Assembly (NCBI GenBank): GCA_040954445.1
Contig: CP144361.1
Span: 992,001-1,056,000 of the forward strand
Length of the DNA stretch: 64,000 bases
Direction of reading: 5' to 3'
From: Burkholderia sp.
GTDB lineage: Bacteria; Pseudomonadota; Gammaproteobacteria; Burkholderiales; Burkholderiaceae
Below the pieces are notes generated by a model that made no database searches, was not told where the DNA came from, and worked only from the letters and a program-made list of their open reading frames with translations. Made by a program: the position numbers and the translations under genes. Shown piece by piece: positions 1 through 64,000 of this stretch (positions within the stretch are counted from its first letter, which is position 1; the number at the start of each line of letters is the position of its first letter).

Positions 1-46
1 CGCTTTTGCGATCAAGCCGAGAGAGCGTCAAGAGGCTGTGCAACGC

Positions 47-1075
47 GGCGTTGTGTCATAAATATGAGCGTGAGGACGCAATGGCATTGACGGGCATAAT
101 TTCAGGCGATAGGAACGGATTGCGGACGAGTGAGGTCCGTCATGCGGTTGATTAGGCTCTTGACGCAAACAGCGGACCTTGGTCGCCTGCGCGTCGATGT
201 AATGCGCCCAGAGACGGTTGCTGGTGAGCGTCTTGAACCGATACATCGCATTCTCAGCAATGCGATTTCCAGTGGAAGCTACTGCTCCAGTGGAAGCTAC
301 TGCTTTTCTTCCATTCTCGACGACCGTCACGGGGGCACTTGTATCGTCAACCGCGCTGTGACGCCACGCCGTACCGGGCGTATCCGCTGGCCAATGAGCG
401 GCATCCTCGCGTGGCGGAATCGAAGGAACAGCACTGCGTGCTGCATTGACCGTATGCATTGATATCAATCGGCGTTGTTGCATAAATCTGGCCAGAGCCA
501 GTGACATTTACGCGCAATGGTCGGGACCCAAGCCCCCCTTTATCAAGTTAGAGTTCGGCGTAAATTCCCGATTTATGCAATAACACCGCACTAGATGGAT
601 CAGCTCGCTGTCGAGCAGGATTGGCAGTTCGACATCAAGCATTTGTCCGGCGACAGAGCGTGGTGTAATTCTGTACCAGCAAGCTCGGGCAGGCCAGATT
701 ACGCAGACTTCGGCGAAACCTTGCAGGGCGCGCAGCGTCCGTCGATAGACGGACTTCACGCCAAGTAATGCCTGAATCAACGTATCGCCGTACAGACGGG
801 ATCGACCACACGTGGGTATGGTCGTCTCTCGGCGGCCATCCTCGACAGGATGGCTTTATCTATCCATATCGTCACGTTCCCAGGTTGATCAATCATACGC
901 CGCCCAATGCCTGACACGGTAGCGTGCCTTCGGTTTATATGTCTTGAGTATATCCTTGCGCATTTTCTTGTAACAACTTACGAAGTTACGCTGGAATCCG
1001 ACTTGATCAAAGGTGGTCGCCCCGACCGTTGCGCGTAAATGTCACCGGCGCTTGCTAGATTTATGCAACAACGCC
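47..1075 (-). mobile_element. IS903-like IS5-family element, degraded, middle lost
   Basis: The left end (47-72) is a decayed copy of the terminal repeat and the right end (about 1055-1075) reads ATTTATGCAACAACGCC. Minus-strand codons for transposase pieces are visible: a C-terminal part at 47-470 and a middle/N-terminal part at 588-1000, with frameshifts and stops throughout. About 220 bp of the usual middle is missing and a short foldback (471-587) sits there instead. It is a dead copy of the element whose best-preserved version lies at 34234-35347. Confidence 0.75.
471..587. repeat. Small foldback built from IS5-type 5' ends
   Basis: Begins GGCGTTGTTGCATAAATC and ends GATTTATGCAATAACACC, so both ends are IS termini in inverted orientation. 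The left arm continues into the IS 5' leader (around 500-560, with the TTTACGCGCAA box). It lies within the degraded IS at 47-1075. The arms are imperfect, so this is an old derivative. Confidence 0.6.
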
Positions 1076-1586
1076 GCGAAGGCGAATGGAAGGGATTTCA
1101 TTAGCATGGCTACTCGAAGCGGCGCACGTAGCGTAAAGTCCATCTCACGGTGACGTCCTGGCCAAATTGCTCGACTAGATTCCCGCGCGACGCACAGATC
1201 AATGGCATCGCCGAAAACAGCGACATCGACACCAAAACATGCCACATGCGGCCATTGCTGCATGCAGTGCAGTTCCTTCGATTCCTCGACGCGGAGTGCT
1301 GCTCATTAGCAAGCGGATACGAGCAGCACGCCGTGACGCAATTACCCGTGACGGTCGTCGAAAATGGAAAAAAAGCAGTGACTACCTACCACCAGCGTAT
1401 TGGTTCAAGACGTGCACCGAAAAGCGTCTCCCTGGGTGCGCGTCACATCGAGTCGACGGCGGTCGAGGTCGCCGTTCACGTCGGCGTAATCAACGGCATG
1501 TCGAACTTCGTTGGTCTGCAATCTGTTCGTATTACCATCAATTTTATGCCCGTCGATGCCATTGCGTCCTCACGCTCGATTTTTAG
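1076..1586 (+). mobile_element. IS5-type 3' fragment, opposite orientation
   Basis: Plus-strand remnants of the transposase middle (GEGEW-like box near 1081, the Tyr/Arg/Glu region near 1370-1440) run to a decayed 3' terminus at about 1585 (CCTCACGCTCGATTTT). It abuts the right end of the previous element directly and in inverted orientation, an arrangement that recurs in this window. No intact reading frame. Confidence 0.65.
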
Positions 1587-1671
1587 GCGGGACTTCCACC
1601 CCAAAAGGTGGGTCCCATGCCGCATGCACAAAGCAATCCATGAAAAATCATGGCTATTATCTCGTTTTATT

Positions 1672-1745
1672 TGGAGGCGCGAGCCGGAGTCGAACCGACC
1701 TAAACGGCTTTGCAGGCCGCTGCATAACCGCTTTGCTATCGCGCC
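1672..1745 (-). tRNA. tRNA-Cys (GCA anticodon)
   Basis: On the minus strand the 74-nt sequence starts GGCGCGATAGC and ends with an encoded TCCA. The acceptor stem pairs GGCGCG with CGCGCC, the anticodon loop is CCTGCAAAG with anticodon GCA, and the T arm contains GGTTCGACTCC. It lies downstream of tRNA-Gly on the same strand. In Burkholderia these two tRNAs are normally close neighbours behind pgsA; here an IS30-like relic of about 950 bp separates them. Confidence 0.93.
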
Positions 1746-1856
1746 ATAAGCGGACTGACGACCATCGCGATACCAATGCAACGACCGCAGGTTTTTATCT
1801 AGCAAGCCAGGCGAACCGGAAAACCTGCCAAATAAGAAGGAAAGCCTGGGCGGTTG

Positions 1857-2808
1857 CAAAAGTGAAGTGCAATACACCTCTAGTTCATGGGCTAGAGCTC
1901 GGTCAATGGGGTTAGCCAAAACCTGAGTCAAAATTTGCAACGGGGTGTACTAGTTCAGTCCAGTGCGCGGTCGAGTGTGAAGTAAATTGTCAATCGCATC
2001 GAAGTCGTCTTGAGAGTAGGTGGACAGATTCCGTGCCCTTAGGCAAGGGGGCAAGTACTAACGCTGCAGCTCGACGAGCGATCGCAGTTTAGTCGTGAAG
2101 ACGGCCTCGTCGGCATCTTGGCGCAGTAGTATAGCTCGGGCCACGCGTTCAACGAGGACGGCCACGGACGACTTGCTAAACGCACCTTTAACAGGGTTAC
2201 TTTCCAAGTGACCCGGCATAAAGCAGTCTTTGCCCTCAGACGGACGCACGCAGATGCTGACCATGTGGAAAATAACCCCGCACAATCTGGACAGCGCGCG
2301 TTAGTAGACGCTTGTTTCGATGCTGGCGTAGACAGGTAATCAGTGCGCAGAACAGTTTTTCATGAGGCTGAACGTAGATGGCGTTGTAAATTGTTTTGTG
2401 GCACACGTGCTAGGTCGGGTCTTCAGAGGAAGTACGCTTTTCTTCTTAAGAGGTAACGACAACCTTTTGCGGTGACCAGTGGTGCTCGCCGCAAACGTTG
2501 ACAAGACGACGCCCCAGAGAATCGAGTTAGATACGAGCTTCAGGGGCGGTCGGACAGCTTGTCAAAGAGTGTTGCACGAAACTTGAATTATACGCAGAGA
2601 GTATAATCCATTGATTTGCATGTTGGGGACCAATTCATAACTCAACGTCGAGGGCGCGCAATCAAACCTGTGAGCAACCGCCTGCAAGCTTAATCCATCG
2701 TCCCGTCAGAAATCGATTCGCATACGTTCTCGGGTTACAGTTGCCAGTACATTCTCTTTACTAATGTACGGAATTTACCGGTTGACGAAGGTATTGCACT
2801 TCAGATTT
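1857..2808 (-). mobile_element. IS30-family relic between tRNA-Cys and tRNA-Gly
   Basis: The ends are inverted copies with core TGAAGTGCAATAC (left about 1863-1875, right about 2792-2804). On the minus strand the end of a transposase is readable near 2050-1900 (YSQDDFDAI followed by a decayed copy of the RPR..L..TP motif typical of IS30 C-termini). The rest is riddled with stops. A second copy at 28855-29933 shares the ends and codons. The insertion puts the downstream tRNA-Cys about 950 bp further from the common promoter. Confidence 0.7.
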
Positions 2809-2836
2809 CAGGCTGCCCTGGCAGCTCTCCCTATTT

Positions 2837-2912
2837 TGGAGCGGGAGACGAGTCTCGAACTCGCGACCTCAACCTTGGCAAGGTTGCGCTCTACCAACTG
2901 AGCTACTCCCGC
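2837..2912 (-). tRNA. tRNA-Gly (GCC anticodon)
   Basis: The minus strand reads GCGGGAGTAGCTCAGTTGG at the 5' end and finishes CTCCCGCTCCA (76 nt, CCA encoded). The acceptor stem GCGGGAG/CTCCCGC pairs perfectly. The anticodon loop CTTGCCAAG gives GCC and the T loop is GTTCGAGAC. It lies about 165 bp downstream of pgsA on the same strand, with a good sigma-70 promoter between them. Confidence 0.95.
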
Positions 2913-3010
2913 GTTTTGCTACCTATTGCCATCGCCACATTATTTGCTTGCATCTTTGCACTTTTACTTCGTTTGTTACAGCGCTTATTTAAGCGAAGCT
3001 TAGATCTAAA

Positions 3011-3039
3011 ATTATTTAGAAGCCGTTTCAGTTTGTCAA
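3011..3039 (-). promoter_or_regulatory. Sigma-70 promoter for tRNA-Gly
   Basis: On the minus strand TTGACA (3039-3034) is followed after 17 bp by AATAAT (3016-3011), in an AT-rich stretch between pgsA and tRNA-Gly. The predicted leader before the tRNA is about 100 nt. It would have served tRNA-Cys too before the IS30-like insertion. Confidence 0.6.
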
Positions 3040-3076
3040 GACGTTTTCGCACCTTTTCCTCGACACCTGCAAAATC

Positions 3077-3670
3077 TCACATCACGCCACTTCGCCCGCG
3101 GATCTGTGGCCAGGCCAGCTGCATGTAGTACAGCATCGACCAGATCGTCAGCGCAGTCGCGAGGTAGATGAGCCAGAGTCCCCACACGCGGGTGTCGATC
3201 GCGATACCGCTCCAAATCGGGAGCGTGCCATAATACAGCAACATCGGAATCGCCACCATCTGGCAGCCTGTCTTGAACTTACCGAGCGAATTCACCGCCA
3301 CACTTTTCGTGGCGCCATTCTGCGCCATCCATTCGCGCAGCGCCGAGATCGCGATCTCGCGGCCGATGATCACCAGGGCAATCGCCGCATCGATGCGCGC
3401 GAGCTGTACCAGGATCAGCAGTGCGGCCGTCACCATCAGTTTGTCCGCCACTGGGTCGAGGAAGGCACCGAACGGCGAGGTCTGGTTCCACTTGCGTGCC
3501 AGGAAGCCGTCGAACCAGTCGGTCAGCGCGGCCAGCACGCACACCAGCGCGGCTGCGAGGTTGCGATGCTCGACGCTTATCATCACGTCCGGCAGGTAAA
3601 ATAAGCCGACGACGAGCGGAATCAGCACGATTCGCACCCAAGTCAAAAAAATTGGAAAATTGAACGGCAT
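3077..3670 (-). CDS. pgsA: CDP-diacylglycerol--glycerol-3-phosphate 3-phosphatidyltransferase
   Basis: Makes phosphatidylglycerophosphate from CDP-diacylglycerol and glycerol-3-phosphate, the committed step to phosphatidylglycerol and cardiolipin, in the inner membrane. The 197-aa protein has the CDP-alcohol phosphotransferase signature D-G-x2-A-R-x8-G-x3-D-x3-D (DGFLAR...GAFLDPVAD, about residues 53-75) and several hydrophobic segments. Length and start (MPFNFPIFLTW) match the family. The gene precedes tRNA-Gly and tRNA-Cys as in Burkholderia. An IS terminus lies only 42 bp upstream of the start codon, so the native upstream gene and probably the native promoter have been displaced. A promoter reading out of the IS is possible but not shown. 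Confidence 0.95.
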   Translation of the reverse strand: MPFNFPIFLTWVRIVLIPLVVGLFYLPDVMISVEHRNLAAALVCVLAALTDWFDGFLARKWNQTSPFGAFLDPVADKLMVTAALLILVQLARIDAAIALVIIGREIAISALREWMAQNGATKSVAVNSLGKFKTGCQMVAIPMLLYYGTLPIWSGIAIDTRVWGLWLIYLATALTIWSMLYYMQLAWPQIRGRSGVM

Positions 3671-3712
3671 GACGGGCTGGTCGTATAAAGGAGCTGCAAT
3701 TGTGTCTTGCTG

Positions 3713-4861
3713 GGCGTTGTTGCATAAATCGCGCGTGAGGACGCAGTGACATCGACGGGCATAATGTCAGTTCGATACGAACGGATTGTGGACGAGTGAG
3801 GTCTCTGCTCATGCGGTTAATGACGCCGCCGCGCAGGCGACCGAGGTCGCCTGCGCGGCGATGTGAGGTGCCCAGAGATAGTTTCCGGTGCGCGTCTGGA
3901 ACCGATACAGCGCATTCTTGGCAAGCGATCTCCGGTCGTAGCCGCTGTCTTTCTTCCATTTTCGAAGCTTTTCACGGGTAATTGCATCAACCGCGCCGTG
4001 ACGCGACGCCGCACCGGGCGTATCCGCTGGCCAATGGAGCCGGCACCCGTCGTATGACGGCATCGAAGGAACAAGACTGCGTGAAGCAATGGCCGCATGG
4101 CATGGCTTGGTGTCGTAGGCACCGTCACCGCCGATGACATCGATTTGTTTTTCGCGTGGAATCTGGTCGAGCAACTTGGCCAGAGCGTCACCGTCAGCCA
4201 CATTCTGATTCGTCATTAGCGCGGCATGCACTTGACCGGTATTCGCGTTGAGCGCAAGATAGACTTTACGCCATGTGCGCCGCTTCGAGTAGCCGTGCTG
4301 GCGCGCCTTCCATTCACCTTCTCCATAGACCTTCAGACCGGTGCTGTCGACAACCAGATGGATCGGTTCGTTGTCACGAAGGATCAGCAGTTCGACATCA
4401 AGCGTTTTTGCCCGGCGACAGAGCGTGGTGTAATTCGGCACCGGCAAGCTCGGGAAGGCCAGATCGCACAGACTTTGGGTGAAACCTTGCAGGGCGCGCA
4501 ACGTCAGTCGATAGATGGTCTTCACGCCAAGTAATGCCTGAATCAGGCGTATCGCCGTATAGACACGGGCGACCACGTGTGGGTATGGCATCGGGTATTC
4601 TGGCAAGGACGGCTGCATCTATCCAGACGGCTTCATCTATCCATATTGTTACGTTCCCTCGGTTGATCAGGCCTTCATTATAGGCCGCCCAATTCCTGAC
4701 ACGGTAGGGTGCCTTCGGCTCACCTTTCTTGTGTATGTCCTTGCGCATTTTCTTGGCAAAAAATTAGACAGTTACTCTGGAATCTGACTTGATAGGAGGC
4801 TAGCCCCGCGACCGTTGCGCGTAAACGTCAACGGATCTCACTCGATTTATGCAACAACGCC
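3713..4861 (-). mobile_element. Near full-length IS903-like IS5 element, transposase frameshifted
   Basis: Both terminal repeats are clear (GGCGTTGTTGCATAAATC at 3713, its inverted match ending at 4861). The minus-strand transposase is broken. The N-terminal part (RVRNWAAYNEGLINRGNVTIWIDEAVWIDAAVLARIP, 4748-4590) contains a small duplication of the IDEAV segment and then changes frame. The main part (LIQALLGVKTIYRLTLRALQGF through the DDE core) reads in another frame, and the C-terminus shifts again near 4030. No matching 9-bp flanking duplication is present. It is upstream of pgsA. Confidence 0.85.
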
Positions 4862-5229
4862 ATAATGACGCATCAGAATGTGGCTGACTGTGACGCTCTG
4901 GTCAGGTTACTCGACCAGAGTCCGCGCGACGAACACATCGATGTCATCGGCGGCGATGCTGCCTACGACACCAAGCCATGCCATACCATGCCATGCGGCC
5001 CCATTGCTGCACGCAGTACTGTTTCTTCGATTCCGCCAGGCGAGGGTGCCCCTCACTGGCCAGCGGATACACCCGGTACGGCGTGACGTAACGGGCGCGG
5101 TTGATGCAATTGCCCATGGCCGTCGTCGAAAATGGAAGAAAGACAGTGGCTACCACCGGCGATCGCTTGATGAGAAGGCGATGTACCGGGTTCAAGACGC
5201 TCACCGGAAACCATCTCTGGGCGCGTCAA
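4862..5229 (+). mobile_element. IS5-type transposase fragment (catalytic middle)
   Basis: Plus-strand codons for MTHQNVADCDAL, then GGDAAYDTKPCH and on to the Tyr-Arg-Glu region are readable but change frame. The fragment begins exactly at the position (TAATGACGCATCAG) that is also the breakpoint or insertion point in other copies (9054, 43144, 46498). It abuts the preceding IS end. Confidence 0.7.
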
Positions 5230-5716
5230 ACCGCCTCGTAGGCAACCGCGACATCGCGCCGTTCTTGGCGCAGTTTGCTGCGCGGCTGAGCGTAGAGATA
5301 GCGCTTGTAAAGCGTTTCATAGAACACGTGCAGACCCGGGTCGTCAGGGGCAGTGGGTTTCCAGAGTAGCGGCAATCGCCTGTGGCGACCGCTAGCGCTC
5401 GTATAAGCGTTGACAAACGACGCCCTCGAGAATTTGGAGTCAGGTACTAGCTTTAGCAGCGGTCGGACAGCTTGTCGACAGGTGTTGCGTGAAGCTTGGA
5501 CTACACGCGAACAGGGCGTTGTTGCATAAATCGAGCCAGATTCGTTGACGTTTACGCGCAACGGTCGCGGGGCCAGTCCCCCTCTGATTAAGTCAAATTC
5601 CAGAGTAACTACCTAATTTTCGAAGAAAATTAGCCAGTTACTCTGGAATTTGGTTAACGAGCTTTTGCTCGCTTTATGCAACACCACCGGTTGGTGAAGG
5701 TTTTGCACTTTAAATT
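5230..5716 (-). mobile_element. IS30-like fragment split by a foldback
   Basis: The minus strand at about 5490-5240 encodes FYETLYKRYLYAQPRSKLRQE, which resembles the HETIY..L..Q.RG.L..EL motif of IS30 transposases. The element's terminal sequence (GAAGGTTTTGCACTTTAAATT, seen in intact form at 2790 and 29912) reappears at 5696-5716, after an inserted foldback (5515-5688). Dead. Confidence 0.6.
5515..5688. repeat. 174-bp foldback made of two inverted IS5-type 5' ends
   Basis: Starts GGCGTTGTTGCATAAATCGAG and ends CTTTATGCAACACCACC. The centre is a near-perfect palindrome around 5592-5650 (CCAGAGTAACT...AGTTACTCTGG). Both halves correspond to the 5' leader of the IS903-like element. It carries no coding capacity and sits inside the IS30-like fragment. 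Confidence 0.7.
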
Positions 5717-6989
5717 GGCGTTGTTGCATAAATCGAGCGTAAGGACGCAATAGCATCCGACGGGCATAATTTCAGTCGAAACGAACGGATTACGGACGAG
5801 CGAGGTCCAACCCATGCGGGTGATGAACCCCGACTTGCAGGCGACCGCCGTCGCCTGCAAGTCGATCTGACGCGCCGGGAGACAGTTGCCGGTAAGGGTC
5901 TTGAACCGATACATCGCATTCTCGGCAAGAGATCACTGGTGGTAGTCACTGTTTTACTTCCATTCTCGACGACCGTCACGGGCAATTGCATCAACCGCGC
6001 AATTACGCCACGCCGCACCGGGCGGCATATCCGCTGGCCAATGAGCGGCACCCTCGCGTGGCGGAATCGAAGGAATAGCACTGCGTACAGCAATGGCCGC
6101 ATGGCATGGCTTGGTGTCGTAGGCACCGTCACCGCCGATGACATCGATTTATTCGTCGCGTGGAATCTGGTCGAGCAACTTGGCCAGAGCGTCACCGTCA
6201 GCCACATTCTGATACGTCATTAGCGCGGCATGCACTTGACCCGTATTCGCATTGAGCGCGAGATGGACTCTACGCCACGTGCACCGCTTCGAGTAGCTGT
6301 GCTGGCGCACCCCTTCCATGGACCTTCGCCGTAGACCTTCAGACCGGTGCTGTCGACCACTAGATGGATCGGTTCGTTGTCGCAAAGGATCGGCAGTTCG
6401 AATCAAGCGTTTTTGCCCGGCGACAGAGCGTGTTGTAATTCGGCAGCGGCAAGCTCGGGCAGGCCAGATCGCGCAGACTTTGGGTGAAACTTTGCAGGGC
6501 ACGCAACGTCCGTCGATAGACGGACTTCGCGCCAAGCAATGGCTGAATCGGCGTTGTTGCATAAATCGAGCGCGAAGACACAATAGGCATCGACGGGAAT
6601 AATTTCAGGCGATACGAACGGATTGCGGACGAGCGAAGTTTGCAATCCGTTCCATTTCGTCCTCACGCTCGATTTATGCAACAACGCCGACACGGGCGAC
6701 CACGCGCGGGTATGGCGTCGGGTTTCCTGGAAAGGACGGCTTCATCTATCCATATCGTCACATTCTTCCGGTTGATCAGGCCTTCATTATAGGCCGCTCA
6801 ATTCCTGACACGGTAGCGTGCTTTCGGCTCACCTGTCTTGTTGTATATCCTTTCGTATTTTCTTGGCCTTTCGTATTTTCTTGGAAAGAATGAGGCAGTT
6901 ACTCTGGAATCTGACTTGATAGGAGGCTGGCCCCGAGACCGGGGCGCGTAAACGGTTAACGGATCTCGCTCGATGTATACAACATCGCC
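5717..6989 (-). mobile_element. IS903-like IS5 element carrying a nested MITE
   Basis: Left terminus GGCGTTGTTGCATAAATCGAG at 5717; right terminus decayed (GATGTATACAACATCGCC, ending 6989). The minus-strand transposase reads in several frames (NANTGQVHAALMTYQNVADGDALAKLLDQIPRDE at about 6250-6150) and has frameshifts. A MITE of the same family (6550-6688) interrupts the N-terminal coding part and replaces about 16 bp of it. Nonfunctional. Confidence 0.8.
6550..6688. repeat. 139-bp MITE derived from the IS5-type 3' end
   Basis: Both ends are inverted IS termini. The left arm is the first 90 bp or so of the IS 3' end; the right arm is a shorter inverted copy joined through GCAATCCGTTCCATTTCGTCC. 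The element at 24488-24625 has the same internal junction, so this is a defined non-autonomous family rather than chance deletions. It lacks a target duplication here. Confidence 0.8.
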
Positions 6990-7030
6990 CTTCCCATTCG
7001 AAGCAAACCTACGATTTTAGGAGGTAGGCA

Positions 7031-7068
7031 GAAAACAAAAAAACTCCGAGGCAACTTTTGCCCCGGAG
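7031..7068 (-). terminator. Rho-independent terminator, minus strand
   Basis: On the minus strand the stem CTCCGGGGC...GCCTCGGAG is followed at once by TTTTTTTGTTTT. It stands about 200 nt downstream of the lipoprotein gene that reads toward it. The 7069-7200 stretch between them holds no gene I recognise. Confidence 0.75.
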
Positions 7069-7200
7069 CAACAACGACCAGAGGAGAATAGTGGTGACGC
7101 GTCTGCAAAGCTACAGTCGCGTACCGTAGGGGTAGACCCGGTGCCTGCGAATAAGTTCTAAAAAATTTGCGAATCTTCTCAGACCGCCGGCGCCCCTTGT

Positions 7201-7250
7201 GTCGGGCAGGCCTGTGCGGGGAGAAGAGGATACGCACAGGCCTGCCCGAC
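7201..7250. other. Perfect 18-bp inverted repeat downstream of the lipoprotein gene
   Basis: Arms 7201-7218 and 7233-7250 are exact complements (GTCGGGCAGGCCTGTGCG and its inverse) around a 14-nt loop. There is no T-tract on either side, so it is a strong hairpin but not a textbook terminator. It could protect the mRNA 3' end of the neighbouring gene. Confidence 0.5.
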
Positions 7251-7271
7251 CCTTCCACGAGTCTCCTGTGC

Positions 7272-7922
7272 TTACTGCTGCGGCTGTTGCGGCGCGCGCA
7301 GGTAGATCTCGACGCGGCGGTTTTGCGCGCGGCCAGCCTTGGTGACGTTGTTGGTCACCGGGTTTGCTGCCCCCATGCCTTGTGCGTCTAGACGACCGCC
7401 TGCGACGCCGCGCTGCACCAGTGCGGTCACCACGCTTTGTGCACGGTCCTGCGACAGCGTCTGGTTATGCGTGGCCGAACCCATGCTGTCGGTATAACCG
7501 ACCACCGAGGCGGTGATCTGCGGGTTGTGGTTCAGCGTCGAGGCCAGGTCGTTGAGCAGCGGCACGAAGGTCGACGTGATCGCGTACTGGTCGACCGCGA
7601 AGGTCACCGAGCTTGGCACGTTCAGCTTGAGCGAGCCGTCCGGCTGTTCTGTCACCTGGGTTCCGGTTTTCTGGGCTGATGGTAGCAGGCGGTTCTTGAT
7701 CGCCAGCCAGTTGTAGCCGGTCACGCCGCCGACTAGCGCGCCGACGCCGGCACCAATCGCCGCACCCTTGCCGCCGCCCGCGATCGCGCCGATGCCAGCG
7801 CCAAGTGCCGCGCCGGCGCCGGTGCCGCTGGCCGTGTTGTTGCTTTGCGGCGAAGCGCAGCCTGCCAGCATGGCACCTGCGAGGGCGAAGACAAACAGGC
7901 GTGTCGCTATTTTGGTATTCAT
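7272..7922 (-). CDS. OmpA-family outer-membrane lipoprotein with glycine zipper
   Basis: Probably anchors peptidoglycan to the outer membrane. The 216-aa product starts at MNTKIATRL; an in-frame ATG 24 bp upstream is less likely, because the chosen start gives a normal lipoprotein signal with lipobox LAGC (Cys22). Residues about 38-75 are a Gly/Ala-rich zipper (GAGIGAIAGGGKGAAIGAGVG), and the C-terminal 110 residues form an OmpA domain (VVGYTDSMGS, LSQDRAQSV, NRRVEIYL), the fold that binds diaminopimelate in peptidoglycan. It resembles the OmpA/YiaD-type lipoproteins common in Burkholderia. The gene is isolated between IS elements, with a 144-bp upstream gap (7923-8065) and a terminator 200 nt downstream. 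Confidence 0.85.
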   Translation of the reverse strand: MNTKIATRLFVFALAGAMLAGCASPQSNNTASGTGAGAALGAGIGAIAGGGKGAAIGAGVGALVGGVTGYNWLAIKNRLLPSAQKTGTQVTEQPDGSLKLNVPSSVTFAVDQYAITSTFVPLLNDLASTLNHNPQITASVVGYTDSMGSATHNQTLSQDRAQSVVTALVQRGVAGGRLDAQGMGAANPVTNNVTKAGRAQNRRVEIYLRAPQQPQQ

Positions 7923-8065
7923 GTCGAGTTCCTCTCTGAAGTGCACGAGTCGGTCACTACGCGGTAGAACGCCTCGCGTGGACGAGGTGGCTCAAGCGAG
8001 CCGCATGGCCCCCCGTTCGGAGCCAAGGCTGTTCGGACAGGGCGGCGTCCCTATTCTTTACAATA

Positions 8066-8932
8066 GGCGTTGTTGCATAAATTGAGCGCGAGGACGCAAT
8101 GGCATCGACTCGCAGGCAACCGAGGTCGCCTTCGAGTCGATGTGACGCGCCTAGAGACAGTAGACGGTGAGGGTCTTGAACCGATACATTGCATTCTCGG
8201 CAAGCGATCGCTGGTGGTAGCCACTGTCTTGCTTTTATTCTCGACGACCGTCACGGGCAATTGCATCAACGGCGCCATTACGCCCAGCCGCACTGGGCAT
8301 ATCCGCTGGCCAATGAGCGGAACCCTCGCGTGGCGGAATCGAAGGAATAGCACTGCGTGCAGCACTGGCCGCATGGCATGGCTTGGTGTTGTAGGCACCG
8401 TCACCGCCGATGACATCGATTTGTTTTTCGCGTGATCTGGTCGCGCAACTTGGCCAGAGCGTCACCGTCAGCCACATTCTGATGCGTCATTAGCGCGGCA
8501 TGCACTTGACCCGTATTCGCGTTGAGCGCGAAATGGACTTTACGCCATGTGCGCCGCTTCGAGTAGCCGTGCTGGCGCACTTTCCATTCACCTTCTCCAT
8601 AGACCTTCAGACCGGTGCTGTCGACAACCAGATGGATCTGGTTCATTGTCACGAAGGATCGGCAGTTCGACATCAAGCGTTTTTGCCCGGCGACAGAGCG
8701 TGGTGTAATTCGGCACCGGTAAGCTCGGGAAGGCCAGATCGCGCAGACTTTGGGTGAAACCTTGCAGGGCGCGCAACGTCAGTCGATAGACGGTCTTCAC
8801 GCCAAGTAATGCCTGAATCAGCGTATCGCCGTATAGACACGGGCGACCACGTGTGGGTATGGCATCGGGTATTCTGGCAAGGACGGCTTCATCTATCCAT
8901 CTTGTTACGTTCCCCCGGTTGATCAGGCCTGC
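8066..8932 (-). mobile_element. IS903-like IS5 element truncated at its 5' end
   Basis: Left terminus GGCGTTGTTGCATAAATTGAG at 8066. Minus-strand transposase codons (TVYRLTLRALQGFTQSLRDLAFP at 8800-8730, then GLKVYGEGEWKVRQHGYSKRRTW) are readable with frameshifts. The element stops at 8932, where an IS630-type palindrome begins, so its 5' end and start codon are missing. Confidence 0.8.
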
Positions 8933-9053
8933 ATTCTTGATCCATAATTCGTGGTCGTGAAATTAGCAAATCGTCCCCATGTGACAAGTATCGAAAAACG
9001 AGAGATGAGGGACGATTTTCTAATTTCACGACCACGAATTATGGATCAAGAAT
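8933..9053. repeat. IS630-type palindromic mini-element (121 bp)
   Basis: ATTCTTGATCCATAATTCG at the left is matched by its inverse at the right, with arms of about 45 bp and a loop near 8980-9005 (ATCGAAAAACGAGA). The terminal block TTGATCC...GAAATTAG..AATCG is shared with the elements at 9495, 43029 and 46373 and with the ends of IS630-type remnants. Confidence 0.75.
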
Positions 9054-9494
9054 ACGGGCATCAGAATGTCGCTGACGGTGATGCTTTCCGGCCAAGTTGC
9101 TCGACCAGGTTCCGCGCAACGAATAGATCGATGTCATCGGCGACGCCTACGACACCAACCATGCCATGCGGCCATAGCCGCACGCGGTGCTGTTCTTTCG
9201 ATTTCGCCACACGAGGGTGCCGCTCATTGGCCAGCGGATACGCCCGGTGTGGCGTGGGGTAACGTCGCGGTTGATGCAATTGCCCGTGACGGTCGTCGAG
9301 AATGGAAGAAAGACAGTGGCTACCACCGGAGATCGCTTGCCGAGAATGCAATGTATCGGTTCAAGACGCTCACCAGCAAGTGTCTCTGGGCGCGCGTCAC
9401 ATCGACTCCCAGGCGACCGGGATCGCCTGCGAGTCGATGTAATCAACCACATGGCGGACCTCGCTCTTCCACAATCCGTTCTGGCCTGAAATTA
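9054..9494 (+). mobile_element. IS5-type transposase 3' fragment
   Basis: Plus-strand remnants from QNVADGDA onward to the 3' region ending CTGAAATTA at 9494, where another IS630-type palindrome begins. It is frameshifted several times. Its left boundary is the recurrent TAATGACGCATCAG point of the transposase gene. Confidence 0.65.
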
Positions 9495-9608
9495 TTGATC
9501 CGCAATGCGTGATTTTGAAATTTGAAATTTGTCCATCATGTCTCGTTTTTCGATTCCGATCACATGACGAGATGCTTTCCAATTTCAAAATCACGCATTG
9601 CGGATCAA
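9495..9608. repeat. IS630-type palindromic mini-element with TA flanks
   Basis: TTGATCCGCAATGCGTGATT at the left and its inverse at the right, with TA directly on both sides (9493-9494, 9609-9610) as expected for Tc1/mariner-like transposition. It lies 125 bp upstream of rpsJ, in place of the tuf gene expected there in Burkholderia. Confidence 0.8.
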
Positions 9609-9633
9609 TAGTGTATCATTTAAAGTTAAGCTT

Positions 9634-9711
9634 CCAGCGAGCAGATCGCTGGATCTCCCAGACGCTTGCTCCTACGTTTTTTATTGATTGATCCGGCGAT
9701 GCAATATCGCC
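9634..9711 (+). promoter_or_regulatory. Leader hairpins upstream of rpsJ
   Basis: Two small stems lie in the retained native leader: CCAGCGA/TCGCTGG (9634-9652) and GGCGAT/ATCGCC (9695-9711). The second sits just upstream of the ribosome-binding site AAGGA. They may belong to an S10 leader or be remnants of the end of the lost upstream gene. I could not place a convincing promoter here. Confidence 0.3.
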
Positions 9712-9733
9712 TCGCTCTTTTCAAGGAATTGTC

Positions 9734-10045
9734 ATGCAAAAGCAAAAAATCCGCATTCGCCTGAAAGCTTTCGACTATCGTCTGATCGACCAGTCGGCTG
9801 CCGAGATCGTCGACACGGCGAAGCGGACGGGTGCAATCGTTCGTGGCCCGGTTCCGCTACCGACCCGCATCCAGCGATTCGACATTCTGCGTTCCCCGCA
9901 TGTCAATAAGACTTCGCGTGACCAGCTTGAAATCCGCACTCACCAGCGGCTGATGGACATCATCGATCCGACAGACAAAACTGTCGACGCACTGATGAAG
10001 CTCGACTTGCCGGCTGGCGTAGACGTTGAAATCAAGCTGCAGTAA
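9734..10045 (+). CDS. rpsJ: 30S ribosomal protein S10
   Basis: Small-subunit head protein, also the NusE partner in transcription antitermination. The 103 residues cover the family from [19 protein letters not shown] to the C-terminal VDVEIKLQ, with the conserved PLPTRI and [12 protein letters not shown] segments. A ribosome-binding site (AAGGA) precedes the ATG. It is the first gene of the S10 operon here. In free-living Burkholderia tuf and fusA lie upstream; here that position is taken by IS5- and IS630-type DNA, so the operon start has been rebuilt and its promoter is uncertain. Confidence 0.97.
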
Positions 10046-10232
10046 GGCTCTCGGCAGATCCGGACCTGACTCGAAACGCTCAGTCTTTCATTGCTTGCTG
10101 GAAACGTAGAGCCTCGCTATGATGATAGCGGTTTCATCATATTTGCGTAAAAATCGATGCGCTTGCCCTTGTGGAAAATGCGTCGTTTTGAAAATTAGCC
10201 CCGACCAATCGCAGTCGGAAATGGAGAAAACG

Positions 10233-10883
10233 ATGAGCCTTGGACTCGTAGGTCGCAAGGTTGGTATGACTCGTATTTTCACGGCTGAAGGAGATTCGAT
10301 TCCCGTCACCGTGCTGGACGTGTCGGACAACCGCGTGACGCAGATCAAGACAGTTGAAACTGATGGCTATACGGCCGTGCAGGTTGCATTTGGATCCCGT
10401 CGTGCATCGGGTGTGACGAAGCCGCTGGCAGGTCATCTCGCCAAGGCCGGCGTTGAAGCCGGTGAAGTCCTCAAGGAATTCCGCATAGATGCGGCTAAAG
10501 CAGCTGAGCTATCGAATGGTGCTATCGTCGGCCCCGATCTCTTTGAAGTAGGCCAAAAGGTCGATGTGCAAGGCGTGTCGATCGGTAAGGGCTATGCCGG
10601 TACAATCAAGCGTTACAACTTCAGCTCGGGTCGCGCAACGCACGGTAACTCGCGCTCACACAACGTGCCGGGCTCGATCGGCATGGCGCAGGATCCGGGT
10701 CGTGTGTTCCCGGGCAAGCGCATGACCGGTCATATGGGGAACGTGACGGTTACGGTTCAGAACCTCGAAATCGCGCGTATCGACGCCGAGCGCAAGCTGC
10801 TGCTCGTGAAGGGCGCAATTCCAGGCGCGAAGGGCGGCAAAGTCTTCGTGACGCAGGCCGTCAAGACCAAGGGAGCGAAATAA
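10233..10883 (+). CDS. rplC: 50S ribosomal protein L3
   Basis: Early 23S rRNA-binding assembly protein that reaches towards the peptidyl-transferase centre. I start it at [16 protein letters not shown] (10233); an open frame extends upstream to 10119 but that part is not homologous. The product is 216 aa with the family motif [18 protein letters not shown], whose Gln (in GMAQDP) is the usual methylated site. GGAGAAAA precedes the start. The stop overlaps the rplD start by one base (TAATG). Confidence 0.97.
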
Positions 10884-11503
10884 TGGAACTCAGGCTCCTG
10901 AGTGAAAATGGTCAAGAAGGTGCGTCGATCGACGCATCGGATATCGTGTTTGGCCGTGACTACAACGAGGCGCTGATCCACCAAGTCGTCGTGGCTTACC
11001 AGGCGAACGCTCGCCAGGGTAACCGCGCGCAGAAAGATCGCGGGCAAGTCAAGCATACGACCAAGAAGCCGTGGCGCCAGAAGGGTACGGGCCGCGCTCG
11101 TGCCGGTATGTCGTCGAGCCCGCTGTGGCGGGGAGGTGGCCGTATCTTCCCGAATTCGCCGGAAGAAAATTTCTCGCACAAGATCAACAAAAAAATGCAT
11201 CGTGCCGGTCTGCGCTCCATCTTCTCGCAGCTGGTCCGCGAAGGCCGTCTTTCGGTTGTTGAGCGACTGACGCTCGAGGCACCGAAGACTCAGCTGCTGG
11301 CTGAGAAGTTTAAGGCCATGGGCCTCGAATCCGTTCTCGTAATCACCGATACGGTCGATGAGCATTTGTACCTTGCGTCGCGCAACCTGCCGAATGTGGC
11401 GGTTGTCGAGCCGCGTTACGCCGACCCATTGTCGCTGATCTACTTCAAGAAGATCCTGGTTACGAAGGCTGCGGTCCCCCAAATCGAGGAGTTGCTGTCA
11501 TGA
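10883..11503 (+). CDS. rplD: 50S ribosomal protein L4
   Basis: Lines the peptide exit tunnel through an extended loop; in enterobacteria it also represses the S10 operon. 206 aa, starting in the TAATG overlap with rplC. The tunnel loop is visible around residues 55-100 ([24 protein letters not shown]). It overlaps the rplW start by 4 bp (ATGA), so the two are translationally coupled. Confidence 0.97.
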
Positions 11504-11814
11504 GCGAGATGCGCAAGAACGATCATCGTTTGATGCAGGTCCTGTTCGCGCCGGTGGTCTCCGAGAAGGCGACCCTGATTGCCGGAAAAAATCAGCAAGT
11601 TGTGTTTGAAGTCGCAACGGATGCCACGAAGCAGGAAGTGCAGGCCGCTGTCGAGCTGCTGTTCAAAGTGGAAGTTGATTCCGTCAACGTGCTGGTCCAG
11701 AAAGGTAAGCAAAAGCGTTTCGGTCGCTTGATGGGGCGTCGCAAAGACGTGAAGAAGGCGTACGTCTGCTTGAAGCCTGGCCAGGAAATCAATTTTGAAG
11801 CGGAGGCCAAGTAA
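11500..11814 (+). CDS. rplW: 50S ribosomal protein L23
   Basis: Sits at the exit-tunnel mouth and docks trigger factor and SRP. 104 aa, [23 protein letters not shown], with the conserved KQKRFGR and [11 protein letters not shown] segments. Start inside the ATGA overlap with rplD; the next gene begins 2 bp after the stop. Confidence 0.97.
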
Positions 11815-11816
11815 TC

Positions 11817-12643
11817 ATGGCAATCGTGAAGGTTAAGCCGACTTCGCCGGGGCGCCGCGCGAAAGTCAAAGTGGTCAACAAGGATTTGCATAAAGGAACG
11901 CCATTCGCGCCGTTGCTCGACACGCAGAGTACGACCGCAGGTCGTAACAACAACGGTCGCATCACCACTCGCCACAAAGGCGGTAGTCACAAACAACACT
12001 ACCGTGTCGTCGATTTCCGTCGCAACAAGGACGGCATCCCTGCAAAAGTCGAACGTCTCGAGTATGATCCGAACCGTAGCGCGAACATCGCGCTGGTTCT
12101 ATACGCAGACGGCGAGCGTCGCTACATCATTGTGCCGAAGGGTGTTACGGTCGGCCAGCAGCTACTGTCCGGTTCGGAAGCGCCGATTCACGCGGGCAAT
12201 GCCCTGCCGATCCGTAATATTCCGGTCGGAACGACGATCCACTGCATCGAGATGCTCCCGGGCAAAGGAGCGCAGATTGCGCGTTCGCCGGCACCTCGGC
12301 CATGCTGCTCGCTCGTGAAGGCGTCTACGCACAGGTTCGTCTGCGTTCCGGAGAAATCCGCCGCGTGCACATTGAGTGCCGTGCGACGATCGGCGAAGTC
12401 GGCAACGAAGAGCACAGCCTGCGCCAGATCGGCAAGGCCGGTGCCAACCGCTGGCGCGGTATACGCCCAACGGTTCGTGGCGTCGCGATGAACCCGATCG
12501 ATCACCCGCACGGTGGTGGTGAAGGCAAGACTGCAGCAGGTCGCGATCCGGTGAGTCCGTGGGGTACACCGGCGAAGGGTTTCCGTACGCGTCGCAACAA
12601 GCGCACGACGACGATGATTGTTCAGCGCCGTCACAAGCGTTAA
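11817..12643 (+). CDS. rplB: 50S ribosomal protein L2, frameshifted by one base in this sequence
   Basis: L2 is needed for subunit association and peptidyl-transferase activity. The frame is canonical from [20 protein letters not shown] to GKGAQIARS (residue 157), then derails into PAPRPCCS and would stop at 12491 (224 aa). The normal continuation [16 protein letters not shown] through [10 protein letters not shown] to IVQRRHKR is intact in another frame up to 12643. Adding one G in TCGCCGGC at about 12287 restores a 275-aa L2, the family length. The truncated product would lack the HPHGGG segment. Because L2 is essential and both halves are well conserved, a sequencing or assembly error, or a rescued indel, is more likely than gene loss. 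Confidence 0.9.
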
Positions 12644-12653
12644 GGAGTAGGCA

Positions 12654-12929
12654 ATGGCACGTTCTGTTAAAAAAGGTCCGTTTTGCGACGCTCATTTGCT
12701 GAAAAAAGTTGAGGTGGCTGCAGCTTCGCGCGACAAGAAGCCGATCAAGACCTGGTCGCGTCGTTCGACGATCCTCCCCGACTTTATCGGTTTGACGATC
12801 GCTGTCCATAACGGTCGTCAACATGTTCCGGTGTACATCTCGGAAAACATGGTCGGCCACAAGCTTGGCGAGTTTGCACTGACTCGTACTTTCAAGGGTC
12901 ACGCGGCCGACAAGAAAGCCAAAAAATAA
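12654..12929 (+). CDS. rpsS: 30S ribosomal protein S19
   Basis: Binds the 30S head with S13 near the A-site tRNA. 91 aa, [20 protein letters not shown] with the conserved [16 protein letters not shown] and [11 protein letters not shown] blocks. AGGAG lies 5 bp upstream of the start. 10 bp after rplB, 12 bp before rplV. Confidence 0.97.
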
Positions 12930-12941
12930 GAGGCAATCAAG

Positions 12942-13271
12942 ATGGAAGTGAAAGCCATTCATCACGGCGCCCGCATCTCAGCGCAAAAGACTCGCCTGGT
13001 GGCTGACCAAATCCGCGGTTTGCCGGTTAACAAGGCGCTGAACGTCCTGATGTTCTCGCCAAAGAAAGCCGCCGGCATCGTTAAGAAGGTGGTGTTGTCG
13101 GCTATCGCGAATGCGGAGCACAACGAAGGTGCAGACATCGGCGAGCTCAAAATCAAGAGCATCTACGTCGACAAGGCTGCCTCGCTTAAGCGTTTTACCG
13201 CCTGTGCGAAGGGACGCGGAAACCGCATTGAGAAGCAGTCCTGTCACATCACTGTGACGGTCGGAAATTAA
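12942..13271 (+). CDS. rplV: 50S ribosomal protein L22
   Basis: Spans the large subunit and lines the exit tunnel with a long beta-hairpin. 109 aa starting [22 protein letters not shown]; the hairpin loop [23 protein letters not shown] lies near residues 83-105. The usual loop has arginines where TACAKGRG appears, and two cysteines stand out here (the SCHI cysteine and the A-C-A). Confidence 0.96.
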
Positions 13272-13281
13272 GGGGGACATG

Positions 13282-14091
13282 ATGGGACAGAAAATTCATC
13301 CGACTGGCTTCCGTCTGGCCGTAAGCCGTAATTGGGCTTCGCGTTGGTACGCAAATAATAACAATTTCGCGGCGATGCTGCAAAAAGATATCGGCGTCCG
13401 TGAGTATCTGAAGAAGAAGTTGAAAAACGCCTCGGTTAGTCGCGTCGTCATCGAACGCCCAGCGAAGAACGCACGGATCACGATTTACAGCTCGCGTCCG
13501 GGCGTCGTCATCGGCAAGAAAGGTGAGGACATCGAACTGCTGAAGACAGAACTGCAACGCCGCATGGGCGTGCCAGTTCATGTGAACATTGAAGAGATTC
13601 GTAAGCCGGAAACCGATGCTCAGCTGATCGCCGATTCGATCACGCAGCAGCTCGAGCGTCGAATTATGTTTCGCCGCGCAATGAAGCGTGCGATGCAGAC
13701 CGCTATGCGTCTGGGTGCACACGGCATCAAAATCATGAGTGCCGGTCGTCTAAACGGCATCGAAATCGCTCGTACCGAGTGGTATCGTGAAGGTCGCGTG
13801 CCCTTACATACGCTGCGCGCTGACATCGATTACGCAACGTCAGAAGCAAAGACGACGTACGGCATCATCGGCGTCAAGGTGTGGGTGTACAAGGGCGACA
13901 CGCTGGGCCGTAATGATGCGCCCGTGCTCCAGGAAGTGACAGAAGACAAGCGCCCTCGTCGCAACGTGCGTCCTGGCGATCGTCGTTCGCGCCGTGACGG
14001 TGGAGGAGGTGGTGGTCCAGGTGCTGCCCGTCCTGGCGCGGTGCGTCGTCGCGTTGCAGGCAAGCCGGAAAGCCGCAAGACTGGAGAATAA
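13282..14091 (+). CDS. rpsC: 30S ribosomal protein S3
   Basis: Forms part of the mRNA entry tunnel with helicase activity. I take the second of two tandem ATGs ([12 protein letters not shown]), the conserved start, giving 269 aa; GGGGGA lies just upstream. The type-2 KH domain has GKKG at residues 78-81 ([13 protein letters not shown]). The C-terminus is a Gly/Arg-rich tail ([18 protein letters not shown]) as in Burkholderia. The stop overlaps the start region of rplP. Confidence 0.97.
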
Positions 14092-14093
14092 TG

Positions 14094-14510
14094 ATGCTGC
14101 AACCGAAACGCAGAAAATATCGTAAGGAACAAAAGGGTCGTAATACCGGTATCGCGACGCGCGGCAACGCAGTGTCGTTCGGTGAATTCGGCCTGCAGGC
14201 TATCGGTCGAAGCCGTGTGACCGCGCGCCAGATTGAAGCGGCGCGGCGGGCCATGACTCGTCACATCAAGCGCGGCGGTCGGATCTGGATCCGTATTTTC
14301 CCAGACAAGCCGATTTCGCAGAAGCCTGCCGAAGTGCGGATGGGTAACGGTAAGGGTAACCCTGAGTACTACGTCGCCGAGATTCAGCCGGGCAAGATGC
14401 TGTACGAAATGGATGGCGTAACCGAAGAACTGGCACGCGAAGCGTTCCGTCTAGCAGCTGCGAAGCTGCCGCTCAAGACGGCATTCATCGTTCGTCAGCT
14501 CGGTGCCTAA
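14094..14510 (+). CDS. rplP: 50S ribosomal protein L16
   Basis: Helps position A-site tRNA on the large subunit. 138 aa from [19 protein letters not shown]; an adjacent upstream ATG at 14091 overlaps the rpsC stop and would add one Met, so coupling is likely. Conserved [25 protein letters not shown] and [15 protein letters not shown] blocks are present. Confidence 0.96.
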
Positions 14511-14522
14511 GGAGGAGAAAAC

Positions 14523-14717
14523 ATGAAGGCTTCCGAACTTCTCCAGAAAGATCTGGCCTTGCTCAACCAGGAGCTGTCGGCGCTGTTGAAGGCACAATTC
14601 AGCCTGCGCATGCAACTCGCGACCCAGCAGCTTACGAACACAAGCCAGCTGAAGAAAGTTCGTCGCGATATTGCTCGTGTGCGGACCATCCTGACTCAGA
14701 AGGCAAATCAAAAATGA
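14523..14717 (+). CDS. rpmC: 50S ribosomal protein L29
   Basis: Two-helix protein by the exit tunnel. 64 aa, [57 protein letters not shown] is recognisable over its full length. GGAGGAG precedes the start, the best Shine-Dalgarno in this cluster. It overlaps rpsQ by 4 bp (ATGA). Confidence 0.95.
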
Positions 14718-14986
14718 ATGATAGCGTGAAAACCTCGCTCAAGCGGACGTTGGTCGGTCGTGTGGTCAGCAACAAGATGGACAAGACCGTTACGGTGTTG
14801 ATTGAGAATCGTGTCAAGCATCCAATTTATGGCAAGTACGTCGTGCGCTCGAAGAAGTACCATGCACACGATGAAGCGAATACCTACAACGAGGGCGACC
14901 TCGTCGAAATCCAAACAACGCCTCCTCTTTCGAAGACTAAGGCCTGGATGGTATTGCGCTTGATCGAAGCAGCCCGCGTCATCTAA
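14714..14986 (+). CDS. rpsQ: 30S ribosomal protein S17
   Basis: Primary 16S-binding OB-fold protein. 90 aa, [31 protein letters not shown] with the conserved [16 protein letters not shown] segment. Last gene before the only native gap in the cluster (14987-15304). Confidence 0.96.
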
Positions 14987-15052
14987 GCGAGACCGTCGAA
15001 AAACCATAAGCAGTGAAAGTGCTTGAAATCGAAAAGTTTTTTCATTTTTTTC

Positions 15053-15080
15053 TTGTATAATAAGAATTATTTGTTATAAT
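15053..15080 (+). promoter_or_regulatory. Internal promoter between rpsQ and rplN
   Basis: TTGTAT (15053-15058) and TATAAT (15075-15080) are 16 bp apart in a strikingly AT-rich block (15030-15105) inside the 318-bp rpsQ-rplN gap. The rest of the gap, about 15110-15300, holds no gene I recognise and ends with a GGGAAAGATA ribosome-binding region. A promoter here would transcribe the spc part independently of rpsJ. Confidence 0.55.
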
Positions 15081-15304
15081 TTCTATTTTTCTTATTTACA
15101 GGTTTCCTGTCGCGGGAGAAGTCACGGTGGGGGTAGCGCAGCCGTGTTCTGTCGGCTCAACGATTCGCCGATTTACGATCGGTGGTGGGTGCGTTTGTCA
15201 TCTATGCTGTGTAAACTGAAGCAATCGCACTTGGCTTGACAGGGCCAAGTGCTGAGCGTATGTGCCATGGTGGTGCATCCGGATTAAGTTGGGAAAGATA
15301 AACC

Positions 15305-15673
15305 ATGATCCAGACCGAATCTCGGCTTGAAGTAGCCGACAACACGGGTGCACGTGAAGTCATGTGCATCAAAGTGCTTGGCGGCTCGAAGCGTCGTTAT
15401 GCTAGCATTGGCGACATCATCAAGGTGACCGTCAAGGAAGCAACGCCGCGCGGGCGTGTGAAGAAAGGCGAAATTTACAATGCCGTGGTCGTGCGCACCG
15501 CCAAGGGCGTGCGTCGTCAGGACGGTTCGCTGATCAAGTTCGACGGCAACGCTGCTGTGCTTTTGAACAACAAGCATGAGCCGATCGGCACCCGTATTTT
15601 CGGGCCGGTCACGCGTGAGCTGCGTAGCGAACGATTCATGAAGATTATTTCGCTGGCACCAGAAGTGCTCTAA
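15305..15673 (+). CDS. rplN: 50S ribosomal protein L14
   Basis: Subunit-interface protein contacting 16S helix 14. 122 aa, [27 protein letters not shown], with the signature block ending [19 protein letters not shown] and [21 protein letters not shown]. First gene after the internal promoter region. Confidence 0.97.
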
Positions 15674-15682
15674 GGAGTTGCG

Positions 15683-15988
15683 ATGAACAGGATTCGCAAG
15701 GGTGACGAAGTCATCGTTGTCACCGGCAAAGACAAGGGCAAGCGCGGCGTCGTGCTGGCGGTCGGTGCCGAGCATGTAACCGTTGAAGGTATCAACCTCG
15801 TCAAAAAACATGTGAAGCCGAACCCGATGAAGGGTACGACGGGTGGTGTGGAAGAGAGGACGATGCCGTTACATATTTCAAACGTTGCACTGGTCGACGT
15901 GAACGGTAAGGCCTCGCGTGTCGGCGTCACGGTCGAGGAAGGCAAGAAGGTTCGCTTCCTGAAGACGACCGGTGCCGTTCTGGCTTGA
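15683..15988 (+). CDS. rplX: 50S ribosomal protein L24
   Basis: Assembly initiator that binds near the exit tunnel. 101 aa with the KOW motif ([18 protein letters not shown], residues 5-22). AAGGAG precedes the start. Confidence 0.96.
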
Positions 15989-16000
15989 TGCGGAGTAGAA

Positions 16001-16540
16001 ATGGCACGTTTTCAAAAGCTTTATAAAGAAGCATTAGTTGGCAGCCTTGTCGAGAAGTTCGGCTATAAGTCGATTATGGAAGTGCCGCGCATTACCAAGA
16101 TCACCCTGAACATGGGCCTTGGCGAAGCGGTCGCTGACAAGAAAATCGTCGAAAACGCCGTTGGCGACCTGACGAAAATCGCAGGGCAGAAGCCTGTCGT
16201 GACGAAAGCACGCAAGGCAATCGCCGGATTCAAGATCCGCCAGGGCTACCCAATCGGTGCAATGGTGACGTTGCGCGGTCGCGCGATGTACGAATTCCTC
16301 GATCGTTTCGTGACGGTCGCCCTCCCCCGCGTGCGTGACTTCCGAGGAGTGTCGAGTCGCGCATTCGATGGTCGTGGCAACTACAACATTGGTGTGAAAG
16401 AGCAAATTATTTTCCCCGAAATTGATTACGACAAGATCGACGTCCTGCGTGGGCTGAACATCAGTATCACAACCACCGCGAAGACTGACGACGAAGCGAA
16501 GGCACTGCTCGCCAGCTTCAAATTTCCGTTCAGAAACTGA
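16001..16540 (+). CDS. rplE: 50S ribosomal protein L5
   Basis: Central-protuberance protein that loads 5S rRNA with L18. 179 aa, [31 protein letters not shown]; conserved LNMGLGEA and [21 protein letters not shown] are present, and it ends FKFPFRN as usual. Confidence 0.97.
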
Positions 16541-16550
16541 GGTTATCACC

Positions 16551-16856
16551 GTGGCTAAACTGGCACTGATCGAACGTGAAAAAAAGCGTGCTCGCCTAGC
16601 AGAGAAGTATGCACCGAAGCGTGCGGCACTGAAGGCGATTGTCGGCGACGAGAGTAAGTCGGACGAAGAGCGCTACGCCGCTCGGCTCGAACTGCAACAA
16701 CTGCCCCGCAACGCCAACCCGACCCGCAAGCGTAACCGCTGCGCGATCACGGGCCGTCCACGTGGCACGTTCCGTAAATTCGGCCTTGCGCGTAACAAGA
16801 TTCGTGAAATCGCTTTCCGCAGCGAGATTCCTGGCCTGACCAAGGCGAGCTGGTAA
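16551..16856 (+). CDS. rpsN: 30S ribosomal protein S14
   Basis: Head protein contacting S3 and S10. 101 aa with a GTG start ([17 protein letters not shown]). It is the zinc-free long form: it lacks the CxxC pairs and has [11 protein letters not shown] and [12 protein letters not shown]. 10 bp after rplE. Confidence 0.96.
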
Positions 16857-16870
16857 TAGGAGAAACGTGA

Positions 16871-17266
16871 ATGAGCATGAGTGATCCTATCGCCGATATG
16901 CTGACTCGCATCCGCAACGCACAGATGGTCGAGAAGGTTTCGGTGGCCATGCCCTCTTCGAAGGTCAAGATCGCGATCGCCCAAGTCCTAAAGGAAGAAG
17001 GCTATATCGACGATTTTGCAGTCAAAACCGAAAGCGCGAAGGCAGAACTGAAGATTGTACTGAAGTACTACGCCGACCGCCCGGTCATCGAACGCCTCGA
17101 GCGCGTGTCGAGGCCCGGCCTGCGCATGTACCGCGGTCGCAATGACATCCCTCAGGTCATGAATGGCCTGGGTGTGACAATCGTCTCGACGCCGAAGGGC
17201 GTGATGACCGATCGCAAGGCGCGTGCTACGGGTGTCGGCGGCGAAGTCATCTGTTACGTCGCTTAA
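16871..17266 (+). CDS. rpsH: 30S ribosomal protein S8
   Basis: Central 16S binder; in enterobacteria also the spc operon repressor. 131 aa starting [18 protein letters not shown], with the C-terminal [26 protein letters not shown]. Its stop codon is inside the 9-bp target site of the IS that follows, so the reading frame survived by the narrowest margin. rplF, normally about 10 bp downstream, is now 1.2 kb away. Confidence 0.97.
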
Positions 17267-17268
17267 CG

Positions 17269-18418
17269 ACATTGTTGCATAAATCTGTTGAGAGTCGGTG
17301 CCGTTTACGCGTAACGGCCGGAGCCGGCCCTTTGTTATCAAGTTAAATTCCAGCTTAACTTTCTAATTTTTAACAGAAAAATGCGCAAAGACATATGCAA
17401 GACATGTGAGCAGAAGGCCACGCTACTGTGTCAGGGACTGAGCGGCCTATAATGTGGGCCTGATCAACGGGGGGAACGTGACGATATGGATAGATGAGGT
17501 CGTTCTTGCCAGAATGCCCGAGACGCCAAGCCCGGTCGTGGTAACCGCCATCTCTCTGGCGATGCCGCTGATTCAGGCATCGCTTGGCGTGAAGACCCTC
17601 TATCGACGGACGCTGCGCGCCCTGAAAAATTTTGCTCGAAGTCTGCGCTATCTGGTCTTCCCAAACTTCCCGATGCCGAACTATACCACGCTCTTTTCCG
17701 GGCAAAAATGCTTGATATTGAGTTGCCGATTCTTCGCGTAGTGAACCGATCCACCTGGTAGATGACAGTACAGGTCTGCAAGTCTCCACCGAAGGTGGAT
17801 GGAAGGGGGGTACCCGCCAGCACGGCTACTCGAAGCGGCGTACGTGGCGTAAAGTCCATATCGCCCTCAACGCGAGAATGTGGGTTAAGCGCATGCAGCG
17901 CTGATGACTTATCAGGATGTGGCTGACGGTGACGTTCTGGCCAAGTTGCTCGACCAGATTTCGCGCGAAGAACAGATCGATATGATCGGCGGTGACAGTG
18001 CCCATAACACCAAGCCATGCCATCTGGTCATTGCTGCACGCAGTGTAGTTCCTACGATTCCGCCACGCCGAGGGCGTGCCTCATGGGCCACGCGGATGAG
18101 CTCGGTGCGGTGTGGCGTAATGGCGCGGTTGATGCAATTGCCCCTGATGGGCAATGAAAATGCAAGAAAGGCAGTGATTACCACTGGCGATCGCAGGCCG
18201 AAAATGCGATGTATCGGTTCAAGACGCTCACCGGTAACTGTCTCTGGGCGCGTCTCACATCGACTCGCAGAGGTGAGCGAGGGCGCGCCGTTTGCGTCGG
18301 CGTAATTAACCGCATGGCGGACCTCGCTTGTCCGCAAGCTGTTCGTATCGCCTGAAATTTTTGATCAATGTGTCTGCCGATGCTATGACGTCCTCACGCT
18401 CGATTTATGCAACAACGC
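17269..18418 (+). mobile_element. IS903-like IS5 element between rpsH and rplF, 9-bp duplication
   Basis: Termini GACATTGTTGCATAAATC and GATTTATGCAACAACGCC. The flanks read TCGCTTAAC (left) and TCGCTTAAT (right), a 9-bp duplication with one later change. The plus-strand transposase (VNGGNVTIWIDEVVLARMP, LYRRTLRALKNFARSLRYL, QHGYSKRRTWRKVHIALN) is broken by many frameshifts. It is transcribed in the operon direction, and at 1,150 bp it is near full length. Confidence 0.9.
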
Positions 18419-18455
18419 CTCGCTTAATCGAAGAGAAAAAACATGGAGAAAAAAC

Positions 18456-18986
18456 ATGTCTCGAATAGGTAAGAGCTCGATCGCGCTACAAGGTACCGAA
18501 GTGACGTTGGCAAATGGCTCCATCACTGTGAAGGGTCCGCTGGGCACGATTTCGCAAGTGGTCAATCCGCTTGTGACGGTGGTCAACCAGGATGGCACAC
18601 TGAATCTGGTGCCGGTCGACGAAAGCCGCGAAGCGAATGCACTGTCGGGTACGATGCGTGCGATCATCGCGAACATAGTGCACGGCGTGACTAATGGTTT
18701 CGAGCGCAAGCTGACGCTGGTTGGCGTCGGTTATCGTGCGCAGGCGCAAGGCGACAAGTTGAACCTGTTGCTGGGTTTCTCGCACCCGGTGATGCACCAG
18801 ATTCCGGCAGGCATCCAGGCTGAAACCCCGACGCAAACCGAAATCGTGATCAAGGGGATCAATAAGCAACAAGTCGGCCAAGTGGCTGCGGAAGTCCGCG
18901 CTTACCGTCCTCCGGAGCCCTATAAGGGCAAAGGAGTGCGCTATTCCGACGAGGTTTTAATCCTCAAAGAAACGAAAAAGAAGTAA
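18456..18986 (+). CDS. rplF: 50S ribosomal protein L6
   Basis: Binds 23S near the sarcin-ricin loop. 176 aa from [13 protein letters not shown] to the C-terminal signature [14 protein letters not shown] and LKETKKK. GGAG lies 8-11 bp upstream of the ATG; a second ATG (18443) in a repeated GAAAAAACATG context is out of frame. It is the first spc gene after the IS and must be expressed by read-through or a new promoter. Confidence 0.96.
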
Positions 18987-18998
18987 GGGTGCAGAATC

Positions 18999-19364
18999 AT
19001 GGATAAGACTCAATCTCGCCTGCGCCGAGCTCGCCAGACGCGTATCAAGATCGCTAAGTTGCAGGTCGCGCGTCTCGCCGTGCACCGCACGAACTCGCAC
19101 ATTTACGCGCAAGTTTTCTCGCCGTGTGGCACTAAAGTGGTGGCCAGCGCATCGACGCTGGAAGCCGAAGTGCGTGCGCAGCTGGCTGATCAGTCTGGCA
19201 AGGGTGGCAACGTCAATGCCGCTATGCTGATCGGTAGGCGTATCGCCGAGAAGGCCAAGGCCTCCGGCATCGCATCTGTAGCCTTCGACCGCTCGGGCTT
19301 CAGCTACCATGGTCGCGTCAAGGCGCTGGCTGATGCAGCTCGCGAAGCTGGGCTCAAGTTTTAA
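18999..19364 (+). CDS. rplR: 50S ribosomal protein L18
   Basis: 5S rRNA binding protein. 121 aa, [18 protein letters not shown] with [14 protein letters not shown] and the C-terminal [26 protein letters not shown] block. 12 bp after rplF. Confidence 0.97.
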
Positions 19365-19378
19365 GGGAAGAATTTGTC

Positions 19379-19897
19379 ATGGTAAAGATGCAAGCGAAAG
19401 TGCAGGCTGACGAGCGTGACGATGGCCTTCGAGAAAAAATGATTTCCGTCAATCGCGTGACCAAGGTCGTGAAAGGTGGCCGAATTCTCGGTTTCGCCGC
19501 GCTGACCGTGGTTGGTGACGGTAATGGCCGCGTCGGTATGGGCAAGGGCAAGGCGAAGGAAGTGCCGGCCGCTGTCCAGAAGGCAATGGAGCAGGCTCGC
19601 CGCAACATGTTCAAGGTACCGCTGCAGAGCGGTACACTGCAACATGAAGTGCATGGCAAGCACGGTGCGTCGACGGTCCTCCTCGCTCCGGCGAGGAGTG
19701 GTACCGGCGTGATCGCCGGCGGCCCAATGCGCGCAGTGTTTGACGTGATGGGGGTGCAGAACGTTGTCGCGAAGAGCCACGGCTCGACGAACTCGTACAA
19801 CCTGGTTCGTGCGACGCTCGACGGCCTGCGCAAGCAATCGACGCCGGCTAACATTGCTGCCAAGCGCGGCAAGTCGGTCGAAGATTTTTTTGACTAA
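19379..19897 (+). CDS. rpsE: 30S ribosomal protein S5
   Basis: Decoding-fidelity protein at the mRNA entry. 172 aa; the double-stranded RNA-binding-like domain ([18 protein letters not shown]) is followed by [14 protein letters not shown] and the C-terminal [18 protein letters not shown]. Confidence 0.97.
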
Positions 19898-19912
19898 GCC
19901 CAGGTTATCATT

Positions 19913-20098
19913 ATGTCTGATAAAACTGTCAAAGTTCAGCTCATTAAGAGCTTGATTGGGGCCCGTGAATCGCACGGTGCCACCGTGCGTGGTTTGGGTC
20001 TACGTCGACTTAACTCGGTCAGCGAGTTGCAGGATACGCCGGCCGTGCGCGGCATGATCAACAAGGTCTCGTACCTTGTTAAGGTCATTGGTAAGTAG
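19913..20098 (+). CDS. rpmD: 50S ribosomal protein L30
   Basis: Small 23S-binding protein. 61 aa, [35 protein letters not shown] matches the family throughout and ends [10 protein letters not shown]. 15 bp after rpsE. Downstream, an IS200-like relic separates it from rplO. Confidence 0.95.
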
Positions 20099-20119
20099 CA
20101 CCGACTGCGGATCAATCTT

Positions 20120-20650
20120 TTCAAATCTAATTCCCTCCGCTTGCGAAGTAAGCGGAGGTGGTGAGTGAATGCATTTACAAGAGCTACACCGTCACGGTAT
20201 CGCTGTATCGCGTGGTACTGCTGGCGCAGTATCGAAGAGCGATCTTTGATGACTGGGTGGACGAGCTGCTGAAAAGGATTTGTCTAGAGATCGTGCATCG
20301 CTACCAAATGAAATTTCTGGAGATTTGGAAGGACAAGGATCACGTGCATTGTTTGGGCTCATCGATCTCGATGCATAGCGTATAGCGAAACGAAGATTAT
20401 GACGCTCTTCAAGAGCATCATAGCTCGGGAAATATTTCGACGGTGTCCTCACGTGAAGAAGAGGCTGTGGGGCGGTGGGTTCTGGACCGACAGATGTCTC
20501 TCGCGCGCACGACAGTCAAGCATGCTGACGAAGAAATGATAGGTCGGTATGTTAAAAATTAGGGCAAGGAATACATCAAGCTTTGCCAAAATTACTAGAT
20601 CACGTTGTTTGAGTGCGATGGTTTAGATGCCCCCTTGGGGGCGCCTTATG
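20120..20650 (+). mobile_element. IS200/IS605-type relic between rpmD and rplO
   Basis: A decayed Y1 transposase runs from about 20158: SYTVTVSLYRVVLLAQYRRAIFDD, then RYQMKFLEIWKDKDHVHCLG with the HxH metal site (HVH), a stop and frameshift near 20380, then KSIIAREIFRRCPHVKKRLWGGGFWTD and MIGRYVKN (catalytic Tyr region). Hairpins typical of IS200 ends are retained: CCTCCGCTT/AAGCGGAGG at 20134-20158 and GCCCCC/GGGGGC at about 20629-20642. The rplO ribosome-binding site follows at once. Confidence 0.85.
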
Positions 20651-20658
20651 GAGTTGAT

Positions 20659-21093
20659 ATGGAGTTAAATAACCTGAAGCCAGCGAAAGGCGCGAAGCAT
20701 GCTAAGCGGCGTGTCGGTCGGGGCATCGGTTCCGGCTTCGGTAAGACGGCCGGTCGTGGTCACAAGGGCCAGAAGTCGCGTTCCGGCGGCTTCCATAAAG
20801 TTGGCTTCGAAGGCGGCCAGATGCCGCTGCAACGTCGTTTGCCGAAGCGCGGCTTCACGTCGTTGACGAAGAAATTTGTCAGTGCAGTGCGTCTGGGCGA
20901 CCTCGAGAAGCTGCCGGTCGACGAAATCGATCTGCTCGCACTGAAGCAAGCTGGTCTGGTCGACGAGCTGACGAAGAGCGCAAAAATTATCGCCACGGGT
21001 GAGCTGCAGCGCAAGATCACTGTGAAGGGTCTCGGCGCGACGAAGTCTGCACGCGCAGCGATCGCAGCGGCCGGTGGTTCGTTCGCTGAGTGA
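20659..21093 (+). CDS. rplO: 50S ribosomal protein L15
   Basis: Late-assembly protein of the large subunit. I start at [22 protein letters not shown] (20659, 144 aa); an upstream in-frame extension to 20605 is IS-derived. The Gly-rich N-terminus ([20 protein letters not shown]) and C-terminal [18 protein letters not shown] are conserved. Its start is only a few bases from the IS200-like right end. Confidence 0.96.
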
Positions 21094-21109
21094 CGCAGCT
21101 TGCGCGCGT

Positions 21110-21760
21110 TACTGAGGTCTGTTTACATTTTTTCGAGTAGCCCACAGGCGCAGGCAACGACACCACTTTGCGGTGTCGTTGCCTGCGAGGTTGTCGTAAC
21201 GAGTAGAGACGTGACAAAAATGTTTGAGGTGATTGAAAGGGCGTTCGACGGTGTTCCGAGTCCGATACAGCCTTTGTTGGCGATTATGGCAATCTATGCG
21301 TAGATATTTGACCAATTCGTGGGCACAGGAATTGTGCCGAGACCTGACCTTCGGTCGCAATTATTTGCAGGATCGTCCAGCTTCATCGACAGCCAGATGA
21401 AGCTTGGTCCGTCAGTCCGCCGCGCGAACGCCCGAGCGCTTATGGGCCGTTTTTTCGAGCGCCGACTGAATGCTGGTGTGCTCGCACGATGATCGAGTCA
21501 ATCAATATACGCATTTGATCTGCGTTTTTTCGTATATCGCGTGCGCCAGGCATTTCCACACGCCTTTGCGACGCGACTGGGAGCAGGGTGGTGCTGCCCT
21601 ATACACTCCGATGTGCCATCGGTCGAATTTCTTTTGCAGATCGCACCACGAGCAACCGGTCCGGCTAATCCAGAGAACGGCTTTGAAAAATCAACCATTA
21701 TCGGGACGCTATTCTCCCCGGATCGCCCTCTTTGCCGGGCAGGGTAGATTTGATTTATGC
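21110..21760 (-). mobile_element. Second IS5-type transposase relic between rplO and secY
   Basis: Minus-strand codons give, in broken frames, a C-terminus RNTVERPFNHLKHFCHVSTRYDNLAGN (about 21290-21200), upstream pieces resembling GRSRGGLT (near 21430) and an N-terminal piece (LPGKEGDPGRI near 21740-21700). These fit IS427/ISL-like members of the IS5 family, different from the dominant IS here. A 15-bp perfect stem (21150-21164 with 21172-21186) lies in its end region. No intact frame. Confidence 0.65.
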
Positions 21761-21878
21761 CCATACCTCATCGCTCAGTTAACGTTCGGATCATCTTGGC
21801 CCGCTCGTGCAAAAGATAAGATGTAAACACATTGCATAGAATGCAAACAGACTCCAGCATCTGCATCGGAGAAGGTAC

Positions 21879-23225
21879 TTGGCTAACAGCCCGAGTCTCA
21901 AAAAACCCGGTAGAAGCACTGCGAAGTTCAGCGATCTGCGTCGGCGAGCGATTTTTTTGCTGCTTGCACTGATCGTCTATCGCATCGGCGCGCACATCCC
22001 AGTTCCGGGCATCGATCCGGATCAACTGGCGCAACTGTTCCAGAGGCAGGCAGGCGGTATTCTCGGCATGTTCAACATGTTCTCGGGTGGTGCATTGTCC
22101 CGCTTCACGGTCTTCGCGCTGGGGATCATGCCGTACATCTCTGCGTCGATTATCATCCAGTTGCTGGCGATCGTCTCGCCGCAGCTTGAGGCGCTGAAGA
22201 AAGAAGGGCAGGCAGGGCTGCGGAAGATCACGCAGTACACGCGTGTCTTTACGGTCGTACTCGCCCTGTTCCAGGCCTTCGGCATCGCTGCGGCGCTGGA
22301 AAATCAGCCTGGTCTTGTGATCGATCCAGGCATACTGTTCCGTCTCACGACGGTCGTCACCCTGGTGACGGGCACGATGTTCCTGATGTGGCTCGGCGAG
22401 CAGATCACCGAACGTGGTCTGGGCAACGGTATTTCAATTATCATCTTCGGCGGGATCGCAGCAGGGTTCCCGAATGCCGTGGGTGGCCTGTTCGAGCTGG
22501 TACGCACGGGTTCGATGAGCATCATGCTGGCGATCATCATCGTCGCTCTGATTGCCGCGGTGACTTACATGGTTGTGTTCATTGAACGCAGTCAGCGTAA
22601 GATTCTCGTGAACTACGCGAAGCGCCAGGTCGGTAACAAGATTTACGGTGGGCAGTCGTCGCACCTGCCGCTGAAGTTGAATATGTCGGGCGTGATTCCT
22701 CCGATTTTCGCATCGTCGATTATCTTGTTCCCGGCAACCATCCTGAGCTGGTTCAGCGCGGGTGAACGTAAGAGTTGGCTGTCTCACACGCTGCACAATG
22801 TGGCGGAAACGCTGAAGCCGGGGCAGCCGGTGTACGTCTTGCTGTACACGCTGGCTATCGTGTTTTTCTGCTTTTTCTACACTGCACTGGTGTTTAACAG
22901 CAGGGAAACAGCGGACAACCTAAAGAAGAGCGGGGCATTTGTTCCGGGGATCCGGCCGGGCGACCAAACCGCGCGATATATCGACCGCATCCTCACGCGT
23001 CTGACGCTGGCCGGTGCGATCTACATCGTCTTCGTGTGTCTGTTGCCGGAATTCCTGGTGCTGCGCTGGAATGTGCCGTTTTATTTTGGTGGAACGTCGC
23101 TGCTGATCATTGTCGTCGTCACGATGGACTTCATGGCGCAGGTGCAGTCGTACGTTATGTCGCAACAGTATGAATCGCTGCTCAAGAAAGCCAATTTCAA
23201 GGGCAGCAACATCCCAATGCGTTGA
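21879..23225 (+). CDS. secY: Preprotein translocase subunit SecY
   Basis: Channel subunit of the SecYEG translocon in the inner membrane. 448 aa with a TTG start ([26 protein letters not shown]) preceded by GGAGAAGG. Ten hydrophobic segments are evident; the plug region [15 protein letters not shown] and the cytoplasmic loop [31 protein letters not shown] are conserved. It normally follows rplO directly; here about 785 bp of IS relic intervenes, so it depends on read-through or a new promoter. Confidence 0.97.
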
Positions 23226-23232
23226 AAGGACT

Positions 23233-23451
23233 ATGGCCAAAGACGATGTAATCCAGATGCAGGGAGAAGTGGTTGAAAACCTTCCGAATGCTACCTTCCG
23301 CGTGAAGCTGGAAAACGGCTATGTCGTGTTGGGGCATATCTCCGGAAAGATGCGGATGCATTACATCCGTATCTTGCCCGGCGACAAGGTGACGGTTGAA
23401 TTGACACCTTACGATCTGTCGCGTGCCCGGATCGTGTTCCGGGCGAAGTGA
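23233..23451 (+). CDS. infA: Translation initiation factor IF-1
   Basis: Binds the 30S A site during initiation. 72 aa, [22 protein letters not shown] to [11 protein letters not shown], an S1-type OB fold. Starts 7 bp after the secY stop; longer in-frame extensions inside secY are not homologous. Confidence 0.96.
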
Positions 23452-23470
23452 TTTGTAAAAGGGGAATATT

Positions 23471-23587
23471 ATGAAAGTGATGGCATCGGTTAAGTGTATT
23501 TGCCGCAATTGCAAGATCATCAAGCGCAAGGGCGTGGTTCGCGTGATCTGCAGCTCAGACCCGCGCCATAAACAGCGTCAAGGCTGA
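23471..23587 (+). CDS. rpmJ: 50S ribosomal protein L36
   Basis: 38-aa zinc-ribbon ribosomal protein, [20 protein letters not shown] to DPRHKQRQG. The zinc ligands (the CRNC pair, a later Cys and the His in DPRH) are present. Residue 9 is Cys (TGT) where relatives usually have Arg (CGT), which puts an extra cysteine beside the zinc site. GGGGAATATT precedes the ATG; it lies between infA and rpsM as expected. Confidence 0.93.
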
Positions 23588-23627
23588 TTGCGCGTGTATT
23601 TGCGCTTTTTGTTTGAGGAAAAAAACA

Positions 23628-23993
23628 ATGGCTCGTATCGCAGGGGTTAACATCCCGAATCATCAGCATACTGAGATCGGCCTGACAGCAATTTTCGGCG
23701 TCGGTCGCGCGCGCGCTCGCAGCATCTGCATTGCAGCAGGCGTCGAATTCTCGAAGAAGGTCAAGGACTTGAACGACGTAGACCTGGAAAAACTGCGTGA
23801 AGAAGTGGGCAAGTTTGTCGTCGAAGGCGATCTACGCCGTGAAGTGACGATGAACATCAAGCGCCTGACGGACCTCGGCTGCTACCGTGGCGTCCGCCAT
23901 CGCAAGGGTCTGCCGATGCGGGGCCAGCGTACGCGTACAAATGCACGTACCCGCAAGGGTCCGCGCCGGGCTGCGCAGGCATTGAAGAAATAA
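23628..23993 (+). CDS. rpsM: 30S ribosomal protein S13
   Basis: 30S head protein touching tRNA and L5. 121 aa from [19 protein letters not shown]; an upstream in-frame start at 23613 is not conserved. The helix-two-turn-helix region ([19 protein letters not shown]) and the basic tail ([24 protein letters not shown]) are typical. Confidence 0.97.
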
Positions 23994-24020
23994 GCTGACA
24001 GACAGTTACAGGAAAACGTC

Positions 24021-24422
24021 ATGGCTAAAACTTCCAATAACGCAGCTCAACGCGTTCGAAAGAAGGTTAAGAAAAACGTTGCAGAAGGGGTGGTTCACGT
24101 TCACGCATCTTTCAACAATACGATCATCACGATCACCGATCGCCAGGGTAATGCTCTGGCTTGGGCGACGTCGGGCGGCCAAGGCTTCAAGGGTTCGCGC
24201 AAGTCGACCCCGTTTGCAGCACAGGTCGCAGCTGAGTCGGCTGGCCGTGTCGCGATGGAACACGGCGTAAGGAACCTCGAAGTTCGCATCAAAGGCCCGG
24301 GCCCGGGTCGTGAGTCGGCAGTACGTGCACTGCACGGCCTTGGTATCAAAATTACAATGATTTCCGATGTGACCCCGATCCCGCACAACGGCTGCCGTCC
24401 GCCGAAGCGACGCCGTATCTAA
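24021..24422 (+). CDS. rpsK: 30S ribosomal protein S11
   Basis: Platform protein near the E site. 133 aa, [23 protein letters not shown] with [18 protein letters not shown] and the C-terminal [18 protein letters not shown]. Followed by a MITE rather than directly by rpsD. Confidence 0.97.
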
Positions 24423-24487
24423 TCTAAAGATGTCAAATCTAGCCTGTTTTCGCCCCAGGAGGGCTTCGGGTAATTTAGTCTATGAAT

Positions 24488-24625
24488 GGCGTTGTTGCAT
24501 AAATTGAGCGAGAGGACGCAATGGCATCGACGGGCATAATTTCAGGCAATACGAACGGATTGCGGACGAGCGAGGTCTGCAATTCGTTCCATTACGTCCT
24601 CACGCTCGATTTATGTAACAACGCC
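24488..24625. repeat. 138-bp MITE between rpsK and rpsD with perfect 9-bp duplication
   Basis: Ends GGCGTTGTTGCATAAATT and GATTTATGTAACAACGCC. TCTATGAAT stands immediately on both sides (24479-24487 and 24626-24634), an exact 9-bp target duplication. Internally it is the IS5-type 3' end joined to a shorter inverted copy through GCAATTCGTTCC, the same junction as the copy at 6550-6688. It has no reading frame, so it was presumably mobilised by a full-length element's transposase. Confidence 0.92.
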
Positions 24626-24718
24626 TCTATGAATTAGACTAAGTCCACCGTACGGTCCAAATGGCACGAACTGCACAGTTTTTACGACCGCGTGATAATA
24701 CGATAGGGGAAACGCAAA

Positions 24719-25342
24719 GTGGCACGTTATACCGGCCCCAAGGCTAAGCTGTCCCGCCGTGAAGGCACCGATCTGTTCCTGAAAAGCGCGCGTCGCGGGC
24801 TCGCCGACAAGTGTAAGCTCGACAGCAAGCCGGGTCAGCATGGCCGCATCTCCGGCGCCCGCACATCCGACTACGGTACGCAGCTGCGTGAAAAGCAAAA
24901 GGTAAAACGTATTTATGGCGTGCTGGAGCGCCAATTCCGCCGCTACTTCGCGGAAGCCGATCGCTGCAAGGGCAACACGGGTGAAAATCTGCTGCAATTG
25001 CTCGAGTCGCGCCTGGACAACGTCGTCTACCGTATGGGTTTCGGTTCGACCCGCGCCGAAGCGCGTCAGCTCGTGGGTCACAAGGCCATCACGGTGAATG
25101 GCATCGTCTCCAACATCCCGTCGCTGCAGGTCAAGGCGGGCAACATCATTGCGATTCGTGAGAAATCGAAAAAGCAGGCGCGTATTGTCGAGGCGCTGTC
25201 GCTGGCTGAGCAAGGTGGTATGCCGAGCTGGGTTGCCGTCGATGCGAAGAAGTTTGAAGGTACCTTCAAGCAAGTGCCGGAGCGCGTCGAAATCGCAGGC
25301 GATATCAACGAAAGCCTGATCGTCGAATTATATTCGCGTTAA
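24719..25342 (+). CDS. rpsD: 30S ribosomal protein S4
   Basis: Primary 16S binder and, in enterobacteria, regulator of the alpha operon. 207 aa with a GTG start ([21 protein letters not shown]) preceded by GGGGAAACGC. The S4 RNA-binding domain ([31 protein letters not shown]) is intact. The MITE upstream lies 93 bp from its start. Confidence 0.97.
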
Positions 25343-25468
25343 TACGATTGATAGCCGAGGTACCCTGCTTGAAAGGGTCGGCAGGGTTTCGGCTCTTATA
25401 TTTTTTCTCAGGTGTTACCGGTCAGCCTTATCGGTGTAACGAGCCGAGGGTATTGGAAAGGAAAACCT

Positions 25469-26446
25469 ATGCAAACCAGTTTGTTGAAACCCAAGATCAT
25501 CACCGTGGAATTGCTGGGAGAAAACTATGCGCAAGTGGTCATGGAGCCCTTCGAAAGGGGCTACGGTCATACTTTGGGTAATGCGCTCCGCCGTGTCTTG
25601 CTGTCGTCGATGATCGGCTATGCACCGACCGAAGTGACGATTGCCGGCGTGGTACATGAGTATTCGACGCTTGATGGTGTGCAAGAGGACGTCGTCAACC
25701 TGCTGCTGAACCTGAAGGGCGTGGTGTTCAAGCTGCACAACCGCGACGAAGTCACGGTGACGCTGCGCAAGGAAGGCGAAGGCATCGTGACGGCTGGCGA
25801 CATCGAACTCGCGCATGACTGTGAGGTGATCAACCCGGATCAAGTGATTGCCCACCTCACGAAGGGCGGAAAGCTCGACATCCAAATCAAGATCGAGAAG
25901 GGCCGCGGTTATGTGCCGGGCAATGTGCGTCGCCACGGCGAGGAAGCGGCCAAGGTCATCGGTCGCATCGTGCTAGACGCATCGTTCTCGCCGGTTCGCC
26001 GCGTTAGCTACGCCGTCGAGAGCGCCCGTGTTGAACAGCGTACCGACCTGGACAAGCTCGTCATGAACATCGAGACGAGCGGCGTGATCACCCCAGAAGA
26101 AGCGATTCGCCAGTCGGCCCGCACCCTGGTCGACCAGTTGTCCGTGTTCGCGGCGCTGGAAGGAACGGAAACGGCTGCCGAAGCCCCGTCGTGCGGACCG
26201 CAGATCGATCCGATCCTGCTGCGTCCGGTCGATGATCTCGAGCTGACAGTTCGTTCAGCGAACTGCCTGAAGGCTGAGAACATCTACTATATCGGCGACC
26301 TGATCCAGCGTACGGAAAACGAGCTGCTGAAGACGCCGAACCTCGGTCGAAAGTCGCTCAACGAAATCAAGGAAGTACTCGCTTCGCGTGGTCTCACGCT
26401 GGGCATGAAGCTCGAGAATTGGCCTCCGGCTAGTCTCGACAAGTAA
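25469..26446 (+). CDS. rpoA: DNA-directed RNA polymerase alpha subunit
   Basis: Dimeric assembly platform of RNA polymerase. 325 aa from [22 protein letters not shown] (an open frame back to 25412 is not homologous). The N-terminal domain carries [22 protein letters not shown]. The C-terminal domain ([29 protein letters not shown], about residues 245-325), which contacts UP elements and activators, is complete. GGAAAGG precedes the start. rplQ, normally next, has been moved 3.6 kb away. Confidence 0.97.
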
Positions 26447-26530
26447 TCGTACGGCAGTATAACTGCGTCTAATCGTGTGGCAGAAACAGCGTCGTCATCT
26501 GGTCGGAGCTCGATTTTTTCCTTTAAAGTC

Positions 26531-28833
26531 TGTGTTGTTGCATAAATCTGTCGAGAGAGCCGGTGATGTTTACGCGCAACATTCGGGACGAGTTCCTCAT
26601 TATCGAGTTAGATTCGAGCGTAAACTCTTGGGTTTTGTCAAAAAGATACGCAGGAACAGACCCAAGACATGTGAGCCGAAGGCACACACTTCCGTCTCAG
26701 GAACTGGGCGGCCTATGTAACGCTGGCCTGAGCAATCGGGGGAACGTGACGATATGCGGATAGATGAGGCCGTCCTTGCTAGAATGCCCTAGGGGGTGGC
26801 TCCATATCTACGCGTGATCGTCCGCGTCTGTGCGGCGATGCGCTGATTTAGGCATTGCTTGGCGTGAAGAATGTCTATCGAATGACCCTGCGCGCTCTGC
26901 AGGGTTTCGCACAAAGTCTGCGTGACCTGGCCTTCCCGAACTTGCCGGTACCAAATTGCACCACGCTCTGTCGTCGGGCAAAACGCTTGGTCCCGAACTT
27001 CCGATCCTTGGCGACAGCAAACTGATCTACCTGGTGGTCGACGGCACCGATCTGAAGGTCTATGGGGCGTTGTTACATAAATCGAGCGTGAGGACGCGAT
27101 GGCATCGACGGGCATAATTTCAGGCGATACGAACGGATTGCGGACGAGCGCGGTCGAACCATGCGGTTGATTATGCCAACGCGAACGGCGAACTCGCTCG
27201 CCTGCGCGTCGATGTGACGCGCCCAGAGAAAGTTGCCGGTGAGGGTCTTGAACCGATACATTGCATGCTCGGCAAGCGATCTCCGGTGGTAGCCACTGTC
27301 TTGCTTCCATTCTCGACGACCGTCACTGGCAATTGCATCAACCGCGCCATTACGCCACGCCGCACCCGGGCATATCCGCTGGCCAATGAGCGGCACCCTC
27401 GCGTAGCGGAATCGAAGGAATAGCACTGCGTGCAGCAATGGCCGCATGGCATGGCTTGGTGTCGTAGGCACCGTCACCGCCGATGACATCGATTTGTTCT
27501 TTTGGTGGAGTCTGGTCGAGCAACTTGGCCAGAGCGTCACCGTCAGCCACATTCTGATGCGGCATGAGCGCGGCATGCACTTGACCCGTATTCGCGTTGA
27601 GCGCGAGATGGACTTTACGCCACGTGCGCCGCTTCGCGTAGCCGTGCTGGCGAACCTCTTCCACTCACCTTCGCCATAGACCTTCAGACCGGTACTGTCG
27701 ACATCCAGATGGATCGGTTCGTTGTCGCGAAGGATCGGCAGTTCGACTTCAAGCGTTTTGCCCGGCGAAAGAGCGTGGTGTAATTCGGCACAGGCAAGCT
27801 CGGGAAGGAGGCCAGATCGCGCAGAATTTGGGTGAAACCTTGCAGGGCGCGCAACCTGAGTCGATAGACGGTCTTCACGCCAAGTAATGCCTGAATCAGG
27901 CGTATCGCCGTATAGACACGGGCACCACGTGTGGGTATGGCGTCGGGCATTCTGGCAAGGACGCCTTCATCTATCCATATCGTCACGTTCCCCCCGGTTG
28001 ATCAGGCCTTCATTATAGGCCGCCCAATTCCTGACACGGTAGCGTGCCTTCTGCTCACCTGTCTTGTGTATGTCCTTGCGCATTTTCTTGGCAAAAATTA
28101 GGCAGTTACTCTGGAATCTGACTTGATAGGGGACTGGCTCCGCGACCGGTGCGCGTAAACGTCAGTGGATCTCGCTCGATTTATGCAACAATGCCGGTCT
28201 ATGGCGAAGGTGCATGGAAGGGTTTCGCCAGGCACGGTTATTCGAAACGGCACACGTGGCGTAAAGTCCATCTCGCGCTCGATTTATGCAACCACGCCGC
28301 TCAAATGCATGCCGCGCTGATAACACATCGGGATGTGGCTGACGATGACGCTCTGGCTAAGTTGCTCGACTAGATTCTGCGCGTCGAACAGATCGATGTT
28401 CTCGGCAGTGCCGGCAGTGCCGGTGCCTACGACACCAAGCCATGTCATGCAGCCATTGTTGCATGCATTTCCGCTCCTTAAATTCCGTCCTGTGAGGCTG
28501 TCGTTCATCAGCCAGAGCGGAGGATACCCTGCTGCGACGTAGCGTAACGGCGTGGTTGATGCAATTTCCCTTGATAGTCCTCGAGAATGGAAGAAAGGAA
28601 GTGGCTACCATCGGCGATCGCTTGCCGAGAATGCGATGTATCGGTAAGACCGCTTACCGGCCCGGCCCCCCTCTCTGGGGGTCTCACATCGCGTTGCAGG
28701 CGAGCGAGTTCGCCGTTCGCGTTGGCATAATCAACCGCATGGCGGACCTCGCTCGTCCGCAATCTGTTCATATTGCCTGAAATTATATTCGTCGATGCCC
28801 ATGCGTTCTCACGTTCGATTGATGCAACAACGC
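26531..28833 (+). mobile_element. IS903-like IS5 element hosting a nested copy, between rpoA and rplQ
   Basis: Left end TGTGTTGTTGCATAAATC, right end GATTGATGCAACAACGC. Flanks TTTAAAGTC and TTTAAAATC form a 9-bp duplication with one change. Its own length without the nested copy is about 1.16 kb. The plus-strand transposase is heavily decayed before and after the nested insertion. A stray 20-bp terminus remnant lies at about 28280-28300. Confidence 0.88.
27066..28195 (-). mobile_element. Nested IS903-like IS5 element with perfect 9-bp duplication
   Basis: Inserted into the transposase of the host copy and inverted relative to it. GGTCTATGG is repeated exactly at 27057-27065 and 28196-28204. 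It is 1,130 bp. Its minus-strand transposase (LALNANTGQVHAAL, IDVIGGDGAYDTKPCH) is in at least three frames. The clean duplication shows it transposed after the host copy was in place. Confidence 0.92.
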
Positions 28834-28854
28834 TTTAAAATCTACGTCTTATCT

Positions 28855-29933
28855 TGGCGGTTTCAAGAGTGCACTGCAAAAGACTGCTGGTTAATGGTTG
28901 GAGCTCGGTCGGTCGGGTTATTGATCCGAAATTTCAAGATCACGAATTTCGGATTAATAGTCAGGACCTGAGCTAGAATTTGCAAAGGGGTGTGCCAGTT
29001 CAGTCCGGCGCGCGGTCGATTGTTGAGTAAGTCGGGAATCGCATCGAGGTCGTCTTGAGAGTAGATGGACAGATCCGTGTCTTTAAGCAAGGACTGGCGC
29101 AGCCGGTCGTTGGCGCGTTCTCACCCGTACCGGGCTCCCAGGGACTGGGCAAGTCGCAAAAGTAGACGCGCACTTTGGTCGCAGTCGTTAGTTCAACATT
29201 TCGCGGCCTTGGTCGTAGGTCAAGGCCTGGCGCAGCGCGCTCGACGAGTGGTTGGAGTTTGTTTGTGAAGGAGGCGCCCGACCAGGGCCGCCGCGGTGGT
29301 CTTCGCGTCCAGTATCTTTCTTGGCCAGCAGAAAGGCGCGGCTCAAGCTGCTCAACAAGGACGGCTACGGACGACTTGTTGCCTGCGCCCTGGATGAGGG
29401 TCACTTTCCCAGTGACCTGGCATGAAGTGGTTGTTGACCACGGGTCGACGCACGTGGATGCTAGACTATGTCTAGAATGGCCCCTCACCGATCGGTGCTG
29501 CGCGAACGTGGCAGACGCTTGTTTCGATGCTGGCGAAGACAGGCGATCAGTGCACGGCGCGGTTCACCGCGAGGCTGAGCGTAGATGGCGTTGTAAATTG
29601 TTTCGTGGGACACGTACAAGCTCAGGTCGTCAGGGACAGTGTGCTTCAGGTTAGCGGAAATTGCCTACGGCGGACTACCGGGGTGTTTGCGCAAGCGTTG
29701 ATAGACGACGCCCCAGAGAATCGAGTCAGGTGCGAGCTGCAGCGGTGGTCGGATAGCTTGTCGACGGGTGTTGCGAGCAGCTTGGGCTACACGCGGACAG
29801 TACAGCCCATTGGTTTGTATGTTGCGTGCCAGCAATCGATTTGCAGACCTTCTGCGGGTTGCAGTTGCTGGTACATTCTCTTTGCCATTCATGCGATTTA
29901 CAGATTGGTGAGGGTATTGCACTTCAGATTTGA
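28855..29933 (-). mobile_element. IS30-family relic upstream of rplQ
   Basis: The right end AGGGTATTGCACTTCAGATT (29911-29930) matches the copy at 2791; the left end is decayed. The minus strand at 29090-28980 encodes SIYSQDDLDAIPDLLNNRPRAGLNWHTPLQILAQVL, the typical IS30 transposase C-terminus (LN.RPR..L...TP...). Other segments are in shifted frames. A 37-bp palindrome (28921-28957) is inserted in it. It ends about 80 bp before the rplQ start. Confidence 0.75.
28921..28957. repeat. Minimal 37-bp IS630-type palindrome with TA flanks
   Basis: TTGATCCGAAATT, an 11-nt spacer (TCAAGATCACG), then AATTTCGGATTAA, with TA on both sides (28919-28920, 28958-28959). It has the terminal blocks of the larger IS630-type palindromes with the centre removed. 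Inserted in the IS30-like relic. Confidence 0.65.
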
Positions 29934-30015
29934 AGCGGCTCTTTTTCTACCGGCCCCTGCACCCCAAGGCGCGATAAAAGAGCTGGAGCAAAACTTTGAA
30001 TCAAGGAAACTGAAA

Positions 30016-30408
30016 ATGCGTCATCGTCATGGTTTGCGGAAACTGAACCGCACGAGCAGCCACCGTCTGGCAATGCTCCGTAACATGTCCAACTCGCTGA
30101 TCGAGCACGAAATGATCAAGACGACGCTTCCGAAGGCGAAAGAACTGCGTAAGCTCGTCGAGCCCCTCATCACCCTGGGCAAGAAGCCGTCGCTATCCAA
30201 CCGACGCCTGGCGTTCAATCGCCTGCGTGATCGTGACTCGGTCACGAAGCTGTTTGATGTGCTCGGTCCGCGCTTCGCGAACCGTCCGGGCGGCTACCTG
30301 CGTATCCTGAAGTTCGGCTTCCGCGTTGGCGACAACGCGCCGATGGCGTTGGTCGAACTGCTCGACCGCCCGGAAGTTTCGGAAGAGAACATCCAGGAAG
30401 CGGAATAA
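30016..30408 (+). CDS. rplQ: 50S ribosomal protein L17
   Basis: Exit-tunnel-side protein of the large subunit. 130 aa, [23 protein letters not shown] to NIQEAE. I reject the longer open frame back to 29527 because it is IS-derived. Normally the last gene of the alpha operon directly after rpoA; here 3.6 kb of nested IS DNA lies between, so it needs its own or an IS-borne promoter. A strong terminator follows 5 bp after the stop. Confidence 0.96.
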
Positions 30409-30413
30409 ACATT

Positions 30414-30463
30414 ATCCGACACACAAAAAGCCAGGCATCAGCCTGGCTTTTTGTGTGTCGGAT
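30414..30463. terminator. Bidirectional terminator after rplQ
   Basis: A perfect inverted repeat of about 23 bp per arm (ATCCGACACAC...AAAAAGCCAGGC, loop ATCA, then GCCTGGCTTTTTG...). The T-run inside the right arm and A-run inside the left arm make it work from either side. It is the native end of the ribosomal super-operon; an IS terminus begins directly after it at 30465. Confidence 0.9.
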
Positions 30464-30464
30464 C

Positions 30465-30676
30465 GGCGTTGTTGCATAAATCGAGCGTGCGGACGCAATA
30501 GCATCGACGGGCATAATTTCAGGCGATACGAACGGATTGCAGACGAGCGAGGTCCGCCCCATACTGTTGATGACGCCGACGCGAACGGCGACCTCGGTCG
30601 TCTGCAATCCGTTCGTATCGCCTGAAATTATGCCCGTCGATGCTATTGCGTCCGCACGCTCGATTTATGCAACAAC
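30465..30676. repeat. 212-bp foldback with 79-bp perfect arms
   Basis: Arms 30468-30546 and 30598-30676 are exact inverted copies of the IS5-type 3' end, around a 51-nt spacer. Both arms share private variants (GTGCGGACG and ATTGCAGAC), so they were copied from each other recently. The full IS termini lie at the outer ends (the right one lacks its last three bases). No coding capacity. It sits between the rplQ terminator and secD. Confidence 0.88.
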
Positions 30677-30917
30677 TCCAAAGACGGCTTCATCTATCCA
30701 CATCGTCACGTTCCCCCAGTTGATCTGGCCTGCATTATAGGCCGCTTAATTCCTGACACGGTAGCGTGCCTTCGGCTCACCTGTCTTGTGTATGTCCTTG
30801 CGCATTTTCTTGGAAAAATTAGGCAGTTACTCTGAAATCTGACTTGATAGGGGAGCCGGCCCCGCGACCGGTGCGCGTAAACGTCCACGGATCTCGCTCG
30901 ATTTTATGCAACAACGC
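30677..30917 (-). mobile_element. IS5-type 5' end fragment
   Basis: Leader and first codons of the transposase (minus strand) ending with the terminus TTTTATGCAACAACGC at 30917. Continues directly from the foldback and abuts an inverted fragment. Dead. Confidence 0.65.
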
Positions 30918-31244
30918 AACGCTCATTGACCAGCGGATACGCCCGGTGCGGCCTGGCATAACGGCGCGGTTGATGCAATTGCCCGTTCCGGTCGTCGAGA
31001 ATGGAAGCAAGACAGTGGCTACCACCGGCGATCGCTTGCCGAGAATGCGATGTATCGGTTCAAAGTGCTCACCGGCAACTGTCTCTGGGCGCGTCAAATC
31101 GAGGCGCAGGCGACCGGGGTTGCCGTTCGCGTCGGCGTAATCAACCGCATGGCGGACCTCGCTCGTCCGCAATCCGTTCGTATCGCCTGAAATTATGCCC
31201 GTCGATGCCATTGCGTCCTCACGCTCGATTTATGCAACAACGCC
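30918..31244 (+). mobile_element. IS5-type 3' fragment upstream of secD
   Basis: Plus-strand transposase C-terminal codons up to the terminus GATTTATGCAACAACGCC at 31244, 23 bp before the secD start. An in-frame fusion to secD is open across the junction (the frame begins at 31001), but secD has its own start. Confidence 0.7.
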
Positions 31245-31267
31245 TGTTACACCCATTCGGTTTTTTC

Positions 31268-33226
31268 ATGAATCGTTACCCAATTTGGAAATATATCGTG
31301 ATGGTCGTCGCGCTCGCGATCGGCTTTCTGTACACATTGCCCAACTTCTATGGCGAAGCGCCGGCGGTGCAGGTGTCAAGCGGCAAAGCTACGGTCAAGA
31401 TCGGCTCGGGCACGCTCGGCCAGGTGCAGTCTGCGCTGGCCGTCGCCCAGGTCGCGCCGGACGACATCACCTTGGACAATTCGGAGAATAACGCGAACAT
31501 CCGCGTGCGCCTCAAAGATACCGATACTCAGCTTCGCGTGAAAGATCTCTTGCAAAAGGTGCTCAACAGCGCCCCGAGCGATCCGCAATACGTCGTCGCG
31601 CTAAACCTGCAGAGCGACGCACCGTGCTGGTTGACTGCGCTGCACGCGCTGCCCATGTACCTCGGCTTGGATCTGCGCGGCGGCGTATACTTCCTGCTGC
31701 AGGTCGATATGACCGGCGCGCTGACCAAGAAGCTTGACTCTGACGCCTCTGACGCACGCTCGGCGCTGCGCGCTCAAGGTATCCGCGACAGCAGCGTGAG
31801 CCGTGTCGACCTCTCTGTGATCGCCAACTTCGCCGACCAAGACACCGCCGAGCAGGCGCGCCGCTTCCTGAGCAGCTCGCTCACCGACCTGCAATGGGCC
31901 ACCCAGCCAGGCGGCGTCTACCAGGTAGTCGGTACCTTCTCGCCGGCCGCGCAGGCCACCATCGAGGATGTCGCACTCAAGCAGAACCTGACCACCCTAC
32001 ATAACCGCGTCAATGAACTCGGCACATCCGAGCCGATCCTCCAGCAACAAGGCCGCGACCGCATTGTGGTCGAGTTGCCGGGCGTGCAGGACATCGCCAA
32101 GGCCAAGGACATCATCGGTCGAACCGCCACGCTCGAAGCGCGTCTGGCCGACCCGGTCAACCTGCATCCAAACCCGAATGACCCCGTGCCACCTGGCGAC
32201 GCGCTATTCACCCAGGGTAGCCAGGTGCCGGTGCTGCTACGCAAAGCGGTGATCTTCACGGGCGACCGCATCATCGATGCTTCGAGCGGTTTCGACGAAC
32301 ACCAGCGACCCTCGGTCAACATCCGCCTCGACGCGGTGGGCGGGCGCGCGCTGCGCGCCGTGTCGCGCGAGAACATCGGTAAGCCGATGGCGATAGTGCT
32401 GTTCGAGAAAGGCGAAGGCGAGGTGCTGACCGTCGCAACCATCCAGTCCGAGCTTGGTGACCGCGTCCAGATCACCGGACAGCCCACCACGCAGGCCGCC
32501 ACCGACCTGGCTCTGCTGCTGCGCGCCGGCTCGCTGGCCGCGCCGATGGACATTGTCGAAGAACGCACCATCGGCCCGAGCCTGGGCACCGAGAATGTCC
32601 GTATGGGCGTGCACTCGGTAATCTGGGGCTTCGTCGCGATCGCGGTGTTCATGATCGTTTATTACATGCTGTTTGGCCTGGTCTCGGTGATCGGCCTTTC
32701 GGTTAATCTGCTGCTGCTGGTGGCGGCGCTGTCAATGATGCAGGCTACCCTGACGCTGCCCGGCATCGCCGCCATTGCGCTAGCGCTGGGCCTGGCGATC
32801 GACTCGAACGTGCTGATCAACGAGCGCATCCGCGAGGAGCTGCGCAGCGGCGCAGCCCCGCGGATCGCGATCCAGCAGGGTTACGCGCACGCCTGGGCCA
32901 CCATCCTCGACTCAAACATCACCACGCTGATCGCCGGCCTGGCGCTGCTCGCCTTCGGTTCTGGCCCGGTGCGGGGGTTCGCGATCGTGCACTGTCTTGG
33001 CATCCTGACCTCGCTGTTCTCAGCGGTCTTCTTCTCGCGCGGTCTGGTCAACCTCTGGTACGGCGACCTTAAGAAGCTCAAGTCGGTGGTGATCGGCCAA
33101 GTCTGGAAACCGATCGCGGCCAAGGATGCCAAGGCAACGGTGGGCAAGGGCGGCACGAAACCGGTCGCGCGCCGTCGCTCCGCTCCCCGGGGGGAGTCGC
33201 CGAAGACGCCGGGCTCATCCAACTAA
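31268..33226 (+). CDS. secD: Protein translocase subunit SecD
   Basis: With SecF it uses the proton gradient to pull preproteins through SecYEG. 652 aa from MNRYPIWKYIVMVVALAIGFLYTLPNFYG: a first transmembrane helix, the large periplasmic P1 region including the D1 motif (YLGLDLRGGVYFLLQVD), then five C-terminal transmembrane helices (from about SVIWGFVAIAVFMIVYYMLFG) with IALALGLAIDSNVLINERIREEL. The C-terminal tail is Lys/Arg-rich. In relatives yajC precedes secD; here an IS end is 23 bp upstream of the ATG and no clear ribosome-binding site is visible, so translation may depend on the IS-derived leader. Confidence 0.96.
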   Translation: MNRYPIWKYIVMVVALAIGFLYTLPNFYGEAPAVQVSSGKATVKIGSGTLGQVQSALAVAQVAPDDITLDNSENNANIRVRLKDTDTQLRVKDLLQKVLNSAPSDPQYVVALNLQSDAPCWLTALHALPMYLGLDLRGGVYFLLQVDMTGALTKKLDSDASDARSALRAQGIRDSSVSRVDLSVIANFADQDTAEQARRFLSSSLTDLQWATQPGGVYQVVGTFSPAAQATIEDVALKQNLTTLHNRVNELGTSEPILQQQGRDRIVVELPGVQDIAKAKDIIGRTATLEARLADPVNLHPNPNDPVPPGDALFTQGSQVPVLLRKAVIFTGDRIIDASSGFDEHQRPSVNIRLDAVGGRALRAVSRENIGKPMAIVLFEKGEGEVLTVATIQSELGDRVQITGQPTTQAATDLALLLRAGSLAAPMDIVEERTIGPSLGTENVRMGVHSVIWGFVAIAVFMIVYYMLFGLVSVIGLSVNLLLLVAALSMMQATLTLPGIAAIALALGLAIDSNVLINERIREELRSGAAPRIAIQQGYAHAWATILDSNITTLIAGLALLAFGSGPVRGFAIVHCLGILTSLFSAVFFSRGLVNLWYGDLKKLKSVVIGQVWKPIAAKDAKATVGKGGTKPVARRRSAPRGESPKTPGSSN

Positions 33227-33242
33227 ACGCTGGAGAACGCAC

Positions 33243-34193
33243 ATGGAATTTTTCCGCATTCACAAAGATATCCCGTTCATGCGGCACGCGTTGGTCTTTA
33301 ACTTGATCTCGCTGGTGACTTTTCTAGCCGCCGTGTTTTTCCTGGTGTATCGGGGCCTATATCTGTCGGTCGAGTTCGTCGGTGGCACAGTGCTAGAGGT
33401 ACAGTACCAGCAGGCTGCTGAACTCGAGCCGGTACGCGCCACGCTCGGTAAGCTCGGCTACGAAGACGCACAGGTACAGAGCTTCGGAACCTCGCGCAAC
33501 GTACTGATCCGCCTGACGCTGAAGCCTAATTTGACTTCGTCCCAGCAGAGCGACCAGGTGATGGCGGGTCTCAAAGCGCAGAACGCCGAGGTGCAGTTGC
33601 AGCGCGTCGAGTTTGTGGGTCCGCAGGTGGGCAAGGCACTTGCCACTGACGGCCTGCTCGCACTGGCCTGTGTGGTGATCGGCATTATGATTTACCTATC
33701 GTTCCGCTTCGAGTGGAAATACGCGGTGGCCGGCATCATCGCCAACCTGCACGACGTGGTGATCATTCTTGGGTTCTTCGCCTGCTTCCAGTGGGAGTTC
33801 TCGCTGTCTGTATTGGCCGCCGTGCTGGCCGTGCTCGGCTATTCGGTCAACGAGTCGGTAGTAATTTTTGACCGGATTCGCGAGACCTTCCGCCGCGAGC
33901 GCAAGATGACAGTCCAGGAGGTGATCAACCATGCGATCACCAGCACCATGTCGCGGACCATCATCACCCACATCTCGACGGAAATGATGGTGCTGTCGAT
34001 GTTTTTTTTCGGCGGTCCAACCCTATGCTACTTCGCGCTCGCGATGACGATCGGCATCCTGTTCGGCATCTACTCGTCGGTATTCGTAGCGGGTTCACTT
34101 GTGATGTGGCTCGGCATCCGCCGCGAGGACCTGATCCGCGAGAAGAAAAACGCGCACGATCCGAACGACCCAAACGCCGGCGCGCAGGTCTGA
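33243..34193 (+). CDS. secF: Protein translocase subunit SecF
   Basis: Partner of SecD. 316 aa from MEFFRIHKDIPFMRHALVFNLIS; a longer open frame from 33126 overlaps secD and is not homologous. Six transmembrane segments are apparent; the periplasmic motif reads LSVEFVGGTVLEVQY (usually DFTGG in other bacteria, so both the Asp and Thr differ), and VLGYSVNESVVIFDRIRET is intact. GGAGAAC precedes the start, 16 bp after secD. An IS terminus begins 40 bp after the stop. Confidence 0.96.
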   Translation: MEFFRIHKDIPFMRHALVFNLISLVTFLAAVFFLVYRGLYLSVEFVGGTVLEVQYQQAAELEPVRATLGKLGYEDAQVQSFGTSRNVLIRLTLKPNLTSSQQSDQVMAGLKAQNAEVQLQRVEFVGPQVGKALATDGLLALACVVIGIMIYLSFRFEWKYAVAGIIANLHDVVIILGFFACFQWEFSLSVLAAVLAVLGYSVNESVVIFDRIRETFRRERKMTVQEVINHAITSTMSRTIITHISTEMMVLSMFFFGGPTLCYFALAMTIGILFGIYSSVFVAGSLVMWLGIRREDLIREKKNAHDPNDPNAGAQV

Positions 34194-34227
34194 TCGATGC
34201 GCTCAGGCTTTATGCGAAAATCCGCCC

Positions 34228-35235
34228 TTACGGGGCGTTGTTGCATAAATCGAGCGTGAGGACGCCATGCATCACGGGCATAACGATACAAACGGATTGC
34301 GGACGAGCGACGTCCGCCATACGGTTGATGACGCCGACACGCACGGCGACCTCGGTCGCCTGCGAGGCGATGTGACGCGCCCAGAGACAGTTGCCGGTGA
34401 GGGTCTTGAACCGATACATCGCATTCTCGGCAAGCGATCGCCGGTGGTAGCCACTGTGTTGCTTCCATTCTCGACGAGCGTCACGGGCAATTGCATCAAC
34501 CGCGCCATTACGCCACGCCGCACCGGGCATATCCGCTGGCCAATGAGCGGCACCCTCGCGTGGCGGAATCGAAGGAATAGCACTGCGTGCAGCAATGGCC
34601 GCATGGCATGGCTTGGTGTCGTAGGCACCGTCACCGCCGATGAGATCGATTTGTTCTTCGCGTGGAATCTGGTCGAGCAACTTGGCCAGAGCGTCACCGT
34701 CAGCCACATTCTGATTCGTCATTAGCGCGGCATGCACTTGACCTGTATTCGCGTTGAGCGCGAGATGGACTTTACGCCACGTGCGCCGCTTCGAGTAGCC
34801 GTGCTGGCGCACCTTCCATTCACCTTCTCCATAGACCTTCAGACCGGTGCTGTCGACAACCAGATGGATCGGTTCATTGTCACGAAGGATCGGCAGTTCG
34901 ACATCAAGCGTTTTTGCCCGGCGACAGAGCGTGGTGTAATTCGGCACCGGCAAGCTCGGGAAGGCGAAATCGCGCAGACTTTGGGTGAAACCTTGCAGGG
35001 CGCGCAAGGTCAGTCGATAGACGGTCTTCACGCCAAGTAATGCCTGAATCAGCGTATCGCCGTATAGACACGGGCGACCACGTGTGGGTATGGCATCGGG
35101 TATTCTGGCAAGGACGGCTTCATCTATCCATATTGTTACGTTCCCCCGGTTGATCAGGCCTTCATTATAGGCCGCCCAATTCCTGACACGGTAGCGTGCC
35201 TTCGGCTCACCTGTCTTGTGTATGTCCTTGCGCAT
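34228..35235 (-). CDS. IS5-family (IS903 group) transposase, uninterrupted frame
   Basis: DDE transposase that would cut and rejoin the element's ends. 335 aa starting MRKDIHKTGEPKARYRVRNW. Catalytic residues can be placed at D128 (VVDSTGLK), D202 (GGDGAYDTK) and E270, inside the Y-(2)-R-(3)-E-(6)-K signature Y263/R266/E270/K277 (YHRRSLAENAMYRFK). The other copies end at RPQSVRIA; here a small deletion removes that stop and the frame runs through the terminal repeat (LDLCNNAP) to 34228. It is the only copy in the window whose catalytic core and N-terminus are in one frame, so it is a candidate trans source for the MITEs. Activity is unproven. Confidence 0.88.
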   Translation of the reverse strand: MRKDIHKTGEPKARYRVRNWAAYNEGLINRGNVTIWIDEAVLARIPDAIPTRGRPCLYGDTLIQALLGVKTVYRLTLRALQGFTQSLRDFAFPSLPVPNYTTLCRRAKTLDVELPILRDNEPIHLVVDSTGLKVYGEGEWKVRQHGYSKRRTWRKVHLALNANTGQVHAALMTNQNVADGDALAKLLDQIPREEQIDLIGGDGAYDTKPCHAAIAARSAIPSIPPREGAAHWPADMPGAAWRNGAVDAIARDARREWKQHSGYHRRSLAENAMYRFKTLTGNCLWARHIASQATEVAVRVGVINRMADVARPQSVCIVMPVMHGVLTLDLCNNAP

Positions 35236-35347
35236 TTTCTTGGAAAAAATTAGGCAGTTACTCTGGAATCTGACTTGATAGGGATCTGGCCCCGAGACTG
35301 TTGTGCGTAAACATCAATGGATCTCGCTCGATTTATGCAACAACGCC
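34234..35347 (-). mobile_element. Best-preserved IS903-like IS5 element
   Basis: 1,114 bp, with termini GGCGTTGTTGCATAAATC and GATTTATGCAACAACGCC. It encodes a single uninterrupted transposase frame on the minus strand. The terminal repeat resembles that of IS903 (GGCTTTGTTGAATAAATC), and 9-bp duplications at other copies agree with that group. There is no matching duplication here because the right flank is another IS fragment. Confidence 0.93.
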
Positions 35348-35597
35348 GAGAATGGAAGCAACACAGTGGCTACCACCGGCGATCGCTTGCCGAGAATGCG
35401 ATGTATCGGTTCAAGACCCTCACCGGCCACTGTCTCTGGGCGCGTCACATCGCCGCGCAGGCGACCGAGGTCTCCGTTCGCGTCGGCGTCATCAACCGCA
35501 TGGCGGACCTCGCTCGTCCGCAATCCGTTCGTATCGCCTGAATTATGCCCGTCCGATGCCATGGCGTCCTCACGTTCGATTTATGCAACAACGCCGC
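35348..35597 (+). mobile_element. IS5-type 3' fragment, inverted neighbour
   Basis: Begins GAGAATGGAAGCAACACAGT (transposase codons REWKQHSGYHRRSLAENAMYRFK) and runs to the terminus GATTTATGCAACAACGCC at 35597. It abuts the previous element end-on in opposite orientation. No start or catalytic aspartates. Confidence 0.75.
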
Positions 35598-36361
35598 AAT
35601 GGCCGCATGGCATGGCTTGGTGTCGTAGGCACCGTCACCGCCAATGACATCGATTTGTTCTTCGCGTGGAATCTGGTCGAGCAACTTGGCCAGAGCGTCA
35701 CCGTCAGCCACATTCTGATTCGTCATTAGCGCGGCATGCACTTGACCTGTATTCGCGTTGAGCGCGAGATGGACTTTACGCCACGTGCGCCGCTTCGAGT
35801 AGCCGTGCTGGCGCACCTTCCATTCACCTTCTCCATAGACCTTCAGACCGGTGCTGTCGACAACCAGATGGATCGGTTCATTGTCACGAAGGATCGGCAG
35901 TTCGACATCAAGCGTTTTTGCCCGGCGACAGAGCGTGGTGTAATTCGGCACCGGCAAGCTCGGGAAGGCGAAATCGCGCAGACTTTGGGTGAAACCTTGC
36001 AGGGCGCGCAAGGTCAGTCGATAGACGGTCTTCACGCCAAGTAATGCCTGAATCAGCGTATCGCCGTATACACACGGCCGACCACGTGTGGGTATGGCAT
36101 CGGGCATTCTGGCAAGGACGGCTTCATCTATCCATATTGTTACGTTCCCCCGGCTGGTTCCCCCGGCTGATCAGGCCTTCATTATAGGCCGCCCAATTCC
36201 TGACACGGTAGCGTGCCTTCGGCTCACCTTTCTTGTGTATGTCCTTGCGCATTTTCTTGGAAAAAAGCAGTTACTCTGGAATCTGACGTGATAGGAGGGG
36301 CTGGCCCCGCGACCGTTGCGCGTGAACGTCAACGGATCTCGCTCGATTTATGCAACAACCC
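35598..36361 (-). mobile_element. IS5-type 5' two-thirds fragment overlapping the dacB 3' end
   Basis: Carries the transposase N-terminus and catalytic region on the minus strand (from about 36120 back to AAIA at 35600), lacking the 3' end. The 5' terminus, TTTATGCAACAACCCC, lies at about 36346-36362 against the end of dacB. A tandem CCCCCGGCTGGTTCCCCCGGCTG duplication-like stretch is at 36145-36172. Confidence 0.75.
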
Positions 36362-37983
36362 CTTTTGGGGCAGGCGAGCGCGGGAGCTACGGGCTGGGGT
36401 GCCTCCTGGCCGCGCGCGCCGTAGCTTGTGGCGTGACTGTCGGCAGCCCTACTGGGCGGCCTGGCCCGCGGGCCCGAGTAGACCCATTCGAGCAGCGCGT
36501 CGTGCGCGGCGCGCGCTGCTCTCGCGCGCGGATCGTTAATGAAGCTGACCACCACGTAGCTGTTGCCGTCGACCGAGGCTACGTAGCCGGCGATGGCGCG
36601 CACGTCGTGCAGCGTGCCGGTTTTGATGTGGGCATTACCGAGCACGGGCTGGTTGGTTAGACGCCGCGCCATGGTGCCATCCACGCCGACGATCGGTAGC
36701 GATTTAACGAAGAGCTGGGCCACCGGGCTGGCATTGGCGACCTGCAGCAGCTCCGTGAGCGTGCGTGCGCTGACGTGCTCGTCGCGCGACAGGCCCGAGC
36801 CGTTGTCGAGCTGCAGGTCGGGCGCGGCGATGCCGCTCTTGTGGAGGAAGGACTGGATCACCTGCGCCGACTGCTCGGGCGTGGCCGGGGGCTTTCCGAC
36901 GATCGCGCCGAGCGACAGGAACAGGTTGCGCGCCATCACATTGTTGCTGTGCTTATTGATGTCATAGACGATACTCGACAGTACCGGCCCCTGATGGACC
37001 GCGACTGGGCGCGCGGTGGGCGGCACCTTGTCATCGACGATTGGTCCCACGAAGCTGCCGCCCTTCGAGCGCCACAGTGCCAGGAAGCCCTGCGCGAAAA
37101 ACTGCGAATGATCGAGCACAGCGATATTACTGGTGACCGGCTTGCATTGTGGCGGGAAGCGGCCCACGAAGCTGGCCGTTAGCATGCCGCCGGCGGCGGT
37201 CGACAGGCGCGGGCGCGCCGCCGCCGAGGCCATCGCGCAGGAGCCGCCGGCCTCACTCACCTCGTTGTCGATGCTCAAGTTGGCTAGCGGCGGAAGCACG
37301 TCGATTGCGACGTTATTGCTTTCAGTCGGCGTGACCGTGAAGGATAGCGCCTTGAAAGCGTAAAGCAACGGGTCGGGGCCGACATTGTAGGGCGCTTGGA
37401 TCTCTTCGTCGAAGGCGGGCAGGTCGCGCGTGGAGCTGGCGAAGAAACGCTTATCAAGTACCAACGAGCCATCTATGTTGACGATGCCGGTACGACGGAT
37501 CCGGTTGACCAAGTCGATCAGTTCTTCGGGCACCAGCTTCGGGTCGCCAGTGCCCTTGATGTATAGGTTGCCGTGCAGCGTGCCGGTCGGATCGAGCGTG
37601 CCGTCGGCATAGGCGCTGGTACGGTAGCGATAGTCAGGGCCGAGAAGCGAGAGGCCCGAATAGGTGGTGACCAGCTTTATGGTGGAGGCCGGCAGCATCA
37701 ACCGCTCGGCGTTCCAGGCCACTGCCGGCACGCTCGCGCCGATCTTCTCGACCACTACGCTGATGCTGGAAGCCGGCACGTGGGCGCGCTGCAGGCCGGC
37801 CAGCACCGAGGCCGGCAGGATGCTGCGAGCGACTGCCACGACCGCAGTCGCGTGCTTGCCGGCGCGGGGTTTCTTGCGCGCCTCGCCCGGCGTGGCGACC
37901 GCGATGGCCGTGCAGGCGGCAAGGACCAGGGCGGCGCGGGGGAAACGGAGGAAACAATTGGTCGGGCGGATGGTGTGGTTCAT
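36271..37983 (-). CDS. dacB: D-alanyl-D-alanine carboxypeptidase/endopeptidase (PBP4), 3' end fused to an IS
   Basis: Trims peptidoglycan peptides in the periplasm. Start MNHTIRPTNCF (37983) gives a signal peptide (ALVLAACTAIAVATPGEA). Catalytic motifs of the S13 family are all present: SxxK as STIK in MLPASTIKLV, SxN as SNN in KHSNNVMARN, and KTG in HIKTGTLHD. Beyond the conserved domain (YVVVSFINDPRARAARAAHDALLEWVYS) the frame continues through PQPVAPALACPKRG into IS-derived [14 protein letters not shown] and stops inside the IS at 36271. The product is 570 aa, longer than the usual 480-510. The native stop seems lost; the catalytic part should be unaffected. Confidence 0.88.
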   Translation of the reverse strand: MNHTIRPTNCFLRFPRAALVLAACTAIAVATPGEARKKPRAGKHATAVVAVARSILPASVLAGLQRAHVPASSISVVVEKIGASVPAVAWNAERLMLPASTIKLVTTYSGLSLLGPDYRYRTSAYADGTLDPTGTLHGNLYIKGTGDPKLVPEELIDLVNRIRRTGIVNIDGSLVLDKRFFASSTRDLPAFDEEIQAPYNVGPDPLLYAFKALSFTVTPTESNNVAIDVLPPLANLSIDNEVSEAGGSCAMASAAARPRLSTAAGGMLTASFVGRFPPQCKPVTSNIAVLDHSQFFAQGFLALWRSKGGSFVGPIVDDKVPPTARPVAVHQGPVLSSIVYDINKHSNNVMARNLFLSLGAIVGKPPATPEQSAQVIQSFLHKSGIAAPDLQLDNGSGLSRDEHVSARTLTELLQVANASPVAQLFVKSLPIVGVDGTMARRLTNQPVLGNAHIKTGTLHDVRAIAGYVASVDGNSYVVVSFINDPRARAARAAHDALLEWVYSGPRARPPSRAADSHATSYGARGQEAPQPVAPALACPKRGCCINRARSVDVHAQRSRGQPLLSRQIPE

Positions 37984-38100
37984 CGACGTGCAGAGGTAGT
38001 GCAGTGCCGGCTCGATGGCACCGAAGTATGCACCTTGTAAAGACAAGGCCCATTCCCAAATGAAATGCAATAAACCTAGGTGGGTCTACGACGCCCTTAC

Positions 38101-38147
38101 TGATCTGAAATTCATGATCTTGAAATTGGAAAATCGTCCCTCATGTG
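38101..38147. repeat. IS630-type terminal half
   Basis: TGATCTGAAATTCATGATCT...GAAAATCGTCCCTCATG is one arm of the IS630-type palindromes without its partner; an IS5-type element starts exactly where the arm ends. It lies in the 117 bp upstream of dacB that otherwise hold no gene. Confidence 0.55.
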
Positions 38148-39235
38148 GGCGTTGTTGCATAAATCGAATGTGAGGACGCAATGGCATCGAAGGGATAATT
38201 TCAGGCGATACGAACGGATTACGGACGAACGAGGTCCGCCATGCGCTTGAGTACGCCGACACACCCAGAGAGAGTTGCCGGTGAGCGTCTTGAACCGATA
38301 CATCGCATTCTCGGCAAGCGATCGCCGGTGGTAGCCACTGTGTTGCTTCCATTCTCGACGACCGTCACGGGCAATTGCATCAACCGCGCCATTACGCCAC
38401 GCCGCACCGGGCATATCCGCTGGCCAATGAGCGGCACCCTCGCGTGGCGGAATCGAAGGAATAGCACTGCGTGCAGCAATGGCCGCATGGCATGGCTTGG
38501 TGTCGTAGGCACCGTCACCGCCGATGACATCGATTTGTTCTTCGCGTGGAATCTGGTCGAGCAACTTGGCCAGAGCGTCACCGTCAGCCACATTCTGATT
38601 CGTCATTAGCGCGGCATGCACTTGACCTGTATTCGCGTTGAGCGCGAGATGGACTTTACGCCACGTGCGCCGCTTCGAGTAGCCGTGCTGGCGCACCTTC
38701 CATTCACCTTCTCCATAGACCTTCAGACCGGTGCTGTCGACAACCAGATGGATCGGTTCATTGTCACGAAGGATCGGCAGTTCGACATCAAGCGTTTTTG
38801 CCCGGCGACAGAGCGTGGTGTAATTCGGCACCGGCAAGCTCGGGAAGGCCAAATCGCGCAGACTTTGGGTGAAACCTTGCAGGGCGCGCAAGGTCAGTCG
38901 ATAGACGGTCTTCACGCCAAGTAATGCCTGAATCAGCGTATCGCCGTATACACACGGGCGACCACGTGTGGGTATGGCATCGGGCATTCTGGCAAGGACG
39001 GCTTCATCTATCCATATTGTTACGTACGTTCCCCCGGCTGATCAGGCCTTCATTATAGGCCGCCCAATTCCTGACACGGTAGCGTGCCTTCGGCTCACCT
39101 TTCTTGTGTATGTCCTTGCGCATTTTCTTGGCAAAAATTAGGCAGTTACTCTGGAATCTGACTTGATAGGAGGCTGGCCCCGCGACCATTGCGCGTAAAC
39201 GTCAACGGATCTCGCTCGATTTATGCAACAACGCC
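38148..39235 (-). mobile_element. IS903-like IS5 element, frameshifted
   Basis: Both termini present. The transposase frame from MPDAIPTRGRPCVYGD (38987) through D128, D202 and E270 equivalents is open, but the first 40 codons are in another frame because of an ACGT duplication at about 39025. About 40 bp are deleted near the 3' end (38255), replacing the normal C-terminus. A recent pseudogene. Confidence 0.87.
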
Positions 39236-39815
39236 ACTTTGCGCCACGTGCGCCACTTCGAGTAGCCGTGCTGGCGCACTTTCCATTCACCTTCTCCATA
39301 GACCTTTAGACCGGTGCTGTCGACCACCAGATGGATCTGGTTCGTTGTCGCGAAGGATCGGCGGTTCGACATCAAGCGTTCTGCCCGGCGACAGAGCGTG
39401 GTGTAATTCGGAAATGGAAAGCCCGGGAAGGCTAGATCGCGCAGACTTTGGGTGGAACCTTACAGGGCGCGCAACGTCAGTCGATAGACGGTCTTCACGC
39501 TAAGTAATGCCTGAATTAGCGTATCGCCGTATAGATACGGGCGATCACGCGTGGGTATGGCGTCGAGTATTCTGGCAAGGACGGCTTCATCTATCCATAT
39601 CGTCACGTTCCATCGGTTGATCAGGCCTTCATTATAGGCCGCCTAATTCCTGACACGGTAGCGTGCCTTCGGCTCACCTGTCTTGTGTATGTCCTTACGC
39701 ATTTTCTTGGAAAAATTAGGCAGTTACTCTGGAATCTGACTTGATAGGGGGCTGGCCCTGCGACCGTTGCCCGTAAACGTCAACTGCTCTCGCTCGATTG
39801 ATGCAACACAATGCC
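39236..39815 (-). mobile_element. IS5-type 5' fragment
   Basis: Transposase N-terminal half on the minus strand with its 5' terminus GATTGATGCAACACAATGCC at 39815. It begins internally (ACTTTGCGCCACGTG) directly against the preceding element. Frameshifted. Confidence 0.7.
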
Positions 39816-39966
39816 CTTCAATTCCGCCACACGAGGGTGCTGCTCGTTGGCCGGCGGATACGCCCCCCGTGCGGCGTAGCGTATTGAGTCGCAATTCGTT
39901 CGTATCGCCTGAAATTATGATCGTCGATGCCATTACGTCCTCACGCTCGATTTATGCCACAACGCC
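39816..39966 (+). mobile_element. IS5-type 3' end remnant
   Basis: Starts CTTCAATTCCGCCACACG and ends with the terminus GATTTATGCCACAACGCC at 39966, with an internal deletion. Non-coding. It forms the left boundary of the 155-bp native stretch upstream of ihfA. Confidence 0.65.
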
Positions 39967-40121
39967 CCTGCGCCGCCTGACTCCTGAGCCATACTGGTCC
40001 CGGCGGCGAGGACTGCCCCACCTTGAGGGTGCGGCTAGGGGATGGGAAATACCGTTTTTCGACATAGCTTTTGCAACTCGGCACCTTTTCACTCACTCAA
40101 ATTTCAAGAGAGCTAAATGAC

Positions 40122-40514
40122 ATGAACTGGAGTGAATTTGAAGCCCTTCTGGCGGCGCAGCGCAGTGCCCTAAACCGCGACGTAGCAACGGTGTCGTCCG
40201 ATGCGACACCAACGCTAACGAAGGCCGACCTCGCGGAATTGCTATTCGACAGCGTCGGGCTCAATAAGCGGCAAGCCAAGGACATGGTCGAGGCCTTCTT
40301 TGAGGTGATCCGCGGTGCGCTGCAGAACGGCGAGAGCGTAAAGCTGTCCGGCTTCGGTAACTTCCAGCTGCGCGACAAGTCCCAACGACCGGGCCGCAAC
40401 CCGAAGACGGGTGAGGAGATTCCGATTGCTGCGCGGCGTGTCGTCACCTTCCATGCGAGCCAGAAGCTGAAGCTGCTCGTCGAGAACAGCTTGGACACGC
40501 CGATCACACGCTGA
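40122..40514 (+). CDS. ihfA: Integration host factor subunit alpha
   Basis: With IHF-beta it bends DNA at recombination, transposition and promoter sites. 130 aa from [19 protein letters not shown] choose this start because it is close to the Burkholderia form and an upstream ATG at 40071 lacks homology. The HU/IHF fold runs from [23 protein letters not shown] to the DNA-inserting arm [27 protein letters not shown], where the Pro in EIPIAARR is the intercalating residue. pheT, expected just upstream, is gone; IS DNA ends 155 bp before the start. The 180 bp after the stop contain no gene I recognise. Confidence 0.94.
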
Positions 40515-40693
40515 CCTGCATATCCGTACTGCTGCAGCGCTGCTGTCTTCGCGTTCCAGGATGGATAAAATCGCGAATGGCGTCGCGAAAAAACTGGGCT
40601 TCAACTGGGCTTCAAATCCCCCCTCGAAGCCCGTCAGGCCAGTCCCTTTCCGCTCGCGGCCTGATCAAGCTCAGCTTGGCAACGGACTGGGAG

Positions 40694-40887
40694 GGCGTTG
40701 TTGCATGAAAGAGGGCGTTGTTGCATAAATCGAGTGTGAGGATGCAATAGCATCGACGGGCATAATTTTAGGCAATACGAACGGATTGCGGACGAGCGAG
40801 GTCCGCCATAGGCGTTGTTGCATAAATCGAGCGAGATCCGTTGCGCGTAAACGTCAACGGATCTCGCTCGATTTATGCAACAACGCC
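40694..40887. mobile_element. Stack of IS5-type ends inside an IS630-type relic
   Basis: Two tandem starts GGCGTTGTTGCAT at 40694 and 40714, then about 97 bp of the IS 3' end (40714-40810), then a complete 77-bp palindrome (40811-40887). The right side continues into an IS630-type transposase relic. Confidence 0.75.
40811..40887. repeat. 77-bp palindromic mini-element with 33-bp perfect arms
   Basis: Arms 40811-40843 and 40855-40887 are exact inverted copies beginning GGCGTTGTTGCATAAATCGA and covering the IS 5' terminus plus GCGAGATCCGTTG. The loop is 11 nt (CGCGTAAACGT). It is the smallest derivative of the IS5-type element here. Confidence 0.9.
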
Positions 40888-41688
40888 TCTTGCTGCGCAT
40901 CTCTTTAATCAGCCGCTTCAGGAAATCGAGCAGGATGTCGGCGTTCATCGCACCTTCGAAGACTTTCCAGCGCACCTGGCTACGGTTCGTCACCCTCGAC
41001 ATCACCGACAGGCCTTCGCATCGACTCGCCACGCTTTGCTTGGGCGTTTTGCCAATCGGCGAGTAGGAGCGCGGTCGCGCACATCGTCGGAGCGCAGCCC
41101 CGTTTCGTCGCCCCACTGGATCTCCGCGCCTTTCGGCTATGGCCCAGCGAGAAATCTCCGGGTACGTCTCGTTTAGCCATGCCTACACCGCTTCCGATCG
41201 ATACTCATAGGCCCGTTTCATTGGCTTTTGCGGCGTGAAATCCCAGCGCGCCAGATACAGGCCGACACCCTGAAGCGTCAGCGTTAAACTGGATTGCTTC
41301 CGGATCAACTCCAGCACGGCATGTCGCGTCCACAACGCGAACGACATCTTCAACTGGTCCGGCGATCTGATCGCACAATAGCGTGCATTTCCACTTCCTG
41401 CTGCTCACTCAGGGCATGGCATGGATTCCCTGCTTCGCCGCTCAGCTTGTCACGCAATCCAGCCGCACCTTCGCGGGCGTAGCGTTTGCAAATATCACAC
41501 ACGCCGGTGCGCGACAGGTTTGTATGCTCGGCAATCTCGTCGTAGGTCTAGGCGCGCGTGTGTAGGTTGATCACCTGACATCGCTGCTCTTCACGCTGCC
41601 TCACGAGGCAGCGATCTCATATCTTTTTTTCTATGTCCCTTACATGAGGGTCGATTTGCCAATTTAAAGATCACGAATTGCGAATCAA
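40888..41688 (-). mobile_element. IS630-family transposase relic
   Basis: Minus strand from about 41610: helix-turn-helix YDEIAEHTNLSRTGVCDICKRYAREGAAGLRDKLSGEAGNPCHALSEQQEVEMHAIV, then SLTLTLQGVGLYLARWDFTPQKPMKRAYEY, WLNETYPEI, and RSYSPIGKTPKQSVASRCEGLSVMSRVTNRSQVRWKVFEGAMNADILLDFLKRLIKEM, characteristic of IS630/Tc1-mariner transposases. It has frameshifts, a TAG before TYDEIAE and is cut off at 40887 before the last catalytic block. The outer end 41643-41688 (GAATTGCGAATCAA) matches the ends of the IS630-type palindromes. Confidence 0.85.
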
Positions 41689-42729
41689 TCATTTTGTCAA
41701 GAAAATGCGTAAGGACATACGCAAGACATGTGAGCTAAAGGCATGCTACCGTGTCAGGAATTGGGCGGCCTATAATGTAGGTCTGATATGTAGGTCTGAT
41801 CAACCGGGGGAACGTGTAACAATATGGATAGATGAAGCCGTCCTTGCCAGAATACCCGATGGCATACCCACACGTGGTCGCCCGTGTCTATACGGCGATA
41901 CGCTGATTCAGACATTACTTGGCGTGAAGACCGTCTATCAACTGACGGTGCGTGCCCTGCAAGGTTTCACCCAAAGTCTGCGCGATCTGGCCTTCCCGAG
42001 CTTTCCGGTGCCGAATTACACCACGTTCTGTCGCCGGGCAAAAACGCTTGATGTCGAACTGCCGATCCTTCGTGACAATGAACGATCTATCTGGTTGTCG
42101 ACAGCACCGGTCTGAAGGTCTATGGCGAAGGTGAATGGAAGGTGCGCCAGCACGGCTACTCGAAGCGGCGCACGTGGCGTAAAGTCCATCTCGCGCTCAA
42201 CGCGAATACGGGTCAAGGGCATGCCGCGCTAATGATGAATCAGAATGTGGCTGACGGTGACGCTCTGGCCAAGTTGCTCGACCAGATTCCACGCGAAGAA
42301 CAAATCGATGTCGTCGGCGGTGATGGTGCCTACGACACCAAGCCATGCCATGCGGCCATTGCTGCACGCAGTGCTATTCCTTCGATTCCGCCACGCGAGG
42401 GTGCCGTTCATTGGCCAGCGGATATGCTCGGTGCGGCGTGGCGTAATGGCGCGGTTGATGCAATTGCCCGTGACGGTCGTCGAGAATGGAAGCAAGACAG
42501 TGGCTACCACCGGCGATCGCTTGCCGAGAATGCGATGTATCGGTTCAAGACCCTCACCGGCAACTGTCTCTGGGCGCGTCACATCGACTCGCAGGCGACC
42601 GAGGTCTCCATTCGCGTCGGCGTCATCAACCGTATGGCGGACCTCGCTCGTCCGCAATCCGTTCGTATTGCCTAAAATTATGCCCGTCGATGCTATTGCA
42701 TCCTCACACTCGATTTATGCAACAACGCC
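41689..42729 (+). mobile_element. IS903-like IS5 element, one-base frameshift
   Basis: 5' terminus lost at the junction with the IS630 relic; 3' terminus GATTTATGCAACAACGCC ends 42729. The transposase is open from MRINHFVKKMRKDIRK to LPILRDNER (42088), where one base is missing (AACGATCTATCTGG where other copies have AACCGATCCATCTGG); the rest, including both remaining catalytic blocks, is open in the next frame to RPQSVRIA (42675). Confidence 0.87.
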
Positions 42730-43644
42730 TATCGACTGACCTTGCGTGCCCTGCAAGGTTTCACCCAAAGTCTGCGCGATCTGGGCCTTCCCTAGCTTGC
42801 CGGTGCCGAATTACACCACGCTCTGTCGCCGCGCAAAAACACTTGATGTCGAGCTGCTGATCCTCGCGAAAGTGAACCGCGATCCACCTGGTGTCGACAG
42901 TACCGGTCTGGAGGTCTATGGCGCAGGTGAATGGCAGGTCCGCCAGCACGGCTACTCGAAACGACGCACGTGGCGTAAAGTCCATCTCGCGCTCAACGCG
43001 AAGACGGGGTTAAGTGCATGCCACGCTATTAATCCAAAAATTGTAATCTTGAAATTAGAAAATCGTCTCTCATGTCTCATTTTTCCATACTAATCACATG
43101 AGAGACGATTTTCTAATTTCAAGATTACAATTTTTGGATTAATAATGACGCATCAGAATATAGCTGACGATGCCGCTTTGGCCAGATTGCTCGACCACCA
43201 GATTCCGCGCGACGAACAAATCGATGTCATCGACTGCGACGGTGCCTACGACACCAAGCCATGCCATGCGGCCATTGCTGCATGCAGTGCTGTTCTACTG
43301 CAATTCCGCCACGCGAAGGTGCCACTCATTGGCCAGTGGATAGCCCGGTACGGCGTGGCGTAAGGGAGCGGTTGATGGAATTGCCCGTGACGGTCGTGGA
43401 GAATAGAAGAAAGACACTGGCTACCACCGGCGCTCGCTTGCCGAGCATGCGATGTATCGGTTCAAGACGCTCACCGGCAACTCTCTCTGAGCGCGTCACA
43501 TCGACTCACAGGAGACCGAGGTCGCCGTTCGCGTCGGCGTAATCAACCGCATGGTGCATTCGCTTGTCCGCAATCCGTTCGTATCGCCTGAAATTATGCC
43601 TGTTCATGCCATTGCGTCCTCACGCTCGATTTATGCAGCAACGC
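42730..43644 (+). mobile_element. IS5-type fragment split by an IS630-type palindrome
   Basis: Starts internally at YRLTLRALQGFTQSLRDL codons directly against the previous element's end and runs to a decayed 3' terminus TTTATGCAGCAACGCT at 43644. At 43029-43143 a palindromic element with TA flanks interrupts it. Several frameshifts. Confidence 0.75.
43029..43143. repeat. IS630-type palindrome with 46-bp perfect arms and TA duplication
   Basis: Arms starting TTAATCCAAAAATTGTAATC and running to CTCATG are exact inverted copies (46 bp each) around a 23-nt loop. TA flanks both sides; removing the element and one TA restores the transposase sequence CACGC-TA-ATGACGCATCAG. Non-coding. Confidence 0.92.
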
Positions 43645-44005
43645 TGTTCGACAGCAAGCGTTTGTGCCCGGCGAAAGAGCGTGGTGTAATTTGGCACCGG
43701 AAAGCTAGAGAAGGCCAAATCGCGCAGACTTTGGGTGCAGCCTTGCTGGGTACGCGGTGCGCGTCGATAGACGGTCTTCACGCCAAGCAAGACCTGAATC
43801 AGGACGTCGCCGCACAGACGCTGGCAACCACGCGTGGGTATGAAGCCGTCGAGCATTTTAGCAAGGACGGCTTCATCGACCTACGTCGTCACGTTCCCTT
43901 GGTTGATTCAGACCGGATCAATGACATGGGGTTCACCCGACTGTTGCGCGTCCGACTGTTGCGCGTAAACATCGCCGCCCCTCGCCAGATTTATGCAACA
44001 ACGCC
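43645..44005 (-). mobile_element. IS5-type 5' fragment upstream of hslV
   Basis: Minus-strand transposase N-terminal codons (AFSSFPVPNYTTLFRRAQTL) and leader, ending at the terminus ATTTATGCAACAACGCC at 44005. Dead. Confidence 0.7.
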
Positions 44006-44015
44006 CCTTTGAGGG

Positions 44016-44049
44016 GTTAACAAAATAAAGCCCCCGGCTTTTCCGGGGG
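44016..44049 (-). terminator. Possible terminator hairpin upstream of hslV
   Basis: Stem CCCCCGG/CCGGGGG (44031-44037, 44043-44049). On the minus strand it is followed by CTTTATTTTGTT, a loose T-rich tract, so it would stop leftward transcription. It may be a relic of a gene that has been replaced by IS DNA. The remaining 44050-44156 stretch is native upstream DNA of hslV without a recognisable promoter. Confidence 0.35.
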
Positions 44050-44156
44050 ATACTTACTACACGCGGCGCACCCGGCGGTCGCACCGCGCGTCCCCAGGGC
44101 GACGGTGCCACGCGCACTCCCGCGTCGTCCTCCCCAGATTTTCTGAAGGAACGCAG

Positions 44157-44690
44157 ATGGACCAATATCACGGCACAACGATCGTCTCCGTGCGCCGCGA
44201 CGAGCAGGTTGCGCTCGGCGGCGACGGCCAGGTCACGCTCGGCAATATCGTCATGAAGGGCAGCGCGCGCAAGGTGCGCCGTATCCATAACAACGTACTG
44301 GTCGGCTTTGCCGGCGGCACGGCCGACGCCTTCTCCCTCCTCGACCGTTTCGAGGCCAAGCTCGAGAAACAGCAGGGCAACCTGACGCGCGCCGCCGTCG
44401 AGCTCGCCAAGGACTGGCGTACCGATCGTCTGCTGCGCCGCCTAGAGGCGATGCTGATCACGGTCGACAAGAGCACCACCCTAGTGATCACTGGCAACGG
44501 CGACGTGCTCGACCCGGAAGGCGGAATCTGCGCGATCGGTTCGGGCGGCTCCTACGCGCAGGCAGCCGCGCGCGCGTTGGCCGAGAATACCGAGCTGTCG
44601 CCGGGCGAGATCGTCAAGAAAGCGCTCAATATCGCCGGAGATATGTGCATTTACACGAACCACAGCCATATCATCGAAACGATCGAGTAA
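44157..44690 (+). CDS. hslV: ATP-dependent protease subunit HslV
   Basis: Proteasome-like threonine protease, a two-ring dodecamer fed by HslU, in the cytosol. 177 aa, [29 protein letters not shown]; after removal of MDQYHG, Thr7 becomes the catalytic N-terminal threonine. [19 protein letters not shown] and the C-terminal [19 protein letters not shown] are conserved. GAAGGAAC precedes the start and hslU follows after 10 bp. Confidence 0.96.
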
Positions 44691-44700
44691 GGACGCCGAC

Positions 44701-46041
44701 ATGAGCACCATGACCCCTGCCGAGATCGTCTCGGAACTCGAAAAGTATATCATCGGTCAGAACAAGGCAAAGAAGGCGGTGGCCGTCGCGCTCCGCAACC
44801 GCTGGCGCCGCCAGCAAGTGGCCGAGCCTCTGCGCCAGGAAATCACCCCCAAGAACATTCTGATGATCGGGCCGACCGGCGTCGGCAAGACCGAGATCGC
44901 GCGTCGCCTAGCCAAGCTGGCGGACGCACCCTTCATTAAAATCGAGGCAACCAAATTCACCGAAGTCGGCTACGTGGGCCGCGACGTCGACAGCATCGTG
45001 CGTGACCTGATTGAGATCGCTGTCAAGCAAACCCGTGAATCGGAAATGCGCAAGGTGCGCTCAAAGGCGCAGGATCAAGCCGAGGACCGGATCCTTGACA
45101 TCCTGCTGCCGCAGCCGCGTGCGGTAGGCTTCGGCTCGCACAGCGAGACCGCCAATGACGATAATAATGCTACGCGCCAGATCTTCCGCAAACGCCTGCG
45201 CGAGGGCGCGCTCGACGAGAAGGGAGTCGAGCTCGACATCGAGCAACCACAGGCCAGCATGGACATCATGGCACCGCCGGGGATGGAGGAGATGACCGAG
45301 CAGATCCGCTCGATGTTCTCCAACATCAGCGGCAAGAAGACGCGCCGCAAGGTCAAGATTAAGGAAGCGCTCAAGCTGCTGACCGACAAGGAAGCAGCCA
45401 AGCTGCTCAACGACGAGGAAGTGAAAATGCGCGCCGTGCAGAACGTCGAGCAGAACGGCATCGTATTCCTCGACGAGATCGACAAGATCGCCTCACGCAA
45501 CAACGAGGGCGGCGGCGGGGAAGTTTCGCGGCAGGGCGTGCAGCGCGATCTGCTGCCACTGGTCGAGGGCACCACAGTCAACACCAAATATGGAATGATC
45601 AAGACCGACCACATCCTGTTCATCGCTAGTGGCGCCTTCCATCTATCCAAGCCGAGCGACCTGATCCCCGAGCTGCAGGGGCGCTTCCCAATCCGGGTTG
45701 AACTCGATTCATTGTCGGTGAGGGATTTCGAATCGATCCTGGTGTCCACCGACGCGAGCTTGGTCAAGCAGTACCAGGCTCTGCTCGCCACCGAGGATGT
45801 GCAGCTCAAGTTCGCTGAGGACGGTATCCGATGCCTCGCCGAGATCGCCTTCTCGGTCAACGAGAAGACCGAGAACATTGGCGCGCGCCGTCTCTACACC
45901 GTGATCGAGAAGCTGCTCGAGGATGTCTCATTCGCAGCCGGCAATCATGCCGGAGAGGCTATCACGATCGACGCAGCCTATGTCGACCGTGTGCTCGGCG
46001 CAGTCTCAAAGGACGAGGATCTATCGCGCTACGTGCTGTAA
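44701..46041 (+). CDS. hslU: ATP-dependent protease ATPase subunit HslU
   Basis: AAA+ unfoldase of the HslUV protease. 446 aa: Walker A GPTGVGKT (57-64), pore loop GYVGRD (90-95), intermediate domain about 105-240 with MAPPGMEEM, Walker B IVFLDEID (254-261), sensor arginine in GRFPIRVEL, and the C-terminal LSRYVL that docks into HslV. Complete and co-oriented with hslV. A short GC hairpin (46129-46145) follows in the 110 bp before IS DNA resumes. Confidence 0.97.
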
Positions 46042-46154
46042 AACACACAGCAGGAATGAAAAGGGCGGACGACCCACGTCGAGCGGGCCACTCTTCTTCA
46101 TGCACCGCGCCAGAGTTTCCGCCGGAAACGGGCCCTTGTGGCCCGCTTGCGCTA

Positions 46155-46996
46155 CACCCCCCACGCTCTGTCGCCGGGGAAAATGCTTGATGTCGAACTG
46201 CCGATCCTTCGCGACAGCGAACCGATCCACCTGGTGGTCGACAGCACCGGTCTGAAGGTCTATGGCGAAGGTGAATGGAAGGGTGACGCCAGCACGGCTA
46301 CTCGAAGCGGCGCACGTAACGTAAAGTCGATTTCGCGCTCAACGCGAATACGGCTCAGTGCATGCCGCGCTATTGATCCGCAATTCGTGATCTGGAAATT
46401 GAAAAAGCGTCCCTCATGTCTCGTTTTCCCATGCCCATCTTATGATGAGTCGATTTGTTAATTTCAAGATCACGAATTGCGGATCAATAATGACGCATCA
46501 AAATATAGCTAGCGGTGACGCTCTGGCTAAGTTGCTCGACCAGATTCCACGCGAACAACAAATCGATGTCATCGGCGGTGACGGTGACTACGACAGCAAG
46601 CCATGCCATGCGGCCATTGCTGCACGCAGTGCTATTCCTTCGATTTCGCCACGCGAGGGTGCCGTTCATTGGCCAGCGGACATGCCCGGTGCGACGTGGC
46701 GTAATGCCGCGGTTGATGCAATTGCCCGTGACAGTCGTCGAGAATGGAAGCAAGACAGTGGCTACCACCGGCGATCGCTTGCCGAGAATACGATGTATCG
46801 GTTCAAGACCCTCACTGGCAACTGTCTCTGGGCGCGTCACACCGACTCGCAGGCGACCGAGGTCTCCGTTCGCGTTGGCGTCATCAACCGTATGGCTGGA
46901 CCTCGCTCGTCCGCAATCCCGCAATCCGTTCGTATCGCCTGAAATTATGCCCGTCGATGCTATTGCATCCTCACACTCGATTTATGCAACAACGCC
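46155..46996 (+). mobile_element. IS5-type fragment split by an IS630-type palindrome
   Basis: Begins internally (CACGCTCTGTCGCCGGGGAA) and ends with the 3' terminus GATTTATGCAACAACGCC at 46996. The catalytic codons after the palindrome (LAKLLDQIPREQQIDVIGGDGDYDSKPCH through ENTMYRFK) are in one frame, but the first part is frameshifted. It lies 22 bp from the end of the SPOR-domain gene. Confidence 0.78.
46373..46497. repeat. IS630-type palindromic mini-element in the same transposase site
   Basis: TTGATCCGCAATTCGTGATC at the left, its inverse at the right, TA on both sides. It is inserted at exactly the same TA (GCGC-TA-ATGACGCATCA) of the IS5-type transposase gene as the element at 43029-43143, although the arm sequences of the two differ. 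Confidence 0.85.
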
Positions 46997-47018
46997 GCAA
47001 TAACGCCATAAATTTTTA

Positions 47019-47846
47019 CTATTTTGTGAAGCGGATCACTGCGGTATCGACATCGGCATTGGACAGCCGCTGGCGCGTGGTATTCAGGTCGTTCAACTTG
47101 TTGAACGGGCCGACACGCACGCGATAGTACGTGATGCCGCTGACATCGCGCTTAGAGACTTTAGACTCGAAGCCTTGGAAGCCGAGTCGCGCGCGCTGTT
47201 GCTCAGCGTCCGCCTCAGTCTTGTAGGCGCCGACCTGCAGGAAGTAGCTGCTGTTGGTGTCGAGCGCAGTCGCGCCCGCCACCGATCCCGATCCCGGTTT
47301 GGCCGGGGCGTTGCCCACCTGAGCTGGGGAGGTCGGCTTGACGGCCTGCTGGATTGGTTTCAGTTGCGAAGACGAGGAGGACGCGGCGGCGGTGGTTTGC
47401 GGCTTCTTCGCCGGCGGCGTGTTGTCGACGAGCCGAGGTACTACAGCGATACTGTTGTCGCCCGAGGACGGTTGTAGGTTGCTGTTTTGCGAGCCCTTCG
47501 AGCCCGGCACCTCAACGATCTGCGGCTCGGGCAGCAGCGGCGGCTGGGTCTTCTGGTTGGCGGCTTGGTCCGGCACGGTATTGGGCGGAGTCGGCTGTGC
47601 GACCGGCGGTACCGGCTGCACCCTGCCCTGCGCGCGGTTCGAGTCGAACTGCTGCACCTGGCAGGTGCTACTCACGCCGCTATCAGCCAGCGGAGCGACC
47701 TTCGAGACGAAGGGCGAGGGCGCGCGCGTAATGTAGAGCGCGACCACCACGGCGATCGCGAGGCCGACGATCAAGCCCAGCACGATGCCCAAAAAGGTTC
47801 CTCCGGCTTGTTTCGACGGTTTTGACGTGCGGCGCAGTTGTGCCAT
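47019..47846 (-). CDS. SPOR-domain cell-division protein, FtsN-like
   Basis: Probably a single-pass inner-membrane protein that binds septal peptidoglycan. 275 aa: basic N-terminus (MAQLRRTSKPSKQ), one transmembrane helix (FLGIVLGLIVGLAIAVVVALYIT, about 18-40), a long Pro/Gln/Ser-rich periplasmic linker (about 60-195), and a C-terminal SPOR domain (SYFLQVGAYKTEADAEQQRARL ... TYYRVRVGPFNKLNDLNTTRQRL). It lies 93 bp downstream of argS on the same strand, as in Burkholderia; the dsbA gene usually next is missing and IS DNA begins 22 bp after the stop. FtsN-like by architecture, not proven orthology. Confidence 0.88.
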   Translation of the reverse strand: MAQLRRTSKPSKQAGGTFLGIVLGLIVGLAIAVVVALYITRAPSPFVSKVAPLADSGVSSTCQVQQFDSNRAQGRVQPVPPVAQPTPPNTVPDQAANQKTQPPLLPEPQIVEVPGSKGSQNSNLQPSSGDNSIAVVPRLVDNTPPAKKPQTTAAASSSSSQLKPIQQAVKPTSPAQVGNAPAKPGSGSVAGATALDTNSSYFLQVGAYKTEADAEQQRARLGFQGFESKVSKRDVSGITYYRVRVGPFNKLNDLNTTRQRLSNADVDTAVIRFTK

Positions 47847-47939
47847 TGCTTAAGTCACCTGCTAAAAAAGTCGTGAAATGGGACTCGTAGCACAGTCGCT
47901 GCTGGGCAGCGCAACCTTCTGGAGCCTGGCCCGGCGGCT

Positions 47940-49727
47940 TTACATCTTGCTTGGCGAAGACACGCCGAGCACCGCCAGACTGTTTGCGAGCACCTGGCGT
48001 GTCGCGGCGAGCAGCGCGATGCGTGCGGTGCGCTGCGCCTCGTCGTCGACGAGCACGCGCTCCGCATTGTAGAATGAGTGAAATTCGCCAGCGAGGTCGC
48101 GCAGGTAGAAGGCCACCGCGTGCGGCGCAAATTCTCCGGCCGCGTGCGTGAGCATGTCGGGATACTCAGCGAGCTTCTGCAGCAACGAGGCCGCTGGCTT
48201 ACTGTCGAGCGGGGACAGGTCCGCGCTCGGCAGGATCGCTTCGGCCACACCGTAGCGTGACTTCCACTCGTTGAGCACCGAGCAGATCCGCGCATGCGCG
48301 TACTGCACGTAGTAGACCGGATTCTCTTCGTTCTGTTTCAGCGCGAGATCGATATCGAACACGAATTCCGTATCGGCCTTGCGTGAGATTAGGAAGAAGC
48401 GCACTGCGTCGCGCCCCCGCGTGATGATGGCTTCGTCAAGCTGCTCCGTCCAGACTTCCACATCCGGCGTAGCACCACCGCTCGACCATTCAATTAGGTC
48501 GCGCACCGTCACGTAGCTACCGGCACGCTTGGAGAGCTTCACCTCTTGGCCGTCGCGTATCACCGTCACCATCTTGTGCAGCACGTAGTCGGGATAGCCC
48601 TTCGGGATGCCGAAGGGAAGGCCCTGCAGGCCGGCGCGTACACGCGCGATAGTACCGTGGTGGTCCGAGCCCTGGATATTGATGACTTTGCTGAAGCCGC
48701 GCTGCCACTTGGTCACGTGGTAGGCGACGTCGGACACGAAGTAGGTGTAAGTGCCGTCGGTCTTGCGCATCACGCGGTCTTTGTCGTCGCCCTCGGCGGT
48801 AGTGCGTAGCCATAGCGCGCCGTCCTGCTCGTAGGTCATGCCGGCGTCGACCAGGGCCTGCACCATGCTCTCGACGTGGCCTTCTTGGTACAGCGAAGAT
48901 TCCAGGTAGTACTGGTCAAAGCGTACGCCGAAAGCCTTTAGGTCGATATCCTGCTCACGTCGTAGATAGACGACTGCGAACTTGCGGATCGCCTCTATGT
49001 CTTTGATGTCGCCCTTGCTGGTGACGGGCTCGCCGTCGCTGGCCGAGACCGTGGCACCGGCCAGGTAGTCGCGAGCGATGTCGGCGATGTATTCGCCGTT
49101 GTAGGCGGCCTCGGGCCAGTCGGCGTCGCCAGGCTTGAGGCCTCGGGCGCGCGCCTGGGTCGACAGCGCCAAGTTACCGATCTGCACGCCGGCGTCGTTG
49201 TAGTAAAACTCGCGATGCACCGCGTAGCCCTGGCTGGCCAGCACGTTGGCCAGCACGTCGCCAAGCGCGGCCTGGCGACCGTGGCCGACGTGCAGTGGGC
49301 CGGTCGGGTTGGCCGAGACGAACTCGAGCAGCACGCGGCGTCCAGCCTCGTGCGCGGAACGACCGAAGGTCTCACGCTCGGCGAACACCGTGCTAATCAC
49401 GGCTTGTTTAGCGGTGGCGGTAAGGCGCAAGTTGATGAAACCGGGGCCGGCGATCTCAGCGGCCTCGAGCAGACCGACCGCAGACGGGTAGGCCATCACG
49501 GCCGCTACGATCTTCTCGGCCAACTTGCGGGGGTGGGTGCCGAACGGCTTAGCCAGCTGCATCGCGACGTTGGAGGCGATGTCGCCGTGGGCGACCGTCT
49601 TGGGGCGCTCCAGGGTGATCTTCGGCGCAACAAAGTCGGCCTTGGATTCGCCCTGCAGGGTCTGGACGACCTGCTTCACGCTGTCGGCGAGCAGAGTTTT
49701 GAGGATGTCTTTTTGAGCGGGCAGCAT
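47940..49727 (-). CDS. argS: Arginyl-tRNA synthetase
   Basis: Charges tRNA-Arg; class I synthetase. I start at [19 protein letters not shown] (595 aa); the open frame continues upstream into IS DNA (49919) without homology. The HIGH-type motif is [12 protein letters not shown] in [13 protein letters not shown], the KMSKS-type motif is KLSKRAGS, and the anticodon-binding DALR region spans the C-terminal 130 residues ([15 protein letters not shown]). Upstream, an IS630-type arm and an IS5-type element lie 90-150 bp away. Confidence 0.96.
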
Positions 49728-49816
49728 GTTGTCGGGAATGGTGGTTGCTGGCAACCCCGGGCGATCGGTTCCGGCAGAGCGCATTTCAGAAATGCGTTGG
49801 ACTTTAACAGATGCTA

Positions 49817-49863
49817 TTGATCCGCAATTCGTAATCTTGAAATTAGAAAATCCTCCATCATGT
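49817..49863. repeat. IS630-type terminal half upstream of argS
   Basis: TTGATCCGCAATTCGTAATC...GAAATTAGAAAATCCTCCATCATG, a single arm preceded by TA. Its partner arm is absent; an IS5-type element starts 10 bp later. Confidence 0.6.
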
Positions 49864-49872
49864 GAAGGGCAC

Positions 49873-50997
49873 GGCATTGTTGCATAAATCGAGCGAGATC
49901 CATTGACGTTTATGCGCAACGGTCGCCTGGCCAGCCCCCTATCAAGTCAGATTCCAGAGTAACTGCCTAATTCTTTCCAAGAAAATGCGCAAGGACATAC
50001 ACAAGACAGGTGAGCAGAAGGCATGCTACCGTGTCAGGAATTGGGCGGCCTATAATGAAGGTCTGATCAACCGGGGGAACGTAACAATATGGATAGATGA
50101 AGCCGTCCTTGTCAGAATGGCCGACGCCATACTCACACGTGGTCGCCCGTGTCTATACGGCGATACGCTGATTCAGGCATTACTTGGCGTGAAGACCGTC
50201 TATCGACTAACGTTGCGCGCGCCCTGCAAGGTTTTACCCAAAGTCTGCGCGATTTGGCCTTCCCGAGCTTGCCGGTGCCGAATTACACCACGCTCTGTCG
50301 CCGGGCAAAAACGCTTGATGTCGAACTGCCGATCCTTCGTGACAATGAACCGATCCATCTGGTTGTCGACAGCACCGGTCTGAAGGTTTATGGAGAAGGT
50401 GAATGGAAGGTGCGCCAGCACGGCTACTCGAAGCGGCGCACGTGGCGTAAAGTCCATCTCGCGCTCAACGCGAATACAGGTCAAGTGCATGCCGCGCTAA
50501 TGACGAATCAGAATGTGGCTGACGGTGACGCTCTGGCCAAGTTGCTCGACCAGATTCCACGCGAAGAACAAATCGATGTCATTGGCGGTGACGGTGCCTA
50601 CGACACCAAGCCATGCCATGCGGCCATTGCTGTACGCAGTGCTATTCCTTCGATTCCGCCACGCGAGGGTGCCGCTCATTGGCCAGCGGATATGCCCGGT
50701 GCGGCGTGGCGTAATGGCGCGGTTGATGCAATTGCCCGTGACGGTCGTCGAGAATGGAAGCAACACAGTGGCTACCACCGGCGATCGCTTGCCGAGAATG
50801 CGATATATCGGTTCAAGACCCTCACCGGCCACTGTCTCTGGGCGCGTCACATCGCCGCGCAGGCGACCGAGGTCGCCGTTCGCGTCGGCGTCATCAACCG
50901 CATGGCGGACCTCGCTCGTCCGCAATCCGTTCGTATCGCCTGAATTATGCCCGTCCGATGCCATGGCGTCCTCACGTTCGATTTATGCAACAACGCC
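49873..50997 (+). mobile_element. IS903-like IS5 element with 2-bp frameshift
   Basis: Termini GGCATTGTTGCATAAATC and GATTTATGCAACAACGCC, 1,125 bp. The plus-strand transposase is open as an N-terminal part (MRKDIHKTGEQKACYRVRNW to RLTLRAPCK) and a C-terminal part carrying all three catalytic residues (RALQGFTQSLRD to RPQSVRIA). They are separated by an extra GC in a GCGCGCGCC run at about 50217. The C-terminal frame has an alternative ATG at 50149. Confidence 0.9.
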
Positions 50998-51120
50998 TCT
51001 TCCAGAGCTTGCCTGTGCCGAATTACACCACGCTCTGTCGCCGGGCAAAAACGCTTGAAGTCGAACCGCCGATCCTGCGCGACAACGAACCGATCCATCT
51101 GGATGTTGCCAGTACCGATC
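50998..51120 (+). mobile_element. IS5-type internal fragment between two inverted copies
   Basis: Codons for SLPVPNYTTLCRRAKTLEVEPPILRDNEPIHLD in the plus frame, then a direct join to the next element. It is the spacer of an inverted pair of IS copies. Confidence 0.7.
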
Positions 51121-52243
51121 GTCGTTGTTGCATAAATCGAGTGTGAGGATGCAATAGCATCGACGGGATAATTTCAGGCGATACGAACGGATTGCGGACG
51201 AGCGAGGTCCGCCATGCGGTTGATGACGCCGACGCGAACGGCGACCTCGGTCGCCTGCGCGGCGATGTGACGCGCCCAGAGACAGTTGCCGGTGAGGGTC
51301 TTAAACCGATACATCGCATTCTCGGCAAGCGATCGCCGGTGGTAGCCACTGTCTTGCTTCCATTCTCGACGACCGTCACGGGCAATTGCATCAACCGCGC
51401 CATTACGCCACGCCGCACCGGGCATATCCGCTGGCCAATGAACGGCACCCTCGCGTGGCGGAATCGAAGGAATAGCACTGCGTGCAGCAATGGCCGCATG
51501 GCATGGCTTTGTGTCGTAGGCACCATCACCGCCGATGACATCGATTTGTTCTTCGCGTGGAATCTGGTCGAGCAACTTGGCCAGAGCGTCACCGTCAGCC
51601 ACATTCTGATTCGTCATTAGCGCGGCATGCACTTGACCCGTATTCGCGTTGAGCGCGAGATGGACTTTACGCCACGTGCGCCGCTTCGAGTAGCCGTGCT
51701 GGCGCACTTTCCATTCACCTTCTCCATAAACCTTCAGACCGGTGCTGTCGACAACCAGATGGATCGGTTCATTGTCACGAAGGATCGGCAGTTCGACATC
51801 AAGCGTTTTTGCCCGGCGACAGAGCGCGGTGTCATTCGGCACCGGCAAGCTCGGGAAGGCCAGATCGCGCAGACTTTGGGTGAAACCTTGCAGGGCGCGC
51901 GCAACGTTAGTCGATAGACGGTCTTCACGCCAAGTAATGCCTGAATCAGCGTATCGCCGTATAGACACGGGCGACCACGTGTGAGTATGGCGTCGGCCAT
52001 TCTGACAAGGACGGCTTCATCTATCCATATTGTTATGTTCCCCCGGTTGATCAGACCTTCATTATAGGCCGCCCAATTCCTGACACGGTAGCATGCCTTC
52101 TGCTCACCTGTCTTGTGTATGTCCTTGCGAATTTTCTTGGCAAAAAATAGGCAGTTACTCTGGAATCTGACTTGATAGGCGCCTGGCCGGCGAGCGTTGC
52201 GCGTAAACGCCAACGGCTTGCGCTCGATTTATGCAACAACGCC
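51121..52243 (-). mobile_element. IS903-like IS5 element, inverted partner with the same 2-bp frameshift
   Basis: Left end GTCGTTGTTGCATAAATC, right end GATTTATGCAACAACGCC. Its transposase is nearly identical to the copy at 49873-50997 and has the same extra GC at the RALQ codons (about 51900), so both descend from one already frameshifted copy. The two form an inverted repeat of about 1.1 kb per arm. Confidence 0.9.
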
Positions 52244-52325
52244 CTCAGGTCCTGACTAACCCCACCGACCAAGCTCCAGCGCATTCACCAGCGGTGTATC
52301 CTACTTCACTCTTGAAACCGCCGAC
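52244..52325 (+). mobile_element. IS30-like 3' end remnant beside metH
   Basis: CTCAGGTCCTGACTAACCCC through TACTTCACTCTTGAAACCGCC matches the transposase tail and left terminus of the IS30-like relics (1857-1925, 28855-28985) in opposite orientation. About 80 bp, ending 24 bp before the metH stop. Confidence 0.5.
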
Positions 52326-52348
52326 GATTTGAGTCGGTACCGCCATCT

Positions 52349-55066
52349 TCAGAGCAGCGGCCCAAGCGCGCGGCGCGCGTCCGCATCTGACAGCGACATG
52401 CGCGCCGCGAAATCAGCCACCTGGTCGTCGCCGATCTTGCCGACCGAGAAGTAGGTGCTGTCTGGATGCGACAGGTAGAAGCCCGAGACGCTTGCGGCAG
52501 GCAGCATCGCCAGCGATTCCGTTACGCTCATACCAATTCCCTCAGCGTGCAGCACGTCGAACATGGCACGCTTGACGAGGTGGTCCGGGCAGGCCGGATA
52601 GCCGGGCGCAGGGCGGATGCCGCGATACTTTTCGGCGATCAGCGCCTCGTTGTTAAGCGTCTCGCCGCTCGCGTAGCCCCACAGTTCGCGCCGCACATAC
52701 GCATGCATAGCTTCAGAGAAGGCTTCCGCGAAGCGGTCAGCCAGGGCCTTGAGCATGATCGCGCTGTAGTCGTCGTGGTTGGCCTCGAACTGCTTTTCCT
52801 TGACGTCCACACCCAGGCCTGCGGTGACCGCGAACAGGCCGATGTAGTCGGCCACGCCCGAATCTTTCGGCGCGATGAAGTCGGCCAGCGAGCGGTTCGG
52901 TCGCATCACGCCGTCCACCACCGGGCGTTTACTTTGCTGGCGCAAGTTGCTCCAGCGCATCGCCACCTCGCTGCGCGTTTCGTCGGTGTAGATCTCGATG
53001 TCGTCGTCGCCCACAGTGTTGGCGGGCAGCAGCGAAATCACCCCGTTGGCGGTCAGCCAGCGACCCCGGATCAGGCGCGAGAGCATCGATTTCGCGTCCG
53101 AGAACACGCGCCGCGCCGATTCGCCGATGATCTCATCGTTGAGAATCGCCGGGTAGGGTCCGGCCAGGTCCCAGGTCTGGAAGAACGGGCCCCAGTCGAT
53201 ATACTGGGCCAGCTCGGTAAGTTCATAGTTCTTGAACACGCGTCGACCGATGAACTTCGGCGTGACTGGCTGATAGCCGCTCCAGTCGATCGGCGTCTTG
53301 TTGGCGCGCGCGGCAGCTAGCGTGACCATTGGCGTCTTCTTTTTATTGGCGTGCTGGTCGCGGATGCGATTGTACTCGCTCTTTAGGTCGTTGAGGTAGT
53401 GCGTGGCACTCTCATCCGAGAGTAGGCTGGAGGCCACCGACACCGAGCGCGAGGCGTCCGGCACGTAGACCACCGGGCCTTCGTAGTTCGGCGCGATCTT
53501 CACGGCGGTGTGCACGCGCGAAGTGGTCGCGCCGCCAATGAGCAGCGGGATCTTCTTGACGCGGAAATAGTCGTCGCGCTGCATTTCTGAGGCGACGTAG
53601 GCCATCTCCTCCAGGCTCGGCGTGATCAGGCCGGATAGGCCGATGATGTCGGCACCCTCAACCTTCGCCTTGGCGAGGATCTCGTTGCAGGGCACCATCA
53701 CGCCCATGTTGACGATCTCGAAGTTGTTGCACTGGAGCACCACCGATACGATATTTTTACCAATATCGTGCACGTCACCCTTGACAGTGGCGATCACGAT
53801 CTTACCCTTTGCGCGCACGTCTCCGCCGGCCTCGGCTAGGCACCGCTTCTCCTCCTCGATGAAGGGGATCAGGTGGGCCACCGCCTGCTTCATCACGCGA
53901 GCCGACTTCACCACCTGAGGCAGGAACATTTTACCCTGGCCAAACAAGTCGCCGACGATATTCATGCCGGCCATCAGCGGGCCTTCGATTACGTTGATCG
54001 GGCGCCCGCCAGCGGCGTCGATCACCGCTCGCGCTTCCTCGGTATCCTCGACGATGAAGTTGGTAATGCCGTGCACTAGCGCATGGGCCAAGCGCTTCTC
54101 GACCGTATGGTTGCGCCATTCAAGGTTTTCTTCTTTTTTGGCCGCGCCGGTCTTGAACTTGTCGGCTACTTCCAGCAACCGGTCAGTGGAATCCTCGCAG
54201 CGGTTCAGAATGACGTCCTCGACGCGCTCACGCAGCTCGGCGTCTAAATCAGCATACACGCCGAGTTGGCCGGCGTTGACGATACCCATGTCCATGCCAG
54301 CCTGGATCGCGTGATACAGAAACACGGTGTGGATCGCCTCGCGCACCGAGTCGTTGCCGCGGAACGAAAAAGACACGTTCGACACGCCGCCGCTGATCTT
54401 CGCGTACGGCAGGTTCTGCTTGATCCAGCGGGTCGCTTCGATGAAGTCGACCGCGTAGTTGTTGTGCTCCGCGATGCCGGTAGCCACTGCGAAGATATTT
54501 GGATCGAAGATGATGTCCTCGGGCGGGAAATCGCATTCCTCAACCAGAAACTTGTAGGAGCGCGTACAGATCGCGATCTTGCGCTCCAAGGTATCGGCCT
54601 GGCCCTTCTCGTCGAAGGCCATTACCACCGTGGCCGCGCCATAGCGGCGGATCAGTCGCGCATGATGGCGGAACGCCTTCTCGCCTTCCTTGAGCGAGAT
54701 TGAGTTGACGATCGCCTTGCCCTGCACGCACTTCAGGCCCGCCTCGATCACTTCCCACTTCGACGAGTCGATCATGATCGGCACGCGTGCGATATCAGGC
54801 TCCGAGGCGATCAGGTTCAGGAAGCGGATCATGGCCGCCTTCGAATCGAGCATCGCTTCGTCCATGTTAATGTCGATCACCTGCGCGCCGTTCTCGACTT
54901 GCTGGCGGGCCACGGCCAGCGCCTCGTCGTACTGGCCGTTCAGGATCATGCGTGCGAAGGCCTTCGAGCCGGTCACATTGGTACGTTCGCCGACGTTGAT
55001 GAACAAAGTGTCTGCGGTGACGTTGAATGGCTCGAGGCCGGATAGACGCATGGTGTGATCAGTCAT
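52349..55066 (-). CDS. metH: Methionine synthase, folate/cobalamin/reactivation part
   Basis: Transfers a methyl group from 5-methyltetrahydrofolate via cobalamin to homocysteine, together with the separate homocysteine-binding protein encoded just upstream. 905 aa: pterin-binding barrel ([29 protein letters not shown]), cobalamin-binding cap and Rossmann domain with the cobalt-ligand motif DxHxxG (GDVHDIGKN), and the C-terminal AdoMet-binding reactivation domain ([12 protein letters not shown]). All three modules are complete. It lacks the N-terminal homocysteine domain of the single-chain enzyme, which is encoded by the adjacent gene. 66 bp separate them. Confidence 0.95.
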
Positions 55067-55132
55067 GGCGGGACGGATGCGTATCAGTTTAAGGGAGGCC
55101 CGACGACTACGGTTGGGCGGATGGCTCAGGCT

Positions 55133-56287
55133 TCAGGCAGCTTCGCTGTACTGCGAGGGCCAGCGGCGCGGCTTGACCTCGGCCAGCGCGCGGGCGATTT
55201 TGGCGATGTGCGCGGGTGTGGTGCCGCAGCAGCCACCGGCTAGGTTTACCAGGCCGGCCTGGGCAAACTCCTTGAGCAGGCCCGAGGTCACGTCAGGGGT
55301 CTCATCAAAGCCGGTTTCGGCCATCGGGTTGGGCAGGCCTGCGTTCGGATAGCAGGACACATAGGTGTCGCAGAGCTTGGCCAGCTCGGCGATGTACGGG
55401 CGCATCAGCGTCGCGCCGAGCGCGCAGTTCAGGCCGAAGGTGAGCGGTCGGGCGTGGCGCAGCGAATTCCAGAAGGCCTCGACAGTCTGGCCCGAGAGGA
55501 TCCGACCCGAGGCGTCGGTGACGGTACCCGAAATCATAATCGACAGGTTCTCGCCGGTGTCCTCGAACAACTGGTCGAGCGCGAACAGTGCGGCTTTGGC
55601 GTTCAGTGTGTCAAAGATGGTCTCGACCAAGAACAGGTCGACGCCACCGTCGAGCAGGGCCTTAGCCTGCTGGTAGTAGGCGTCGCGTAGCTCATCATAG
55701 GTGACGTTGCGCGCGCCGGGGTCGTTCACGTCGGGCGAGATGCTGGCGGTCTTCGGGGTTGGCCCGATCGCGCCGGCCACGAAGCGTGGTTTGTCCGGCG
55801 TCGAGTATTTGAGCGCCGACTCGCGCGCGAGGCGCGCCGACTCAATGTTCATCTCGATCACCAAGTGTTCCATTGCGTAGTCGGCCTGCGCGATAGTAGT
55901 AGCGCCGAAAGTATTGGTCTCGACGATGTCGGCACCGGCTGCGAAGTACTGGTCGTGGATCGCGCGGATGGTAGTCGGCTGCGTGATCGACAGTAGCTCG
56001 TTGTTGCCCTTGATGTCGCGTTTGAAGTCGGCGAAGCGTTCGCCGCGATAGGCGGCCTCGTCAAACTTGTACTGCTGGATCATGGTGCCCATCGCACCGT
56101 CAAGGATCAGGATCCGGCGCTCTAGCAGGGCGGGCAGGTCGGTGCCGCGCGTGTAGGATGCGTCGGGGGGGTGGTGGATCGGGCGGGTAAAGAGAGCGGC
56201 ATGGTGGACGGACGGCGGATCGGGGAATAGGTCATTGTAGCGGGTGCCGGCATGCCACGCCGGGCTCCTCGGCGTGGGCTTTGTCAT
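55133..56287 (-). CDS. metH: Methionine synthase, homocysteine-binding part (split MetH)
   Basis: Binds and activates homocysteine through zinc. 384 aa with the Hcy-methyltransferase fold ([40 protein letters not shown]) and the zinc cysteines in FGLNCALG and in the [11 protein letters not shown] pair. The first 40 residues ([21 protein letters not shown]) are outside the domain, so a later start such as a codon near residue 48 is possible. It and the downstream gene together equal one full MetH; a two-gene form is known in Burkholderia. The 80 bp upstream hold a GC-rich hairpin (ACCCCCGC/GCGGGGGG, 56290-56310) and then an IS630-type fragment. Confidence 0.92.
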
Positions 56288-56368
56288 TGAACCCCCGCAT
56301 AGCGGGGGGGTGGGGGTCGATCAGGGAATGCTGGAAAGGAAGCTGGCCTGCGCCGGGCCAACCAGCTA

Positions 56369-56536
56369 TTGATCCGAAACTCGTGATCTAGAAATTCACA
56401 AATCGACCCTCATGTTAGGGAAATGGAAAAACGAGACATGAGATCGCTTCTTCGTGAGGCACGTGAAGAGCAGCGACGTCAGGTGATCAACCTACGCACG
56501 CGCGGCTAGACCTACGATGAAATTGCCGAGTATAGG
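56369..56536 (+). mobile_element. IS630-type 5' end fragment
   Basis: Outer end TTGATCCGAAACTCGTGATC preceded by TA, then the first transposase codons MEKRDMRSLLREAREEQRRQVINLRTRG, a TAG, and TYDEIAEY, where an IS5-type element cuts it off. This joins the palindrome terminal sequence to an IS630 reading frame and so identifies the parent of that palindrome family. The TAG is at the same codon as in the relic at 40888-41688. Confidence 0.75.
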
Positions 56537-57666
56537 GGCGTTGTTGCATAAATCGAGCGTGAGGACGCAATGGCATCGACGGGCATAATTTCAGGCGATA
56601 CGAACTGATTGCGGGCGAGCGAGGTCCGCCATACGGTTGATGACTCCGACGCGAACGGAGACCTCGGTCGCCTGCGAGTCGATGTGAGGCGACCAGAGAC
56701 AGTTGCCGGTGAGGGTCTTGAACCGATACATCGCATTCTCGACAAGCGATCGCCGGTGGTAGCCACTGTCTTGCTTCCATTCTCGACGACCGCCACGGGC
56801 AATTGCATCAACCGCGCCATTACGCCACGCCGCACCGGGCATATCCGCTGGCCAATGAGCGGCACCCTCGCGTGGCTGAATTGAAGGAATAGCACCGCGC
56901 GTGCAGCAATGGCCGCATGGCATGGCTTGGTTTCGTAGGCACCGTCACCGCCGATGACATCGATTTGTTCTGCGCGTGGAATCTGGTCGAGCAACTGGGC
57001 CAGAGCGTCACCGTCAGCCACATTTTGATTCGTCATTAGCGCGGCATGCACTTGACCCGTATTCGCTTTGAGCGCGAGATGGACTTTACGCCACGTGCGC
57101 CGCTTCGAGTAGCCGTGCGGGCGCACCTTCCATTCACCTTCTCTATAGACCTTCAGACCGGTACTGTCGACAACCAAATGGATCGGTTCGTTGTCGCGAA
57201 GGATCGGAACAGTTCGACTTCAAGCGTTTTTGCCCGGCGACAGAGCGTGGTGTAATTCGGCACAGGCAAACTCGGAAAGGCCAGATCGCGCAGACTTTGG
57301 GTGAAACCTTGCAGGGCGGCGCGCAACGTTAGTCGATAGACGGTCTTCACGCCAAGTAATGCCTGAATCAGCGTATCGCTGTATAGACACGGGCGACCAC
57401 GTGCGGGTATGGCATCGGGTATTCTGGCAAGGACGGCTTCATCTATCCATATTGTTACGTTCCCCCGGCTGATCAGGCCTTCATTATAGGGCGCCCAATT
57501 CCTGACACGGTAGCGTGTCTTCGGCTCACCTGTCTTGTGTATGTCCTTGCGCATTTTCTTGGCAAAAATTAGGCAGTTACTCTGGAATCTGAGTTGATAG
57601 GAGGCTGGCCCCGCGACCGTTGCGCGCAAACGTCAACGGATCTCGCTCGATTTATGCAACAACGCC
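56537..57666 (-). mobile_element. IS903-like IS5 element, multiple frameshifts
   Basis: 1,130 bp with both termini intact. The minus-strand transposase is in three frames: RYRVRNWAPYNEGLISRGNVTIWIDEA to LEVELFRSF (57629-57200), then VVDSTGLKVYREGEWKVRPHGYSKRRTW (57177 on), then the C-terminus. The RALQ codons carry a 3-bp insertion. No matching 9-bp flanks. Confidence 0.87.
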
Positions 57667-58560
57667 CTCGCCAGAATACCCGATGCCATACCCCCCACAC
57701 GTGGTCGCCCGTGTCTATACGGTGATACGCTGATTCAGGCATTACTTGGCGTGAAGACCGTCTATCGACTAACGTTGGCGCGCCCTGCAAGGTTTCACCC
57801 AAAGTCTGCGCGATCTGGCCTTTCCGAGCTTGCCTGTGCCGAATTACACCACGCTCTGTCGCCGGGCAAAAACGCTTGAAGTCGAACTGTTCCGATCCTT
57901 CGCGACAATGAACCGATCCATTTAGTTGTCGACAGTACCGGTCTGAAGGTCTATGGAGAAGGTGAATGGAAGGTGCGCCAGCACGGCTACTCGAAGCGGC
58001 GCACGTGGCGTAAAGTCCATCTCGCGCTCAACGCGAATACGGGTCAAGTGCATGCCGCGCTAATGACGAATCAAAATGTGGCTGACGGTGACGCTCTGGC
58101 CCAGTTGCTCGACCAGATTCCACGCGAAGAACAAATCGACGTCATCGGCGGTGACGGTGCCTACGAAACCAAGCCATGCCATGCGGCCATTGCTGTACGC
58201 AGTGCTATTCCTTCAATTCCGCCACGCGAGGGTGCCGCTCATTGGCCAGCGGATATGCCCGGTGCGGCGTGGCGTAATGGCGCGGTTGATGCAATTGCCC
58301 GTGACGGTCGTCGAGAATGGAAGCAACACAGTGGCTACCACCGGCGATCGCTTGCCGAGAACGCGATGTATCGGTTCAAGACCCTCACCGGCCACTGTCT
58401 CTGGGCGCGTCACATCGCCGCGCAGGCGACCGAGGTCGCCGTTCGTGTCGGCGTCATCAACCGCATGGCGGACCTCGCTCGTCCGCAATCCGTTCGTATC
58501 GCCTGAATTATGCCAGTCCGATGCCATGGCGTCCTCACGTTCGATTTATGCAACAACGCC
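57667..58560 (+). mobile_element. IS5-type fragment lacking its 5' end
   Basis: Begins CTCGCCAGAATACCCGATGC directly at the end of the previous copy (inverted junction) and ends with the terminus GATTTATGCAACAACGCC at 58560. The second half (RQHGYSKRRTWRKVHLALNANTGQ to RPQSVRIA, 57973-58506) is a clean frame holding D202 and E270 equivalents. The first part is frameshifted at the RALQ codons and at 57890. Confidence 0.82.
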
Positions 58561-58673
58561 GCGAGAAGCCCACGTACACGCGACTTGACCACGCACCCAC
58601 GGGTCGAGTCGCAATCGTCGAAGAGCCACCATGCGCCCTCTTGCACGTCCCGCATGAGGCGGCACCGTGGTCA

Positions 58674-59804
58674 TCACTCGAAAAAGCTCTTTACGCGATC
58701 GAACCAGCTCTTGCTCTGCGGGCTGTGACGGCCACCGCCCTCTGCCAGCGACTGCTCAAACTGGCGCAACAGCTCACGCTGCCCGTCGGTCAGCTTGACA
58801 GGCGTCTCGATCTGTACGTGCACGTAGAGATCGCCGGCGATGTTCGAGCGCAGACCTTTGATGCCCTTGCCCCGCAGGCGGAAGGTCTTGCCCGACTGCG
58901 TACCTTCCGGCACCGTGAACGAAGCGCGACCGGCCAGCGTCGGAACCTCGATCTCGCCGCCTAACGCTGCAGTGGTGAACGGGATCGGCATCTGGCAGTG
59001 CAGGTCGTCGCCGTCGCGCTCGAACACCGAGTGCTGCTTGATGTGGATCTCGACGTAGAGATCGCCGGATGGACCGCCGCTGATGCCAGGCTCGCCGTTA
59101 CCGGACGAGCGGATCCGCATGCCATCGTCGATCCCAGCTGGGATCTTGACCTCAAGCGTCTTAGTTTCCTTCACCTTGCCAGATCCGTGGCAGTGCACGC
59201 AGGGCTCGGGGATGTAGGTACCGGTGCCGTGGCACCTCGGACAGGTCTGCTGGATGCTGAAGAAGCCCTGCGACATGCGTACCGTGCCCTGGCCGTGGCA
59301 GGTCGGGCAGGTGTCGGGCTTGGTGCCCGGCTTCGCGCCGCTGCCGTGGCAGACTTCGCAGGAGACCCAGCTTGGCACGCGGATCTGGGTCCCGTAGCCG
59401 TGCGCGGCCTGCTCGAGCGTGATCTCCATGCTGTAACGCAGGTCGGCACCGCGATACACCTGCGGGCCGCTCGAGCCGCCGCGGGCACCGCCGCCCGGGG
59501 CCGATCCGAAGATATCACCAAAGATGTCGCCGAAGGTATCGGTGAAACCACCGAAGCCCTGTGCACCGCCCATATTTGGATCGACGCCCGCGTGGCCGTA
59601 CTGGTCGTAGGCAGCTCGCTTTTGCTCGTCCGAAAGCATTTCATAGGCTTCTTTCACTTCCTTGAAACGCTCTTCCGCATCCTTCCTGTCTGGATTGCGG
59701 TCCGGGTGGTACTTCATCGCGAGCTTGCGATATGCCTTCTTGATTTCGTCGTCGCTCGCGTTCTTCGCGACACCCAGAACCTCGTAGTAATCCCGTTTTG
59801 CCAT
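58674..59804 (-). CDS. dnaJ: Co-chaperone DnaJ
   Basis: Delivers substrates to DnaK and stimulates its ATPase. 376 aa: J domain with HPD at 33-35 (KYHPDRNPD), a Gly/Phe-rich linker (about 75-115), four zinc-binding CxxCxGxG repeats ([32 protein letters not shown]), and the C-terminal substrate-binding domains. Complete. It follows dnaK on the same strand after 216 bp. The 113 bp downstream (58561-58673) before IS DNA hold no gene. Confidence 0.97.
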
Positions 59805-59914
59805 ATCGGTTTACTGCCGCCACACGCTTGGCACGGGGCGGCTCCTCTCGCTTCCAGTAAAGTCTTACGACCGTGGAACGGCGCGCGCGCACCGCCCCGC
59901 CATAAAATAAATGT

Positions 59915-59984
59915 GCCCGGAGGGCCATGAGGCCCGCCAGGCGCAGGATGATTCGGGCCGTCCGGCAGTGACGGCTCGAATCGG
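59915..59984 (-). terminator. Hairpins between dnaK and dnaJ
   Basis: Two stems lie downstream of dnaK on the minus strand: one at about 59951-59984 (GATTCGAGCCGTC against GACGGCCCGAATC, one mismatch) and one at about 59915-59942 (GGGCC-TCAT-GGCCC extended to about 12 bp), the latter followed by ACATTTATTTTATGG. They may attenuate read-through from dnaK into dnaJ; neither has a strong T-run. Confidence 0.4.
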
Positions 59985-60020
59985 TAGCGACCGTGCCGCG
60001 CGGTACCGCCGCAACCCGAC

Positions 60021-61973
60021 TCAGTCCTTTTTCACTTCACGGAAGTCCGCATCGACCACGTCGTCGGCTGCGTTCGCGGCACCCGCTTGAGCACTTTCGG
60101 TCGCGCTGGCACCGGTTCCGGAAGCCGCACCTGCCTGCTGGGCCTGCATGTCGGCGTACATCTTTTCGCCGAGCTTCTGCGAAGTCTGCGACAGCGCTTC
60201 CACCTTCGCGTCGATCTTCGCCTTCTCGGCAGAGCCATCCTTCAGCACGTCTTCCAACTCCTTAAGCGCGGCCTCGATTTTCTCCTTCTCGTTTGCGTCG
60301 AGCTTGTCGCCGTACTCGGCCACCGCCTTCTTGGTGCTGTGGACCAGCGCATCCCCCTGGTTGCGCGCATCGGCACGCTCACGCAGCTTCTGGTCTTCCG
60401 CGGCGTTCGCTGCGGCGTCCTTAATCATCTGGTCGATTTCGGCGTCCGACAGACCTGAGTTCGCCTTGATGGTGATCTTGTTTTCCTTACCGGTCGCCTT
60501 GTCCTTCGCGCCAACGTGCAGGATGCCATTCGCGTCGATATCGAAGCTCACCTCGATCTGTGGAACGCCGCGCGGTGCCGGTGGGATGCCTTCCAGATTG
60601 AACTCGCCAAGCAGCTTGTTGCCAGCCGCCATCTCGCGCTCGCCCTGGTAGACCTTGATGGTCACCGCGCCCTGGTTATCGTCCGCAGTCGAGTAGACCT
60701 GGGCGTGCTTGGTCGGAATCGTGGTGTTTTTGTTGATCATCTTGGCCATCACGCCGCCGAGCGTTTCGATGCCGAGCGACAGTGGGGTCACGTCGAGTAG
60801 TAGCACGTCCTTGCGGTCGCCCGACAGCACCTGGCCCTGGATCGCTGCGCCCACGGCAACGGCTTCATCCGGGTTCACGTCACGGCGCGGATCCTTGCCG
60901 AAGAACTCCTTGACCTGGTCCTGCACCTTCGGCATGCGGGTCTGGCCGCCGACCAGGATCACGTCGTCGATGTCCGAGACCTTCACATCGGCATCCTTGA
61001 TGGCGGTGCGGCACGGTTGGATGGTGCGCTCGACTAAGTCCTCGACCAGGGCTTCCAGCTTGGCACGCGTAATCTTCAGGTTCAAGTGCTTCGGACCCGA
61101 GGCGTCGGCCGTAATGTACGGCAGGTTGATCTCGGTCTGCTGGCTCGAGGAAAGCTCGATCTTGGCTTTTTCCGCGGCTTCCTTCAGGCGCTGCAACGCG
61201 AGCACGTCTTTTGACAGGTCGACGCCCCGCTCCTTCTTGAACTCGCCGATGATGTAGTCGATGATACGCTGGTCGAAGTCCTCACCGCCGAGAAAGGTGT
61301 CGCCGTTAGTTGACAGCACTTCGAACTGCATCTCACCATCCACATCGGCGATTTCAATGATCGACACATCGAAGGTGCCGCCGCCAAGGTCATATACGGC
61401 GATCTTGCGGTCGCCCTTCTCGACCTTGTCCAGGCCAAAGGCCAGCGCGGCCGCGGTCGGCTCGTTGATGATACGCTTGACTTCGAGGCCGGCAATGCGG
61501 CCCGCGTCTTTGGTGGCCTGGCGCTGGCTGTCGTTGAAATAGGCCGGTACTGTGATTACGGCTTCCGTGACCGGCTCGCCAAGGTAGTCTTCGGCGGTTT
61601 TCTTCATCTTACGGAGCACCTCGGCCGACACCTGCGGCGGTGCCAGCTTCTCGTCATGTGCCTCGACCCAGGCATCGCCGTTGTCGGCCTTGATGATCTT
61701 GTAGGGCATCAGGCCAATGTCCTTCTGCACTTCCTTCTCTTCAAAGCGGCGACCGATCAGGCGCTTCACCGCGAACAGCGTGTTGCGCGGGTTGGTCACC
61801 GACTGGCGCTTAGCCGGCGCGCCGACGAGCACTTCGTTGTCGTCCATATACGCGATGATCGAGGGCGTAGTGTGGGTACCTTCGGAATTCTCGATGACCT
61901 TGACCTGGTTGCCTTCCATCACAGCCACGCACGAGTTTGTGGTACCGAGGTCAATACCGATGATCTTTCCCAT
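60021..61973 (-). CDS. dnaK: Chaperone DnaK (Hsp70)
   Basis: ATP-driven folding chaperone. 650 aa: [56 protein letters not shown] and [11 protein letters not shown] mark the ATPase domain (1-385); the linker [15 protein letters not shown] leads into the substrate-binding domain, and the C-terminus ends [14 protein letters not shown]. Fully intact. A sigma-32-like promoter is about 90 bp upstream. It lies between grpE and dnaJ on the same strand. Confidence 0.98.
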
Positions 61974-62060
61974 CTTTTGTAATCTCCAGTAAATGCTGTT
62001 TGTTGCGATTTTCGGGCCGTTTTTTCCCTGTTTGTCGCGCCGAATTCAACTCTGCACAAG

Positions 62061-62088
62061 AAATAAGTGCGACTGCACCGTTTTCAAG
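62061..62088 (-). promoter_or_regulatory. Sigma-32-like heat-shock promoter of dnaK
   Basis: On the minus strand CTTGAAAA (62088-62081), an exact heat-shock -35 box, is followed after 10-15 bp by GCACTTATTT, a weak match to the CCCCATnT -10 box. It lies in the 371-bp grpE-dnaK gap (61974-62344), which otherwise holds no gene I can support. Confidence 0.45.
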
Positions 62089-62344
62089 ACCCTACAAGCA
62101 ATGCCGCTATTCATTTTTTTCAATCATCGGCGGCAGTCGGTCAGAGGATAGTGGCCCGATGTTCGCGGGAGCGAATCCCCGAATTGCACTCCGTACTTGA
62201 CACCCCCAAATTGATGCTTTGCTTGATGCTTGTCTGACGGCTTCGACCGGCGCGGCCCGCGGTGCTTATCATAGAGAGGCCCGCCGGGATGTCAGAGGCA
62301 GTAGACAGGTGGCGGGCGAGGTGCCCCCTCTCCGCCGAGGGGCT

Positions 62345-62899
62345 TTACCTCGGCTGCGTGACCGTCACGAGCGCCGGACGCAGCACGCGGTCGGCGATCA
62401 TGTAACCCTTCTGCAGCACACTGACGACGGTGTTCGGCTCCTGCTCGGCCACCACCATCGAAATCGCCTGGTGCTGATGCGGATCAAATTTCGCGCCGAC
62501 AGGGTCGATCACGTTGACGCGGCCCTTCTCTAGCGCGCTCTGCAGCTGGCGTAGCGTCAGTTCGACGCCTTCGCGGATTTTGGCGATGTCGTCCGACTTG
62601 TCGTCGACGGCGGCTTCTAGGCTGTCGAGCACCGGCAGCAGGTGCTCGGCGAAGCCCTCGATAGCGAACTTATGTGCCTTGGCGACGTCGTCCTGTGTGC
62701 GTCTGCGCACGTTTTCGGTCTCAGCCTTTGCCCGCAGGAAGCTCTCCTGCAGCTCGGCAACCTTGGCGTGCGCTTCGGCGAGCGCGGCGTCGGCGACCGC
62801 TGCCTGCTGCGCATCGCTATCCGGTGCCTGGGCAGCCGCTGCGTCGCGACCAGTCTCGTCGGCCGGTTGACCAGCCGGATTCTCTTGCGTGTTTTCCAT
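62345..62899 (-). CDS. grpE: Nucleotide exchange factor GrpE
   Basis: Releases ADP from DnaK. 184 aa: a low-complexity acidic N-terminus ([23 protein letters not shown]), a long coiled-coil helix ([32 protein letters not shown]), and the C-terminal beta domain ending [20 protein letters not shown]. First of the grpE-dnaK-dnaJ set. A palindrome CTTCGCCCC/GGGGCGAAG (62981-63000) is about 85-100 bp upstream. Confidence 0.95.
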
Positions 62900-63347
62900 A
62901 TCGTTGAATTGAATCGCTTCGGGTAAATTCTCCGTCCCTTGGGACGCTTACTTTTGCATTTAACTTGCGGGATTTGATACTTCGCCCCTTGGGGCGAAGA
63001 ACTTGATTGATGACAGCTAGATCAGCGATACCCGCTGCATGACGGGCATGGGTATATATGCACGTATCACTGGACAACAGTGACGTATTTGGGGCTGAAA
63101 ATAATAAGTTCAAGAGGGCTGTGTCCAGGGGTGCGGCACCAAGCAACGGATCAGCCTGGAACCATGCGCGGGTGTCCCCACGCAGCCAATCAGGGCTGGT
63201 TATCGCATCCATTGGAACCGAAACCGCCGGTAACAACGATTACCGCGATCCCGCTGGTGTAGCGGATCCATTTTTCAAATGTGCTATACGTGTGATCAAA
63301 GTACGCGCATCAAGAGGCTAGCCTGATGACGGCTTTCTTGGGCGTTA
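62900..63347. other. Region upstream of grpE without a recognisable gene
   Basis: About 450 bp holding the grpE leader and the CTTCGCCCC/GGGGCGAAG palindrome (62981-63000). An open minus frame (63236-62817) overlaps grpE and shows no family I recognise; the opposite-strand frame at 63058-63321 is equally unremarkable. It may be a decayed gene, but I cannot name it. Confidence 0.4.
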
Positions 63348-63453
63348 TTGATCTATAACTTCAAGATCACAAATTATAAATCAATAAAGGGGGCTGGCCC
63401 CGACTGTTGCGCGTAAACATTATCGGCTCTCACTAGATTTATGCAATAACGCC
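63348..63453. repeat. Minimal IS630-type palindrome plus IS5-type 5' end remnant
   Basis: 63348-63384 is a 37-bp palindrome TTGATCTATAA...TTATAAATCAA with TA flanks. Directly after it, 63387-63453 is a short IS5-type leader ending ATTTATGCAATAACGCC. The stretch 63454-63540 that follows holds nothing I recognise. Confidence 0.6.
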
Positions 63454-63540
63454 GCGCTGTACGGCGCTTGAGATCGCGCCCTTCCGGCGCCGACTTCCAG
63501 AGTCGTGTCCTGGCGCGCAGCTACACTGGCAGCTTGCAGG

Positions 63541-64000
63541 GGCGTTGTTGCATAAATCGAGTGTGAGGATGCAAGAGCATCGACGGGATAATTTCAGGCG
63601 ATACGAACGGATTGCGGGCGAGCGAGGTCCGCCATACGGTTGATGACGCCGACGCGAATGGAGACCTCGGTCGCCTGCGAGTCGATGTGACGCGCCCAGA
63701 GACAGTTGCTGGTGAGGGTCTTGAACCGATATATCGCATTCTCGGCAAGCGATCGCCAGTGGTAGCCACTGTCTTGCTTCCATTCTCGACGACCGTCACG
63801 GGCAAGTGCATCAACCGCGCCATTACGCCACGCCGCACCGGGCATATCCGCTGGCCAATGAACGGCACCCTCGCGTGGCAGAATCGAAGGAATAGCACTG
63901 CGTGCAGCAATGGCCGCATGGCATGGCTTTGTGTCGTAGGCACCATCACCGCCGATGACATCGATTTGTTCTTCGCGTGGAATCTGGTCGAGCAACTTGG
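63541..64000 (-). mobile_element. IS903-like IS5 element running off the window
   Basis: Left terminus GGCGTTGTTGCATAAATCGAG at 63541. The minus-strand transposase C-terminal part (LLDQIPREEQIDVIGGDGAYDTKPCH through ENAIYRFK to RPQSVRIA) is open from the window edge to about 63594. The 5' part lies beyond 64000, so completeness is unknown. Confidence 0.87.

Follow-up and report, generated by a model that had tools for sequence, protein, structure and literature searches.

Mobile DNA sits at five of the 28 gene junctions of the S10-spc-alpha operon, which is among the most conserved bacterial gene clusters, in the window analysed here (a 64,000-nucleotide stretch of a Burkholderia sp. chromosome), and it neither interrupts any of the 29 genes nor disturbs their order. 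Inside the operon the four insertions that can be tested keep their target duplications and all five junctions keep collinear flanks, whereas the full-length IS copies outside it have no such duplications and lie among blocks whose borders are collinear in one case out of nine. The operon and the two RNA structures that accompany it are located as follows:

9734 to 30408, + strand: S10-spc-alpha operon, 29 genes from rpsJ to rplQ with 28 junctions, the rplB frame broken
23554 to 23660, + strand: S4-binding leader of the alpha operon, Rfam Alpha_RBS at 36.7 bits (gathering score 38)
30416 to 30461, + strand: hairpin after rplQ, kept; the consensus terminator scan lists it on the − strand only

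Gene order from rpsJ to rplQ is the standard, ancestral one, with the start of rplQ set from the sequence at 30016 and its end at 30408. The predicted S4-binding leader is retained at a score just under the gathering score, and the hairpin after rplQ is presumably the operon terminator. Mobile DNA occupies the junctions rpsH/rplF, rpmD/rplO, rplO/secY, rpsK/rpsD and rpoA/rplQ, hereafter J1 to J5. As reference we used the Burkholderia genome G400 (locus L134), the closest in a search of 398 genomes of the family and 65 of the genus, whose secY is 93% identical to that of the window. BLAST of its operon region against the window gives six collinear blocks (9657-17267, 18445-20115, 20650-21113, 21856-24483, 24626-26457 and 29942-30465) that break at J1 to J5 only, without any rearrangement of the flanks, while the remaining 23 gaps differ from G400 by at most 15 bases. 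The five insertion sites named in the original prediction are thereby confirmed, with element families and target duplications as further evidence, and its statement that no gene is interrupted by an element holds as well; rplB nonetheless has a broken frame, being one base short. Its assumption that these gaps normally measure a few to some tens of bp is right for J1, J2 and J3 (16, 23 and 43 bp in G400) and wrong for J4 and J5, where G400 has about 140 bp. In G400 a gene that reads by eye as tuf-like lies directly before rpsJ; it is absent from 9490-9733 of the window, and a distinct foldback element (about 9493-9610) now precedes the rpsJ leader. Inverted-repeat elements at 8936-9054 and 28920-28965 look like this foldback by eye, the latter being short and located within the IS30-like element of J5. 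The inserted elements and their duplications are:

17259 to 17267, + strand: left target duplication of J1, TCGCTTAAC, which includes the rpsH stop codon
17268 to 18419, + strand: J1, IS5-family element between rpsH and rplF, 1152 bp, with transposase remnants on the + strand
18420 to 18428, + strand: right target duplication of J1, TCGCTTAAT
20116 to 20649, + strand: J2, decayed IS200/IS605 element between rpmD and rplO (PF01797)
21114 to 21855, − strand: J3, second IS5-type element between rplO and secY, decayed, with imperfect terminal repeats
24488 to 24625, no strand assigned: J4, 138-bp foldback MITE between rpsK and rpsD, with the perfect 9-bp duplication TCTATGAAT at 24479-24487 and 24626-24634
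26531 to 28833, + strand: outer IS5-family element of J5, in the rpoA/rplQ gap, with duplication TTTAAAGTC/TTTAAAATC
27066 to 28195, − strand: J5 nested IS5-family element, inside the outer element, perfect duplication GGTCTATGG
28856 to 29939, − strand: IS30-like element of J5, with ends placed by eye and weak matches to its profile

IS5-family DNA makes up 34% of the window, which contains matches to three IS5 profiles (NF033579, Pfam PF13737 and PF01609) and an intact IS5 transposase at 34231-35235 (NF033579, E 1e-97) with a relative at 82% identity in E5299_01046; a megablast comparison of the IS5 of the window with plasmids gave no match. Transposase fragments of J1 and of the nested J5 element match NF033579 under its cut-off, and DNA similarity alone places outer J5 and the MITE of J4 in the IS5 family. 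Both ends of J1, J4, outer J5 and nested J5 are present as terminal inverted repeats (GGCGTTGTTGCATAAATC) with 0-2 mismatches, and the two arms of the MITE match one and the same IS end. J2 matches PF01797 (Y1 HUH transposase) at E 8.5e-11 over profile positions 3-58 of 121, in a decayed frame, J3 gives a weak match to NF033580 (E 2.8e-7, 30.3 bits versus a cut-off of 110), and the IS30-like element has two weak matches to NF033563 (E 0.0027 and 0.031), both under the cut-off. Among the families originally proposed, IS5 (at J1 and for the nested J5 element), IS200 and the MITE stand, and the second IS5 type and the IS30-like element are below-cut-off matches. A lone IS5 end was furthermore seen at 28272-28298, within the right half of the outer J5 element.

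The 9-bp duplications match at eight of nine positions for J1 and outer J5 and at all nine for J4 and nested J5, such that every testable IS5-type insertion of the operon keeps its footprint. When 20 left and 29 right IS5 ends from the whole window were combined, only these four among the 580 combinations reached at least eight matches; of 25 left ends five had been discarded (four carried 5 mismatches, the fifth carried 3), and inspection had led us to shift the outer J5 element's right end inward by one base. At J2 no ancestral base was lost or duplicated, as bases 12569 and 12570 of L134 abut the two ends of the element, and the missing target duplication is expected of IS200/IS605; its last base adjoins the Shine-Dalgarno motif GGAG of rplO. 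The short duplication expected of an IS5 type was looked for at the flanks of J3, where none is visible; it may have decayed. At the start site of rplF (18433-18458), a tandem duplication of GAGAAAAAACATG puts GGAG before the true ATG.

Six full-length IS5 copies lie outside the operon, and none of them has a duplication; the best agreement found at end shifts of up to 4 bases is 5 or 6 of 9, the same as at random positions. Duplications are thus kept in 4 of 4 cases inside the operon and in none of the 6 full-length copies outside it (p 0.005 by Fisher's test), and this loss is not due to decay, since the copies outside are younger than the J1 and outer J5 elements. Placed on G400, the DNA outside the operon is a patchwork of blocks, here named from the Pfam domains of their genes: pgsA-like at 2.65 Mb, ompA-like at 0.67, the operon itself at 1.84-1.86, secDF at 2.19, dacB-like at 0.88, a 420-bp block at 3.33, hslVU at 1.42, argS at 1.23, metH at 1.22 and dnaJ-dnaK-grpE at 2.23 Mb. 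These ten blocks meet at nine borders with IS5 DNA at every one, and the sole collinear border is argS/metH, the other eight being rearrangements or large deletions relative to G400. Next to pgsA nothing from the uvrC region of locus L142 aligns in the window, where an IS occupies that place; as an identity test for the beetle symbiont Lv-StB, the absence of uvrC proved compatible and not diagnostic. The tRNA-Cys and tRNA-Gly genes, adjacent in G400, are separated by about 1 kb (1850-2825) without an IS5 match.

IS-bearing borders are therefore collinear with G400 in 5 of 5 cases inside the operon versus 1 of 9 outside (Fisher p 0.003), a contrast that, like that of the duplications, is built on small numbers (4 vs 6; 5 vs 9) and on one reference genome. 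We read it as selection against recombination at the IS copies of the operon, which would fit a single transcription unit. The J1 and outer J5 copies may recombine less regardless of selection because they are only about 80% alike to other copies; for the nested J5 copy the nearest other copy is 94% alike, so low similarity does not excuse its kept footprint.

The original prediction had held that expression of the downstream genes adapted through read-through or through promoters in IS DNA. Promoters of the latter kind find no support, since sigma-70-like sites number 4 against 7.5 expected in a consensus scan (other promoter types lie outside its reach), the sole + strand site is in host DNA at 24672-24699, and no + strand site falls inside the inserts. 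Terminator-like sites are likewise at chance level, with 15 found against 14.8 expected. Read-through transcription of the inserts is favoured, indirectly, because collinearity and leaders are kept. That the operon has instead been cut into separately transcribed segments, with new promoters in or beside the inserts as an adaptive or compensatory rewiring, we regard as unlikely. The long gaps, and above all the 3.4 kb of IS DNA at rpoA/rplQ, would speak for it, and at fucAO of E. coli a promoter is reported to have arisen through an IS5 insertion (PMC11894529); the chance-level promoter count with its sole + strand site in host DNA speaks against it, and independent segments would not predict gene order kept at 5 of 5 junctions.

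Two hairpins bear on how such read-through would proceed. The MITE at J4 has a predicted RNA fold of -77.5 kcal/mol (z -12.2), and 0 of 200 shuffles were equally stable. Hairpins of small mobile repeats and MITEs can be processed by RNase III. The second hairpin belongs to the rpoA/rplQ gap, which in 38 of the 126 loci with both genes fits one pattern of up to 15 pairs followed by a T-run; 33 of these loci are Burkholderia and Paraburkholderia (named or genus-placed) and 5 are members of the family. Among 17 distinct arm pairs, one base pair is seen as C-G, T-A and G-C, while the remainder vary little, and the G400 hairpin (L134 gap about 17460-17605) folds with z -4.9. Its only Rfam match is the sRNA family P17 at 14.5 bits (gathering score 45), and no Rfam leader is found before rplQ in the window; for the L17 leader candidate in the literature, the table gives Actino- and Proteobacteria and the discussion names Alphaproteobacteria (PMC7247131). 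The conserved rpoA/rplQ hairpin looks like an intrinsic terminator or attenuator. In the window its loop holds the outer J5 element, and its arms have drifted apart in sequence since. Splitting this hairpin might, as a speculation, aid read-through into rplQ. Read-through could, on the other hand, fail at the strong MITE hairpin or in the 3.4 kb of IS DNA that precede rplQ, one element of which is antisense.

Intergenic DNA accounts for just 1199 of the 14606 bases (8.2%) of the G400 operon, so that six independent primary insertions (J1, J2, J3, J4, outer J5 and the IS30-like element) would all be intergenic with p about 3e-7 if insertion were uniform; for every six intergenic insertions, about 67 genic ones would be expected. 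The idea that the insertions seen are survivors that spared essential frames gains support from this probability, and target preference may contribute to the lack of genic hits. All six primary insertions also lie downstream of rpsH, though 579 of the 1199 intergenic bases precede its end (p 0.019, for a pattern seen post hoc). We think it improbable that a preference of the elements for intergenic, A+T-rich or hairpin DNA, and not selection, explains the unhit genes. The outer J5 element in its conserved hairpin loop would fit such a preference, as would the J4 and outer J5 targets, in which 2 of 9 bases are G or C against 57.5% GC in the window as a whole, but the J1 target has 4 of 9 and overlaps a stop codon. 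Moreover, polA of Lv-StB is reported to be disrupted by a transposase (PMC7042692), and therefore genes do get hit.

How unusual such inserts are was surveyed in a comparison set of 138 loci (80 loci, to which 8 nearest, 20 genus and 30 small-genome family members were added), with coverage varying by junction. The longest other gaps measure 43 (J1, n=135), 42 (J2, n=138), 257 (J3, n=138), 1077 (J4, n=131) and 216 bases (J5, n=126), against 1189, 560, 785, 296 and 3569 bases in the window, and only one comparison locus (of 126 to 138) has a gap above 380 bp at any of the five. The J4 gap of 296 bp is the fourth longest among the window and 131 loci, behind 1077, 380 and 297 bp; this length is no outlier, therefore the target duplication is the evidence at J4, and MITE-sized inserts in other genomes would not show up in a survey of gap lengths. 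At these five junctions the case is indeed as unusual for this operon as had been proposed, with one similar insert among 126 to 138 loci; rpsQ/rplN, a junction without insert in the window, has gaps of 869-963 bases in four other loci.

The insertions appear to have been carried for long. The J1 element is about 17% diverged from young IS5 copies and the nested J5 element about 5%, and in a tree of IS5 copies the private branches of J1 and outer J5 measure about 0.17 substitutions per site (with a further 0.04 for the right half of outer J5, treated separately), compared with 0.04 for the nested copy and 0.004-0.08 for copies outside the operon. The dS branch lengths of the operon genes, derived by hand from three pairwise values, are about 0.25 for the symbiont and 0.02 for G400. 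If IS decay is neutral, J1 and outer J5 look old, present for a large part of the separate history of the lineage, an age that is rough owing to codon bias in ribosomal genes.

Throughout this time the genes stayed under constraint. Frames are open in all 28 operon genes other than rplB, rplQ covers the whole L17 model, and the proteins of the 26 genes compared in the correct frame are 90.6-99.0% identical to those of G400, a range that excludes rplB (for its frame break), rpmJ and rplQ. Genes behind an insert are nearly as constrained as those before any insert (dN/dS 0.084 and 0.070). Over all genes dN/dS is 0.077 between symbiont and G400, twice the 0.038 between the relatives G384 and G400, so constraint is somewhat relaxed across the operon. 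The rplB gene (11817-12643) is one base shorter than in four aligned relatives, whose copies are intact, and its frame breaks near codon 160; a long-read error and a real change cannot be told apart here, and the base is not in a homopolymer run. Judged from the window, it is very improbable that the operon is a dying copy with a second functional gene set elsewhere, as the rplB break and the doubled dN/dS might suggest, given that dN/dS is only 0.07-0.08, similar before and behind the inserts, and that the other 28 frames are open.

Hardly credible at all is an assembly artefact in which repeat collapse put IS sequence between contiguous genes: the region is repeat-rich and the rplB break is of the long-read-error kind, though outside a homopolymer run, but the four target duplications consist of flanking bases that differ by site, the signature of real transposition, several kinds of element are present, and the assembly that probably supplied the window is closed, built from long reads and checked against its assembly graph (PMC11542224). 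To seek the IS30/rplQ junction in another assembly, a frame spanning it was used as query, and none of the 120 matches listed reaches more than slightly past its L17 part (40-53% of the query).

We consider it likely that the operon records a passive proliferation of insertion sequences in which selection on frames, leaders and contiguity decided what was kept, and that transcription runs on through the inserts. IS5-family elements multiplied in what is very probably a host-restricted symbiont in early genome erosion, and insertions into the operon would have survived only where they spared the frames and the ribosome-binding leader of the next gene; the pattern is there in the sequence, and selection is our explanation of it. 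These are simple insertions that then stayed put: inside the operon neither gene order nor any testable duplication has been disturbed, in contrast to the IS copies outside, whose borders lack collinearity. Transcription would still start at the operon's own promoters upstream and run across the inserts, and because of this rearrangement at its junctions would not be tolerated. The inserts themselves are probably functionless; speculatively, RNA processing or termination may be altered by the MITE's hairpin and by the one split upstream of rplQ.

More tentatively, and with considerable doubt on our side, essential operons in general could act as refuges that fossilise transposition, where selection for unbroken co-transcription forbids recombination at the IS copies, footprints and the order of insertion are kept while being erased elsewhere, and kilobases of IS DNA are read through; J5 may then have relieved its own polarity by splitting the terminator-like hairpin. 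Foreign DNA carried for long at five junctions of an operon whose genes remain constrained represents a natural experiment on which parts of operon architecture are needed, such as spacing, coupling and internal terminators. Intact versus scrambled insertion footprints would furthermore offer a simple test, applicable to any IS-rich genome, for clusters selected to stay together, and an operon in one piece amid shuffled surroundings shows how essential genes outlast an insertion storm.

By inference, and not by a sequence match, we place the window very probably on chromosome 1 of Burkholderia sp. LvStB, a symbiont of Lagria beetles whose genome is eroding. The LvStB_2023 genome is described with a closed chromosome 1 of 1.89 Mbp, a genome GC of 58.63% (57.5% in the window) and 43.87% of its frames called pseudogenes, and comes from a long-read-only assembly with an assembly-graph check (PMC11542224); locus tags beginning with E5299 are those of Burkholderia sp. 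Lv-StB from Lagria villosa (PMC7042692). Like the window, Lv-StB is reported to combine a heavy IS load, pseudogenes, lowered GC and rearrangement with conserved core genes (PMC7042692, PMC11542224), and in the main texts of both papers a word search finds neither 'operon' nor 'ribosomal protein'. Proliferation of IS in recently host-restricted symbionts is also described for Serratia symbiotica, there too with conserved core genes (PMC5013485), and for Sodalis glossinidius (PMC3091646). Literature searches on insertion sequences in ribosomal operons or symbionts returned no paper on such a case, which is no proof of absence. With MITEs and small mobile repeats in bacterial transcripts (PMC2229807, PMC3049150) the J4 element shares its short, non-autonomous nature, a strong hairpin and ends that match those of a local IS; unlike those, it sits in the alpha operon, between rpsK and rpsD. 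The nearest parallel for the operon itself is the Burkholderiaceae genome G284 (3.9 Mb; locus L165), which has an IS-like insert at rpsK/rpsD in a gap of 1077 bp, with open frames at L165:14053-15129 that by eye resemble an IS5-type transposase; unlike the window, it is affected at one junction only, by a different element, and its remaining 27 gaps are of ordinary length. Compared with other IS-rich symbionts, five S10-spc-alpha junctions with kept duplications make an unusually clear case. The process is known and the case is extreme and clean; what is new here, and the part worth following, is the footprint contrast between an operon that kept its duplications and collinearity and surroundings that lost them.
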